DNA of 64,000 nt from Berberis thunbergii (Eukaryota > Streptophyta > Magnoliopsida > Ranunculales > Berberidaceae). Positions 1-64,000 of this stretch are shown piece by piece; the stretch's first letter is position 1; each line of letters opens with the position of its first letter. Where the stretch lies: NCBI GenBank assembly GCA_003290165.1, contig QNQO01000647.1, positions 1 through 64,000 of the forward strand, written 5' to 3'. The notes under the pieces were generated by a model that saw only the letters and a list, made by a program, of their open reading frames with translations, was not told where the DNA came from and did not search any database. The translations under genes and the position numbers were made by a program.

Positions 1-377
1 CGAAGATTTATTTTCGTCGCGCAAAGATTTGTGAGAGTGTCGTCGCGCAAAAATGCTTTTGTAGCGACGAAGCTTTTGTTGCGTCGCGCAAAAGCCTTGC
101 GAGACAAAGCTGTGGTGTTGTCGCGCAAAAATGCATTTGTAGCGACGAAGAGTATTTTTGTCGCGCAAAGACTTGCGAGACGGAGCTGTGGTGTCGTCGC
201 GCAAAAAGACATTTTTAGTGACGAAGATTATTTTTCGTCGCGCAAACGCTTGCGAGACAGAGCTGTGGTGACAACCTTTGCGCGACGAATATTTTGTCGC
301 CCAATATTTATGGCGACGAAATGGTTTCTATAGCGACAATTTTGACTACGTCCCTAAAGGCCTTTTTTTTGGTAGTG
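1..377. mobile_element. CACTA (En/Spm-type) transposon end
   Basis: The stretch is made of short direct and inverted motifs built on GTCGCGCAAA and CGACGAA, the kind of subterminal repeats that bind transposase in CACTA elements. It finishes with CTAAAGGCC, a T run and GGTAGTG, whose reverse complement begins CACTACCAAAAAAAA, a typical CACTA terminus. The other end lies before the window. The three bases after the end are TGA, the expected TSD length, but the partner copy cannot be seen. The apparent 100-codon frame across it is a by-product of the repeats. Confidence 0.75.
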
Positions 378-380
378 TGA

Positions 381-1303
381 AGCAATGATTGAACATTCTA
401 AAGTTGCTGGCTTACTCAAGATGGATCCCGAGCTTTATAGAAATGTGAATATGGTGGTTACTTCTCTACGTGATAGCCAGGATGTTGAAAACCTACAAGT
501 AGAGGATTCTTTGGAGATAGTAGAAATGGATCTCAACAAGAACAGGGGACGCCAGAACTAGACAGGCGAGACTGTGGGGAAAGAAGACATACTTCTAGCA
601 CAAATGTCAAAGAGTTACCAGAATCTGAAAGGACTCCAATCGCGACGAATAACCAGGGAGGGGTAGAAAAGGAATTACAGGTTCTGGATCAACAGTCTGA
701 ATCGATAGCGGATTTGAAGGATGCTGGGAATTCAAGTAGCAATATCAAGTTGGTGGCGACTAAACAGCATGACTCGGCGCCTAATGTTCGGTCTCAGTCG
801 AAGCAGGCCATTTCGGTGACTCCGGATCTATTAGTGGAGACCTTTGGAAGTTCTTGTCGTTCAGGGGATTTGTTTGGTCAGGCTAACAGAGAAAACAATC
901 AAAAGTCTGATACCAATGATACCAACAATTCAGATGAAAACAGTTTGGATGAAGAAGATATGGATGAAAACACTATCAGGTCAAGAATATTGTCAGGTTT
1001 AAAGAAAGATCACATACGATTAATATAAAGATTTGATAAGAGGAATATGACGACAGAAAATACGCTAGATCACGATTGCTTCAAAGACTTCAATGTTTTT
1101 CCTCGAAGATCACCTAGAATGAAGAAATGCAACAGCAAGTACAGGCTTTGATCTAGGGGTTTGGTCAGTCTAGATTTGATATATTTGTCTAGTTTTTGTT
1201 TTTCCTTCCCACTTTGTTTTTATATCCCGTTTTGGAACAAGTAATTAAGGTCTGGCATCCCATAGCTACCTCTCCATAGCGGAGATTAAAAAAAAAAAAA
1301 AAA
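381..1303 (+). mobile_element. LINE (L1-type) 3' fragment with poly-A
   Basis: Decayed coding sequence for the acidic C-terminal part of a LINE ORF1 is followed directly by a short 3' UTR and an A run at about 1288-1303. No ORF2 (endonuclease or reverse transcriptase) lies between them. The UTR phrase AAGGTCTGGCAT is nearly repeated before the tail of the LINE piece at 44.5 kb, so both belong to one family. The 5' side abuts the CACTA end at 377. No TSD could be defined. Confidence 0.55.
385..1151 (+). pseudogene. LINE ORF1 C-terminal remnant
   Basis: The frame opens with MIEHSKVAGLLK, stops near 559, and continues in a shifted frame with an Asp/Glu/Ser/Asn-rich stretch (NDTNNSDENSLDEEDMDEN). 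It stops again near 1026, and a third frame ends with the basic tail PRRSPRMKK before a TGA at 1149-1151. An acidic, low-complexity region ending in an RRSxR-type basic tail is what other LINE ORF1 ends in this window show (39.8 kb, 35.4 kb). No zinc knuckle or RNA-binding domain remains. The lesions make it non-coding. The LINE origin is inferred from these similarities and from the A-tail. Confidence 0.45.
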
Positions 1304-1341
1304 TGTAATGATAGTTAGCATTAAACTTAGCAAAAATGCTA

Positions 1342-1506
1342 GAAAACTAGGTCTTTGTAACCATTTTTTATAATCAAGGTGACGTGGCGTGATCTCGAAA
1401 GAATGAAAAAATCCCACAGAGTTTGTGTATCTCGAGGTTGTAAAAAACCTCCTCGGACGATGCCACATCACCCTGGTTTCAAAACATGATTGCAAAACCT
1501 GGTTCC
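1342..1506. mobile_element. MITE-like inverted-repeat element
   Basis: The two ends are imperfect inverted repeats: GAAAACTAGGTCTTTGTAAC at the left and the complement of GCAAAACCTGGTTCC at the right, with GGTGACGTGGC and GCCACATCACC further in. A second, diverged copy lies at 53712-53877. Both copies are bordered by CTA, which may be a 3-bp target duplication. Confidence 0.45.
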
Positions 1507-2375
1507 CTAACCTCACTATAAAATTAGGGGTGTTCAATGACGACACGTTTTGAGTGTATCTAGGGAAGCATTTTTCGAATCAAGCTTAACCTTGACACAT
1601 TATTCCTCCATACATTCCCTAAGATAATTAGGCCAATGGTTTCGGAAGTGTTCAGAGAATAACATAATCAACAGAAGCACTCTACCCCTGCAATTGCTCT
1701 GCAACCAGGCTCATAGTAGTCTGCGGTGAGCCACATCAATCCCAACTGCTGTGGCAAAGCTCATTAGGGCACATTGTAGTGTACCATTTAACTTTCTCAT
1801 CACATTGTTTTGCTAAAGCTCCAAAGATACAGGAAGGGGAACAAAAAGAGCAAAGAGAACACATCAACTGACCTGAACATTTTCAACTTCATTTAGAAAG
1901 AAATTTGTGAAGAAAACTAGATGGTGCTGCGAAAGAGTCTAGATTCAAACATATTGCAATTGCAACACACTCCCACTTTCGGATAAATCTACATAGTGAT
2001 GAAGATGATCATCGGATAAAACCACCACTTCTATCATCACCCTGAACTGTCTATATGATGTCTTTTGATTTACCCATTGGTGAACACCAAATAAGGTCTA
2101 ATTTTCATTTTGGCTAATGCTCAAGACTACTTAGACACAAATAAGGTCTAATATTCATTTCGGCTAACGCTCAAGACTACTTGGAGTGTCTAGATCCGCC
2201 CAAATTAACCAAGCCTATGCCATTTTCTAGTAACTGTTTGGGTGGAAATCTCAAATCCATTGAGCTTTGAACCATCCATTGAAGCATGAAAATACACACT
2301 CAAAGCTCAACCAAACCACAATTTTTATTTTTGAGCGTTGTCCAACACTATTTCATGCACATTAGTTGTAACCTT

Positions 2376-2414
<39 letters not shown>

Positions 2415-2606
2415 TACATTTATTTATTTCATGTTTAAAGGCTACCATTTGCCTCCATATCAAATGGTAATATTAACATATTATTTCATACTAACTTCAT
2501 ATATATCTCTCAAAATATGAAGGGTTATTTTAACTCCCGAAAGGTTTTTTATTGGCACAGCTTAGGCTGTCACCAATCGAGTTCCCTATAAGGTGTGGCA
2601 CCTAGC
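1507..2606. other. Intergenic, with small tandem repeats
   Basis: No gene is recognised. A 51-bp unit containing AATAAGGTCTAATnTTCATT is present twice in tandem (about 2087-2185). A TTTA microsatellite with 11 or more units runs over about 2375-2420. The last five bases, CTAGC at 2602-2606, are the left target-site duplication of the adjoining LTR element. Confidence 0.7.
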
Positions 2607-3140
2607 TGATGCAGGAGAATTTCTAGGGTTCCTAACTTAGGTTCCTAAAGTTCCTAATTTGGGTTTCTAAGGTTCCTAATTTGCTCTCAAAATTATTTTC
2701 TAAATAACTATGAGTAATCTTTCAATTTAATTAGGAATCTTTTAGTTTCCCTTTAAGATTAGACATTATTTTCTTTTAGGAATAGACTGATTGTTAAATT
2801 TAGTAGTTTATTTTCCTTTATAGTAATATTTCAATTATTGTTTAGGAAGTGATTCTGAACCCGATTTGGGCCAGATTCTTAGCAGATTATTTCTTTTATT
2901 GCGTATTTCGTTTTAGCATTATTATTGGGGTGTTGTCATTTTGGTAAAATTTCAATATTGATGAGTTTTAGCCCTAAAGCCCGGCATGTGGGCTGATTTT
3001 AGAGAGACTTTTGGATTTGCATAATTTTGAATTTACAATAGAGATATTTCTCTGTGTTTTGGGCGATTCTCTTGTGTTATTCCATGCCAATTATTTGTTG
3101 CTATTAGCCTGCAGAATAATCGCTATTCTGCCCAGCGTCA
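2607..3140 (+). repeat. 5' LTR
   Basis: It begins TGATGCAGGAG and ends CCCAGCGTCA. Near its start the phrase GGTTCCTAA(C/T)TT recurs several times. It pairs with 4816-5351. Confidence 0.87.
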
Positions 3141-3142
3141 GT

Positions 3143-3154
3143 TGGTATCAGAGC
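3143..3154 (+). promoter_or_regulatory. Primer-binding site (tRNA-iMet)
   Basis: TGGTATCAGAGC, two bases after the 5' LTR, is the complement of the 3' end of initiator methionine tRNA, the usual minus-strand primer of plant LTR retrotransposons. Confidence 0.88.
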
Positions 3155-3191
3155 TTCAACATCTTCTTGGGATGAGATTTCATCAGTTTTT

Positions 3192-3668
3192 ATGGCTGGT
3201 GGTTGTGGTCGTCACGGGCAGGTTCTGAACGAGGAATCCCCAAACCATAATCGTAGCATTAAGAATATGATGATTGAGGATTTACAGAGGCAAGTTGCAG
3301 AGTTAACCCGGCGTCTAACGGTGCAGATTTCGGTAATCGTGAGATGGAAGATTACAATTCTGATTCCAGTTTCGAAAACCCGTATTGCAATCATGCTCGA
3401 TTATGAGAGCATGGAGAGCCTGTGTATGACGATGACGAGCATGGAGAGTCTGTGTATGACGATGAGGAGCTTGGAGAGCTTGTGTATGACACTAAGGAAG
3501 AGTTGGATATTGTAGATGCAGATGGTTTGCAAAACAATGTCACCAACAGCGGTAGCTCACCGGGGTCCAAGACTCAAAAGCATGCATCACATACAGCAAT
3601 GGATCTGATGATCTATGCAACTGCAAATAGTGCAGGTTACTCCTCGTTTCAGTTACACACGATTGAAT
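3192..3668 (+). pseudogene. Gypsy-type gag N-terminal remnant
   Basis: The frame starts at an ATG 38 bp after the PBS and reads MAGGCGRHGQVLNEE, then EDLQRQVAELTRRL. That coiled-coil opening is characteristic of plant gypsy gag polyproteins. After one frameshift near 3400 it continues as an acidic repeat, GEPVYDDDEHGESVYDDEE, resembling the linker between gag and protease. The capsid core and zinc knuckle are missing. It ends at a TAA at 3668-3670, just before the BRR2-like segment. Non-coding or a short truncated peptide. Confidence 0.6.
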
Positions 3669-3700
3669 AATTGGAGCATTTCATCTCACAAGTCAGAAAG

Positions 3701-3976
3701 TCCATGTTAGGAGTGACACTTCGGTTTTGTGTCGACTATTTGCATGAAGGTTTGACTAGTATGGACCAAAAAGTTCTTTCTCATTTGTTTGAAGCTGGTT
3801 GGATTCAAGTTTATGTTGCAAGCAACTCAATGTGCTGGGGGATGCCGCTATCAACTCACTTGGTGGTGGTTATGGGAACACAATACTACGATGGGAGAGA
3901 AAATGCTCACACTGACTATCCCGTCACTGACCTGTTGCAAATGATGGGTCATGCAAGCAGACCTCTAATAGAGGAT
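3701..3976 (+). pseudogene. BRR2 (fragment): Captured fragment of BRR2-type U5 snRNP RNA helicase
   Basis: About 92 codons encode a match to the end of the first helicase cassette of Brr2 (plant DExH12): YLHEGL, then FEAGWIQVYVASNSMCWG, then VVVMGTQYYDGRENAHTDYP and DLLQMMGHASRP. In the parent enzyme this is the second RecA domain, including helicase motif VI, normally read as QMMGRASRP; here the motif VI Arg is His. Brr2 unwinds U4/U6 in the spliceosome. The segment sits between gag and 3' remnants inside the LTR element, with the same strand and orientation. It is a partial copy without ATPase motifs I and II and cannot act as a helicase. The parental gene is not in this window. Confidence 0.85.
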
Positions 3977-4670
3977 TCTGCAATTGAGTTCTCTACAAAA
4001 AGTCCTTATGGCAACGTTGTAGCATTGCTTGACCTAAAAACAGAGCAGCCCCTGCTCCTCTCCCCTTCCACGCCACCGTCCATCATCCACACCGCCGAGC
4101 ACCACCATCAGCTGCAACCTCGCCCACCTCCTTCACCCATATCTCTCTTTCTTCCTGTTTCCCCCTCTCTTGGCCACCGCCCCTGTTCCACCTCGCGACA
4201 GAGCTCCACCGCCCCTGTTCTTGTCTTCGCCCCTCGTCTTTTTTTTTTCTGTTTCCCTCTCTCTCGACCACCGTCCCACCGGCCAAAGAACCTACTTGCA
4301 CAACCAGAGCAGGAGCAACAACAACAGGAAGCACCACTCATGTTTCTCTCCTTTTTTAGGTTCTCCCTCTCATCTTTCTCTCTTTCTCGTTGTCTCCCTC
4401 TCACTTGCAGGTTCACCGGAGTTAGTCGGAGGAAGAAGACGCTCGCGAGGAGAGAAGAACCAGGAAGAGGAAGCTCGCGAGGACGAAGACGCAGGGAGGC
4501 ACGATTTTTCTGCCCGGATAAAATTGTTTTTCAAAACAGTTTGGATATTTTCACCCCGAGAATTATTCAGAGCCAGTAGCCTTTTTAGAGATTCGTGTTC
4601 GTGCAGAAATGAATTTCACCTACACAAGTGTTGTGACCTCATCCACCATGATTTTCTAGCCCATTCAGAC
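3977..4670 (+). other. Non-retroviral interior of the LTR element
   Basis: About 4050-4400 is very pyrimidine-rich (CTCTCTTTCTT-type runs), like a plant 5' UTR or promoter. About 4425-4500 is purine-rich. Open frames on both strands here follow from the base bias. No protein family is recognised. The segment may be further captured host DNA; this is inference. Confidence 0.4.
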
Positions 4671-4682
4671 GTGAATTCAAAT

Positions 4683-4814
4683 TTACCAGCAGACGTGCAG
4701 CAGCTAGCAGAGTTTTCTGACCTGATATCAGAGGATCTTCCTCCTGGATTGCCGCCAGAGGATTTCGTTGAAGCTGTTGTGAATTCGAGGACGAGTTCTT
4801 TCCAACCGGGGTGA
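4683..4814 (+). pseudogene. Gypsy pol remnant (pre-RT junction and polyprotein tail)
   Basis: The frame reads VQQLAEFSDLISEDLPPGLPP, the conserved lead-in to reverse transcriptase in plant gypsy elements (consensus around F-D-x-x-P-x-x-L-P-x-G-L-P-P). It then jumps to EAVVNSRTSSFQPG and a stop just before the 3' LTR. The whole RT-RNase H-integrase block has been deleted between these two short pieces. Confidence 0.55.
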
Positions 4815-4815
4815 C

Positions 4816-5351
4816 TGGTGTAGGAGGGTTTCTAGGGTTCCTAACTTGGGTTCCTAGAGTTCCTAATTTGGGTTTCTAGGGTTCCTAATTTGCTCTCAAA
4901 ATTATTTACTAAATAACTTTGAGTAATCTTTCAATTTAATTAGGAATCTTTTAGTTTCCTTTTAGGATTAGGCATTATTTTCTTTTAGGAATAGACTGCT
5001 AGTTAAATTTAGTAGTTTATTTACTTTTATAGTAATATTTCAATTATTGCTTAAGAAGTGATTCTGAACCCGATTTGGGTCAGATTCTTTGCAGATTGTT
5101 TCTTTTGTTACTTATTTCGTTTTGGCATGATTATTTGGGTGCTGCCATTTTTGGTAAAATTCCAATATTGATGAATTTTAGCTATAAAGCCCGGCTTGTG
5201 GGCTGATTTTAGAGAGACTTTTGGATTTGCATAATTTTGAATTGACATTAGATATACTTCTCTGTATTTTTGGGCAAATCTCTTATATCCTTCCTTGTGA
5301 ATTGTCTGTTGAACTAGCCTGCAGGATAAATCGCTATTCTGCCCAGAGTCA
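4816..5351 (+). repeat. 3' LTR
   Basis: It begins TGGTGTAGGAGGG and ends GCCCAGAGTCA, matching the 5' LTR along its length with scattered substitutions. It is followed by the TSD copy CTAGC. Confidence 0.87.
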
Positions 5352-5356
5352 CTAGC

Positions 5357-6104
5357 ATATAACCCTACGAGATCATGAGCCCTTTTAGAAGCACCTTTTC
5401 CACATTCAAGTCCACCATTAATAATGTTGGTGACCTACCGTAACCCATGAGGCAATTAGCTGCTCTATCTGCAGGGGAGGGGTTCCATTTCCTGGTTATC
5501 ACATCGTGAGGCAATGGCTTTGGTGATAGCCTATAGAGGGAGGTATTGTACTGATCTCAGATTGCAATGTTGAGGAGAGTGTGGTCAGACTTCTGTTCCC
5601 AGTTCAGTATTTTGGTATGTATACAGTAGTTTGATGCGAAAGATCAGTTGAATGTCTTTTAGATACATATCATTTTCAAATTTTTTTCGTTTTGTTTCAT
5701 ACGACATATATATGGTGTCTTTTTAAAACTTGTATGCTTTCAATTGCATTATCTTTAAAACAATTTAAAAGATAACGACCTGTCAGTTTATATGTCAACA
5801 AACTTAATACTGAAGATCAAAGGAATAATGAGGGAACAAAGAGCTTTAGAGAAGAAGTAGACACTCTTGTCATCTATAATGAACCAGGTGTGTGTATGTG
5901 TTCACCAACTTAATGTGTGACGTATGTGCCTGTGACAAACCCATTACTTTGTATACATGAAGAGGATATAATATACCATGCATTGTATAACATACCTGTT
6001 TTCCAAGCTGCCTTTTGCCATATAGTAGACTTGTGACCCTCCAGGTAAATGTTATCTGATAATAGAGTAACAGAACATGATTCAGAGGTCTAGAAAGATA
6101 ATAA
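5357..6104. other. Intergenic stretch
   Basis: AT-rich DNA. Small frames are present but none shows a family signature. Nothing further is supported. Confidence 0.6.
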
Positions 6105-6790
6105 TAATTAGACATTGGAATCTTGCAAGGCTGTACATTTAATTTCAGATTAGATGCTACACTCGTGTGATCTCATAATCTTCTGATCATCATTATATTA
6201 ATCAAATCTCAATGTTTTCCTTGCAACCCCCAACCAAATGAACAAAAAGTTAAAACTTTAACAATGCACGAGTGCCTAGTGTCGCTCATTTTCCAACATT
6301 GCACACTCAGCTATGCCTATGATGGCGCTAATCAACTTTAATTAATCTAACAAATGGGAGAAGGGAATTTAATAGTATAAAGGGTTAATAACATAATAGT
6401 ATTTGTAGAGATTCGTTATCACCTGAGATTTGTTGAAGATAGAGATGATCTGGAAAAACCAAGAATCATAAGAAACCACGTAAGGTCTTCTTATATTATA
6501 TATAAATTTATTCCACCGCTAGAGAAGCCGATGCACGTCTTTTGAATTCAGATCTTTGATGGATTTATAAGTTTGATATAAGGAATGGGCCATTGACCTT
6601 ATTTGTCTAGGAGACATGCAAGCAAACCACTCGTGCATTACTTTAAGATTTAGATTAAACTTTATGTGTACTTAGAAGAAACATCGCCTATGAACAGCTA
6701 GATCGATATAACCTCTATAAATGTTGGGTAGCCTACAAGGAGAGTCACCTGTACATTTGTTGATAAGCCTTCTCTGTTCTCTCAGCTTTA
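6105..6790 (+). repeat. Duplicated DUF241 upstream region, copy 1
   Basis: This block is collinear with 9436-10150 and 20465-21215. Shared landmarks are ACAnTTGGAATCT, the CTCGTGTGATCTCA or ATGTGATCTCA phrase, TGCACGAGnGCCTAGTGTC, and GAAACATCGCCTA near the gene. It probably holds the promoter of the adjoining DUF241 copy. Confidence 0.65.
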
Positions 6791-6793
6791 GAC

Positions 6794-7667
6794 ATGGCCA
6801 GCTTTCCTCTGAACAGAAAAAACTTCTTATCATGCTCGCTCAATTAGCTTGCCTGCTAGATCTCATCCTCTCACTCTTAAAGTTGAGGAGCAATTGTATA
6901 GATTGAGGTCTTTTGAAGCCACTTCCTCATCAGTCTCTCTTTTAAAGGGTCTTAAAGACTTGCATGATTGTGTTGAAGACATGCTTCAGTTACCATTAAC
7001 ACAGCAAGTCCTGATCAAAGAAAGATCCCACACATGCATCGATGGGGTATTGAATGGATCCCTACTGATGTTGGATGTATGCACTACTACTAGAGATATT
7101 TTATCCCAATCGAAGGAATGCATGCAGGAACTTCGATCTTCTCTCCGTAGAAGAAGAGGAGGAGAAATCGGTATTGCAAATGATATTGGATTGTACTTGA
7201 AATCTAGAAAGGAAGTGTTGAAGGAGATGCATAAGTGTTTTATTGATCTCAAAAGATTGGAGAACAAGCGTGTTTTTTCGTTTCTCTTAGACAAGGATCA
7301 CAACCTTGTGGCTATCATTGGTATGATAAAAGAAGTAGAAGCCCTAACACTCTCCATGTTTCAGTCACTTTTTTTGTCCGTATTTTCAAGTGCAAGATCG
7401 AACCAGAGGGGTTGGTCTTTCGTCTCCAAATTGATGAATAACAAACGTGCTCAAGGAGAGGAGACCAACATCAGTGAAATGGAGAAGTTTGATGTTGCTT
7501 TATCTTCACTCGTGAGCAACAAGTCATGTAAAGGTGACATCCAAAATGTGCAGAAGCAGTTAGAGGAACTAGAGTTGATCATCCAAGGTTTTGACTATAG
7601 ATTGGAATGTGTTTACCAAAGTTTGATTAAGACAAGAGTCACCCTTCTCAACATCTTAAGCCAGTGA
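6794..7667 (+). pseudogene. DUF241 family gene, N-terminal frameshift
   Basis: The conserved body (from LPARSHPLTLKVEEQL at 6849 to a TGA at 7665-7667) is open for 272 codons and spans the plant-specific DUF241 domain (Pfam PF03087, function unknown). Visible family blocks are LPLTQQ, REVE-like KEVEALTLSMF, WSFVSKLMNNK and the C-terminal LIKTRVTLLNILSQ. The natural ATG at 6794 (MASFPLNRK) is out of frame: a run of six A follows AACAG where copy 2 has five, so translation from it misreads after about nine codons. No in-frame ATG replaces it before the domain. The gene is single-exon. It is either a recent pseudogene or there is a base error in the A run. Neighbours at 10.2, 13.0 and 21.2 kb are paralogues. 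Confidence 0.75.
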
Positions 7668-9435
7668 TGGCTCTATTTATCAGAGAAATTGAGTCCATAT
7701 TGTGTATGTGTATTATTTGTATATGAACGAGGAATACATGTATAGAGAACCTACATATAGATTTGAAATCAAATTTCCAAGCTTAGATAACCAAATTTGT
7801 GTATACTCTTTTGTTTCTTTTTATTTCCCTCTTTGTAGTCAGGTTAAACATGGTGTAGAATCAGCATAGTGAAGGAAAAACAATTCTGCAATCTGACAAG
7901 CGCATCTAAAAGAAACAAATATGAGTGAACTCAATATTGACACAATCTGTAATAGAGCAAATGATCATTGCATAGAAAACTAATAAAGAAGAACAAATGA
8001 ACACAAGATTAAAAATTATAGTTGCAAAAGAGGATTGATATATACTTTTAGAATTTTGTCGACAATAGGAGTTTAACGGAGAGAATAATTAACCATCCCA
8101 ATCACATCCTTCTCAACATATGAAATTCTACAGTAACTTAGGTCCAATAACTTCTTCAAATTGGACAGATCGAAATCATACATGATGGGTCTCCTGAACC
8201 TATGCTCTCTGATTAAAAATTAGACTGCCCTTTGATTGGCTCTATTCTAATTCTCCAATTATGTAGTAATGATTCCTATTATTACCATGAATGTTGTACT
8301 TTTACTGTAGAAGAAATGTGAATAGAATGGACGGAGAAACACTTAGGAATACCAGATCAAGATTTGGTGACTGAACAAGAGTTGTTAATACAGTGAGGGA
8401 ATAATTGTCTCTATTAGGTCAAGATATTGTAGGCAGCGGCATAAAAAGTCGACTTGGTGGGAGGTAGTCAGGTAACTCGAAATCCAGAGAATACAAATCA
8501 TGACCGATCACACTTCGATTTATGTTCAAATGTAATTTTAGTAAAGCCATTCATAAAAATAACTGATTTACATTACAAAATGTGACTGTTTACACCGAAA
8601 TGTCATGAAAATTGTTAAAAAAAAAGATGAAATGTGATTGAAAAAGAAAATCACTTTATCATAGATTAATATATAATAAATTAACCTAGATGTCAGATAA
8701 ATGAAATAACCGGATAAAATGTTCAAGAAAGACTACCTGGAATATCTTACGCTGCTTGATTCAGCAACAATAGGGCCACTGTCTTCAAGAAGCAAACGAA
8801 TATCCAAACAGTAGTAAAGGAGCATCCATTTTGATATCATAACAGAAACTGAATATGCTCAGTTAAAATTTAGAAGGCAAAAATAAACAGAATTCACATA
8901 TACAAATAGATCCCTCTTATTGCAACCAAATAGAACTTTAATGCAAATGCCAATTACTTCCATATAAACGTGTGCAATCTAGAGAATGAGGCGACAAGCA
9001 TGAGCATCGAGTACTATGTTTGGCAACGGGAAATTACATGTCACATTCTCAAAAGCATATCCTTCTAGTTGGGCCTCTGTTTACTGCATAGCCTTAGTTT
9101 TCACCACTGTAGTTTTTGTTTTTTTTTTGTTTTGCTTGTTTCCTTCTCGTGGGAGTTTTTATTCTCTCTCCATGTACCTAATTCCTGCCTTGACGTTATC
9201 TGTTCTTATTTTATTGGTTAAAAAAAAAAGGTGCAATATAGGTAACCAATGTTGTCTGGGACGCGAGGCGAGGCACCAGTGAGTGCCATAGGAGCCTTGG
9301 AGGAGCCAAGGCATCCACCTAAGACTAGGTAGGCACCACGCATGAACATCTGATGCAACCAAACACAGCCGCTATGCAAGTTCATCTTTTCTAATAGGTT
9401 GTAGTTTCCATTTTACTCAGCAGATCTCGAGGATG
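7668..9435. other. Intergenic stretch
   Basis: AT-rich spacer without a recognisable gene. About 9255-9345 is a GC-richer patch (GACGCGAGGCGAGGCACC, AGACTAGGTAGGCACC) resembling the GGCGCCTAGGCG-type DNA of the hAT-like elements at 42.9 and 62.7 kb, but no terminal repeats could be matched. Confidence 0.5.
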
Positions 9436-10150
9436 GTGAATAAGCAGACAATTGGAATCTGAAAGGCTGGAAAAGTCTCCAGTGTATGTATGGTGCAGTC
9501 ATGTGATCTCAATGATCTTAATGATAATGACTTACCTGTGTATTTTGTGTCGATAAGTTGGCCTATCAAATTTCAACACCTTCCGTCTCAAACTTGCAAA
9601 CAAATGAAGATAAAGAACAATATATTGAAGATGCACGAGGGCCTAGTGTCTCCCTCTTTCGCAGCTTCACATCCAACGCATAAGGAGATGAGAGTCACAT
9701 ATAATTAGAAGGCGTATACTATAATAATATTTTGCAAAGGTTAATTATCTTCTGAGATATGCAAAGATAGATATGAATTGGAAAGACCAAAACTATCAAC
9801 AAACCCGTATATTCTAATTATGAATTAGAAGAAAAGGTTGTGCACGTCTTTTTCATTTGGATCTGTAATGATTTATACCTAGGAGACAAGCTAGGACACC
9901 ACTCGTGCATCTTATTATTTATTTATTTATTTATTTATTTTCAATTAATTATTAAGTTAAGACCATAGGTAAAATGCGATGTGGATTTACAAGAAACATC
10001 GCCTACGAAACAGCCAGATCCAAATCATGATCACAAGGTTGAAGAAGTTGAGATTCCTTATGTCTACCTCTGTTCCTTTATAAACCCCTGGTGCCACATG
10101 ACAGCCATCTACAATTTGTTGTTAACCCTTTTTTCTTTCTCAGTTAAAGA
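9436..10150 (+). repeat. Duplicated DUF241 upstream region, copy 2
   Basis: Collinear with 6105-6790 and 20465-21215 (AGACAATTGGAATCT, ATGTGATCTCAA, CGAGGGCCTAGTGTCTCCC, AAGAAACATCGCC). A TTTA microsatellite lies at about 9914-9942. Confidence 0.65.
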
Positions 10151-10151
10151 C

Positions 10152-11045
10152 ATGGCTTCATCTCCTCTGAACCGAAAAACTTCTTACCATTCTCGTTAAA
10201 TTAGCTTGCCATCTAGATTTCATCCTCTGACTCTCAAAGTTGAGGAGCAATTGTGTAGATTGAGACTTTCCAAAACCACCTTCTCCTCATGCTCTTCATC
10301 ATCCAGATGCTCCAGTTTAACTGGTCTCAAATACTTTTATGAATGTGTGGATGATTTGCTTCAATTGCCATTGACCCAACAAGCACTTGCACATGAAAGA
10401 TCACATAATTGTATTGATGAGGCTCAGAAAGGATCCCTACAGATGCCGGATGTGTGCAGCGCTAGTAGGGATATTCTGTCTCGGATGAAGGAATGCACAC
10501 AAGATCTTCGGTCATCTCTTCGTAGGAAGGGAGGAGAAGTTTATCTGGAAAATGAGGTTGGGTTATACATGAAATCAAGGAAGGAAGTATGCAAGGTGGT
10601 CCAGAAGTGCCTTGTTGACATAAATAAAACAGAGAACAAGCCTGTGTTCTCTTCACTTGTAGAGACGAATCACAAACTTGTGGCAATCATTGCCATGGTA
10701 AGAGAAGTAGAAGCAGTGACATTGTCAATGTTCAAGGCACTCTTGGTATCTATTTCTAGATCACAATCAAGACAAACAGGATGGTCTCTGGTTTCAAAGT
10801 TGATGAACAACAAGCGCATAACGTGTCAAGGGGAGGAGGCTGATAACAGCCAAATGGAGAAGGTAGATGTTGCCTTGTTGTCCCTCTTGAACAACAAGTC
10901 CTGTAAGCGCATTTTAGTCCAAAATGCACAGAAGCAGTTGGAAGCACTAGAGTTCAGCATCCAGGGCTTTGAAGATGAGTTGGAGTGCATTTACAAAAGT
11001 TTAATCAAAACTAGAGTTACCTTTCTCAACATCTTAAGCCAGTGA
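10152..11045 (+). pseudogene. DUF241 family gene, premature stop at codon 16
   Basis: From the ATG at 10152 the frame reads MASSPLNRKTSYHSR and then TAA at 10197-10199, where paralogues encode Ser (TCA). After the stop the same frame is open for about 280 codons to a TGA at 11043-11045. It covers the whole DUF241 domain: LPSRFHPLTLKVEEQL, LPLTQQ, SRDILSRMKE, SLRRKGGE, VREVEAVTLSMFKALL, WSLVSKLMNNK and LIKTRVTFLNILSQ. One base change (C to A) separates it from an intact gene, and no frameshift has accumulated. That suggests recent inactivation, a sequencing error, or use of another start or splicing. Single exon. Duplicated upstream region shared with copy 1. Confidence 0.75.
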
Positions 11046-11289
11046 CGGATATTTCTCAGATGTAGTTAATTAGTCTACTATGTGAATTTTAATTCTCAGG
11101 ATGTCTATATGAATACAGTATATATAAAGAGGAAAAAATTCCTTCTAAATCAATACTTCCTCTTATTAAAGCTAGTTGTTTTATAACCAAAAATGCCTTC
11201 AAGACAAAAGCTAGTTGTTTTTTTAACCAATTTAGCTTAATAATTATCAACAGATACACGTGAACATGCAGTTAGACCTTCACATGTTT

Positions 11290-12170
11290 ACACCAGTATG
11301 ACAATGGGAGACACGTGCAATTCCTTACATGAACTAATAGGAATTTGGTGGTCCTCACGGCCACGGCAGTGTTATACGCGTTGTCCACTAATTCAAATGT
11401 GCACCGATTCAGATGTGAAAAAACATGGAGAGATTAGAAAAAAAAAATTTATAATATGAAATTGTTAGGCTTCAGCCTCCTATCAAGTTTACCTATTCAA
11501 GGAGGAAGTATAAAACAGACACGTGAAGTTGGGCAAGTTTATATGTTGTTAGCAGTCTGTAAAGCAGTTCTGTTAGGTGCTCTGTTAACTCAGAGTGCTC
11601 TGTTATACTTACTGTTAGTGTTAGTTCTGTTGCTATAAATAATAGATTAGCAAGGGAAATAGCATTGATTCATTTTCTGTAATAACTGTGTACAATTGAG
11701 CTTTGCTCATTGAGGAGAGTGGGAATCTCGAATACTGCCTTTACATTTCAATCCTTCCATTGTAATCTTTATAGGAGCATTCAATACAAATAATCAAGTT
11801 TGCAGAATTAGTCTTCATTGATTTATTCGACTTTCTTGGTTGTTCTTGCCTTGAATGTGTCTTGCCAGGTTACAAAACATCCAGAAATTCATCAACTCTG
11901 ACCTTGGTACTGAGAGTGCACTGCTTGATTCTCCAATTCTGCAGAAACTTCATCACAAAAAGGTCAGTTCATAACAAAAATGCATGAGTAGGTCATTACC
12001 GTGTCCCCAAGTTGATGGATCATAAGGACATAGTCCGTGAGTCCTGTCACACATGCACAGGAACCATTTGCATTGCTTCATTGGCATAGTACCTAGAGAG
12101 GAGGTCCAACGCATAGCATCACCTCGTTACTTCCTTAAAAAAGCATGGATATGTTAATTATATAATCAAC
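11290..12170. repeat. 3' flank of DUF241 copy 2, duplicated at 21.58-21.87 kb
   Basis: GGTCCTCACGGCCACGGCAG and CAGTGTTATACGCGTTG at about 11350-11385 match 21590-21620. GCATGAGTAGGTCATTACCG and AGTTGATGGATC at about 11980-12015 match 21690-21730. The two matching parts are separated here by the solo LTR insertion. Confidence 0.6.
11463..11883 (+). mobile_element. Solo LTR, Copia-like
   Basis: A 421-bp block beginning TGTTAGGCTTCAGCC and ending AAACATCCA is flanked by a perfect 5-bp direct repeat GAAAT (11458-11462 and 11884-11888). Inside are CTGTTGCTATAAATA, a TATA-like promoter element, and an AATAC-rich tail. The insertion is absent from the paralogous flank at 21.6 kb. No internal retroelement sequence accompanies it, so it probably formed by LTR-LTR recombination. 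Confidence 0.6.
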
Positions 12171-12865
12171 AAGGGAATAGTTAGAATATAATCTCGGCAT
12201 TCTGCATCATATGTTGGTGTTTATAAATTCCAACTAAAAAACAGAAGTAAAAATACTATGAAATTCTATAGCTTCACAAATAGTTTCTAAAAATATCATT
12301 GGAATTTGGTTTCTATAAAACAAAAATAATTCCCATGCAATTTTTTTATCTTTTGAAAGAAGCATTGTCTTTACCGCAAATAAAGTACATCATCACTAGT
12401 GTTTATTCTTCTCTCTTATTATGAAAAAGATTAATAAAATAAAATAAAAAATAGTGTTTGTTCTTATTCTTCCTCTTAGGTATTTACAGAAGAGAAGATT
12501 AAAGATGTTTCATAGACTGAAGTTGTTACTGATCCATCCACATCTAAACAACCTACACTGTTATATTTTAACATTCAGACTGATTAATTATTCACTAGGC
12601 CAACATATCAGTTTCTCCAAACCTATATCATAAAATCACCCAACTCGGCCCAAATTCATAATTTAAGTCGATTATTTATCTAATCAAGTTGTGAGTTAGG
12701 GGCTAGATCCAATAATAAACCTGATAATTTCACCAGATTCATAAAAGTCTAGTTCCAATATAAGATTTCAGCATCACTGTTAAGAACGGAAAACAAGAAT
12801 GACATGCCATATGGAAAGTTTGGTCATGTATGCCATATGTGAACTGGAACACAAGAATCGTAACT
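12171..12865. other. Intergenic stretch
   Basis: AT-rich, with no recognisable gene or repeat. Confidence 0.6.
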
Positions 12866-12869
12866 GCTT

Positions 12870-13038
12870 AGCTAATAGTGGGGACATTGGAGAAACATCA
12901 CCTCACCTAGCATTAGATCCAGATCAAACCTGCAGCATACCTGAAACAAGTTGAACAAGATGAGATTCCATGTCCAAGTCAATGTGATACAAACTGAAAC
13001 ATCATCATCTCAAACCCTCCTTTTCTCAAAGAAAAACA
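12870..13038 (+). promoter_or_regulatory. Promoter-proximal region of DUF241 gene 3
   Basis: The block GGAGAAACATCACCTCACC, AGATCCAGATCA, CTGAAACAAGTTGA and GTCAATGTGATACAAA leads straight to the ATG and is repeated at 22625-22800 without a gene after it. A clear TATA box could not be fixed. Confidence 0.5.
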
Positions 13039-13932
13039 ATGGCTGCTCCATCAACCACCAAAACTTCTTCTCATGTTCGCTCTTTGAGCATACCATCTAG
13101 ATCTCATCCTCTGACAACTGAAGTTGATGAGCAGTTGTCTCGACTGAGGTCTTCTGAATCCGCCTCATCATCACCATTATCACTGTCATCATTATGCAAC
13201 AAACTGAGTTGTCTTCACAATTTGTATGATACTGTGGAGGATTTACTTCAGTTACCACTTACCCAACAAGCGCTCGCAACTGATAGGTCCAGGAAATGTA
13301 TGGAAGACGTGTTGGATGGATCTCTCAGACTTGTTGATATGTGCAGCTCCACTAGGGATGTTTTGCTTAAAATCACGGAGGGTGTGAAAAATCTAGGATC
13401 ATCCCTGCAGAGACAAAGAGGGGGAGAACATGGTCCTGCGAATCATGTTGGAGAATATATGATATCTATCAAGAAGGTGAACAAGTTGATCTACAAGTGC
13501 CTTGGAGATCTGAAGAAAATGCAAAACAAGCATGCCCTTCCTTTCTCACGGGATGAAAACCTACTAGCCATCATTGGCATACTAAGAGAAGTGGAAGGTA
13601 CAACCATCTCTATGTTTGAATCCCTCTTGTCTTCTGTGTCCGTGCAAAGACGAGGATCAAAACTAAGTGGTTGGTCACTGGTTTCCAAATTGATGAACAA
13701 CAAATGTGTAGCATGTCAGGGGGAGGAGGCCAACATCAATGAATTGGAGAGGGTGGAAATAACATTGTCATCTGTCATGAATAAGTCATGCAAAGGCATT
13801 GAAGTAGAGCAGATTCAAAACTACCAGAAACAGTTGGAAGCACTAGAGTTGAGCATTGATGATAAATTAGAGCATGCTTTCAGGAGTTTAATCAAAATAA
13901 GGGTCTCCCTCGTCAACACCCTAAATCATTAA
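13039..13932 (+). CDS. DUF241 domain protein (intact)
   Basis: Uninterrupted single-exon ORF of 297 codons. The ATG sits in a good plant context (AACAATGGCT) and lies at the paralogues' start position. The N-terminus is Ser/Thr-rich (MAAPSTTKTSSHVRSLSIPS). The DUF241 domain (PF03087) fills about residues 20-297: SHPLTTEVDEQLSRLR, LPLTQQALATDRS, DGSLRLVDMCSSTRDV, SSLQRQRGGE, LREVEGTTISMFESLL, GWSLVSKLMNNK, QKQLEALELSI and LIKIRVSLVNTLNH. No signal peptide or membrane span is apparent. The family is plant-specific, usually 280-300 residues and found in tandem clusters; its biochemical role is unknown. With 37.6 kb it is one of two intact members here. Neighbouring copies upstream are broken. 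Confidence 0.9.
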   Translation: MAAPSTTKTSSHVRSLSIPSRSHPLTTEVDEQLSRLRSSESASSSPLSLSSLCNKLSCLHNLYDTVEDLLQLPLTQQALATDRSRKCMEDVLDGSLRLVDMCSSTRDVLLKITEGVKNLGSSLQRQRGGEHGPANHVGEYMISIKKVNKLIYKCLGDLKKMQNKHALPFSRDENLLAIIGILREVEGTTISMFESLLSSVSVQRRGSKLSGWSLVSKLMNNKCVACQGEEANINELERVEITLSSVMNKSCKGIEVEQIQNYQKQLEALELSIDDKLEHAFRSLIKIRVSLVNTLNH

Positions 13933-14528
13933 ACCCATATACTGAACATTATGTTCATGTATACAGAATACATGTACAGCATACCTTTATTGTGAATCAA
14001 ATATTATTTCAGTTAAGATTCAAACAAATATCATGCATATCTTTAGGTTATTATTTCCAACATTTTTCATTGTTTGTTTTAGGCCAATGTTGTATCACAA
14101 GAAACAACTCATTCTTTGCCTTTGTTTGAATGACTTAAATCATTATAATCCTCATCATCTGAACTCAGCAACAGAAATTCTTGCCCAACTTTAAAATTTT
14201 AAAGAGATGTAACTAACAGTAAATAAATGTATGCATGGATGGCCAAATTTATTCTGAGTAATGAAAGTATATTGGCTATAAACACACAAAAGAACTGCAT
14301 CATTATACCTAAGATAGAAATTAAAGAATTATATGACAAAGGGAATGGACTCTTACAGGAAATATGACAGGATGATTTACTACACCATTTAAATTATCAC
14401 AACCAGTGACATCTCTAGATAGATCAAAACGATTTTTTTCTTTTTCTTTTTGGATGAAAAAATCAAACCGGACTTGTTTTACTTAGTTTGTGCATTTTAG
14501 CAACAGGCACTAGTTTTGAAAGAGACAC
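13933..14528. other. Intergenic stretch
   Basis: AT-rich 3' flank of the DUF241 gene up to the Copia element. No gene is seen. TCGTC at 14529-14533 is the left TSD of that element. Confidence 0.6.
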
Positions 14529-14533
14529 TCGTC

Positions 14534-15253
14534 TGTGGGATTTCGTGGCTCACAATTTCAATCCGTAGAGTTTGAAATGGAATAGGATTGCTATATATGT
14601 GACAGAATACAGATCTTATAAAATAGGATCCCTATTCTATAGGGATTTCTATTCTTATTCAGAAGTCAGATACAGATCAGGCGTACAGGTTTTCTTTTGT
14701 ATTCAAACAAGAACACAGATGGGTTTTCAGGTCCTATTAGGCCTCAAAATAGGAAGCAATGATTGCTATAAATATCAGCCTATTCCAGGGATTATTTATT
14801 GTATTTTCTGAGGCAGAAAACAGGGTATTGGGGCTGGTTTTTATCGAGAGAAAACAGAATATTGGGCCTGTTTTTATTCACAGAAAACAAGAGTTTATTC
14901 GCAGCCATTGATCACAGTTTTCAAGGTAAGGTTTGAGTATTACCAAGGCAGAAAACTGAAGAGAATCTGCTGATTTTTCTTTGTATCGAAAGTGTAGGGA
15001 AGAACGGTACAATCCATGAGTATAACGGATTACTTTCAGATTGAGAGTTGATAGAACTGGAAACTGTTCTCAAGAGTTTGTACTTCTCAGATTACTCTTT
15101 CATAATAAAGAAGCGCGTCGTTGTCCCGTGGATGTAGGCACATTGCCAAACCACGTATATCTTGTCTATTTACTGTTACTAATTGCTAGACTCTTACTTT
15201 TACTTGCAAGTACCAATTAGGTTCGGGCGTGTTTCGAGGATAAACATACAACA
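14534..15253 (+). repeat. 5' LTR of Copia element
   Basis: TGTGGGATTTCGTGG to ATACAACA. It contains CTATAAATATCAGCC, a likely TATA box, at about 14766-14775. Compared with the 3' LTR it has 16 extra bases near 15150. Confidence 0.93.
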
Positions 15254-15255
15254 AG

Positions 15256-15267
15256 TGGTATCAAAGC
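15256..15267 (+). promoter_or_regulatory. Primer-binding site (tRNA-iMet)
   Basis: TGGTATCAAAGC, two bases past the 5' LTR, matches the initiator tRNA-Met complement TGGTATCAGAGC with one mismatch. Confidence 0.88.
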
Positions 15268-15298
15268 TCCAGGGTTGGTGTCTACAAGGTTTGACGAT

Positions 15299-18200
15299 AT
15301 GTCAGAAAGGAAAGGCGAAGTCTACGCAAAGGTTCATGGATTCGATGTTCTTCGATTCAATGGAAGGAACAATTTTAGCAGTTGGCAGTCAACGGTGATG
15401 GATATACTGATTAACAATGATTTGGCAGACACGATAGAAGGTGAACCAAATGTGAAACCAACTGGTTGGGATGCAAATAAGTTCAAGGCAATGGATAGGA
15501 AGGCATGTAGTACTATCCGGCTATGTCTCGATATGGGAGTTGCGTATAACTACCCTGATGAAAAGACGGCAAAGTCAATTTGGGATAAGTTGATGAATAC
15601 CTACCTCAGGAAGGATCAGATGAGTTTACTATACCTTCATAAAAAGCTCTTCACATTCAAGATTGAACCAGGTAAACTCATGACCGATCATGTTACTGAA
15701 TTTGAGTGTTTATTTTCAGATTGCATCGGTTTAGGTGCAAACTATGATGATAATGTCAAATCTTTGTTGTTATTGACTTCTTTATTACCTGAGTGGGAAG
15801 TATTGGTCGACACGTTGGTTACCAATAAGACAGAAAGTTTAGTTTATGCAGATGTGATTTCTGTGGTGCTTACGAAAGCTGCTCACAAGAAGGATATGGC
15901 TGATGATGCACAAGTTCATGGTCTTATGGTCAGAGGCCGGAATCAGGGTAATAACAAGGGCAATAACAGGCAAGGCAATGGTCGGAAGAATAGAAGCCGC
16001 TCACAGTCTCGCGGAAGAGACATGTCAAAGGTTGAGTGTTATACTTGTCACAAGAAGGGTCATTTCAAAAGGGATTGTCCTACTAGGAAGGATAATGGCA
16101 ACAGGGAAGAGAAAAATGGCGAGTCGAATCTGGTTGGATCTATACATGATGATGTGGATATCAGGATTACTGGAGATCTAGCAGAGGCTCTTATGGCAGA
16201 TAATGGTGATCATCTGTATGGAGGATGGGTGCTTGATATCGCACGTCTTTTCATATGTGTCCTATTAGAGAGTGGTTTACTAGTTACCGTGAGGTGAAGG
16301 GTGGATCAGTTTATATGGGAGACTCCAGAGTATGCAAGACTAGAGGTATTGGCACAGTTCATTTCAGTTTGGCAGATGGTTCAGTTAGGAAGCTTACAGA
16401 GGTTCGTCATATACCAGATCTTTCGAAAGGTCTGATTTCTCTTGGTGCGCTTGAGGCTCAAGGCTTCAAATTTGTTGGTGAGAATGGCATGTGTTGTGTC
16501 TACAATGGTGACAGGGTAATGCTTACGTCAGTTAGACATGGAAATCTGTATTATCTTCAAGGAGACGCAGTTGAAGGTGGAGCTATGGTCTCAGAGGTTC
16601 TTGATGAGAAGAGCGTATCCCAGACTCAGTTATGACACATGCGCTTAGGGCATGTGGGTGAGGCAAGGTTGAAGGCATTGAGCAAGCGAGGCTTGCTTGG
16701 CAGTGAAAAGCTTGGGAAGTTGGACTTTTGTGAGCACTGCATCTTCGGGAAGCAGACTCGAGTTAGTTTTGGTTCAGCGGAGCATACTACTGCGGGTATT
16801 GTGGATTACATTCACACGGATGTTTGGGGCCCATCCAGGACAGTGTCCAAAGGTGGTTCTAGGTGGTTCGTCAGTTTTGTTGATGACTTCAGCCGGAGAG
16901 TATGGATTTACACCATGAAAAGAAAGAATGAAGTCACTGACATCTTCAAGAAATGGAGGGCGATGGTAGAGAAGCAGACTGGCAGAGTTATCAAGGTGGT
17001 CAGATCCAACAATGGTGGAGAGTACACTGAAGACCCCTTGAAGGAGTATTGTCAGGAGCATGGAATTCGCAGGCATTTCACAGTGAAGAAGACACCACAA
17101 CAGAACGGAGTGGCGGAAAGGATGAACCGCACACTTCTAGAGAGAGCACGGTGCATGTTGTCTAATGCAGGATTAGGCAAGATATGGTGGGCTGAAGCCG
17201 TATCTACGGCGTGTTATCTCATAAACAGGTCTCCATCATCAGCGATTGAATTCAAAACTCCTATGGAGGTATGGTCTGGTACTTCTACGGATTATTCGCA
17301 TCTGAAAATATTTGGTTGTCCTGCTTATTTTCATGTGAAGGATAATAAGCTGGGGGTAAGGGCAAGGAAGGCTATATTCCTTGGTTATCCAGGTTCAGTC
17401 AAAGGCTACAAATTGTGGTGCTCTGAAACGGGCAAGTGGGAGATTTCTAGAGATGTAAAGTTCCATGAGGAGGCACTCTTAAGGCCTAAGTGTGAGAGAT
17501 GCAAGGATGGATCTCCGGTATGGAGAGGTGATAGCTTTGATGATGAGGATGATTTTCTGCAGGTGGAGCTTGGAACTCCTAGGTCTGGTACACAGGATAG
17601 TTTTTCGGATTCAGGTCATGGTAATGATTATGGGATTCATGATACAGTACAGGGTGATCCAGAGGTTATTGTAGATGAGGAGGTTCCTGTTGAGGAGCCA
17701 CAGGTACAGCATGAGCATGAGCAGCAGGTTTGTCAGCCGTCTTTGGCACCACAGAGAGAGCGTCGGATTACTAGAGCACCCATCAGATATGGATTTGAGG
17801 AAATGGCAGCCTATGTTTTTTCAGTTTTCGGAGAGTATGATGATGCACCTACTAGGTATAAGCAAGCTTGTAAAAGCTCGCATATGGATGAGTGGAAGGT
17901 GGCTATGGATGCGGAGATACAGTCTCTTCACAAAAATCATACATGGGAGCTGGTGACACTTCCAAAGGGGAACGGGCGATAGGATGCAAGTGGGTGTACA
18001 CTCTGAAAGACGGCATTCCAGATTCCAAAGGGAATTCTGCAGGTGTAAGATTCAAGGCAAGATTGGTAGCAAAAGGGTTTGCACAAACAGAAGGTGTGGA
18101 TTATAACGAGGTTTTCTCTCCGGTGGTTAAGCACACTTCTATCCGTGTCCTATTAGCTATGGTGGCGCAGTATGACTTAGAGCTCGAGCAACTAGATGTC

Positions 18201-19422
18201 AAGACTGCTTTCTTGCACTGTGATCTGGAAGAGGATATTTACATGGTTCAGCCAGATGGATATGCTATTGCTGGGAAGGAAAACAGGGTATGCAAACTAA
18301 AAAAGTCTCTATACGGGTTGAAACAGTCTTCTCGTCAGTGGTACTTGAGGTTTGATACTTTTATGTTGAAGCAAAAGTACGCACGAAGTCAGTATGATCA
18401 TTGTGTTTATTTCAGGAGGCTTCGAGATGGTTCTTACATCTATTTATTGCTTTTACGTGGATGATATGCTTATTGTTGCTAGGAGTAAGCGTGAGATAGA
18501 GTTGCTAAAGGTTCAGTTGAGCAATGAATTTAAGATGAAGGATTTGGGTCCAGCGAAGAGGATACTCGGGATGGAGATAGTAAGGGACATGAAGCTTGGT
18601 AGATTGTCTTTGTTGCAGAGGCAATATCTTGATAAGGTAGTCAGTAGATTTGGCATGGATAGGGCCAAGTCGGTCAGTACTCCCTTGGCAGCTCACTTCA
18701 GGCTCTCTGGTTTGCAGTCCCCTACTACTGTAGCAGAGAAGGAATACATGTCACAGGTTCCTTATGCTAGTGCGGTTGGCAGCTTGATGTATGCCATGAT
18801 TTGCACACGTCCCGACATTGCACACGCAGTGAGTTTGGTTAGTCAATACATGGCTAATCCAGGCAAAACCCATTGGCAGGCAGTCAAGTGGATTTTGAGG
18901 TATATTCAAGGCACGTTGGATGTCGGTTTGGTCTATGAGAGATCGTCAGTTTCAGCTGTGACAGGTTATGTTGACTCAGATTATGCAGGAGATTTGGACA
19001 GGCGTCGGTCTACTACAGGTTACTGTTTTAAATTGGCAGGGGGTCCTATATCTTGGCGGTCCATGTTACAGTCAGTTGTTGTGTTGTCTACTACAGAGGC
19101 AGAGTATATGGCAGTGACAGAGGTAGTGAAAGAGGCTATATGGCTTCGAGGTCTGGTTAAAGATTTGGGTGTTACTCAGAGGGATATTACAATTCTTTGT
19201 GATAGTCAGAGTGCCATCCATTTGGCAAAAAATCAGGTTCATCATGCGAGGACCAAGCATATTGATGTCAGGTTTCACTTTATCAGAGATATCATCGAGG
19301 ACAGAGTTGTGATACTAGAGAAAGTTGATACAAAGGAGAATGCAGCTGATATGTTGACGAAGGTAGTACCCAGGGTCAAGTTGGAGCACTGTCTCAACTT
19401 GATCAGACTCTCTCAGTGTTGA
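15299..19422 (+). pseudogene. gag-pol: Copia gag-pol polyprotein, broken
   Basis: Gag opens at ATG 15299 (MSERKGEVYAKVHGFDV) and includes the UBN2-like capsid (SIWDKLMNTYL) and a CCHC zinc knuckle (CYTCHKKGHFKRDC, about 16048). A frameshift near 16240 destroys the protease D-S-G. The integrase region has the HMRLGHVG zinc-binding lead-in, preceded by TGA at 16633 where Trp is expected. The DDE core shows HTDVWGP, then RSNNGGEY (Asn for the catalytic Asp), then NGVAERMN. A frameshift near 17968 precedes RT (GCKWVY, QLDVKTAFLH), and another near 18455 falls just before YVDDM. RNase H is open (YVDSDYAGD, STTEAEYMA, TKHIDVRFHFIRD) to a TGA at 19420. It needs at least five repairs to be functional, so it can move only with helper proteins. 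Confidence 0.92.
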
Positions 19423-19568
19423 TGCCCCACGAGGGCATGGCCCTTAGGGGTGGACGACCTTTAGGTCGGGAAGACGACGACGAGCAGGTTACCTTGGCTG
19501 GGGATTTCATGCCAAGGTGGAGATGTATGAGCTGATGGAGCTGATGGAGGTGTGTCCTGAAATTGTTC

Positions 19569-19582
19569 GCCAAGGTGGAGAT
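19569..19582 (+). promoter_or_regulatory. Polypurine tract
   Basis: GCCAAGGTGGAGAT lies immediately before the 3' LTR, the usual plus-strand primer site. The same 14-mer also occurs 58 bp upstream at 19511-19524. Confidence 0.82.
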
Positions 19583-20285
19583 TGTGGGATTTCGTGGCTC
19601 ACAATTTCAATCCGTAGAGTTTGAAATGGAATAGGATTGCTATATATGTGACAGAATACAAATCTTATAATATAGGATCCCTATTCTATAGGGATTTCTA
19701 TTCTTATTCAGAAGTCAGATACAGATCAGGCGTACAGGTTTTTTTTTGTATTCAAACAAGGACACAGATGGGTTTTCAAGTCCTATTAGGCCTCAAAATA
19801 GGAAGCAATGATTGCTATAAATATCAGCCTATTCCAGGGATTATTTATTGTATTTTCTGAGGCAGAAAACAGGGTATTGGGGCTGGTTTTTATCGAGAGA
19901 AAACAGAATATTGAGGCTCTTTTTATTGACAGAAAACAGGAGTTTATTCGCAGCCATTGATCACAGTTTTCAAGGTAAGGTTTGAGTATTACCAAGGCAG
20001 AAAACTGAAGAGAATCTGCTGATTTTTCTTTGTATCGAAAGTGTAGGAAAGAACGGTACAATCCGTGAGTATAACGGATTACTTTCAGATTGAGAGTTGA
20101 GAGAACTGGAAACTGTTCTCAAGAGTTTGTACTTCTCAGATTACTCTTTCATAATAAAGAAGCGCGTCGTTGTCCCGTGGGTGTAGGCACATTGCCGAAC
20201 CATTTACTGTTACTAAGCTAGACTCTTACTTTTACTTGCAAGTACCAATTAGGTTCGGGCATGTTTCGAGGATAAACATACAACA
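19583..20285 (+). repeat. 3' LTR of Copia element
   Basis: It matches 14534-15253 apart from scattered substitutions and two short deletions near 20195-20215. The TSD copy TCGTC follows. Confidence 0.93.
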
Positions 20286-20464
20286 TCGTCCATTTTGAAA
20301 CTTACACACCAAAAACCATTACCACACAAAACCAGGTACCAGCGCATGGACACATGCTGTAAATCTAAAACAATGAAGTACAGCGTGTCAAGAACCGTGG
20401 TTTGGGACCTAAGAAAACTAAATGCAAGTTTATCTTTTCTCATAGACTGTGGTTTACCTCTATT

Positions 20465-21215
20465 TAAGAGACCTTTAACTGGGTGATTAAACAGACAATT
20501 GGAATCTTGAGAGGCTGTGAAATTGATTTTAATGTATATGGTGCACTCGTGTGATCTCAAACCATCCCGATCACCGTTAACAATACTCGCTTACATATGG
20601 GTTTTTGTGTTAATTAATGATGGATTATCCAATTTTAACATCTTCCATCTCCTTTCCACACAAATGAAGATAATAAAATCATAAATTAAAGATGCATAAG
20701 TGCCTATTGTCTCCCTTGACACAGCTCCACATCTCAACTGAAGTCAACTAAGTTAAATAAATCCAAAACATGGGGTAGATGAGAAATAGATAATTTGTCA
20801 TAATTAAACAGTAGTGTATGTGAAGATTTGTTATCTCCAGAGATTTGTAAAAGCTAAAGATGAATTGGAACACCAAAAATATTAACAAAAATGTAAGACA
20901 TTTGCTTATTTTATTCTAATTAAGAAATCAGTACAAAAAGGTAGTGGGTGTCATTACCTTTGGATATTTGATGAACGTTTATGCTTATCATAAACTATGA
21001 GCCATTGACCTTAGTTGTCTAGGGGTAAGAGACATGCAAGGTAGCAAAACCACTCATGATATATTTTATTTATATTAAACCCATAGGTTTAATGCGATGT
21101 GGACTTGGAAGAAACATCACCTAAGAAACAGCTAGATCCAATTCAAAAACCACAGCTGAAAGTGGAAAGTCGTCACATGTACATATTTTTGTTTAGCGTT
21201 CTTTGCTCTCAGCTA
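20465..21215 (+). repeat. Duplicated DUF241 upstream region, copy 4
   Basis: Collinear with 9436-10150: AGACAATTGGAATCTTGAGAGGC, CTCGTGTGATCTCAAAC, AAGATGCATAAGTGCCTATTGTC, GGAAGAAACATCACCTAAG and CAGCTAGATCCAATTC. It leads to a DUF241 stub that has lost its start codon. Confidence 0.65.
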
Positions 21216-21217
21216 TT

Positions 21218-21331
21218 GCGGCTTCTTATCCTCTGAAGCCAAAAATGTCTTACCATGCTTGCTATATCAGCTTGTCATCCAGATCTCATCTTGTCACTCT
21301 TAAAGTTGAAAAGCAGTTGTTTGAGTTGGAC
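21218..21331 (+). pseudogene. DUF241 N-terminal stub
   Basis: About 38 codons align with the start of the cluster genes: A-A-S-Y-P-L-K-P-K-M-S-Y-H-A, then LSSRSHLVTLKVEKQLFEL. The initiator is GCG instead of ATG. Similarity stops after 21331 and the rest of the domain is gone, although the 3' flank (about 21585 onward) still matches the flank of copy 2. So the coding body was deleted after duplication. Confidence 0.75.
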
Positions 21332-22619
21332 TATTGTCATATTAATTTTAGATCCAACATCTTTTACATATGGTACAGAATTGGCTCTGAAAGTGAAAAA
21401 CTGTTGTAGGAAAAATATCCATGGTGAACTGCCTAAGACTACTTTACTATTCTATTGCTTCACATAGGGGCCATATTAACACAAAATTGAGAACAAAAAA
21501 TATGTAATGTCTTCCAAAACTAAAACTTAAAATCTAATAAAACAATAGACCAATGCAATAGCTTACATGGCAAAATAGGATGAGGGTGGTCTTCAGGGCA
21601 GTGTTATACGTGTTGCATATGAATTCAAGTGTGCATTAATTCAGATGTAGAGAACCATTAAAAGATTAAAGAAATAATCACACGTGGAAGTGCACGAGTG
21701 GGTTGTTACCTTGTCCCCCGAGCTGATGGTTCAATAGCCCATAGTTCGTAAGTCTCCTAGCTTGTGCTCACCAGAACCACTTGCTTTGCCTCTTTGCTGT
21801 CAATAAATATTTAATATCAAAGATGCGGCATCGCCTCATTGCCTCCTTCAAAACATTTTTCATATCTTAGTCATGTTTAACAGATCTGAACCATACAGAA
21901 GATGGATCATTTGGAATCATGAATCCTTAAAGACAAATACAGATGTTTTCAAACTAAGCAACCAAAAGAGGTGGTAGGGGAGATAGATTAAATAAAATAA
22001 AATAAATATATATCTATGTAATACGAGTAATTATTTTATCAAGAAAAAAATTTCAGGTACTAGAAATTGAGTTTCTATGCATAAATATTCGAAGAAATAA
22101 CCAACAAGTCAAATAAAAAGTACTGAAATAAAATGTATATCATAGACACAAATTAACAGATCAATGAACAACTGGATAACTCTGTATTTTTTTATTTTTT
22201 TATATCAGGGGAAAAAGGGATAACTGTTAAGTTTTTTAATATTCACACAAATAGATAATTGAATTACACTAGCAGCTTCTGCTTCCTTGTTTCTCATACA
22301 AGACCTAATTTTATATATTACGAAGCTCATCACAATTAAAAGAAAATTGTGTTAAACATCTACAAACAATGTCAGTTCAAGTTCAACTTAAGACCTTAAT
22401 GACTTAAGCAGGTTCATCGAAGATCTTCTTCCCATTTGAGATCTGTGCATCATAGATACAGAAACATCTGACGGACAAGCCATATGCCAACCTTCATGGA
22501 TCATATATGACTATTAATTTATTAAAGACAGATCTGCCATGCATTAAAACACACTGCTGCACTATTTTATAAATTGTTTTTTTTTCAAGGGTTTTTGATA
22601 AATTCTTTCGACATTTAGG
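21332..22619. other. Intergenic, partly a duplicate of 11.3-12.2 kb
   Basis: About 21585-21870 matches the 3' flank of DUF241 copy 2 (GGTCTTCAGGGCAG, GTGTTATACGTGTTG, TTGTCCCCCGAGCTGATGG). The remainder is AT-rich with no recognisable gene. Confidence 0.55.
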
Positions 22620-22810
22620 ACTATGAGGGAAGTATTGGAGAAACATTGCCTCACATTGTGTTAGATCCAAATCACAAGTCCAGCCTAGCTGAAACAAGTT
22701 ATGTAGGGGAGATTCCTTTTGTCTGCTCATGTTTCTCTATATATTTGGATGTCCAGGTCAATATGATACAAATTAAAACATCTTACCTTCAAGCCTCATC
22801 TCACCAACAT
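22620..22810 (+). repeat. Orphan copy of the DUF241 gene-3 promoter region
   Basis: GGAGAAACATTGCCTCACA, AGATCCAAATCACAAG, CTGAAACAAGTTATG, GAGATTCCTTTTGTC and GTCAATATGATACAAA match 12880-13000 in order. No DUF241 coding sequence follows, and the CACTA element begins 94 bp later. Confidence 0.7.
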
Positions 22811-22903
22811 TTGGATCTGCAGCCCCAAAGACAGCTAGCTGTGTGCAATTTTTAGGTGCTTAAAACTTAACAATCTATAACTACAAATCACTCTGTTAAC
22901 AAT

Positions 22904-23065
22904 CACTACAAGAAATTCGCAAAATAGCGGCGGTTATTTAGCGACGTTTTTGAAAACCCGCCGCTAAATACGTTTATCTAACGACAGTTGAATGGCAGTC
23001 GCAGAATAATATTATTTAGCGACGGTTATAGTTATTTGCGACTGTGTATAACCGTCGTCATTAAT
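22904..23065 (+). repeat. CACTA left TIR and subterminal repeats
   Basis: The terminus CACTACAAGAAAT is followed by GCGGCGGTTATTTAGCGACG-type motifs in both orientations. Confidence 0.85.
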
Positions 23066-24330
23066 AAAAATCATTTTAAAACAAAACTCGAAAAAACCTA
23101 TCCTTTATTTTCTCGATCTCTACTCTCCCTCCTCTCCTCCTCGTCTGCTCGTCTACCACACACCACCTCTGTTTTTATGATCTGAAACCCTCTCAGAATC
23201 CGACCCACCACCACCAACCCCAAAACAAATTTTAGCTCTTCAAGCTTCAACTTCTTCTACGTGCATCCGCTCGCCAGTCGCCTCCGCTCGCTCCAGCCAC
23301 TGTCGTCTCCTGCGTGCATCTTCTTCATCAGGTGAGTTATTTACTTCTTCTTCATCGACTCTTTTTCTTCTTCTGTTGTTATGTTCTTCATCTTCAGGGA
23401 AGTGTTTACTCATGAAAATGGGGTATCGACATATCTTCTCTTTCGATTCGAGAGATCCCAGATCCTCTCGGCTACACTCTTGCTTCCCAAGGTCAGATTT
23501 TATCCATCTCTCTTATTTTTTTTCTGAATCCCCAATCAATTTTATGTAAAAACAATTTTTGTTGTATTTTCGATTTGGGTTTTTTTTTTTTTTGAGGATG
23601 AGGATGATTCCACAACTGAATCATCCACAACTGAATCATCAGAATCCTCATCAACTGAATCATCCTCAACAAATTTTGTTGTATTTTCGATTTGGGTTTT
23701 TGTTTTGTTCTGAATCACCAATCAATTTTCTTTTTCTAAGGATGATTCCATAGGCAGAAGAAGGATGCAGAAGCCAATTGGAAGTCTCAGGTATGTATGT
23801 TTCAGATTTGGGTTTGTTTTGTGAAGTGCTTAGGGTCAAATACTTGTATTTTAAAGTGCCCATTAGGTCTTTGACAATTTGTTTTAGAGATCAAATTGAT
23901 TGGAGTTCTCGATGTAGTCTAAATTTTCATGTTTAAATTGGCTGCAAATTGTAACCTAGGTTGCTAATTGTAGCACCTAGTGAAGGTAAGTCCATATCTA
24001 CTAATGGGGTGATTTCATATTTACTTCCCAATGGGTCCCCACTCACATGAATGGGAGCCTTGATGATTCAGTTCTAGGTCAAGCTGAGTTGTGAAGGGAC
24101 CTTTCAGTCGCAATCTCATATTTTCCGGATAATGATCCCAAGTGGAAAGTATTTGCTTCGTACATGTTTATTAAGGAAGCGGTATGTCTTCTTGTTTCAC
24201 TGATTTAGTGGATTTGTGTTATTGATTTGTTGTGTTGAGTAGCTTTCTTTAGTATTTTACGGTTTTGTTTTTGTGGTTTTATAGTGTTACTTATATTTGC
24301 AGTTTCTGAAATTCAGTTTTAATGTCACTT
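23066..24330 (+). other. CACTA interior, left part
   Basis: About 23100-23330 is pyrimidine-rich, like a plant 5' UTR, ending CATCAGGTGAGT, a plausible splice donor. About 23540-23750 contains a duplicated segment (TTGTATTTTCGATTTGGGTTT twice). About 23590-23670 is an imperfect array of CTGAATCATC units. No protein family is recognised. This may be the promoter and first exon/intron of a captured gene, by inference. Confidence 0.4.
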
Positions 24331-24344
24331 ATAGTGTTACCAAT

Positions 24345-24926
24345 CATATGGAAGAAGGTGCCCATACGAGGTTGGTAGGTGGCATCCAATGGCAAATTTA
24401 TAACTGGCCTGGCTTACCTTTAAGGACTGCAAAAGCTTCTTGTCTTGAATCCCAGTTGGAAGTATCACGGTGACAGATTGAAAATACAGGTTCATTGATG
24501 ATTGCCCGTGTATTGGGGTCGATAAAAGTTGCTTCATATATTTGAATGGAATCGAAAAAATGGCAAAACATAACCATGTATGGCAAGAAACCACTATCAT
24601 ATTTGAATTATCTTCTTTGAGTAATGGGTGAACATCAGTAACCATAACAGAGATGAGGATCCATTTGCACTTTCAGAAGCAAAAGCCCTTAAGCTACTCT
24701 GGCCATATATTGCTACTGGAAAGTTAACGAGCTCCTGCAAAGAAGTTGCACATGTTTTCTTCTCCCCTGTCACATGAGGTCCTCTGCAGACCTCCACTGC
24801 TTCGCTGATTAGACAGTCCATATCATTCGTGGCATGAAACATAGATCGGCGACTAGCATATTCCATGGGTATCTTTGAGGCAATTGAATGTGGTAAGAAG
24901 GATCTCGGTGGATAAGAAAGTCTCAT
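24345..24926 (-). pseudogene. Captured BURP-domain gene fragment (PG1beta/AroGP-like)
   Basis: Minus-strand frames read MRLSYPPRSFLPHSIASK, then GEKKTCATSLQELVNF, and after a frameshift YEATFIDPNTRAIINEP and ICHRDTSNWD. These are blocks of the BURP domain of polygalacturonase 1 beta-like cell-wall proteins, including the CH-type Cys-His landmarks (VSCHTW, SICH). The N-terminal FxxY-repeat region and signal peptide are absent and at least two frameshifts occur. It is the only captured piece here on the minus strand. Confidence 0.72.
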
Positions 24927-25339
24927 ATTTGGCAGGTTGAACAATGTTCCGTCTTGCATTGTATTCTTGCGGAAGAATGTTCTAGTCTAGATGCTTCTGA
25001 TTTGTTATGATGACTGCCCTTGGGTGTGTACACGTATCCATAGAAGTTGGTTTTCCTAGCTAGCTCTTTGTTAGAGCAAGTTTGCTGCCTTGCAGAAGTC
25101 AGGTACTTGATCTGAGTGTTTCAACTGCAGTTTGTTAAATCAGAATTTGTTATATAGATATGCTTGAAAGTTGACCTGATGTATTTGAATTGGAGTTCAT
25201 TTTGAATTAAATAATCATAATCATCCTCACTTCAAAAAATTTTGGTTGTGTTATCATGCTGTTCTTTGTTTCTCACACTGAATGACCCTTCACATGTACT
25301 TTTGTGCCATAGAAAAAAGTAACAGTGGTAACCATTTGT

Positions 25340-25475
25340 CAATCCACAGGTTACCACTCCTGGCAGGTGCTCCTGGTTCATTAGGAGCTACATATTGTTC
25401 CCCTTACTTGGCGGTTGACGGCGGCTTCTATTCTTGCCCTGCAGGACAGACAACATCCTCTGCTGGTTCCAGGTT
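25340..25475 (+). other. Exon-like segment, unrecognised
   Basis: AG at the left and GGTTAG-like sequence at the right bound an open stretch reading LPLLAGAPGSLGATYC, then SPYLAVDGGFYSCPAGQ. I do not recognise the family. Its base composition is less AT-rich than the DNA on either side, as for the other captured exons. Confidence 0.3.
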
Positions 25476-25845
25476 AGTATCAGTCTATTCATGTAAAGCT
25501 CCAAATTATTTTTATATATTTATTTGATTTACAAATCAATTTATTATAAATACTTATAACTATGTATGTTATCCCTGTCTTTTGTAAGGAAAATTATGTT
25601 GATGAATACTGCAATAATGCCATAGTAGTTTCTGAAATAAGCTCAAATGGTTATGGTTGTCCTCTCAGCTTAATATGCTTTGAGGATGAGAACAACCACA
25701 AAAATAAATATATAAAATAAAATCTGATAAAAAGGATATAAATATTAATGGATGCATGTTAATTTTGTGTTTGTGTTGGGGCCGCAATACTTTTAACCTT
25801 TATCAACTTAAACATCCTTATATTGAGCTGCCAGTATGCATCCAG

Positions 25846-26121
25846 GTACCTACTGAAAGGATTATGTTGGAATCAGATTCACCTGATGCACTGCCAAGAT
25901 GGAAATCAGACTCTCTGTTGTTGTTGAAATACACTGTTGTTGAAAGGATTATTTATCTTTCCACTGTTGTTGAAATACACTGATATAAATCTTTTCAGGT
26001 GTTGAGTTACGTTTCATCGTTGCTTGACATGCTAGAAGATGAACTTGCAGAACTCAGCTACAAAAATGCATTGCGCCTATTTTCCTCATATCCGGGTTCA
26101 GAGGTAAAGGAAGAAGCATAA
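25846..26121 (+). pseudogene. Captured TatD-type DNase gene fragment
   Basis: Two exon-like pieces in the right order. The first (25846 to about 25920), behind a CAG acceptor, reads VPTERIMLESDSPDALPRWK. The second (25999-26121), behind TTTTCAG, reads VLSYVSSLLDMLEDELAEL, then SYKNALRLFSS, and ends in TAA. These match the C-terminal end of plant TatD metal-dependent nucleases, where the Asp of E-(S/T)-D-S-P is a metal ligand. The catalytic barrel's N-terminal metal-binding HxH is not present. Only the last part of the gene was taken, with its intron. Confidence 0.78.
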
Positions 26122-26399
26122 CATCGTTGTTCATGTTATAAACAAGACGCATTCCATGTCACTGCATAATGTTATGTATATATATATATATCTGCAAGTT
26201 ACATACAAACGTGTAAACTATATGTAACTATCTTGTTCTTCATAAATGGAAAATGCTTTTAAGAGATAAAGTTGAATTTATTTCTCTCTTTTGGGAATCT
26301 CATTTGGGTTAAGAGTTGCCTGTGTATTGGTTTCTTTCTTACTTATGAAGATATCTTCATTGGGGTTACTTAACTTTTTTTAGGTTGATAACCTTGACT

Positions 26400-26532
26400 A
26401 ATTTAGAATCCATTATGTCCTTGTCAAGGCTTTTGCTGATGAAATTGGGATCCCATTCATGGAAACAAGTGCCAAAAATGCGATAAATGTGGAACATGCT
26501 TTCATGGCTATGGCTGCTGCAATCAAGAACAG
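26400..26532 (+). pseudogene. Captured RAB GTPase exon (RABD/Rab1-like)
   Basis: The frame reads [20 protein letters not shown], then [17 protein letters not shown], and ends at a GT donor (GGTACTG at 26532-26534). ETSAK is the G5 nucleotide-binding motif and the flanking residues are those of plant RABD (Rab1/Ypt1) proteins of ER-Golgi traffic. The upstream part containing NKxD is garbled (stop codon near 26400). The P-loop and switch regions and the prenylated C-terminus are missing, so no functional GTPase could be made. Confidence 0.85.
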
Positions 26533-27039
26533 GTACTGATTCTATTTTATTGTACTAGAAATAAGACCATTTAATTGCATGGAACTGATTTTGGTGTTGC
26601 ACTGCCTCGACCGATCATCTGTGAGTGTTGTCCCAATTCGAAATTGTGCATGCTGTCCTAAAAAATGCTCCAAAAATAGGGGACTTTTCAAGCCAAAACA
26701 GAGCACAACATAAACTGACCTGCAGTACAAACTGCAATCTTCTATACAGCAGCAGTAGTAGTGACACACCCATATAGACATATATGTGTACTCCATTGTG
26801 TTTCAATCATATTTAGACATATTAGTGAAATCATATTTAGACATATTGTGATTCAATCATATCAAGCCGTAGTAGTTTTCCTTTGAAGGAAAATGAATCA
26901 GAAATTGAGTAACAGAATGGATACTTCAATTAGCTCTTATGTCATGAATCAAACCAGTAAATACGATTATGCAATATTCTTCTGTCAGTTTCTACAAAGT
27001 ATCCTGTTTTTTTGTTATATTAGCTGTTAAAAGAGCTGC

Positions 27040-27150
27040 GGGAATTTAGCTAGAATGTGGGCTGAACATCATGAAGCTGCAGTTTCTTGTGCCCGCTTTA
27101 ATGCTGACTGGTACTTGGTACACACAAGAGAACAAAGACTTGATAAAGTA
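27040..27150 (+). other. Exon-like segment, unrecognised
   Basis: An open stretch reads MWAEHHEAAVSCARFNADWY, then LVHTREQRLDK, and ends at GTAAG (27149). The family is not recognised. It lies just upstream of the YTH piece and may be another captured exon. Confidence 0.3.
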
Positions 27151-27228
27151 AGATGATCAAAGCAATTCTCCTTTAGAAAGAATTGTTTTCTGCATTTCTT
27201 TTCCTTTCATAATTTGTGTTTTTTGTGT

Positions 27229-27303
27229 AAGTATATCATCAAATCCTTTGTGATCAAATCCTACAGTGAGGATGACGTGCATAAAAGCTTATATTACATC
27301 AAG
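27229..27303 (+). pseudogene. Captured YTH-domain exon (ECT-type m6A reader)
   Basis: The 25 codons read KYIIKSFVIKSYSEDDVHKS, then LYYIK, followed at once by a GTATG donor. F-(V/I)-I-K-S-Y-S-E-D-D-V-H-(K/R)-S is the start of the YTH RNA-binding domain of plant ECT m6A readers. The aromatic-cage residues lie further on in the domain and are not included. One exon fragment only. Confidence 0.82.
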
Positions 27304-27340
27304 GTATGTGACAATGTGATGTATTTTCTTTTTGGTTCAG

Positions 27341-27415
27341 ATAATGACAGCAAAAGCTCATTCTGACATCAATGATAATCTTCCAGCCCTTCAAAAGTTA
27401 GACTCAATGCTTATT
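27341..27415 (+). pseudogene. Captured RopGEF (PRONE domain) exon
   Basis: It sits between an AG acceptor (TTGGTTCAG, ends 27340) and a GTAAG donor (27416). It reads IMTAKAHSDINDNLPALQKL, then DSMLI. The N-(L/I)-P-A-L-x-K-L-D-x-M-L-I block belongs to the PRONE catalytic domain of plant RopGEFs, which activate ROP small GTPases. Only one exon of the domain is present. It lies 37 bp downstream of the YTH exon, so the two exons share a chimeric intron. Confidence 0.75.
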
Positions 27416-27599
27416 GTAAGTGTTCCCTAATGAATCTTGCTAGGACCCATCTATCAAACTATCCATATGGTCATCTCCCTGCAACAAGTCATCATATCTC
27501 CTCCTGCTCAAGGGAGAATTCTGCCTTCAGGTTAGTATAAGACATTATTAATATTGATCACTTAATTCCATTTTTGCGTTATTGACAAGATAATTTGTC

Positions 27600-28011
27600 G
27601 AAAATTACAGATACCAATGGTCTAAGTCGAGGGCCGGGACAATTCTTTGTAGGGTGCAGTAGTGCTAGTGGGTCTGCGGAGTTTAATGGACAATGTCACA
27701 ACCACAATTCCAGCAGAAACTCCATTGCTCCTGTGCAAATTTTCATGGTCCTGCCCCTCATTTTGCTAGGGGAGGTCGCAGCAGCTATGCTCAAAGAGCA
27801 ACACCCAGCTATAGGACCATATCAAGCTACCCACGCGTGGGACGCGACGTCTTCTGAGAATGGTCTGTAGTCGGTTCCAGAAGCTTATACTTCCAGGCAT
27901 TCTTCATTAGGATGGCATAGCAATGAAAGGAATGGTAGACCAAGGATATCATATGATAGATTGCGCCCTTTTTCTGATGATTTAGTTGCTCGTGATAGGA
28001 TGGTATCTGAG
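27600..28011 (+). pseudogene. Captured gene fragment, possibly RING E3 ligase (HIP1-like) linker
   Basis: From about 27873 to a GTATG donor after 28011 the frame reads VPEAYTSRHSSLGWHSNERN, then GRPRISYDRLRPFSDDL and VARDRM. Such R/S-rich text preceding the RING domain is found in HIP1-type plant E3 ligases. The RING itself is absent, so the assignment is tentative. Upstream (27600-27870) is a 91-codon open stretch of no recognised family that may belong to the same gene. Confidence 0.4.
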
Positions 28012-28216
28012 GTATGCTATTTTTCTTTTTGATTCTGTGATGATCAGTATATTAGCAAATTATTCTGCACGCTGAAACCCTTGCCATATATCTGACCTAT
28101 AGATCCACCAGGGCTGGGGCTAAATGGGTTACAGATGGTGACACTAGTTATTATTAGAAAGTAAACTAGGTGTGAGCTCATATTTTCGTGTCCTCGTGAT
28201 ATCTACCCTCAAACAG

Positions 28217-28513
28217 GGATTTGGGGTGTTATGAAGCACTTGTATCACAAAATTTCAGACATTGCATCGAAGAAATCTCAGAAGTATGGTTACCTGTTAG
28301 AGCAAGAGAAGTAAGCAGACTTTGTTTTCTCTTACTTGAAAATGCATGGATATTTCATATTGTCGACCAAATTTGACAAGTAACTGGACTCTCAATTGCA
28401 TGGTTTTCTGCAGGGCTCTCAATTCATTGCCTGACCTCCCAGATTTCGAGTTGTCATTGAGACCTGAGGACTACAATTTGCCAGAAATGGATCCAGCATG
28501 GGATGGTGAATAA
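28217..28513 (+). pseudogene. Captured two-exon 3' gene end, family unknown
   Basis: An exon at 28217-28310 (VMKHLYHKISDIASKKSQKY) ends at GTAAGC. After a 103-bp intron an AG at 28413 joins in phase to ALNSLPDLPDFELSLRPEDY, then NLPEMDPAWDGE and TAA at 28511. The phase match across GT-AG argues that this is the true end of a real gene. I do not recognise which gene. The following 120 bp read like a 3' UTR. Confidence 0.5.
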
Positions 28514-28904
28514 TGGGAAATCAAAGTTCGTACACTTAAAGAGCACCTCAAAGACGGGGAAGGTGGAACAGAAACATAGTGAGATCGGGCTGGCTTTGTT
28601 GTGATTTTAATATTGTTTTTTTGAAAATTTGATTATGTCTATTGACAATTTGTAACAATTTTAATTTGTAATTTTCTTCTAGACAATGTATAATATTGAT
28701 TTTGAAATGAAATTAAAGTTCCTCTTAATGTATGATGATGATATCATATGAGTTTAGTTTAGTGTCGTTGTTTATATTTGATTTTTATTTGAGTCTAAAA
28801 GTTGTAGTGCATATGTTGGATAAATTATCTGCACCCAATGAAAAGAAAACACTATAGGTTGAAAAATGTGATTTTTATATGGTAAAAAAATTTGAATTAT
28901 CAAA

Positions 28905-29215
28905 GGGAATTTAGCGGCGGTTGCAAAGCGTCGCTAAAAGGCAAAAAGTTGGATTGTTCATTGAATTTTGTCGACGGTTATAAACCGTCGCTAAATTGTA
29001 TTTAGCGACGGTTTATAAACGTCGCTACATTAAACCGTCGCTATATAGTATTTAGCGACGGTTATGCCAGCGGTTGTTTAAAACCGTCGCTGAGTGACCT
29101 AGTGACGCCTTTATTAGCGGCGGTTTTGTAACCGTCGCTGTTTTATTTAGCGACAGTCATAACCGTCGTTGTATACCTTTGGCGACCGTCGCTAAAATAC
29201 AGTTTTCTTGTAGTG
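28905..29215 (-). repeat. CACTA right subterminal repeats and TIR
   Basis: At least ten copies of GCGACGGT or ACCGTCGC in both orientations are followed by GTTTTCTTGTAGTG. TSD AAT comes next. Confidence 0.85.
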
Positions 29216-29218
29216 AAT

Positions 29219-30045
29219 GGTCTTTTCCAAATGTAGAATGTGAAGAACCACAGGTTCTAACAAGTTTATATACTGGTGTGCACTATTGTGAGTTTGGAGA
29301 GCACCAAGGAGATGACCAGACCCATCAAGATTGAAATGAACCCATGGATGGAGCCAGAGCTACAATACGAGCCTAACTACATTTCGCATGTGGTGACCAC
29401 AATTTTTTCATGCCTAGAGTGGTCAAGACAAAACTTCGGAGCTTTATCCCTTTCATGACTCTTGCATCACATGTCAGTAAGACAATTTTTTTTTAAGAGG
29501 GTAAGACATATTCCCAAGTCATTGGGTTTATAGATTTCAATATAAGGCAGGACATAGAAAGACAATACTATGCACCAATACTTTTAGGTCATGAGACCAT
29601 GAAGAGAAACTTTGGATCATCAATCTTTCATTCAAGGTTATTATTGAATTAATAATAATAACAATAACAATAACAATAACGATAATGAATTAATTAATTA
29701 AAATAAAACAATCATAATAGAAAAACACATGTTAATCTTGTATTTTATAATACGAAAACACATGGTAATCTTGTATTTTTATATATAATCTATTGTAAAA
29801 TTTTTAACAAGTTCTGGAACTCACCTCTTTTGAGAAAATAAATGTTTGAGTTCAAATATTGTCATCTTTTACTTGTAAAAAGAGTTCTGCGGCAGTTGCA
29901 CAAGTGATGTTGTACCTATGAGAGAAAAAAGATTGTGCCTATGAAAAAAAATAGAGAGAGAGAACAATGGGGATTACAAATGTAAATAAGGTAATTTTCA
30001 ACTGATTGCTGTTGTGCTTTGCTAAAGTCAAAAGTCAAATGTCAC
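29219..30045. other. Intergenic stretch
   Basis: AT-rich. A simple repeat (AATAAC-type) lies at about 29650-29700. No gene is recognised. The final 15 bases (30031-30045) are the left TSD of the SINE. Confidence 0.55.
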
Positions 30046-30212
30046 GTCAATGGTGTTATGGTCTAGTGGTTAGGGTTGTGTGGGTTTATCCCCTACGTCC
30101 TAGGTTCGAGACCCATCGGCGGCATGATTACTTTCTTATGGTGTTGACCTGTAGGTCGCACCTTGTTGATAGGTTATGAGATCCTATAAAAACCCAGCTC
30201 GCTTTCCAGAAA
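30046..30212 (+). mobile_element. tRNA-derived SINE
   Basis: A 167-bp element bounded by a perfect 15-bp direct repeat AAAGTCAAATGTCAC (30031-30045 and 30213-30227). It has an RNA polymerase III A box (TGGTCTAGTGG, 30059-30069) and a B box (GGTTCGAGACC, 30103-30113) at tRNA-like spacing. Then comes a tRNA-unrelated body (CTGTAGGTCGCACC, TATAAAAACCCAGCTCGC) and a short A-rich end. The long perfect TSD and intact promoter boxes indicate a recent LINE-mediated insertion. Confidence 0.9.
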
Positions 30213-30409
30213 AAAGTCAAATGTCACAATACAGATATAGATTTCTCATTTCAGGGATATACAACAAAAAATAAAAATAAATAAAGAAGATTACAACACA
30301 TAAAAGTTCGAGGGGAGCCCTTTACCTTAAATTCATCAAACTAAAAATTATAAATGATGAATAGTCCCATATCAACTATATACCTCTTTGAGAAAGAGTA
30401 TAAAAGAAT

Positions 30410-33400
30410 TTTTTTAGCAAAAAATTAGTTTGCTTTCAAGGTTTTTGAAAACCTTCTCTCTAGCTAATCCTTTCGTCAAAGAATTAGCCGAGTTCGCATC
30501 AGTTCGTACATGATCCAATCTCACAGCACCAGTATATTGAATTCTCTAACCGTACTGTGCTTACGACGTATTTGTCGTTTCTTGCCGTTATAATAACGGT
30601 TCTGTATTTTTCGCAATAGCCGCGGTACTATCGCACTGGATCAAGACAGCTGGAATCAGTCTTTCCCATAAAGGGATCTCTGCTAGCAGGTTTCTCAACC
30701 AACCTGCTTCTTCACTAGCCGTAGCTAATGCTATAATCTCTGACTCCATCGTGGACTGTGCTAAAATGGTCTGTTTCTTTGATTTCCAAGAAACAGCTCC
30801 AACAGCTATATTGAAAATATAGCTACTGGTGGCTTTGGAGTCATCTGAAAGGGTGTTCCAATCAGCATCGCTATATCCTTCAAGGACAGCGGAAAACTTC
30901 TGTAATCCGAGGTTCGTAGTCCTCTTAAGGTACCTCATGACCTTTTCAATTGCATCAATAAGGCTCCTTGAAATCTAAGGGAAACCTTCTATACTGAAAA
31001 TACATAGTAATCGGGGCCAAGGAGTTAAGAAGATCGTTTCCGTTTACTTCTCCTAGGCTCAGATTCTATGACTTTATCAGTTTCATGCATCCTTATCATA
31101 GGCACGTTATTTGAGGATATACCCCCACTATTCCTCGAAATAACCCCCACTATGCCTCGAAAATAAATGCAATTTATCTTTTCATGAAAATTTCCTTGAG
31201 AAACAAAAAAATATTTCACAAAAAATCAGAATCCACAAAATTATTTTAGCAAAATAAGTATATCCTTATTCTCATTTTATTCATCTTGCTATTCTCATTT
31301 TTCTTTTAAGTTCAAGGATCAACTAAGTATATCATTAGAACACGTACTTAAATTCAGCTTCTGAATTTTTCAAACTTTGATGTAAACATCAAGCTATATT
31401 TGTTCAGCCTCTGGGAATTTAGTTGCAAACTTTGATAACAAAGTTCCGCAACAAAATCAAGCAATAGCTTCAATTGATCTATATTGTCATCAACATCATC
31501 ATCATGAGAACTTATCCTTTCCATAAGAATACATGTCCTCATGTGGAAGTTCGATCAACTTATGGTCTTAGCAAAATCATTTATGTATAGATATCAAGAA
31601 CAAAATCCACAGGTCAATCTGTATATAAATGATTCCTTATAGCCTCCTTATGTCAGCTTAACATCAAACATCAACTATTACATTAAACACATGGTTTTTC
31701 TTTCCATCAATTGTATTGATAAATAGAGGCATTCTAATTTGCACAATAGATCAATTATTGTTCTCATCAAAATAGACTAAATCATCCAAAATGCATAACA
31801 TAATTATCATATAACTGCATACTCATTATCTAAAGAGTAACATGCATATATGATATTATTCACTTCTCACGAAATGTTCAAATGAAATTTAGTGATTCAG
31901 ATTTCATGATATTCCAACTCAGAAAGCCTAAAAGAGCAGCTATTTCATAGTTAAATTTCTATGAAATTTAAATTTAAAGCATGGTGCTCTATTCCTCCAA
32001 GGTTTTAGAGTTTAGACTACATTTTACATGTCAACATGTGTATATGTATGTCAATCTCTAACTACGTTAATCATAATTAATATGATTTCAATATGGTAGT
32101 AAAGTCACCATAAAAATATCTTTAAAAAAAAATACACAACATGGTAAACCACCATTATAGATAAAGATATCTGATATTGCAAACGTAGTTGTAAAACTCT
32201 AAATCATGTGGATCTTTAAATGTAAACCCCTTTCTAAACTTTTCAAATATTACCATGTATTGTGTCCTTGCATAGATTCTACCATAACCAATTTATAGAA
32301 TAAATAAATGGAGAAACTTGCTTTCAACACAATTTCACAACAAAACACTACTACCCAAGGATACATAAAAGCAACATAGTGCAAAAAAAACTAAACTTCA
32401 ATCCTTGGAACAAATTTTGTTTAGGCGAATGGGATTCATAACAAATAGACACATTGAAGCAACATAGCAATAACATACACTTCCTTGAATAGTCCAACTT
32501 GTACAAAACAAGGAAAGTGTCCCATTCATATATTTTGTTTGGCTCTTCAAAAGAAATATTTCAAAGCTTTCATAAATACATATCCTCATTTATTACTTTT
32601 AGACTTATATGGCTTTCATAAACATGGTTGCTACTCAATTTTTATGTTTGTTACATAACAGGAAAAGATTCTCAAACTCAATTGAAGGATTTTTCCAATC
32701 AACGAGCGTATAACTAATACATGAGAATCATGAGGATATAACTTATTCTATAACCATGAATAAGAGTCAAAATCAAACTACACATAATCATCCTTGCATA
32801 ACAAAACAGTATGTCAATAAGCTTATAGATCACAACTTCTACTAATATTTTCTCATCAAAGTAATGTTTGCCAACCTATCCTTGGATCCCTTTGAATCAA
32901 GGAATAGTCCATAGCTAAAGTCAGTATCATAAGTCAACTTCACTTCTAGTGTACATTATTTTGTAGGAAATGAAGCATATAGATCAAAGACATATTTTTG
33001 TTACCAACAATTGGATCAATTTCTAAGTTCCTGACTCAGAAATTTTATGCTAACGAAAAGCATTGAGTTCAGAATATTAACTGTTCATTGCTAATCTATA
33101 TATATCCATCTATATACGATTCACTTCTTTTACACTTAACTCAAATCTTATGTGTGATCACATGTGTGCATTCTTGTATTACAAATATATGCAAACTTTG
33201 TTTAGCAGATTCTGTATTTGTAATCATGGCAGAAAGAACACGTCTTAAAATTGTTGGAGCTGATTATATGGATCAGCACCTATAATGTCACAGTAAGACA
33301 TTCCCAAGTATTAAAAAATACTCATATACTGACCATGTTTGCTAGTATAATGTAATGGATGTTTTACTCAAGCAAATTCCAATATGCAAATATAAAGCAT

Positions 33401-34320
33401 AAAATCCATCCAAACATTAAGCATACTAACAATAGCAAATGCAAATAAGCATACTAATGTAAGCAAACATTCTTTGAAATTAAACAAAGGAAATCTATGA
33501 AGTAAATTCATTCTTAACATACCTGTCTGTTGTAATTTCTGTATAAGATTCAACTGCTGTAAACAAAGGAGCGAATGTACCAATTTTGCTTGGGTTGAGT
33601 CGCCGACTAGGTCGCTCTCTTTAAGATGTTTCGCGGCTCTGCCAAAGATTGTGCTAGCAGTTTCGTAGCCCCGCCGTCCCCAGGATAAAACAGCCCAGAA
33701 TCTTCTCTGTCTCGTTCAAAAATGCACAATAGATGAACGGTATACTAATCACCCTTAATCTCCTTATTTGCTCGGAACCAAAATATCGTTGTAATTCAGC
33801 AAGAAGCAGATACAAAACAAAGACTGTTTTTGAAGAACTGATATAAGACTGTTTTGCAAAAACTTGATGCTGGACTGATTTTGCAAGAACTGAATGCTGG
33901 AAGTGTTTTTGATTTCGAAGAAGCAAGCAAGACTGATTTTGCAATGACTCTGATTCGAAGATGCAAGATTCAAATCTCGAAGAACATGATTTTGTAAAAG
34001 CAAGACTGTTTTTGTTTTTCTGTTTCAGATTCTGGAGATGCTCACAAATTAACTGGATGCAAGAACTGGAAGAAGCATAACTATTTTTGCTAAAAACAGA
34101 TTTGAAGAACTGTTTCGGATTAGCTCACAATAGTTTCTCTTTTTTTTTTTTTTTCTTAAGCTCTAATAATGATTGTATTTATAGAAAGACAACGAGGAAA
34201 CGTGGAGCAGATAGTGGCGTGATGTATGCCAGAAAACACGGAGCCGTTTCAGTCCTCTTTTCAGATTTTTTAAATTCGTTTAAGAAAGAATTGTTTTAGC
34301 AAAAAATTAGTTTGCTTTCT
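30410..34320 (-). mobile_element. Decayed Ty1/copia element, minus strand
   Basis: The minus strand contains a Copia RNase H end and part of the integrase-RT linker (30.4-31.2 kb), then about 2.4 kb of AT-rich DNA without readable coding (31.2-33.6 kb). A GC-richer LTR- or leader-like stretch follows at about 33600-34320. The direct repeat of TTTTAGCAAAAAATTAG at both sides may be what remains of the LTRs. No intact RT or integrase core is present. Confidence 0.5.
30425..31219 (-). pseudogene. Copia RNase H remnant with internal deletion
   Basis: 31219-31025 reads a Copia integrase/RT linker ending EPRRSKRKRSS. After a stop and frame change comes LGPDYYVFS-like text, normally at the RT entrance, joined without RT to IDAIEKVMRYLKRTTNLGLQ (about 30960). 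RNase H follows (EGYSDADWNTLSDDSKATSS, SWKSKKQTILAQSTMESEI, IQCDSTAAIAKN), breaks near 30590, and continues in other frames to LTKGLARERVFKNLESK. The whole RT has been deleted. Family: Copia, by the SDADW, WKSKKQ and QCDS motifs. Confidence 0.8.
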
Positions 34321-34603
34321 AAATGACCCGACCCGTCGGACAAGATACCCCTATCTCTCCCCTCCTCATAAAATAGTGGTACCCCTAAGGGGTCCAAACT
34401 CAAGTCCTAACTATCTTCTTATATACTCTTTCTCAAAGAGGTATATAGTTGATATGAGACTATTCATGTGATACAAAAATCAAACTAGGGGAGAGGTCCA
34501 ACGTTCAATTCCAGGTTAACACACAATTTATTTTATTTTAAAAACCCATATTTTCCAACACACCCTCATCGAACCACTTCTTACTCTGGTCCGGTGAGGG
34601 AGC

Positions 34604-34828
34604 TCATTGAGTAAGTGGCAGCAGGAGCAATTCATCCAGATATTGGTACAAGTTCTGGAGGCAACTTAGTATGTTGCATATTGACGATGAAGTTGATGAG
34701 GTAGCTTCCATAGCATTTAATTGGAACCACTGTTCATTGACTTTCAGAAGGAGGGGATGGGGGTTGGAGGGAACACTTTCTGAGCAGACATGGTAAGAAA
34801 TTTTGGTGGAAGCAGGGAATGCAACCAT
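34604..34828 (-). pseudogene. DUF241 N-terminal fragment
   Basis: Starts MVAFPASTKISYHVCSESVP, then HPLLLKVNEQWFQLNAMEAT and LDELLLLPLTQ, and runs into a stop at 34604. This is the first quarter (75 codons) of a DUF241 gene, ending exactly at the conserved LPLTQ block. The sequence beyond (below 34600) is unrelated, so the gene was cut by a rearrangement or insertion. Same strand as the intact gene at 37.6 kb. Confidence 0.8.
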
Positions 34829-34884
34829 TTCGATTTTCAGAAGAACTGAAGTGAACAACTAAGTTTTGGTAGAAAGTTGTATTT

Positions 34885-35625
34885 TTTTAAGGCTGTGGAC
34901 GTGACCTGCGCCATTGCCGCGCCATGCACCACACCAGATAACAACGTCTCGCCTCAGCCAGCGCCCCACACCAAGGCAGTGGAAGTGGCCTCGCCCCAGA
35001 CTACGCCCTGTACCAAGACAGGGGTTGAGGCTTCGCCTCAGCCAGCGCCCTGCAACCCATTTATCGGTGCTACTAGCATAGAGCTAGGGGGTGCTATACA
35101 GGGTCAGCAAGTGCAGGAATATTCGGAAGATGATTTGCAGTCTCTACTCAGGTTAAAGAGACATTTTGACAAATATGATATCAAATCCTCCCCGGATTAT
35201 AAAAGAGTCGGAGACAATTTGAATCAGGCTATATCTTTGTTCAGAGAAAATAGGTTACTTCGACCGCCGACTTATGACCTCAGTATACTCGAAAGTTCTA
35301 GTGAGGATAGTGATGACGTCAACTCAGAACCTGAGCTTGATCCACAGGTAGCGAACAGTGATTTGGCTTTAGGGGCTATGTCAGACGGAAAGATGAATAA
35401 GAGGCGCCACACCAAAGATATCAGCATTTGTCCCCGTAAATCCAATAGAACGAGGACAAAAACCAAAAGGTACAAAGATTGATTGGTGCATCCTATCTTT
35501 TGTGAGGCTTTGTTTCGGCTTTTTAGTTAACCCTATTGGGTCAGTCATGTAGCCTTCGGGCGTGGTTTTTATATGAATAAAATGGATATTCTTATTAAAA
35601 AAAAAAAAAAAAAAAAAAAAAAGAA
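34885..35625 (+). mobile_element. LINE-derived fragment with poly-A
   Basis: An ORF1 C-terminal segment, a short 3' UTR and an A run of about 25 (35599-35624) are present, with ORF2 absent. It starts just upstream of the DUF241 stub's start. The acidic coding region is homologous to the one at 44.0-44.2 kb. Confidence 0.6.
34904..35482 (+). pseudogene. LINE ORF1 C-terminal region
   Basis: Open frame of about 190 codons with no natural start. Pro/Thr-rich imperfect repeats (EVASPQTTPCTK, EASPQPAPCN) open it. Then come a helical part (LLRLKRHFDKYDIKSSPDYK), ENRLL, and the acidic block SSEDSDDVNSEPELD followed by LALGAMSD. The end is very basic (RKSNRTRTKTKRYKD). The ENR-SSDDSD-SEPEL-LGxxSD series aligns with 44.0-44.2 kb, so this is the same LINE ORF1. 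The RNA-binding and zinc-knuckle parts are missing (5' truncation). Confidence 0.55.
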
Positions 35626-37550
35626 AATCTCATGGTGTTGATTTCTTAGGCTGTCATGTCGTGGATTTTCCAGTCTTTTGGCTTGGCAGTTCTTAACTAC
35701 TCACGTATAAAGAAACTGAAACAATGGGTGACTTTAAGAACGAAAACAAAAATTGTGAATTACCATGTTTTGGTGCATGGTTGATGGTCTCATTTAGTTA
35801 ACAAATGGAGCATAATATTTGAAGAAACAACCATTTGCATGCACATTAGAATAAGAACAATGTGTGGTAAACTTTGAAATAGTTGCAGTTCTTTAATTTA
35901 AAGAATAAAACACTAGCCACAACAGAAGTAGAACACAAAGGGAAACCTACCCCAAAGTTCCTATTATTTTTGCACAACTTTGAAATTATATTATGACACT
36001 TTGAAACATTGCTTTTGGTTCTGTTCACAAGTAACCCCCCAACCCGCCCCAAATTAACTCCTAAACCTTGGGCAAACGGTAATTTTGTCATATTACGTAG
36101 CATTTAAGACACTGTTTTCTAAAGTTCCATGCAATGTAAGATATGATTGGTTCATCAAGTCAAGTATATGACAGTTCAATCAGTGTATTACTAGTTCAAA
36201 CTTCTAATTATGTCGAAACTATACCCCATAATGACAGTTCAATCAGTGGATTACCTAACAAAGAAAACAGGGTAACAATGCTGTATTTGTTTTGGGTAAC
36301 CAACCATCACAACTAGGCTGAACAAGATACCCCAACATTTTAATATTAAACAAACGGTGACCAAAGTCGTCGTCTTCAGAACCAGCTGTGCTATTACTAT
36401 AAACTGAATTACAATGCAGATAAGAAAGAATACCATCAGATAAGACAGAACCCCAATACTCAAATCGATTTCAACGTCAGAAGGTTTCAGCACATAATGG
36501 TTCTTTTAATTTTGTTGTGCTCAACTGGCATGCCAACTTTCCCCTCTTCACCAAATACCATAAAGAATTCAGAAATCTCTTCTCCCGTGACTTCCATGTG
36601 GTCGTATAAATAAACTATTTTTTAAAATCTATATTTTATTTAACAACATTGTTAAGCCACCAACACCAATGGCAATAGACATGAACCATAATAAGAGCAT
36701 TATAACACAAATGAGCCAACGAATGTAACCATTGTTAGTTCACATCGAAGAAATCAAGAACCATAATCATAAAATAATCAAGAGACCAAGAACCATAATC
36801 ATTGAAAACTAATAATAATCAAGGAATCAAGAACTTCCCCCATTCAAGATTGCAAATACTATTAGCTTCTCTACCATTGAAAGCATAAAGATTGACATAC
36901 ATTTAGAGCAGAAAAACTAAATTAGTAAATCGAAGGTGAACCTGGATTATTGATTCACAAATCAAGAACAATGTGATGTGAATTGAAGGAGTAAGGACCG
37001 TCTCTCTCTGTCCTTTGAATTAGGGTTAGGGTTTTATTATTTCAGTCAAGAGAGAGTTCTCGCGCATTTGCAACAGCCGCACTCGAGCAAAACAATTTGC
37101 CGATCCGTTTCCGTTCTGGAAATAAATCAGTGGGCTTTGGCTTATCTGGAAATCCTTTTCGGAAATCCTTTGGCTTATCTACAATTTGTAGATAATTTGT
37201 TTTTTTTTTTTTTTTAATTTGTTAAACGCCTTGTAGATCAAGTTAATTAGGAGAGAGTGACCCCACTCCCATTTAAGATAATTAACCAAATCGTTTTAAT
37301 AAATTTTTTTTTTTTTGTAATTATAAGATAAAATTCCTGGTGCATATGTTTTGATTGAAGATGTACAGAAACCCCAATATGGAAGACCAATCAGTCTAAG
37401 ATGCACAAAATAAAGATCAGGAATTGGCAAATAGCAGTATAGATGCACAAAATAAAGATCAGGAATTTGAAGTGTAAAAATGGTATCAATCTGTATTGAG
37501 TATACATATACAAGTGTACAGTTTTCGCTTTACATGATTTGTCGTAAAGA
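35626..37550. other. Intergenic stretch with a telo-box
   Basis: AT-rich with no supported gene. At about 37020-37036 the sequence TTAGGGTTAGGGTTTT contains two telomere-type units (telo-box), an element often found near transcription start sites of plant housekeeping genes; on the minus strand it reads AAACCCTAACCCTAA. TATAGATGCACAAAATAAAG-type text is repeated at about 37395 and 37441 just before the DUF241 3' end. Confidence 0.45.
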
Positions 37551-38384
37551 CTAATTAAGAGAATTCAAAAGGAACACTCTGAGTTTGATCAAATGCTTGA
37601 ATGTGCTTTCTAATCCATCGTCGAGATCTTTGAGGCTCAACTCCAATGCTTCCAGCTCTTTTAGTGCATTTTGAAGGTGTACACTTTCAAGCCCTTTGCA
37701 TGACTTCTTGGTGGTGATTGCATTTAATGCAAGATCAACTTGCACCACTTCGCTCTTGTTAACTTGTTCACTTTCACATGCTATGCGTTTGGTGTGCCTC
37801 AGTTTTGAAACCAAAGACCAATTTGAACGTGTTTTAGGTATGGAAACAAATGCCAAGAGAGACTCGAACATGGAGATTGTCAGTCCCTCTACTTCTCTAA
37901 CCATGGCAACAACATCACGGCCATTGGTTAAGAGTGTAAACTCGCGTTTGTTCTCTGTTTTCTTCAAACTTTGAATGCACTTGCGGATCTCCTTGCTCAT
38001 CTTCTTTCTTGCGATCATATATGTACTGATTTCATCACCATGGCTTCTCCTCCTTAAGACAGATTGTAAATCTCTTGCGTTTTCCTTCATTTGGGAGAAA
38101 ACATCTCTCACCGTGCCACACGCATCCACAAGCCTAAGAGATCCTTCCAACATCTCGTCAGCCCATTTCTCATGTGTGAGTGACAATTGAACCAAATCAT
38201 TAAGACAATTGTACAAACCATTTAAGCCACTCATATACTGGCAAATTGATGATGACGATGAAGATGTGGCTTCTGAAGCCTTTAATCTGCACAATTGTTC
38301 CTCAACTTTCAGGGTGAGTGGATGAGAGTTTGAAGGCAGGCTGATGGATCTAATATGCTTTAGGTTCATAGCAGAGGAAGCCAT
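37551..38384 (-). CDS. DUF241 domain protein (intact)
   Basis: Intact single-exon gene of 277 codons, TAG at 37551-37553. The start is chosen at the ATG at 38384 (AAAATGGCTTCC), because MASSAMNLKHIRSISLPSNS aligns with the paralogues; an in-frame ATG 20 codons upstream gives a non-conserved extension. Domain landmarks: SHPLTLKVEEQLCRLK, EGSLRLVDACGTVRDV, SVLRRRSHGDE, YMIARKKMSKEIRKC, MVREVEGLTISMFESLL, NWSLVSKL, ELEALELSLKDLDDGLE and LIKLRVFLLNSLN. There is no signal peptide or membrane helix, and the function is unknown as for the family. The 5' end and promoter are duplicated at 51.27-51.76 kb. Confidence 0.9.
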   Translation of the reverse strand: MASSAMNLKHIRSISLPSNSHPLTLKVEEQLCRLKASEATSSSSSSICQYMSGLNGLYNCLNDLVQLSLTHEKWADEMLEGSLRLVDACGTVRDVFSQMKENARDLQSVLRRRSHGDEISTYMIARKKMSKEIRKCIQSLKKTENKREFTLLTNGRDVVAMVREVEGLTISMFESLLAFVSIPKTRSNWSLVSKLRHTKRIACESEQVNKSEVVQVDLALNAITTKKSCKGLESVHLQNALKELEALELSLKDLDDGLESTFKHLIKLRVFLLNSLN

Positions 38385-38800
38385 TTTGTTTTTCTTCTTG
38401 AAACAAATATTGCAGTGAAGACTAATGAGTCCTTGAATCAACACATAGAGAGATTTATATATGCAAACACATTCAATAATACAAGGGAGACAAGAAGAAT
38501 CTCATCCGCCTCATCACAAGGTTGTGTAGGCATGCATGCAAGTGATATTGATCTGAGATCCAACATTATAATAGGCGATGTTTTTCAATGTCTCTTTTGT
38601 GTTTAAAGCTTCTAAATTATGAATCATTTGTTGGTGTAACAATGCAATAAGTGATGAGATCAATATAAAGTATGAAGATATATGAATATTATGTGCACGG
38701 ATGGCATCGCATATTATCTCCTGGCTAGCTACCCAACAGAGATGGTAAGTAATAATGGCCATGTGATTACCAACTTAGACAGAGAGTTCTTGAATGCCGC
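38385..38800 (-). promoter_or_regulatory. Upstream region of the minus-strand DUF241 gene
   Basis: This block is repeated nearly base for base at 51371-51760 (shared GAGATTTATATATGCAAACAC, which contains a TATATA box at about 38455, about 75 bp before the ATG). Conservation between the two copies reflects duplication, not necessarily function. Confidence 0.5.
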
Positions 38801-39370
38801 ATGGTAAGGACAAGCATTGGCTTTATGTAACCTTAAATTAATCAAAGAAGAAGTGGAATGAGGATTTTCCACTGAAACCCCAACTTGTCAATTTTGTTCG
38901 AATGGTTATTCAAATTATATCTTGGGGATGTGCTTGTTTCAAAAGAAAAAAAACTTCAGAAAAAAAATTGTCAAAGTGAGGAGTGGGGGAGATAGTGGGA
39001 GGAACTAGGAAGAGGAAGACAACATATGATCATGGCTTATGAAGTATGGATATACCCAATGTACCCGTGTTGGATACACTCCCAATGCCTGCCATCGATA
39101 CATCTAGGATATACCACAAATATAGTGAAAATGGGTATATCTCATGGTCGGTGGCTAGGATACGGCACTGATATGGCTAAAAGAATTTATTTTCGCTATT
39201 TTTCTTTGCAAATTGTGGGACTAGGATGGGCTATGGACTTTTTTTGTTGGATGCGCATGTTTAGAATGCATATATTTGAGAATTGCGATAGATTTTTGGT
39301 ATTTAACAAATTAAAATGATAATCATATGACTATAGTGTTTTTGTATTTATGTTTATAACTTATCAAATG
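38801..39370. other. Intergenic / old repeat
   Basis: No gene. About 39045-39180 contains TACCCGTGTTGGATACAC and related phrases, and similar text (ATACCCGTGCCCCTACC) resumes at about 42665 beyond the LINE insertion. An older repeat may therefore have been split by that insertion. Confidence 0.4.
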
Positions 39371-39419
39371 TGATTCATTACTTTTTTTTTTTTTTTTTTT
39401 TTTAATAAAACGAGTAGGG

Positions 39420-39821
39420 TTATTTAGGATCCCTGAACCTTAGAAATGAATTACAATCACTCTTACATTCACTCGTTACATCATCCACAGGACAAAAAAC
39501 TTGCTTAAAATCTACACCTAAGAACCTAATTAGTTCTAGAATCACCGTCTCCAAGTTGGGGAGTAACCCTGCAAAGTGTTCTGCTACTAAAGAAGTTGCA
39601 TGATAGACCTGCCATAGCTTGTCTTCCTCATAAGTACCAATCAAACCTTTAATCACGCTCATGACGTGGTTTATACCTAATGTGGGCCCCAGGATGTACG
39701 AGAAGTCGTCGTAAGGATACGAACCACAATGAATCCTGATATAAAAACCATTGAATGCTAGCACTAATCTAGCATCCATACAAGGTTCTAATAAACATTT
39801 GCATTCTACTTGTATTATCAT
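39420..39821 (-). pseudogene. Unrecognised ORF in LINE 3' region
   Basis: Open for 133 codons on the minus strand, beginning shortly after the ORF1 stop. It reads MIIQVECKCLLEPCMDARLV, then FAGLLPNLETVILELIRFLG. No endonuclease (WNxRG) or RT motif is present, and I do not recognise it. It could be a chance frame in the 3' UTR or a leftover of an unrelated sequence. Confidence 0.25.
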
Positions 39822-39827
39822 CAGCAG

Positions 39828-41897
39828 TTACCTGAATTTAGGATTTGTCTTCTTGCTTCGAGAAGACCTTCGAGGAACATCTACCGTGGGAGTTTGTATT
39901 GTGGTAACCTCCCGTTCTTTTTCACTAGTGTTTTGCCCCGCCTTTGCTGCTTCTTTTTCAAGTGAAGTTTGAAATTCAGCAACCACTGCCTCCATGCCTA
40001 TTCGTCCAATTGCTGACTGCACAGCCTTAACGTTTTGGGGTGTTAGGCAAGCCATGAGCGTTGTGGGATCTTCCCCAGTCCTCCGTAACCAGCGATCGCG
40101 CGAAGTACCTCCACTACTTGCATTTGGTTTTCCTCGGAGTTAGATATGGGGTAGACAGACCTGGCTCCACTGCTACTTTAGCGTCTGAATCCGCAGCCTG
40201 ATTCGCTGTTTCAATCCCTTTGGGCGAGTAACCTGCATCCCTACAATCATCCAACAACCCAAACTCTGCCTGCTGATCTGTTTCAGCGCCTGCTGTCTGG
40301 ATCGCAGCAGTTGGTACTTGTAAGTCAGCCTGTATTTCCTGTGTGACATCAGTACTAGACGGCTTCTTAATCGAACCAGTTCGAGGAAAGTGACCTGATT
40401 CGCGAACGGGAGAAAGAGCTCCAGCTGCGACAGTTCCTGGAACCACCTCTGCTGGACCGAAACAGAGCGCAGGCTCCCCTATTTCGGTGTTGTTGGCTGG
40501 CTGAGACAGCCCATTCTGTGCGGTTAGAGACTGCGTTTCATCGGCTTTGTGCATTGGCACACCTGACATCACCGAGTGCCCAGACACCTTTTTCACACCT
40601 GAAACAAGCTGCCCAACCTGAATTTCACTAACAGTTTGTGACGCCGCCGCGTGATTAGAAAGGGTACTCTTTGATTCCGGATTGACATCCTTATCATTTG
40701 GAGTCAGCTTTGGGTGGTGTCCAAGAACCTGATCAATCTCTGAAGTTGTATACCCCGCTTCTAATAGGCATTCCTCCGTAGATTCGGATTTGACCCCGGT
40801 TTGATCATGCTCTAATTTCTGACCCGTTGTTTGAAAATCCGCTGGAGCATCCTCCTCTTCCTCAGTATTCTCCATTAGAGCCTCAAAAGTGTTTGACAAA
40901 ACCACCTTTCCTGGATCAGTTGCCCCCGGCTTGGTCTCCACGACTCCCTCCGGAATCTCCTTGCCTTTGCTATTTTTTGATCCACTCACACCCACATCCG
41001 AATTTGAAGAATTTTCCTTTCTAAGCACTGGAACATAATGTTGCTTGGTAATAATATTTCTGCCGTGGATTTGACTACCTTCTCAGTCTTACCAATGTCC
41101 GATACTCGGCCTCCGGCCTTAATGTTGACCTTCTTGCGACAAACAGTCTCCTGATGCCCTATCAAAGAACAAAAATCACAATATTTGAAACCTGGGTATT
41201 CTATCTTCTGCCAAAAACCTCTATTATTGGCTCTATCAATCCATACTCTGTTTGGTAATTTGTCTGCCAAAGTCATCTCCATGCAAACACGGGCAAAGCC
41301 CGGGCGTGACAGGCAACGAGTATGATCATCCATCCGTAAAAAACCACCAAAAGAGTTCACAATTGCTTTTAAAATAGGGGGATGAAATAAATGTAAAGGT
41401 AAATTAGGCAACTCTACCCATAACGGCACCGAGATCGGGTCCTCCTTCAAATTGAAACCATCATGCCATCGAAAAGCTTTGAACCGAACTCCACGGATCA
41501 AAAAGGAGTCTCTCGACAGAACTTTCTTTGCTTCCTCCTCAGATTGAAGGCGGACTAACACGTGCCGTTGATTTAGTAAACCGAGTGAGAAATCGCCTAA
41601 AATGCCCCAAGTTCTGTGAATCGAATCTCGAATATCTGCCAAAGTTGGTCGATAGCTGGAGAATTTTAGGACAATCACGTGTTTTTCCATGAAAACTTCT
41701 CCACGAACTTCATCCGTGGCCGTGATTCCGATTGCTGGGGCCCCTTCTTTGCAGAAACGGGTTCCTTCGACCGGAGTCTCCGCAGCGGCTTCCACCAAAA
41801 ATTTTCCCAAAATCTGGGCGAAAGAGGGCTTAGAATCCCCATGACCCGGTCCCGTGGGGGGAGGGGTGGAGGCTGGGGCCGTGACCATCACATCCAA
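39828..41897 (-). pseudogene. LINE ORF1 (DUF4283 / zinc knuckle), frameshifted
   Basis: It starts at 41897 (MDVMVTAPASTPPPTGPGHG). The N-terminal half carries an RRM-like DUF4283 fold typical of plant L1 ORF1 (DIRDSIHRTWGILGDFSLGL, RHVLVRLQSEEEA, ISVPLWVELPNLPLH, GFARVCMEM). A CCHC-type knuckle follows (CDFCSLIGHQETVC, about 41180-41140). A frameshift near 41020 continues into a long low-complexity acidic/Ser/Thr region, and after another frame change near 40085 the basic end RRSSRSKKTNPKFR stops at 39828. The protein would bind the element's RNA. With ORF2 missing, the element relied on another LINE. Confidence 0.78.
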
Positions 41898-41974
41898 AAA
41901 TCAGTCCGTACCGGCTGGCGGAGGACGGCTGTCCTGTCGGCACACCCCGTACTTGGCTCCCGTGAGAGAGAGAG

Positions 41975-42594
41975 GTGACTGATCTCGCGGCCGTGAGGCG
42001 TCCCAGCGGCGGTCGGCTAGCGGCCTGGAATGGAGGATCTCGCGGCCTGAATCGCGGCTGGATTCGCGGCCTGGATCGCGGCTTGGATGGTGGATCTCGC
42101 GGCCTGGAATGGTGGATCTCGCGGCCTGGAGATGGATTTCGCGGCCTTGAAGCCGATCGAAATCACGACCTGGAAGCGTCCAAGCGGCGGCCTGGAACAA
42201 CGTCCAAGCGACCTTCAGTCGATCTATCGGCCTGGAATGGTGGCGGCGGCGGTTGGTCAGCGCTGCTTGCAATGGTGGGGGCGGCGTTTGGGCAACCCTT
42301 CAAAAACCTATTCTCCTCTGCCTACGGAAGAGTAAATCTGTTCAATGGTGGCGGCGGAGTTTGGGTCCTCGGCCTGGAATGGTGGCGGCGGCGGTTGGTC
42401 AGCGCTGCTTGCAATGGTGGCGGCGGCGTTTGGGCTGGAATGGTGAAGGCCATGAGTGTCTCCTCCCCTCTCCAGTCTCAGTTCACCACTTGCATTGTGA
42501 TAGCCTACCACTGTTGTACATTGTAACAATTTAGCTATAGCAATGAAACAGAATTCTGTAGAAACCAAAAAAAAAAAAAAAAAAAAAAAAAAAG
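41975..42594 (+). repeat. GC-rich tandem repeats and A-tail
   Basis: Short units around TCTCGCGGCCTGGAATGG recur over 42030-42130. A longer unit (CGGCCTGGAATGGTGGCGGC, then GGTTGGTCAGCGCTGCTTGC) is present twice, at 42231 and 42371, about 140 bp apart. A non-repetitive 100-bp tail and a run of about 26 A follow (42568-42594). Open frames here on both strands come from the repetition. Confidence 0.65.
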
Positions 42595-42863
42595 GAAATG
42601 CACATGCGCCTGATTCATTACTTATTGATTATGTTATCATACTTATTATTATTATTATAATGTCGTAACATACCCGTGCCCCTACCCTCAATTTTCAAAA
42701 AAAATTGTATCCCTATGGCGGTTTCATACTTATACCACTACACGTGTCTGTATCTGTACAACTCAGATGATGGCCAACTGATACTAGTGCTAGCTCAATT
42801 GATAGACTAATGGCAAATTGTACGCAAGTCCATTATTGGATCCCGTCAAAATTTTACTCTAGC

Positions 42864-43165
42864 CACTGTTCTAAAAATTGATCTAGGCAAGACCTAAGCG
42901 CTAGGTGTCCTTTTGGGCAGGTTTTTGAAAAAAAAAATTATATTCAGTTTGAAAAAAAAATAGAAAATAAGATTCTATTTTTTTGTATACCTTTTGCATA
43001 TGTATCTTGGAATTGAATTTGAAGTAATATATATTTATATGCTTAACTTTTGAAAATTATAAATCATAATAAATAAATAAATAAATAAACATCGCTTAGG
43101 CCCCCGCCTAGTCCTCTGGACACTAGTCCCTGCTCGCTACCTGCTTAGCGTTTTTTAGAACACTG
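42864..43165. mobile_element. hAT-like MITE (same family as 62661-63291)
   Basis: The left end CACTGTTCTAAAAATTG and right end TTTTTTAGAACACTG are inverted repeats differing by few bases from the CAGTGTTCTAAAAATCG ends of the 62.7-kb element. Subterminal GC-rich phrases (CCTAAGCGCTAGG, GCCCCCGCCTAG) also match. Flanking target duplication has decayed (only CTCT is shared). 302 bp, non-coding. Confidence 0.7.
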
Positions 43166-43319
43166 CTCTCCCTTCAAAAATTAAATAATTTAATGATAAG
43201 GTTTCTACCCATATAAGTTTTTGTGTTTTGACAAATTGTGGAGGCCAATTGGGACTAAGGGTGAAAAATAAAATCTTCTCAAGATATAATTTTATTAACC
43301 CCATAAACTACGGAAGAAT

Positions 43320-44560
43320 GCCTCCTAGAGGCGGGTTATACAACTTCGGAGATTGCAAATGCTATTGGAATTCAAGAGCAGCCGACACAGCCAACAGGTA
43401 ACATAATCTCAGGGGCCAAGAGTGGTCTTTCCGACGACATGCCAAATGAAGTTATCTGTCCGGAACATCAATTTGTGGCAAGGTCGCACGATGACATTGG
43501 GGATGCTCAATTGGGGCTTCCTGGATCAGAGACACGAGCTTCATTGGCAGGGGAATTAGGAGTGGCTTCGCCCCAACCAGCTCACGGCCCCAAACAGAAT
43601 GCGCTCACCACCAGTCCAAGCCCTGCGTCAGAGCACGGTCTCAGCCAGACCATGGCTCTGGGCACTCCTCGGGTCCAGCCTGATCATGGACCCAGCCCGT
43701 CCTTGACTCAAGCAGGACAGCAGTCAGACCTCGGCCCACATCCGAGCACGGCCTCCCAGTCCACGGCCCCAGCCTCTTCACGGCCCCAACCCAGGGACGC
43801 GATACCTCAATCAGCACGCGACTTGCTCGCCGTTGGTGACTATTTAGTGACGCAAACAAAATCGAGTGGAATGATACAGGAAGTAGAGGCTGCCCTGGTG
43901 AAGCCGACAGTGATGAAACGTTTGGCAGAGGTTTTGGCCAAGCGCGCTCAATCCGCGGTAACTGGTAATTTTTCAGTGCCCGTGGCAGCAAGGAACGACA
44001 AGGACGGGAGCTTGTTTGATGTCGTCGTCCAGCTGTTTGAGGAGAACCGTGCTTTGCAACTAAAGAAACAATCTATGACCACTAATACACTTAATAGCGC
44101 CACAGATGATAGTGACGAGGCTGCGTCGGAATCGGAGTTGGGGCCGGAATCACATGCTATTAATGATATAAATTTGGGGGCGCACTCCGATAAGGATCTA
44201 CAACACAAAGTCAAATCGGCGGCCCTTCCGAGCAAGGTCGTAAGACTAAGAGGGGCAAATCTTGCTCCTGCGCTTAAGATGATGGAAATTTTATGTTTTG
44301 GAATGCTCGTGGGATTGGTAATAAGGCCACGAGGAGGAGGTTAAAAAATATGGTTGTGGATCGTAGATTTCATTGCCAGCATTGGTGATATGTTGGCTTT
44401 ATGTATTTTGGTTTTCGAATGCGGCCCCAATTTTTGTTTTGGTTATATCACGGGTAAATGTACCCCCGTATTGATTGTAACTCAATTTTCTTGAAAAGTA
44501 ATAAAGGTCTGGCATTCCAGAGGTGCCCTCCACACTGGAGGTTTAATAATAATAATAAAA
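43320..44560 (+). mobile_element. LINE fragment: ORF1 end fused to ORF2 start, ORF2 deleted
   Basis: The ORF1 C-terminus runs into the first codons of an ORF2 endonuclease. Within about 60 bp this becomes non-coding 3' UTR with AATAAAGGTCTGGCATTCC and an A/T-rich end (TTTAATAATAATAATAAAA). Thus nearly all of ORF2 is missing. The same architecture is seen at 0.4-1.3 kb and 34.9-35.6 kb. Confidence 0.6.
43439..44395 (+). pseudogene. LINE ORF1 C-terminus plus ORF2 endonuclease start
   Basis: The 301-codon open frame is Pro/Ser/Gln-rich at first (PQPAHGPKQNALTTSPSP), then helical (DGSLFDVVVQLFEENRALQL) and acidic (ATDDSDEAASESELGPE, LGAHSD), then basic. At about 44281 it meets ATGGAAATTTTATG; shifting one base gives WNARGIGNKATRRRLKNMVV, the N-terminus of an L1 endonuclease whose catalytic domain opens with W-N-x-R-G. 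The frame then fails. The junction shows that ORF1 and ORF2 are closely adjacent in this LINE family. Confidence 0.65.
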
Positions 44561-44654
44561 ATAAATAAAAAATAAAAAAAAACAAGAGAAAGAGTTCCCT
44601 AACTTCTCTCCTATTAATTCTCCTTTCTAGTGTTACCAAGAAAAGTTTTTCTTT

Positions 44655-44850
44655 AATGGTTTGTTTGGTTGCACAGAAACAAAAATGGAAATTGAAACTG
44701 TTTTCGTGAATTTGATTATGAGGCTCACCCTTTAGACTTGAACTTTCATGATTAGTAGAAAAACAGTCTCATGAGAAATCGATTTCCTATTAATAAATAG
44801 ACATCCAAACAGCAGAAATCTGCATAACAGAGAAAATGAACCATGAAAAA
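44655..44850. mobile_element. MITE-like repeat, copy A
   Basis: GTTTGTTTGGTTGCACAGAA through AACAGCAGAAATCTGCATAAC shows collinear similarity with 57958-58145, including AATAAATAGACATCCAAAC against AGTAAATAGACAATCAAAC. Ends are not sharply defined. Confidence 0.45.
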
Positions 44851-46209
44851 TGACTAAAAAACTTACCCTTAAATTACAAACACTCCCTAGGAAATTTGTC
44901 CTTTTTTTCCTATCATTTTTTTTTTCACTTTACCCTCCAATCTTGATTTGGCATTTATGTTTCACAAGTGCCAAACTATTAGGTTCGCCAAAACTACATG
45001 GATAAGTTATATGAAGTGAAGTTCGATGTAAGCAATCTAATTTCCTTTGTATACCTTCATGGTATGATCAATAATTCTCTAAGCTATATGTTGAGCGTAT
45101 AGGACGCATGACCCAGCTATCACAACTTTTTATATGAACCTAACAGTGCTAAGAATTAAGAGAAGGGAGAAAAATAATTGTTCTACCAAATAAACTTGTT
45201 TCAATTGCTTCATTCATGAATTAAGTTGTTTATTATATATATATAACTCAAAATCCCAACAAACCCTACAAATTAAGCAAAATTATTAAAATGGGCAAAT
45301 AATTATTGATGCAGTCTTTTTTCGCTCCCTGCTTTGACCTAATCTCGCTAACCTACACAAATAACGCACGCGAGCCACAAACCACCGTGGGATGACCGAT
45401 GACACTTCAATGCTAAAGTCAGACAGAGCTCTGAGGAAGGTATAATGTTGTAGCAAGAAATTTGTAGTGTACCTTAGCTTACCAACCTCATGTCTTATTT
45501 ACAGTGCAAGGAATTCTGATTCTACCAAGCCATCGTAGGCGTAGTTTAGGAAGGAGATTCCCTAATTAGGAGTCATGCTATAGGAGAGTTCCATGTTAGC
45601 TCCGTGCTACTAGATACGCGAGAGATAGTTTCCAATCTAAGAGCAATCTGTCAAAGGGAGTTTCCCTGCGTGGAAGATACTCTGGTTTTTGCTTCTAGTT
45701 GAAAGCCTAGAACAGTTATAGTTGCCCGTTCGAAGCTGATCCTTGAGATATTTGCCTGAAGATGGCCTATGGGTATTGAGGATAGTTGTGAGACGTGTAG
45801 GCCATGCTGTGAGAGTACGGGTTCGCCTGGCAAACTGCAGCTAGGCGAGCTTAGAACCGCTTGAGCCGGATTAGTGTTGGGCTAACGCTTGAGGCCGTAG
45901 TTCCTCGAGATTATCATGACATGTGTACGGCTCCGGGATGTGACCATTTTTATGTATCATCAGCTACTCACCCCGAGTCAATGGGGTGTTAAGTTGGTCC
46001 ACCGACTCTTTGAAAATACAATTGTATCGTCGTGATGATTGGACTTGAAGCATTGGTTTCGAGTGGCACATAAAATTTAATGGGTACGTGACAGCTCGAG
46101 GAGGAAAAGTTCGATTTGCCTCCCTTATAAATATTTACTGCTCTGAGTAAGATTTCCCCATTGTTATCCACGCTATCTTTTAGAACCGTAGTACTTGTTT
46201 TCCTTCCCA
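44851..46209. other. Spacer and probable LTR/leader of a gypsy-type element
   Basis: 44851-45300 is AT-rich without features. From about 45307 (GATGCAGTCTTTTTTCGCTC) the base composition changes and no coding is visible up to the gag-like frame at 46210. This stretch (GGGCTAACGCTTGAGGCC, GACAGCTCGAGGAGG) is where an LTR and leader would lie. A second LTR is not found downstream, so this is inference only. Confidence 0.35.
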
Positions 46210-47835
46210 ATGGATGACAACGTTAAACGCTCTTCCAAAGATTTGTTATCTCTTGTCTACATGAATTTCTTTGATGGTAGCTTGGTTGACGAAACTAAGT
46301 TGATCTGGCTCCGTAGTCTGTACCGTATCTCTAGAGATTTGCAATTTGTTCCTGCGTTCTGAGTTGTAGGTCCGGCTGTGCCCCCTCATGGGTTTATAGG
46401 CTTGCACCGAGGTATGTTCGAGTTTGACCTTCGGTTCCTGGTGCAGGATGACATCGGGCGCTTCTTTACCCACTTTCGCATGCCTCCCGCTCAAATGGCG
46501 CCGAGCGAATTCAAGATACTACTCGCAATTCTCCTGAGGGCTCATGATGTCGGCCTTCGCTTGACTTCTCCAGTGATTCATCGCTTGACCGATGCTCGAC
46601 TGGATTCCAGAGGTATTTGTATGCTGACTTGTCCTTCTTGTCTGCGACTTATGGCGAATAGCGCCAAATCTTGGGAGAAGCATTGGTTCTTGGCTTCGGC
46701 GGATTCTGGTTACTTCAGGCTTGGGAGTCGCAGGGTGTCTCGGTATTTTCAGTTTGACCTCGGTGATTCCCTTGGTCGTTGGTGCATGCATATCTTCATG
46801 CATTCCTTCTATGACACAGGTTCTGACGTCGTTTCTTTTTCAAGGAAGTTCGTTATTCCATCTCATAGCGAGGAAGAGATGCGGATAGAATGGGAGTTTC
46901 TCGAGCACTTTTTGGTTTCTGTTGAGGAGGTCGTGATCCCAAGCAATGTCGCATGCAGCAGGTTGCTGCGGTGCTCTTATGGTGCTCACCTTGTGTCAGG
47001 TTCACCAGCTGAGGGGGTGTTGGCTCGTCTTATGAGAAAGAAAAGCCTAGCCCCGCTCAGCCCTTCCAGGCTTGCTGAATTGGAGGCGAATGTAACTCTA
47101 GTTGTAGTCCCAAGGAAAAGGCAGACTTCTGTTAGGGCAACTTCTCCCCTTAGTACTCGCGCCCCAGAGCCGCAGGGTCCTGTCTTGTTGCACCCTAAAG
47201 CCTGTGGGAGGGTCCTTGCTTTGGAAAAGGCCTTCGCTGATTTGCAAATGTCATATTCGGACGCCCTATATCGAGCAGAAGGTTCTGACACTATCGTGAA
47301 CCGCGAGGGTGAGGAGGCCACGACCCTCTTTACTGATGCGGCGATTGTTGATTTGAGGGCTTAGCTGAGGGCTACCGAGTCCGATTTGAAATCAACTTGT
47401 GTTGAACTGAAGCGGACCAAGACTGAATTAAGGCGCTTGGATGCGGCTGTGGACAGGTGGTCTTCTGAACGAGAGGCTCAAGATGCCGAGAGGAAGTGGG
47501 TGGAGGCAGAATGGGCTATTTAAAGGCAGCAGTTGGAGGTCACGGTGGACGAGGGACTTCGTCGTGTTTTGGAGGCTGAGCGGTCGCTAGCGGAGGAGCG
47601 CTCGCATTATGAGGCCTTGTTGAGCACGGTGGACTTTGACGTGTCTGGCAAGATGTCGCTAATCTTGTCTAAGGTCATTCGGGGCAGACTAGAACTTCTG
47701 GAACTGATTAGAGAAGAACACCCCGATATCGATCTTGACTTGGCTCGATATAGGAGGGTTGTTTTTTGGTCGATCAATCGAGGGGAGGGCTCTGGTATTG
47801 CAAGGCTAATAGATGGGGAGGATGCTTCTCTTTAG
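46210..47835 (+). pseudogene. Gypsy-type gag-like protein with three in-frame stops
   Basis: One continuous frame from ATG 46210 (MDDNVKRSSKDLL) to TAG 47833-47835, 541 codons plus the stop. It is interrupted only by TGA 46360, TAG 47362 and TAA 47521. Residues about 55-190 fit the plant 'putative gypsy type transposon' domain (Pfam PF04195): GMFEFDLRFLVQDDIGRFFT, PPAQMAPSEFKILLAILLR. The C-terminal half is a long coiled coil (LRATESDLKSTCVELKRTKT, AERSLAEERSHYEALLS). There are no frameshifts, and every stop differs from a sense codon (CGA, CAG, CAA) by one C-to-T change. No protease or RT follows; instead the satellite array begins about 270 bp later. Confidence 0.7.
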
Positions 47836-48099
47836 ATTGATTGTAATGTCCTTTTCTTAGCGGATATTAAATAGACATGTTTTTTTTAATGAAAGTGTTG
47901 TTTTTCCCTGTATTGTCGTACTTGCTTTGTAAATCGTAGAGTTCGTGGTTCTAGGTGAAATGTCTATCTTCTTCGATCAAACTATATAGCTATTGTGACA
48001 AATGAGGGGTTAACTAGCCGAAGTCGTTTTTGGCCAGGGGTTGACCAAATTCCCTTAGTCATTTTCTGTAATGACGCCTTTAGTGTTGGCAGACTAACA

Positions 48100-51000
48100 C
48101 TGACTTCTTGTTCCATTTGTTTATCCGTCGCGACCCACACGGAGCAGATTAGGCTTGGCGTACCAGAAGTTGTCGTCTTCAATCATGAATTGACTAAACT
48201 TACCTGATAAGTTCGAAAATCATTTGAGAGCAATGGTCCATTGGCGAGTCGTCGTCATCAGTGGACAACCCTGACTAGACTCCCACTTCCTCAGTCGTCG
48301 AGACATGCGCGGAGCGGATTAGGCTTTGGGCACCAGAAGTCGGCGTCATCAGTCGCAAACTGACTAAGCTTACCTAATAAGTTCGGCGATCATTGTCTGT
48401 ATTGAGAGCAATGATCCCTTGACGAGTCATCATCATCAGCGGACAAACGCTGACTAGACTCCCACTTCCTCAATCATCGAGACCCGCGCGGAGCAGATTA
48501 GGCTTTGGGCATCAGAAGTCGTCGCCATCAGTCGCGAATTGACTAAGCTTACCTGGTAAGTTCGGCGATCATGGTATGTATTGAGAGCAATGATCCTTTG
48601 GCGAGTCATCGTCATCAGTCGAAAAACGCTAACTAGACTCTCACTTCCTTAGCCGTCGCGACCCACGCCTAGCGGATTAGGCTTTGGGCACAAGAAGTTG
48701 TCATCAACAGTCGCGAACAAACTCAGCTTACCTTGTAAGTTCGGAAATCATTGTCTTGGCGAGTCGTTGTCATCAGTGGACAAGTGCTGACTAGACTCTT
48801 ATTTCCTCAGTCGTCGTGACCCGCAGATTAGGATTTAGGCACCGAAAGTTGTCGTCATCAGTCGCGAACTGACTAAGCTTACCAAGTAAGTTCGGCGATC
48901 ATTATCTGTATTGAGAGAAATGATCCCTTTGAGAGCCATCATCATCAGCAGACAAGCGCTTACTAGACTCCCACTTCCTAAGCTATCGCTATCCGCGCGG
49001 AATGGATTAGGCTTTGGCACCAGAAGCTATTGTCATCAGTCGCGAACTGACTAAGCTTACCAGGTAAGTTCGGAGATCATTATCTTTATTGAGAGGACTG
49101 ATCCCTTGGAGAGCCATCGTCATCAGCAAACAAGCGCTAACTAGACTCCAACTTCCTCAGCTGTCGCTACCCCTGCGGACTGGATTAGGCTTTGGGCACC
49201 AGAAGCCATCATCAACAATCGCGAACTGACTAAGCTTACCTGGTAAATTCAGCGATCATTGTCTGTATTGAGAGCAATGATCCCATGGTGAGTCATCGTC
49301 ATCCATAGTCAAATGCTAACTAGACTCCTACTTCCTCAGTCGTCGGGGACCCGCACGGAGTTGATTAGGCTTTGGGCACCAAAAATCGTCGTCATCAGTC
49401 GCGAATTGACTAAGCTTATCTTGTAAGTTCTTCGATCATTGTCTTATTGAGAGCAATGATCCCTTAGCGAGTCGTCGTCATCAACAGACAAGCGCTGACT
49501 AGACTTCTACTTCTTCAGCCGTCGTGACCCCCGGATTAGGCTTTGAGCACCAGAAGCCGACGTCATCAGTCGCGAACTCACTAAGCTTACCAGGTAAGTT
49601 CGATGATCATTATCTGTATTGAGAGCAATGATCCCTTAGAGAGCCATCATCATCAGCAGACAAGCGTTGACTAGACTCCCACTTCCTCATCTATCGCAAC
49701 CCGAGCGAAGTGTATTAGGCTTGGGGCACCAGAAGCCATCATCATCAGTCGCGAATTGACTAAGCTTACCAGGTAAGTTCGGAGATCATTATCTTTATTG
49801 AGAGTAATGATCCCTTAGAGAGCCATCGTCATCAGCAGGCAAGCGCTGACTAGACTCCCACTTCCTCAGCTGTAGCTACCCGTGCGGACTTGATTAGGCT
49901 TTGGGCTCCAGAAGCCATCGTCAACAGTCGCGAACTGACTCAGCTTACCTGGTAAATTCGACGATCATTGTCTGTATTGAGAGCAATGATCCCATGGTGA
50001 ATCATCGTCATCAACAGACAAGTGTTGACTAAACTTCCACTTCCTCAGTTGTCGCGACCCGCACGGAGCTGATTAGGCTTTGGGCACCAAAAGTCGTCGT
50101 CATCAGTCGCAAACTGACTAAGTTTATCTTGTAAGTTCGCCGATCATTGTCTGTATTGAGAGCAATGATCCCTTAGCGAGTTTTCATCATCAACGGACAA
50201 GCGCTGACTAGACTCCTACTTCCTTAGCCGTCATGTCCCGCGGATTAGGCTTTGGGCACCAGAAGCCATCATCATCAGTCGGAAACTGACTAAGCTTACC
50301 AGGTAAGTTCGGCGGTCATTATCTGTATTGAGAGCAATAATACCTCAGAGATCCATCGTCATCAGCAGACAAACACTGACTAGACTCCCGCTTCCTCAGC
50401 TATCGCTACCCACGCGGAGTGGATTAGGTTTTTGGCACCGAAGCCATCGTCATCAGTCGCGAACTGACTAAGCTTACCAAGTAAGTTCGGAGATCATTAT
50501 CTTTATTGAGAGCAATGATCCCTTGGAGAGCCATCGTTATCAGCAGACAAGAGCTGACTAGACTCCCACTTCCTCAGTTGTCGCTACCCGTGTGGACTGG
50601 ATTAGGATTTGGGCACCAGAAGCCGTCGTCAACAGTCGCGAACTAACTAAGCTTACCTGGTAAATTCGGCGATCATTGTCTGTATTGAGAGAAATGATCC
50701 CATGGTGAGTCATCGTCATCAACAGACAAGTGTTGACTAGACTCCCACTTCCTCAATTGTTGCGACCCGCACGGAGCTGATTAGGCTTTGGGCACCAAAA
50801 GTCGTCGTCATCAGTCGCAAACTCACTAAGCTTATCTTGAGAGTTGTTCGTATTGAGAGCAATGATCCCTTAGCGAGTCTTCATCATGAATGGACAAACG
50901 CTGACTAGACTCCTACTTCCTCAGCCGTCGTGACCCGTGGATTAGGCTTTGGCACCAAAAGCCGTCGTCATCAGTCGCGAACTGACTAAACTTACCAGGT

Positions 51001-51265
51001 AAGTTCGGCGATCATTATCTGTATTGAGAGCAATGATCCCTTGGAGCGCCATCATCATCAGCAGACAAGCGCTGACTAGACTCCCACTTCTTCAGTTGTC
51101 GCTACCCGCGCGGAGTGGATTAGGCTTTGGGCACCAGAAGTCGTCATCATCAGTCGCAAACTGACTAAGCTTACCTAGTATGTTCGACGATCATTGTCTA
51201 TATTGATAGCAATGATCCTTTGGCGAGCCATCGTTATCAGCAGACAAACACTGACTTGACTCTCA
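48100..51265. repeat. Satellite array: ~177-bp monomers in a 4-monomer higher-order repeat
   Basis: About 18 tandem units share GACTAGACTCCCACTTCCTC, GGATTAGGCTTTGGGCACCA, GTCATCAGTCGCGAACTGAC, TAAGCTTACC(A/T)GGTAAGTTC and GAGAGCAATGATCCC. The marker GCTTAcC occurs near 48196, 48369, 48548, 48728, 48877, 49055, 49234, 49414, 49583, 49764, 49942, 50121, 50294, 50471, 50650, 50828, 50988 and 51168. From 48877 on, four variants follow each other in fixed order, repeating every 693-714 bp: ATTATCTGTATT with AGAGCC; GGAGATCATTATCTTT; TGGTAAATTC with CCATGG; and TTATCTTG. The array ends abruptly in DUF241 DNA at 51266. Confidence 0.9.
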
Positions 51266-51266
51266 C

Positions 51267-51370
51267 TTTAATCTGCACAATTGTTCCTCAACTTTCTAGG
51301 TGAGTGGATGAGAGTTTGAAGGCAAGCTGATGGATCTAATATGCTTTAGGTTCATAGTAGAGGAAGCCAT
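51267..51370 (-). pseudogene. DUF241 5' fragment at satellite edge
   Basis: The minus strand reads MASS, then a copy of LKHIRSISLPSN from the 37.6-kb gene, then HPLT, a TAG stop in place of Leu, KVEEQLCRL and the satellite. Start codon at 51370. About 35 codons remain. Sequence upstream of the start (to about 51760) is a close copy of the 37.6-kb gene's promoter region. Confidence 0.82.
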
Positions 51371-52001
51371 TTTCTTTTTCTTCTTTAAACAAATATTGCA
51401 ACGAAGGCTGATGAGTCCATGAAGCATCACATTGAGAGATTTATATATGCAAACACTATACTCAATAACACAAGGGAGACAAGGAGAATCTTATCCTCCT
51501 CATCACATTGCTGTGTAGGTATGCATGTGACGTTGATCGGAGATCCAACGCTATGCTAGGCCATATGTTTCTCAATGTCTCCTTTCATTATCTCAATCAT
51601 CACACAATTTGGCATAACAGTGCAATAAGTGGGATATAATAACGTGCACGAATGGCATCACACATTGTCTCACCTAGTCAAAGAGATGGCAAATAATTAT
51701 GGACATGTGATTGCTTACCAACTTACAGAGCAATGATTTGAATCAATAAGGTTGGAACATGCTTTTGGTTTTTGTAAAGTTAAATTGATCAAAACAATAG
51801 ATGTGGAACAAGGATTTTCCATTAAAGTTATACCTCTATACATATGACCCTATTGTTGGGTGGGGGGACTGAAACAAAATAGGGCTAATTAAGGTAATTA
51901 GATAACCAATTGTGTAATTTAAACCAGCCATTCACACCCATATCATAGTGACAGTTGAGAAAATTTCATGCAACAAAGTTTTTTTGTAAGAAAAGTAGAA
52001 A
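51371..52001 (-). repeat. Copy of DUF241 upstream region, then intergenic
   Basis: 51371-51760 matches 38385-38830 (GAGATTTATATATGCAAACAC, AAGGGAGACAAG, GAGATCCAACnnTAT). 51761-52001 has no gene; its end (AAATTTCATGCAACAAAG) matches the DNA just before the chitinase paralogue at 59.7 kb. Confidence 0.6.
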
Positions 52002-53082
52002 ATGAGGTTCCTTGTAGTGCTCTGTTTGCTATTTTTATAATTCTCCCTATTACCGGTAGGAGCCCGCAAATGTCAGTGCGGCACTCAAATTGCAGATCCA
52101 GGTACATTTCCACCGTGCCCTGATGGGCATTGCTTAAGCGAAGCTGGCTGTGTGTCAGCCACTATCAGTACTGTGAGTATATGTGCCAGAGCGATTGCCG
52201 GCATAACCCAGTTTGCTACAATCTTGCTAATCTAGATGCTATGATTCTCAACACTACGGGAACAATAGACAAAGCTAAGGACTTGGGTTCAGTCATAATG
52301 CTGACTCAATTTGAGAACATGTTGAAACATGGCAGTGACAACAATTTCATAGTGGATTATACACATGCCAAGCTTTCATAATTGCTGCTACATCGTTTAG
52401 TGGTTTTAGTAACAATGGTTATATCAAGGTCCGTAGAAGGGAGGTTGCAACTCTTCTTGCTCAAGCCTCTCACATAAAACTTCAGGTCGGTTACTTTAAC
52501 ATTTGCTCAAATATAGTTTTTATTTGTATTATATGGTTGAATTTGGTCATAAAAATGATGGATTGCTGTTAGATTTGGTTGTGTAATGCAGGTGGATCGC
52601 CCACTACTTCAGATAAGTCATTGAAGATATCATGGTAATTTTATTATGTCAACTGCTTTCATCTATTCAATTCTGTAACTAACTCAATCTTCACACGTCT
52701 TGATATCATCACGAACTTCAGTTATGGACAAGCGGGCAAGGCAATAGGTGTGGACCTAATTAAAAACCCAGATCTTGTAGTAAAAGACCCTCTTATATCT
52801 TTCGAGACTGCAATGTGGTTCTGGATGACCCCAAATTCACCAAAGTCATGGCCTCGTGATGTTATAATTGGAAAATGGAACCCCTCTCCTGCAGATAGAG
52901 CAGCTAATCGCCTCCTAGGTTATGGTGTGATCACGAACATTATTAATGATGGACTCGAATTTGGAAATGGTTCTAATCAGAGGGCTCAAGAGCACATAGG
53001 ATTCTATGCTAGGTACTGCATCATATTGGGAACTCGCCCTGGTGAAAACCTTGACTGTACGTGCCTATCAGAAACTTTTTGA
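52002..53082 (+). pseudogene. Class I-type GH19 chitinase, inactivated
   Basis: The ATG at 52002 starts a signal peptide (MRFLVVLCLLFL) cut by TAA. The hevein region is frameshifted near 52130 (CPDGHC, then YCEYMCQSDC). GH19 begins [17 protein letters not shown], stops at 52379, and continues in another frame as YTCQAFIIAATSFSGFSNNG, then VRRREVATLLAQASHIKLQ, where the catalytic Glu of S-H-E is lost. A GT donor follows at 52486. Around 52592-52700 the middle of the domain is largely missing. The last exon is open: [61 protein letters not shown] and [11 protein letters not shown] to TGA 53080. Intact relatives hydrolyse fungal chitin outside the cell. This copy is dead. Confidence 0.88.
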
Positions 53083-53711
53083 GAGTTAAAAGAACCCTTT
53101 ATATTTCAAAATATCAGTATAATAAGATAGTATGAAACAAGATGTTCCTTATAATGTTCTTGTAAGAATGCGTGCATCTCTCTTCGAGCTGTTTATCATT
53201 GCTAATGAAGTGAAGAAAATCTTAGCCATGTCTTTGGTTCCATATCCTTGTTAATTAGTATTTGTGGCTAACAAGAGAACATTTGAAAAAAATTTATAAC
53301 ATTATTATTGATGGTTTCCTAGCATTTCTCATCTCAATATACTGGACAAATTAATACCCCCCAAACAAGACATCAAGATCAGCTTTGTAGCAGTATACGA
53401 GAATCCGAATTCCAAAATACCACTCAACCTAAATGAATTGAAAAAATCAAATTAGCTAGCAGTAGTATAGATTAGGACTTTTTCTTGTATACAAGTGCAT
53501 TTTTTACTTCACATCAATTGTCAAAATGACTAATTGATAGCATTCAAAAGGGAAGGAATGCTAGGATTCTCCAATTATTTCTCCAAATCAACTTCTCCTC
53601 ATCTTACGGTGGTTATGGTGACATATGTCCTCTATCCTCAATAATCTCATATCCAATGAAGAAGGGAAACCAAAACTCGTCTAGGAATTTTTAAGTTGAG
53701 TGATCGAGGCT
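53083..53711. other. Intergenic stretch
   Basis: AT-rich 3' flank of the chitinase pseudogene; no further feature is recognised. Confidence 0.6.
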
Positions 53712-53877
53712 AAAAAATCAGGTTTTGTAATCAGGTTCTGCAACCAATATGACATGGTATCATCAGAGGAGTTTTTTTTGCAACTTCGAGATACACAAAC
53801 ACTTAGGACATTTCATCATTCTTTCAAGATCACACCACGTCACCCTGATTGCAAAACATAATCACAAAAATTTGGTT
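53712..53877. mobile_element. MITE-like element, second copy of the 1342-1506 family
   Basis: AAAATCAGGTTTTGTAATCAGG at the left and CACAAAAATTTGGTTTC at the right are inverted ends. ATGACATGGTATCATC and ACCACGTCACCCTGATTGCA match the subterminal parts of the 1.3-kb copy. Bordered by CTA on both sides. Confidence 0.45.
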
Positions 53878-53889
53878 TCCTAGTATTTT

Positions 53890-55950
53890 TGTTTTTCAAC
53901 TTTTTTTTTGTCAAACAATAAGACGTTTATTTAAGGAATAGACAAACCACAAAGAAGATGGTGCAAACCTAAAGCAAGGAAAACCCACAACAAAGAGTCC
54001 AATCTACCAACTCTTCAAAAAGAAAAAAGAAAAACAACCAAAACAGACCTGAGCAAGCTCTCCCAAAAATCCCTGGAAAAAAAAGTTCCAAATAATAAAA
54101 CCCCACGAAGAATTAATAAAAAACCATGAGCCAAACAAACCCCAAACAAAAGGCACGATCAAGCCGCAAGACGAACAAGATTGGCACAAGACCAAAAAAA
54201 AAAATGAGAACCACAAACTCGCCACAAAATCGATGATGAACCTCAACCTGAATACAAAGCTTGCACCATAACCAAGGCCCGGTCTGCATCAAGATTGAGA
54301 TCAACCACTATCATATTACCAATATTTCTGAAAGATTAATGAACTTTATCCTCATCACTGCTAAGCTCTGATTCAACAGGACGCCACTCTAAACCACTGA
54401 GATCACTGCCAAGATTTTCCCTTGAACACTCGCTTGAAGTAATCCCAATGAGTTGGTTTGAGGCAACTTCGATAGAATGTTGTTCGGTTAAAGGAGCTTC
54501 AAAACCTGGCAGAGATCTCAAATGAACAGGCGTTGAAGAGCTTCCCTCACGATGCTCAGCACAAAACCTGGCGCGAAATGAAGATTGTTTTCTGGATAGT
54601 GTTTGAAGTTAAGCTTCGTTCCAATTCAACAATTGCATCCAATTGTTCCACCCGCCCTGATTTCTTAGAAACGTCTGCTTTTCACTTGCCTTTGTTTTAA
54701 CATAAGAGAGGACCTAGTTGGGAAGACTGAGAAATTGGCCCAAAGGAGAGATCAATCTCTTTGCACGTTTTTGGCTTGTTTATGGATCTTGTTTAGGAGA
54801 GGATACAAATTGAAAAAGGTCTTTCTTCATTGCCTTGAGATACGAGATATGATGAGTAGTAGCTCTATGTTCCTGGACTCTGTCCTCAGCTCTGATCTGC
54901 TCCCCTTCCAATCTAAGTCCCTCTTTCGATAAAACTTCCAATGAGTCAACACATTGTTCCGACTTAGATACCTGGGTCGGAGAGTTTATCGGAAGACCTT
55001 TCCCCTTATGTAACGAACTTGGTCCAGAAGTTGCAGCCGCCGAGTTTTCGCCACTCGAAACAAGACTCGGTTGCACCAATGGGGTTTCACTGACTGTACG
55101 GCCTGTCGAAGTGATGTTTCGGGAAAGACCTGAGCTCTGGGTTTCCAAACCTACTGCTGCTGACTGCCAACCCTATGTTTGGTATTAACAAATTCTAGTA
55201 AGGCGGATTGCCCACCTGGCATCGCCACCGGTGACCAACAAATTTTGGAGTCAGTCGCCGTCCTCGCCAAATTGGCCCCATTAACTCCAACAAGATGCTT
55301 CATCCGAGGAAAAGGTACCCCAAGAACTATGAAGAGGAAATCAAGTGGAGAGTTGAGCATAATATTAGCCGATTTCTCCGACTCATTCCTGACAGCTAAG
55401 GAATTGGGATAACAGAAACTGTTGTTTGAAACCACCTCAGCATAAGACCTAGGACAAGGAGGGGGATTCACTCTGGGCTGCTGAGTGGGAGAAGACTTGG
55501 TTTTGGATCCTTGAGGCTTGGGAATCAGCGACTTCTGATGCTTGATAGTTTCCCCATTCACCAGTTTGGCCAGAGTTAACCATCCATTGCCATCGAGATC
55601 GGCTGGAACTCTCAAAGTCTTGGTTCCAAAGTGTCAGCCAACCATGATTGAGAGGAAAACACCACCTCTGTTTGACTCCTTCACCACCATCATCCAACAA
55701 TTCTTTTCTTTCCAATTGACAGTGAAGCTATGTTTGCCCACTCTCACAGCTTTTCGAGCTACCCCTAACCAAACTTCCATATTAGATTCCAAAAAAAAAC
55801 CTTAGCCCAAAACTTCGCACTTGATTCAAACAGGAAGAAACCATTTATGGTCTTCGTACTCCCAAACTCCTTCCCTTCGATTTTAACCACTGATTTACTT
55901 TCATCATCAACTGTCATCTTCAATCAATCATCTCTGCCGAAAATGCCGGC
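53890..55950 (-). mobile_element. LINE-like ORF1 region, minus strand
   Basis: Degenerate coding on the minus strand, with the 3' side at a T run (about 53899-53908). No RT. Assigned to LINE ORF1 from the R-S-Y-A-E-V-V motif, the Pro/Ser/Gln-rich linker and the acidic tail. This is weaker evidence than for the 41-kb copy, and the sequence is not obviously the same family. Confidence 0.45.
54336..55920 (-). pseudogene. Broken ORF1-like protein
   Basis: Starting near 55916 the frames read MTVDDESKSVVKIEGKEFGS, then WLGVARKAVRVGKHSFTVNW and RVPADLDGNGWLTLAKLVNG. They go on to PRVNPPPCPRSYAEVVSNNS and GSQQQ with a stop at 55151. A shifted frame continues 55148-54780 (SSGLSRNITSTGRTVSETP), and 54521-54336 ends with SSECSRENLGSDLSGLEWRP and an acidic tail. 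The order of a nucleic-acid-binding-like N-terminus, proline-rich linker and acidic C-terminus suits a plant LINE ORF1. At least two frameshifts. No zinc knuckle is seen. Confidence 0.4.
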
Positions 55951-56550
55951 AGCAAGGAATTGAACCCACCGTTCAAATCCACTTCATTACCTAAGAATCC
56001 CACCGATTAGAAACTCATCGTTAAGAAAAACCACCATTCGATCAGGAAACCACCGGTTAGAAAAACCTCTGTTTAGACTGCTTCAACAACCCTTCGTTCA
56101 GAAAACACCATTCATAAACCCATTTCAAAGACCTTGGTTCAGAAACCCCACTTCAAAAACCACCGTTTAGATCTGCTTTAGAAACCCACATTTCAGAAGC
56201 CCCACTCACTAGGAAACCCCGCTTCAGAAACCACCGTGTAGATCTGCTTCCGAAACCCTCCTTTCATAAACCCCACTCAAGTAGAACTCAATAAGGAACC
56301 ATCACAGCAGAAGAAACTCTACTCATGAAGAAAATCCACTCAAGCATACCCACCCCCGTTCACACTCACGCAGACCCGCCATTCACCCTCACGCAGACCC
56401 CCATGAGCTTCTCACGCAGACCCGCCGTTCACCTTCATGCACACCCCCATGAGCTTATCACATAGACCCGCCGTTCACCCTCACACAGACCAACCGTTCC
56501 TTCTCACGCAGACCCGCCAATCCTTTTCATGCAAACCCCATGAACTTTCT
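55951..56550. repeat. Two blocks of short degenerate tandem repeats
   Basis: About 55975-56285 repeats GAAACCACCGTTTAGA/AACCCCACTTCAGAAACC. About 56345-56530 repeats CTCACGCAGACCCGCCGTTCACC with CCCCATGAGCTT. Both lie upstream of the minus-strand ORF1-like frame and could be its 5' leader; repetitive leaders are also seen at 42 kb. Confidence 0.55.
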
Positions 56551-56689
56551 GATTAATGATTAACAAAACTTCAAATTTCTTGGTTCATGTTTTATTTCCA
56601 AATGTTCAGTATATTTCTAAATGTTCATGTTTTTATTTCCAAATGTTCATGTTTCAACTCAAATCCTTTTTAATGAAGTTTAGACTTGC

Positions 56690-57570
56690 ACACCTTCAAG
56701 TCTTTTGCATGACTTGTTGCCCATGATTGCTTTCAATGCAACATCTAAATGCTCCACTTCACTCTTGTTGGCTCCTTTATCTTCATTGGGATGTAGACGC
56801 GCTCTATGTGCGTGGATATTTAATATTTTTGTATGTTATTACAACAATTTAATAATAATTTAATTTCTATACAAAATAATTATATATAATTAAAGGCCTA
56901 TGTATAGTTTATAAAATATAAGGGGCTTCAAATAAACTATGTTAGGGGCATACGTATAATTAATTAATATTTGAAAGAAGTTGATTTTGATCGTAAAAGT
57001 ATGAAATGTGGAGGGTAAAATTGAATCCAAAAGTCAAATGTAAGGGTTTTTTTTAATAATTTCTAGATAATTGGAGGGATTCAATAAATTATAGATAGGA
57101 CATAGATATAATTAATGAATGTTTACAATGGTTGATTTTGATTGTAAATAGTTTAAATTTAATTGGTGAAATGGTAAAAAGATGTAATAGTGCTTTCATT
57201 CGAAGACATAAACACCCTTGATACTTTTTGCCCCCTTTTACTTTTTCTTGTAAATACCGCAGAGTTGGGAGGGAAAAATTGGAATAGAAAATCATATTAA
57301 AGACGCACATTTTCACTGTTCGTAAGGGTAACAGTCATTATATAGTCCATATATGTTGCACGTTAGGTTTGCCACAGTTTTGAAACCAAAACCATCACTT
57401 TGTGTCTTTGGGCTAGAAACAACCAGAAAGAGACTCAAAGATGGAGAATGTGAGTTCCTCAACTTCTTCTAACCACTCTAACCGTGTCTACTACATCACG
57501 GTCATTGTTCAAGAGAGTGAACTCACATTTGTTTTTTGCTTTCTTCAAACTTAGAATACAATTTAGATTT
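56690..57570 (-). pseudogene. DUF241 fragments split by an insertion
   Basis: 57368-57570 matches the middle of the 37.6-kb gene (GCCACAGTTTTGAAACCAAA, CTACATCACGGTCATTG, TTTGCTTTCTTCAAACTT). 56690-56790 matches its later part (CAAGTCTTTTGCATGACTTG, CCACTTCACTCTTGTTGG). About 575 bp of unrelated AT-rich DNA (roughly 56791-57367) separate them, where the intact gene is continuous. The segments are too short and altered to encode protein. The 5' end of this copy is not found next to it. Confidence 0.75.
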
Positions 57571-57954
57571 TAGGACCCAAACTTAGAGTTACATTGTGAG
57601 ATCTAAAGTCTAAATTTTCTTTATAAAAAATATCACGGCACTATACAAATTGACCACTCCAGTTAAGCGTCCTTCTGAAAATTACTTAGGGGTTTCTAAT
57701 TAATTATAAAAATATATTGATCTTTTACAGGAAACTTAATAATTCTCATCTTTATCCAAAAAATCTACTAGCAATTTTTCCTTGACGTTCTTGATTGATT
57801 CCATTAGTAGCGTGAATTCTTTATCAGTAAAACCCTCAACGTTGCTAGCCTACTTGAGTGGGAAGATCACCAAAATACTATACAATTCTTGACCCTACAA
57901 GGATTTATTTTTTTGGAAAGCCAGCAGGGGTTTGAAGGATTCTTTAACCTTTAT

Positions 57955-58150
57955 ATTAAGGGTCTGTTTGATTACAATGAAAATATACATGAAAATTGAA
58001 ACCATTTTTTTGAATCCGATTCTGAGGCCTCCCCCTCGGACATGGATTCTCATGAGTAGTGGGAAGATAGTCTTATGAAAAATTGATTTTCTGTCAGTAA
58101 ATAGACAATCAAACAATGAAAATCTGCATAACAAGGAAATGAATTCCACT
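57955..58150. mobile_element. MITE-like repeat, copy B
   Basis: GGGTCTGTTTGATTACAATG through GAAAATCTGCATAACAAGG; homologous to 44655-44850 in the same orientation. Confidence 0.45.
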
Positions 58151-58337
58151 TTTAATTATAGACAACGAACCAAGTATCCTTTTTAGTTAATAACTCTCCC
58201 AAAAAAAGGATTGCACTTTTAATGTGATACATATCTAGATCAATGGTGTTCATCTACTTTTGAATAATTGAGTCTTAAATTGATAATATCGGTCACAGGA
58301 GTGACAATATCTTATTAATAACTACTCATTCTTCTAA

Positions 58338-58654
58338 GGGTGTGTTTGGTTGCAAAGAATCACATGCCATGGAAATTCATGAGGGGACCTCAATATTTTA
58401 TGCTAATTTGAGATATCACTCCACATCCACCATTCGATTTTGTGATCAATGGTGAGAATGGAAGTCCAATGAACATGAGAATCACATGCCTTGAGGACTA
58501 AGGAGTAGGATTCTCATGTTCATGGGACTTTCATTCCCACCATTGATCACAAAATCAAATAGTGGATGTGGAGTGATATATCAATTTAGCCTGAAATATA
58601 AGGGTCCCCTCATGGATTCCTATGACATAAGATTCCATCCAACCAAACACACCC
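58338..58654. mobile_element. Hairpin MITE (Tourist/Harbinger-like)
   Basis: A 317-bp element whose two halves are almost complete inverted copies. GGGTGTGTTTGGTTG and CAACCAAACACACCC are the ends. CCACATCCACCATTCGATTT with TGTGATCAATGG and its mirror occupy the arms, and CTTGAGGACTAAGGAG is the loop. TAA flanks both sides (58335-58337 and 58655-58657), the 3-bp TSD of the PIF/Harbinger group. Non-coding. The transcript would fold into a long hairpin. Confidence 0.82.
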
Positions 58655-58657
58655 TAA

Positions 58658-59748
58658 TTAAGTTTTCATACATTTGGAGGAGGTGATTTCATCGCCATGA
58701 GATTGTTTTGCATAAAAAAATTTATTAGCAATTTTCAAGATGATATAATATAATTGGTATGTTACCTAAAGAACTAGAATACCGTCTTTTATAATTTATT
58801 AGGAACCCCAAAGAATTACTTAGAATGACACTTAACTAGCTCGGTTAATTTGCCTACGTTTCACGATTTTTTTTTTTTTTTTGTAAGGAGCAGACAAAGA
58901 GGTTGGTGCTCCATGGAGCGGACGATCTAGTCTCATACAGATATTGGAGCTAAAACATGCAAAACAAAATTTTCCGAAAGTGAAACAAAAACAGAAATTT
59001 GACCCCCTAAATGATTGAATTGGCACACGAAATTACTGAGCCATTGATCTTGATTTGGCCAACCTGTAGTATTCTTTGAGACGTTAGATTTGTCTGGTCT
59101 TATGCATGATTCTAACTTACTCGTAGTTTTTTGCAAGTATGCCTTACCAATTGGTAAAAAATTATCCTGCAATGGCTATCGCTACGTCACAACTTTTCAA
59201 AGAACCCACTTTAATTTAAAAGAACAAATTAATATTTCAAATCAAAGCAGTCTCTCTTGTTCCACTTCCATTAGTTGTATTAGAAAATAGAAATCTAAAC
59301 TGACTTCTTGCTTACTTTTGAGTAGGTACTCTTTCAGGCAAGGCAAGGCAAGACGATTCCTTTTCTGGATTGCCTATACTGTGTTGTTTGTCATAATATG
59401 TTGATTGGCTAAAGTTCTCAGAACATATTTGGATGAGATCGGTCTCTTATAATATACAAAATTGTGGTAAATATTATCTTATACATTTCTGTTTGTCTTA
59501 CTTCTTGCATAGATTTGATCATCACATGCATCCAAACCTATCTTGAGAATCAACACATCCACATCGTTAACGTTGCCATCTATGCCCTTAAATTGGTATT
59601 GTCGCTGATCGAGAAAAATATGAAAAATCTTATATTCTTCTTGGTCTAACACATTAGCATAAGCGTCAACATTATTAGTACTATAAATTAATTTAATTTG
59701 CTTGACAAAATTTCATGCAGCATATTTTCTTTCAAAGTAAAATAGAAA
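58658..59748. other. Intergenic stretch
   Basis: AT-rich. AAGGCAAGGCAAG is a short repeat at about 59339. The last 50 bp match the upstream DNA of the chitinase pseudogene at 52.0 kb. Confidence 0.55.
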
Positions 59749-60156
59749 ATGAGGTCACTCGATGGGCACTCTTTGCTATTTTTGTTCCTCTCCCTATTAC
59801 TGGCAGGAGCCTTAGCATTTGATTGTGGCTGGCAATATAGTGATTCAGTCCCACCTTGCCCCGATGGGCGTTGCTGCAGTGTTTATGGCTGGTGTGGCTG
59901 CACCGATGAATACTGCACGGGTTTATGCCAGAGCAATTGCAGTGATAATCCAGTTTGCAAGGGTAGTCCTGCCGATGAAGACTATATGATTCTGAACACT
60001 ACCAGAACAATAGACAAAGCCAAGGACTTGGGTTCAGTCATAATGCTGACCCAATTCGAGAACATGTTGAAACATCACAGTGACAGCGAATTCCGTTCTG
60101 GTTTCTACAAATACCAAGCTTTCATAACTGCTGCTAGAAATAACAACTTATACTAA
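59749..60156 (+). CDS. Secreted hevein-domain protein, truncated GH19 chitinase
   Basis: Open from ATG 59749 (AGAAAATGAGG) for 135 codons. A signal peptide fills residues 1-24 ([17 protein letters not shown]). The hevein/CBM18 chitin-binding domain fills about 25-67 ([28 protein letters not shown]) and has ten cysteines, two more than standard hevein. Then comes the start of a GH19 domain ([32 protein letters not shown]), ended by TAA before any catalytic glutamate. If expressed it would be a chitin-binding lectin-like peptide without enzyme activity; otherwise it is the 5' end of a broken chitinase. The 52.0-kb pseudogene is its paralogue. No GH19 remainder is found downstream. Confidence 0.7.
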
Positions 60157-60469
60157 TCAACAAGGTTACGGAACCAAAGATATGGCTAAACCCAATATAG
60201 TAACAGATCATATCAGATCGAAGAAGATCATCACATGGGTTCATTGGTATTATCAGTGATTGCTCTTTGTGGTATGGGAGCTGTGGAGGATTCGTTCACA
60301 ATATAGTAACAGGTGCTCTATGGGATCGTAACTTTGCTACTCGGATTCAAGCCATAAAAGTTCTGGAAAAAAAAAGATGTTCGAAGAAAAGTTGGGTACC
60401 CGGTAAGTATGTCATGAATTATTTTTTAAATACAAATTTATATGAATTATTTGCTACTCGCTAATTAAT
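60157..60469. other. Unassigned 3' flank of the hevein gene
   Basis: A 65-codon open stretch (60267-60461, VHNIVTGALWDRNFATRI) matches no family I recognise. No GH19 motifs are found here. Confidence 0.35.
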
Positions 60470-60580
60470 TTTTTTTTAAATTAACAATATTTTTATATTA
60501 GCGATGGTAAAAACCCGTCGCTAATTGTTTTTTTAAAAAATAACATTATTTTATATTAGCGACGGCAAAAAAATAACATA
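60470..60580. mobile_element. CACTA-type subterminal scrap
   Basis: TTAGCGATGGTAAAAACCCG, CGTCGCTAATTG and TTAGCGACGGCAAAA are the same kind of motif as in the 22.9-29.2 kb element. No terminus is visible. It joins directly to Copia coding sequence. Confidence 0.5.
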
Positions 60581-60582
60581 GT

Positions 60583-63500
60583 GATGAAGATTCTGATGAG
60601 TATTCCCTGTCTATATCAGCATTGATGTGTTCCACTGATGAGTGGATTGTGGATTCGGGTTGCACTTATCATATGTGTCTCCATAGGGACTGGTTTTCTA
60701 GCTTTAAAAGGCTAGATGGTGGAACTGTTTTAATCGGTAATGATCAGACATGCAAAACAGAAGGGATAGGTACAATTCGGCTAAAGATGTTTGATGGTAT
60801 AGTTCGGGATTTGAAAGAAGTAAGGTATGTTCCTGCTTTGAAGAAGAATCTCATCTCAGTGGGTTCCTTGGATACCAAAGGTTACAAGATAACCGTGTCA
60901 GATGGTGTTCTCAAGGTTGTGTCTGGTGCAATGGTGGTGATGAAGACAATCAAAAGAGGTAATTTGTATTTATTGACCGGGACTACAATTACGGGAGAAG
61001 TTGCAGTTACTGAGTCTGCAAGTACTTCTTGTGATAAGACCAAATTGTGGCACATGCGTTTAGGGCATGTTGGTATGAAGAGTATGCAAACTCTTGTGAA
61101 ACAAGGTTTGCTAAAAGGTGCTAAGACCTGCAAGTTAGAATTCTATGAACATTGTGTAATGGGCAAGAAGACAAGAGTCAAGTTTGGCACTGCTATCCAC
61201 CGTACTCGTGGGACTCTTGATTATGTTCACTCGGACGTTTGGGGACCTGCCAAGCAAGCATCATTGGGAGGTATGCGTTATTTCGTCACTTTTGTAGATG
61301 ATTATTCAAGACGTGTGTAGGTACACCATAAAGCATAAAATGAGGTCTTGAATGTGCTCCTGAAGTGGAAAAAATGATTGAAACTAATACTGGCAGAAGA
61401 TCAGAAGACTCCGTTTAGATAATGGAGGTGAATACAAAGCTGATCCGTTCTTGCAAGTATGTCAGGATGAGGGAATTGTCAGACACTTCACGGTTAGAGA
61501 TACTCCGCAACAGAATGGGGTGGCAGAATGCATGAACTGTACATTGCTGGAGAAGGTTCGTTGTATGTTGTCCAATGTTGAATTGGGCAAAGCGTTTTGG
61601 GCTGAGGCTGTGACATGTGCGTGCCATCTCATCAACAGGTCGCCTGCAGCTGGAATTGATGGAAAAACTCCTATGGAGGTATGGTCTGAAAATCCTACTA
61701 ATGATTATGATAGATTACATATCTTTGGTTGTTTTACTTACTTTCATGTTCAAGAAGGTATGTTAGATCCCCGAGCCAAGAAAGTTATTTTCTTAGGTTT
61801 CGTGGATGGTGTAAAAGGCTATAAGTTGTGGGTTCCTGAATCCAGGAAGATTGTTATTACTAGGGATGTGACTTTTGATGAGGCTTCTATGCTAAAGCCA
61901 AAGAACTCTCAGCAGGTGGAGAGTTCGACCATAGAGAATTCGCAGCAGGTGGAGATTGATGCTACTCTACGTGTTCCAGCTAGTCCTGTATCTACAGATG
62001 TAGTACCTACTGATTTCATAGTAGGTGTAGTTGAAGACACAAATAGTGAGATTGCGGTAGATGCATTTGATGACGTTTCAGAGACTCCAATTTAGGAGTC
62101 AATTGCAACAAATAGACCAAAAAGGAATGTAAACATCCTCAAAGGTTTAGTGACTGTGTTGCCTATGCACTTCCAATAGTTGAGGATGAAGTACCTTCTA
62201 CCTATAAAGAAGCAATTCAAAGTACCGACTGTGAACAATGGAAGAAGGCTATGGATGAAAAGATGCAATCTCTTCATAACAATGAAACATGGGAATTGTG
62301 TAGCTTACCGAAAGGTAAGAAAACTATTGGGTGCAAATGGGTATACATAAAAAAGAAGGATCTCCTAGTAATGGTGTGCGCTTTAAGGCAAGGTTAGTTG
62401 CGAAAGGTTATGCTCAGAAGGAAGGTATAGACCACAATGAAGTCTTTTCTTCCATTCGAATTTTGCTAGCCTTGGTTGCACAATTTGATATTGAGTTAGC
62501 TCAATTAGATGTAAAAACTGTGTTTTTACATGGAGAATTAAAGGAGGAGATCTATATGACTCAGCCAAATGGGTAAAAGGTTATAGAGAAAGAAGATTGT
62601 GTGTGTAAATTGAACAAGTCCTTGTACGGGTCGAAGCAGTCTCCAAGACAGTGGTACAAGCAGTGTTCTAAAAATCGCTAGGCGCTGGGCGGGCGGCGAG
62701 CAGGTGCTTAGGGGCCTAGGCGGCACCTAGGCAGTCTTAGGTTTTGTATTATTACTTTAATAATTTACAAAAGTTAAACATAATACATTATCAATTACAT
62801 CCAATTTAATGCCAATATACATATGCAAATTTTAAAAACATGAAAAATTACCAATCGTGAACAAAATTTATTAAAACTCAAATGACTGAAGTTGGTCATG
62901 ATGGGTACTTTATATAAATTTGAATTTGTGTACTCTTTTATTTTTCTTCAAATTGCATGAATAACCTTAGTTATGTTTGATAAAATCTACATTAGTAAAA
63001 TTGGTACCGGCAGATCCTTTGAGAATTCCATTAAGTAATCATCATTTGCTACATTTAGACATATACTGAATAAAAAACAATTAAATAGTTTATTTCTAAA
63101 AAAACAGGAAAGAAAATAAAATAAGAACACAATCAGCCATATTAAAAAATTTTAAAAATTTAAAAAAATAAAAATCCTAGACCCGCCCAGACTACCCAGA
63201 ACCGCCCAGACAGCCCGTCCGGCCATTAATCTGGGCGGTTTTCCACCTTCTAGCGCCTAGGCGGCCCCCTAGACCGATTTTTAGAACACTGGGTACAAGC
63301 GGTTTGATCAGTTTATGCTAGGGCAGAAGTACACTCGAAGCCATTATGATCATTGTTTCTATTTCCGTAACCTTCGTGATGGTTCCTTTATATATTTGCT
63401 CTTATATGTAGATGATATGCTTATAGCCTCCAAGAGCAAGTATGAGATTGATAAATTGAAATGCCAGATGAGAACTCAGTTTGAAATGAAGGATCTTGGT

Positions 63501-64000
63501 GAAGCTAAGAAGATCCTTGGCATGGAAATTCGAAGAGACAGGGTGAAGGGAACTGTGAGCTTGTCACAACAAGCATATTTGAAGAAGGTGTTGCAACGAT
63601 TTGGGATGAACGACAACACAAAATCGGTTAGTACATCTCTTGCCCCTCACTTTAAGCTTTCAGCTTCTATGTCTCCTAGCACTGATAAGGAACGAGAGTA
63701 CATGGCTAAGTGCCATATGCAAATGTAGTGGGAAGCTTAATGTATGCAATGGTGTGTACAAGGCCCGACATTTCATAGGCAGTTAGTATGGTAAGTCGAT
63801 ACATGCATGATCCAAGAAAAGGACACTGGCAAGCGCTAAAATAGATTTTACGGTACATCCTGGGTACAGTAGATGTTGGTTTACTATTTGAGAAGGATGT
63901 GAGTAATGGTCAACATTGTGTTGGTTATGTGGATTTAGATCATGGAGGAGATCTGGATAAGCGATGATCAACTACTGGTTATACCTTTACTCTTGCTAAA
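60583..64000 (+). mobile_element. 5'-truncated Ty1/copia element, runs off window
   Basis: Copia coding without LTR or gag begins abruptly at 60583, next to CACTA-type DNA. It runs through protease, integrase and RT and is in RNase H at the window end. It is related to, but clearly diverged from, the element at 14.5 kb (for example LWHMRLGHVG and VSTSLAPHFKLS). Split by a hAT-like insertion at 62661-63291. Confidence 0.88.
60583..64000 (+). pseudogene. pol: Copia pol remnant
   Basis: Protease D-S-G is intact (EWIVDSGCTYHMC, about 60643). The integrase lead-in LWHMRLGHVGM and HSDVWGP are followed by TAG at 61318 where Trp is expected after SRRV. The core continues in shifted frames with LRLDNGGEY and NGVAECMN. 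A stop after ETPI (62093) and a frameshift near 62330 precede RT ([19 protein letters not shown]). RT is broken after RQWYK by the 631-bp insertion and resumes RFDQFMLGQKYTRSHYD, YLLLYVDDMLIAS. A 1-base loss near 63705 and stops near 63777, 63842 and 63965 ruin RNase H. Several stops fit TGG to TAG or CGA to TGA transitions. Confidence 0.88.
62661..63291. mobile_element. hAT-type non-autonomous element inside Copia RT
   Basis: Perfect 17-bp terminal inverted repeats CAGTGTTCTAAAAATCG, with a perfect 8-bp TSD GGTACAAG (62653-62660 and 63292-63299), the hAT hallmark. Subterminal DNA is GC-rich with repeated GCCTAGGCGG and GCGCCTAGG motifs. The middle is AT-rich and non-coding. 631 bp, no transposase. 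Removing it and one TSD copy restores the RT reading frame W-Y-K-R-F exactly. Related copy at 42864-43165. Confidence 0.93.

What the first reader, a model, noticed from the sequence alone, without database searches (positions are those of the whole stretch)
22904..29215. CACTA transposon that has collected fragments of at least five unrelated genes
Between clean CACTA ends with a perfect AAT TSD lie recognisable pieces of a BURP protein (minus strand), TatD nuclease, RABD GTPase, YTH m6A reader and PRONE RopGEF, plus two or three more exon-like segments of unknown origin. No transposase is present. Introns and splice signals are retained, so the pieces were copied from genomic DNA, not mRNA. 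All but one lie on the same strand, so a single read-through transcript could join exons from different genes. Transduplication by CACTA and Pack-type elements is known, but this combination looks new to me.
Basis: partly seen in the sequence, partly recalled or inferred. Interest (0 to 1): 0.88.

Follow-up and report, generated by a model that had tools for sequence, protein, structure and literature searches.

The report
CACTA transposon carrying captured gene pieces
A plant jumping gene with no enzyme of its own carries broken pieces of several unrelated genes, probably five or more; it is a rich but ordinary example of a kind already described in soybean and other plants.

Summary
Window 22904-29215 (6,312 bp) is a non-autonomous CACTA element: identical 12-bp inverted CACTACAAGAAA ends, a 3-bp AAT duplication, and GCGACGG-type subterminal repeats crowded at both ends and absent inside. 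A six-frame Pfam scan finds no transposase but finds BURP (minus strand, most of the domain, two frames), a Ras/Rab C-terminal exon and a PRONE RopGEF exon. TatD lies below Pfam's cut-off, and a 25-residue YTH start is weak. Five more exon-like segments, some with stops, each with at least one splice-like site, have no identified gene. A leader-like stretch with splice-donor-like sites lies inside the left end. The pieces look decayed, and one fixed joining of all plus-strand exons gives no ORF longer than shuffled controls do. Best reading: a Pack-CACTA/Tgm-Express-type transduplication element. The precedent is close: soybean Tgm-Express1, a 5.7-kb CACTA element with five unrelated gene fragments and 12 distinct transcripts, 11 of them chimeric (PMC1947982). 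So this is a new member of a known kind. Donor genes and sister copies were not checked, because the host-genome search did not complete (13 identical calls).

The parts
22901..22903 (.). left target-site duplication AAT
22904..22915 (+). left terminal inverted repeat CACTACAAGAAA
   Evidence: 12 of 12 identical to the right end
22923..23027 (.). left subterminal repeat block (5 copies of a TTTAGCGACGGTT-like motif)
23080..23790 (+). CT-rich leader-like stretch with predicted short exons (to 23331; 23398-23491; 23741-23790); its start is my choice
   Evidence: donors 10.3, 7.2 and 11.3 bits at 23332, 23492, 23791; acceptors 8.7 and 8.0 at 23398 and 23741; scoring matrix recalled, not trained
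24030..24181 (+). exon-like segment A, gene not identified, one internal stop
   Evidence: donor 8.6 bits at 24182, no acceptor of 6 bits or more at its start; frame; best Pfam YgbB 0.23
24359..24977 (-). BURP domain, most of it, in two pieces of different frame
   Evidence: Pfam PF03181 3.7e-15 (24977-24657) and 1.7e-18 (24583-24359)
25350..25472 (+). exon-like segment B, gene not identified
   Evidence: acceptor 7.8, donor 10.4 bits; no Pfam match
25843..26121 (+). TatD-type nuclease C-terminus: two exon pieces and a stop codon
   Evidence: Pfam PF01026 0.0089 over 25843-26085, 3e-5 as joined peptides, both below the curated cut-off; acceptor 9.1 bits at 25999; no donor scored at the end of the first piece
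26417..26532 (+). Rab1/RABD-type GTPase C-terminal exon
   Evidence: Pfam Ras 3.4e-5, PDB Rab-1B 3.3e-11; donor 6.8 bits at 26533
27024..27147 (+). exon-like segment C, gene not identified
   Evidence: acceptor 6.9 bits, no donor of 6.5 bits or more at its end; no Pfam match
27232..27303 (+). start of a YTH domain (weak)
   Evidence: PDB YTHDF1/2/3 best E 0.0011; Pfam 0.021; donor 10.7 bits at 27304
27335..27416 (+). PRONE (RopGEF) exon
   Evidence: Pfam PF03759 2e-4 six-frame, 2.3e-6 as the exon; acceptor 8.7 bits at 27341; its donor scores under 6.5
27610..28011 (+). exon-like segment D, about 400 bp, one stop in its longest frame, gene not identified
   Evidence: donor 9.0 bits at 28012, no acceptor of 6 bits or more at its start; best Pfam DUF5763 0.068, below cut-off; no protein match
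28216..28513 (+). exon-like segment E, two predicted exons around one intron, gene not identified
   Evidence: acceptor 9.8 bits at 28414; the first exon has no site above threshold; no match
28910..29196 (.). right subterminal repeat block (15 motif copies), strongly hairpin-forming as single-stranded DNA
   Evidence: 28900-29215 folds at z -10.06 against 100 shuffles
29204..29215 (-). right terminal inverted repeat
29216..29218 (.). right target-site duplication AAT

Best explanation
It is a non-autonomous CACTA element of the Pack-CACTA/Tgm-Express type. Its two ends (inverted repeats plus asymmetric subterminal repeats) keep the signals that a transposase supplied in trans would use. Its interior was replaced by patches of host genomic DNA (exons with adjoining intron sequence) from several unrelated genes, probably five and perhaps as many as ten. 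Shown: the ends, the TSD, the gene family of three pieces (TatD moderately, YTH weakly), no transposase found, BURP split between frames. Inferred: that the pieces came from this genome, in several steps, by filler-type repair or template switching during aberrant excision; mobilisation in trans; occasional transcription from the left leader or from outside, with splicing of the captured exons; no protein function.
For: Ends, TSD and subterminal repeats. Pfam/PDB identities, against one BPS1 and one chance-level hit in the right neighbour and none in the left neighbour. Plus-strand splice donors of 8 bits or more: 10, against a mean of 3.8 (sd 2.3, max 12) in 100 Markov shuffles; minus strand 2 against 2.9. 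Published precedents: Tgm-Express1, Tpn1, Pack-TYPE elements, CACTA elements of grapevine and Chenopodium.
Against: Donor genes and sister copies were not seen. YTH and TatD stay below Pfam's cut-offs, and the joined TatD peptide finds no TatD in the PDB. At least one shuffle reached 12 donors, 4 of the 10 strong donors (23986, 24893, 25103, 27531) belong to no assigned piece, and some segments were delimited with the help of these sites. Acceptor-like sites are not specific to the plus strand (8 bits or more: plus 9 against 6.0, minus 7 against 3.5). Five segments have no identified gene. Four of five identified pieces on one strand is not significant. One paper gives a 5-nt TSD for the rice and maize CACTA elements it annotated, while three give 3 bp.
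Confidence: 0.9

Rival explanations
1. An expressed exon-shuffling cassette: the left leader drives a spliced transcript through the captured exons and yields a chimeric RNA or peptide that is kept by selection or that regulates the donor genes.
For: Leader-like exons with donors just inside the left end; donor excess on the plus strand; Tgm-Express1 is spliced into chimeric transcripts, though from the host gene's promoter.
Against: BURP is split between frames and segments A and D carry stops; the longest ORF of one fixed joining of 14 exons, 83 aa, is within 200 shuffled controls (mean 64, sd 22, max 184; other splice combinations not tried); no expression data; the insertion is not evidently inside a gene.
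Confidence: 0.12
2. A Helitron, nested in or mistaken for the CACTA element, captured the genes; Helitrons also carry several fragments in one orientation (recalled).
For: Same-strand fragments; one hairpin plus CTRRT-like site near 24805 (mean 0.17, max 1 in 60 shuffles).
Against: That site lies inside the BURP piece and upstream of eight of the ten pieces; its stem is only 6 bp; the CACTA ends and TSD enclose everything.
Confidence: 0.03
3. Same element, but the capture went by fusion of two neighbouring CACTA insertions (the Pack-CACTA local-hopping model) rather than by filler repair. This concerns the capture step only and does not compete with the best explanation of what the element is.
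For: This is the model proposed for Pack-TYPE elements.
Against: No subterminal motif at 3 or fewer mismatches in 23060-28900, and only one 12-bp end-like site at 2 mismatches (25228, chance level), although decay could have erased more; pieces of about 70-620 bp from different genes would need many rounds.
Confidence: 0.3

Closest known systems
Tgm-Express1, soybean wp allele (Zabala and Vodkin 2007, PMC1947982; abstract, Background, part 1 of 2 of Results, and Discussion read)
   Same: CACTA element of similar size (5.7 kb; ours 6.3 kb) with exon and intron regions of five unrelated genes
   Different: Different genes. Tgm-Express1 sits in an intron of F3H and its transcripts are shown by RT-PCR; ours lies among BPS1 genes with no expression data. 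The subterminal motif here is GCGACGG-like, not the TTGGCAG/AATCTTACAG type given for Tgmt* and Tgm-Express1
Pack-CACTA / Pack-TYPE elements (Gisby and Catoni 2022, PMC8903248; abstract and sections 4, 8, 9 read)
   Same: Non-autonomous TIR elements with captured coding DNA
   Different: The worked examples in section 9 are PIF and Mariner elements with one or two captured patches; ours has more. That paper gives a 5-nt TSD for its CACTA elements; here it is 3
Tpn1 family, Japanese morning glory (PMC5105172; passages read)
   Same: Non-autonomous En/Spm-type elements whose interior is replaced by host genic sequence, one giving chimeric transcripts
   Different: The ends and the captured sets were not compared here
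Tgmt*, putative autonomous soybean CACTA (PMC2613891; passages read)
   Same: 3-bp TSD and asymmetric hairpin-forming subterminal repeats (few left, many right)
   Different: 20.5 kb with a transposase gene; ours has none

Membership tests
CACTA (En/Spm, CMC) superfamily | Inverted termini beginning CACTA | tested here: met
   12 of 12 bp identical
CACTA (En/Spm, CMC) superfamily | 3-bp target-site duplication | tested here: met
   AAT/AAT; 3 bp stated, but 5 nt
CACTA (En/Spm, CMC) superfamily | Subterminal repeats in direct and inverted order at both ends | tested here: met
   5 left, 15 right, 0 in 23060-28900
CACTA (En/Spm, CMC) superfamily | Tnp2-type transposase gene (autonomous members only) | tested here: not met
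   No transposase family at E<=1 in six frames; so non-autonomous
CACTA (En/Spm, CMC) superfamily | Other copies with the same ends in the genome | not testable with these tools
   13 identical genome-search runs unanswered (5, 12, 17, 21, 28, 38, 45, 52, 54, 58, 62, 65, 68); no second copy in the window
Pack-CACTA / Tgm-Express type | No transposase, captured gene fragments between the ends | tested here: met
Pack-CACTA / Tgm-Express type | Exons with adjoining introns, so copied from genomic DNA | tested here: inconclusive
   Splice-like sites beside several pieces, not all, and two TatD pieces with sequence between them; introns not matched to donors
Pack-CACTA / Tgm-Express type | Intact donor genes elsewhere in the same genome | not testable with these tools
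   Host-genome search unanswered; the rest of the window holds no donor
Helitron | 3' hairpin followed by CTRR, no target-site duplication (recalled definition) | tested here: not met
   TSD present; one weak internal site only

The most novel reading that the evidence does not exclude
A 6.3-kb CACTA element that has gathered exons of about ten unrelated genes behind its own spliced leader, so that it is a self-promoted exon-shuffling cassette making chimeric transcripts without a host promoter; this would exceed Tgm-Express1 in number of donors and differ in where transcription starts.
Probability: 0.15. Interest if true: 0.5.

Novelty: new member of a known kind. Interest (0 to 1): 0.27.

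Why it matters
It is a compact, well-bounded case of multi-gene transduplication. With the host assembly, each captured patch could be dated against its donor, which would tell stepwise capture from one scrambled repair event; the 2026 review (passages) leaves the capture of unlinked genes open. By itself it adds an example, not a new kind of system.

Tried and rejected
Helitron origin: one weak hairpin/CTRR-like site, wrongly placed. Chimeric coding gene: the longest ORF of one fixed exon joining is within shuffled controls. Internal remnants of a second CACTA element: no subterminal motif, one chance-level end-like site. Donors or sister copies inside the window: only short matches, best E 0.002 over 55 bp. 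Identity of segments A-E: Pfam gave only sub-threshold hits (YgbB 0.23 for A, DUF5763 0.068 for D), and the protein collection gave none for E and D; whether that collection holds plant proteins is unknown to me, so the blank says little. From memory, segment D reminded me of the region upstream of the RING in MBR-type E3 ligases; no call supports this. A second CACTA end was sought at 59997: that match lies inside a chitin-binding/chitinase-like frame, so it is not taken as an end. PDB searches for BURP and for TatD pieces gave no true relative; segment C plus PRONE gave RopGEF8 third at E 0.84.

Papers: PMC1947982 abstract, section 3, part 1 of 2 of section 4, and section 8; PMC8903248 abstract and sections 4, 8, 9; PMC2528002, PMC13317346, PMC2613891, PMC8978399, PMC5105172 and PMC4938662 passages only; other papers as search listings (one search listed none). 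The Pack-CACTA paper of 2019 is not held.
Full report
What is there. The window reads as plant DNA (inference from plant-type families such as PRONE and BPS1), 39.4% GC. Within it, 22904-29215 is bounded by identical 12-bp inverted ends CACTACAAGAAA, the only two exact copies in 64 kb, and by a 3-bp AAT duplication. The first 200 bp hold 5 and the last 320 bp hold 15 copies of a TTTAGCGACGGTT-like motif (3 or fewer mismatches), and 23060-28900 holds none. The right block folds far better than its shuffles as single-stranded DNA (z -10.06, 0 of 100 shuffles as good). A few-left, many-right arrangement with a 3-bp duplication is described for the soybean CACTA element Tgmt* (passages).

Gene pieces. 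I translated the whole element in six frames with stops as X and scanned Pfam at E<=1. Four families came up: BURP (two minus-strand frames, profile positions 2-115 and 144-215 of 216), Ras, PRONE and TatD; no transposase did. BURP and Ras exceed Pfam's curated cut-offs; PRONE does so only as the exon alone (27.2 against 27 bits). The Ras piece is a Rab1-type C-terminal exon (PDB Rab-1B, 3.3e-11). TatD is weak in the scan (0.0089) and better with its two exon peptides joined (3e-5), still below the cut-off, and the PDB search of the joined peptide finds no TatD. YTH rests on 25 residues: Pfam 0.021, and PDB E 0.0011 with 10 of 10 listed sequences being YTHDF proteins. The same scan of the right neighbour (6.3 kb) gave BPS1 (7.8e-4, the local gene family) and ANAPC1 (0.17) only, and of 2.5 kb on the left gave nothing. 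Five further exon-like segments (A-E) have at least one splice-like site each but no named gene; A and D carry a stop in their best frame.

Splicing signals. With recalled dicot splice-site frequencies, the plus strand has 10 donors of 8 bits or more against a mean of 3.8 (sd 2.3, max 12) in 100 Markov shuffles; the minus strand has 2 against 2.9. Acceptors are not strand-specific (plus 9 against 6.0; minus 7 against 3.5). Of the 10 strong donors, 6 close assigned exons (two in the leader, then segments A, B, YTH and D) and 4 close none; since some segments were delimited with these sites, the agreement is partly built in. Several expected sites are missing: no donor scores at the end of the first TatD piece, of segment C or of the first exon of E, and PRONE's donor is under threshold. 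This fits exons copied with introns from genomic DNA but does not prove it.

Coding value. BURP is split between two frames. One fixed joining of all 14 predicted plus-strand exons (1,848 nt) has a longest ORF of 83 aa; 200 shuffled controls give mean 64, sd 22, max 184. Other splice combinations were not tried. I see no sign of a maintained chimeric protein.

Setting. Intact BPS1 frames lie at 6.8, 10.2, 13.0 and 37.6 kb. Parts of the left flank (20.4-22.7 kb) match stretches at 6.1-13.0 kb around those genes at 67-85% identity; the right flank shows only two short matches of 52 and 35 bp to DNA further right. No Pfam domain lies in the 2.5 kb left of the element. The insertion therefore lies among the BPS1 genes, not evidently inside a gene.

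How it most likely works. A transposase from a related autonomous element would act on the conserved ends; the interior is passenger DNA. Patches of host genes were probably picked up during faulty repair after excision (inference). The fusion-of-neighbours model for Pack-TYPE elements is possible, but no internal motif remains, and the one internal end-like site (25228, 2 mismatches) is at chance level. The 2026 review says an undiscovered mechanism may exist for unlinked genes (passages). If transcribed, the captured exons could be spliced together, as shown for Tgm-Express1, where all isolated transcripts began at the host gene's promoter.

What is known. Tgm-Express1 is nearly the same thing: 5.7 kb, CACTA, five unrelated genes with exons and introns, 12 distinct transcripts of which 11 hold captured exons. 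Tpn1 elements of morning glory, Pack-CACTA elements, and CACTA elements of grapevine and Chenopodium also carry host gene pieces. Paper searches on CACTA capture and on this set of gene names with CACTA (one paper, on rice pollen, with three of the five terms) showed no report of this element; the papers behind those listings were mostly not opened.

What could not be done. The host-genome search did not complete (13 calls), and the genome is not available as a file. Donor identity, age of each capture and sister copies stay open. Verdict: a new member of a known kind, interest 0.27.

Noticed in passing
6813-7664 +, 10200-11042 +, 12988-13929 +, 37554-38501 -: Four intact BPS1 (PF03087) reading frames, a weak BPS1 remnant near 34.6 kb, and left-flank DNA at 20.4-22.7 kb resembling the surroundings of the first ones (no BPS1 domain there): a gene cluster split by transposons.
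   Followed up: partly
15221-19422 + and 60577-62095 +: Two copia-type retroelement coding regions; domains tested in one frame of each (integrase and SH3-like), the rest read from the ORF list.
   Followed up: partly
59800-60156 +: A chitin-binding domain (Pfam 1.1e-9) running into the start of a class I chitinase domain (0.0027, below cut-off) and a stop, directly before a copia region and three GCGACGG-like motifs at 60497-60567: perhaps another displaced gene piece.
   Followed up: partly
40989-41900 - and 43307-44341 +: A DUF4283 frame, and two frames on opposite strands (40114-41082 - and 43307-44344 +) sharing the string TEECLLEAGYTTSEI: perhaps related non-LTR-type elements.
   Followed up: no
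46363-47361 +: A 333-aa open frame with no Pfam match at E<=0.001.
   Followed up: no
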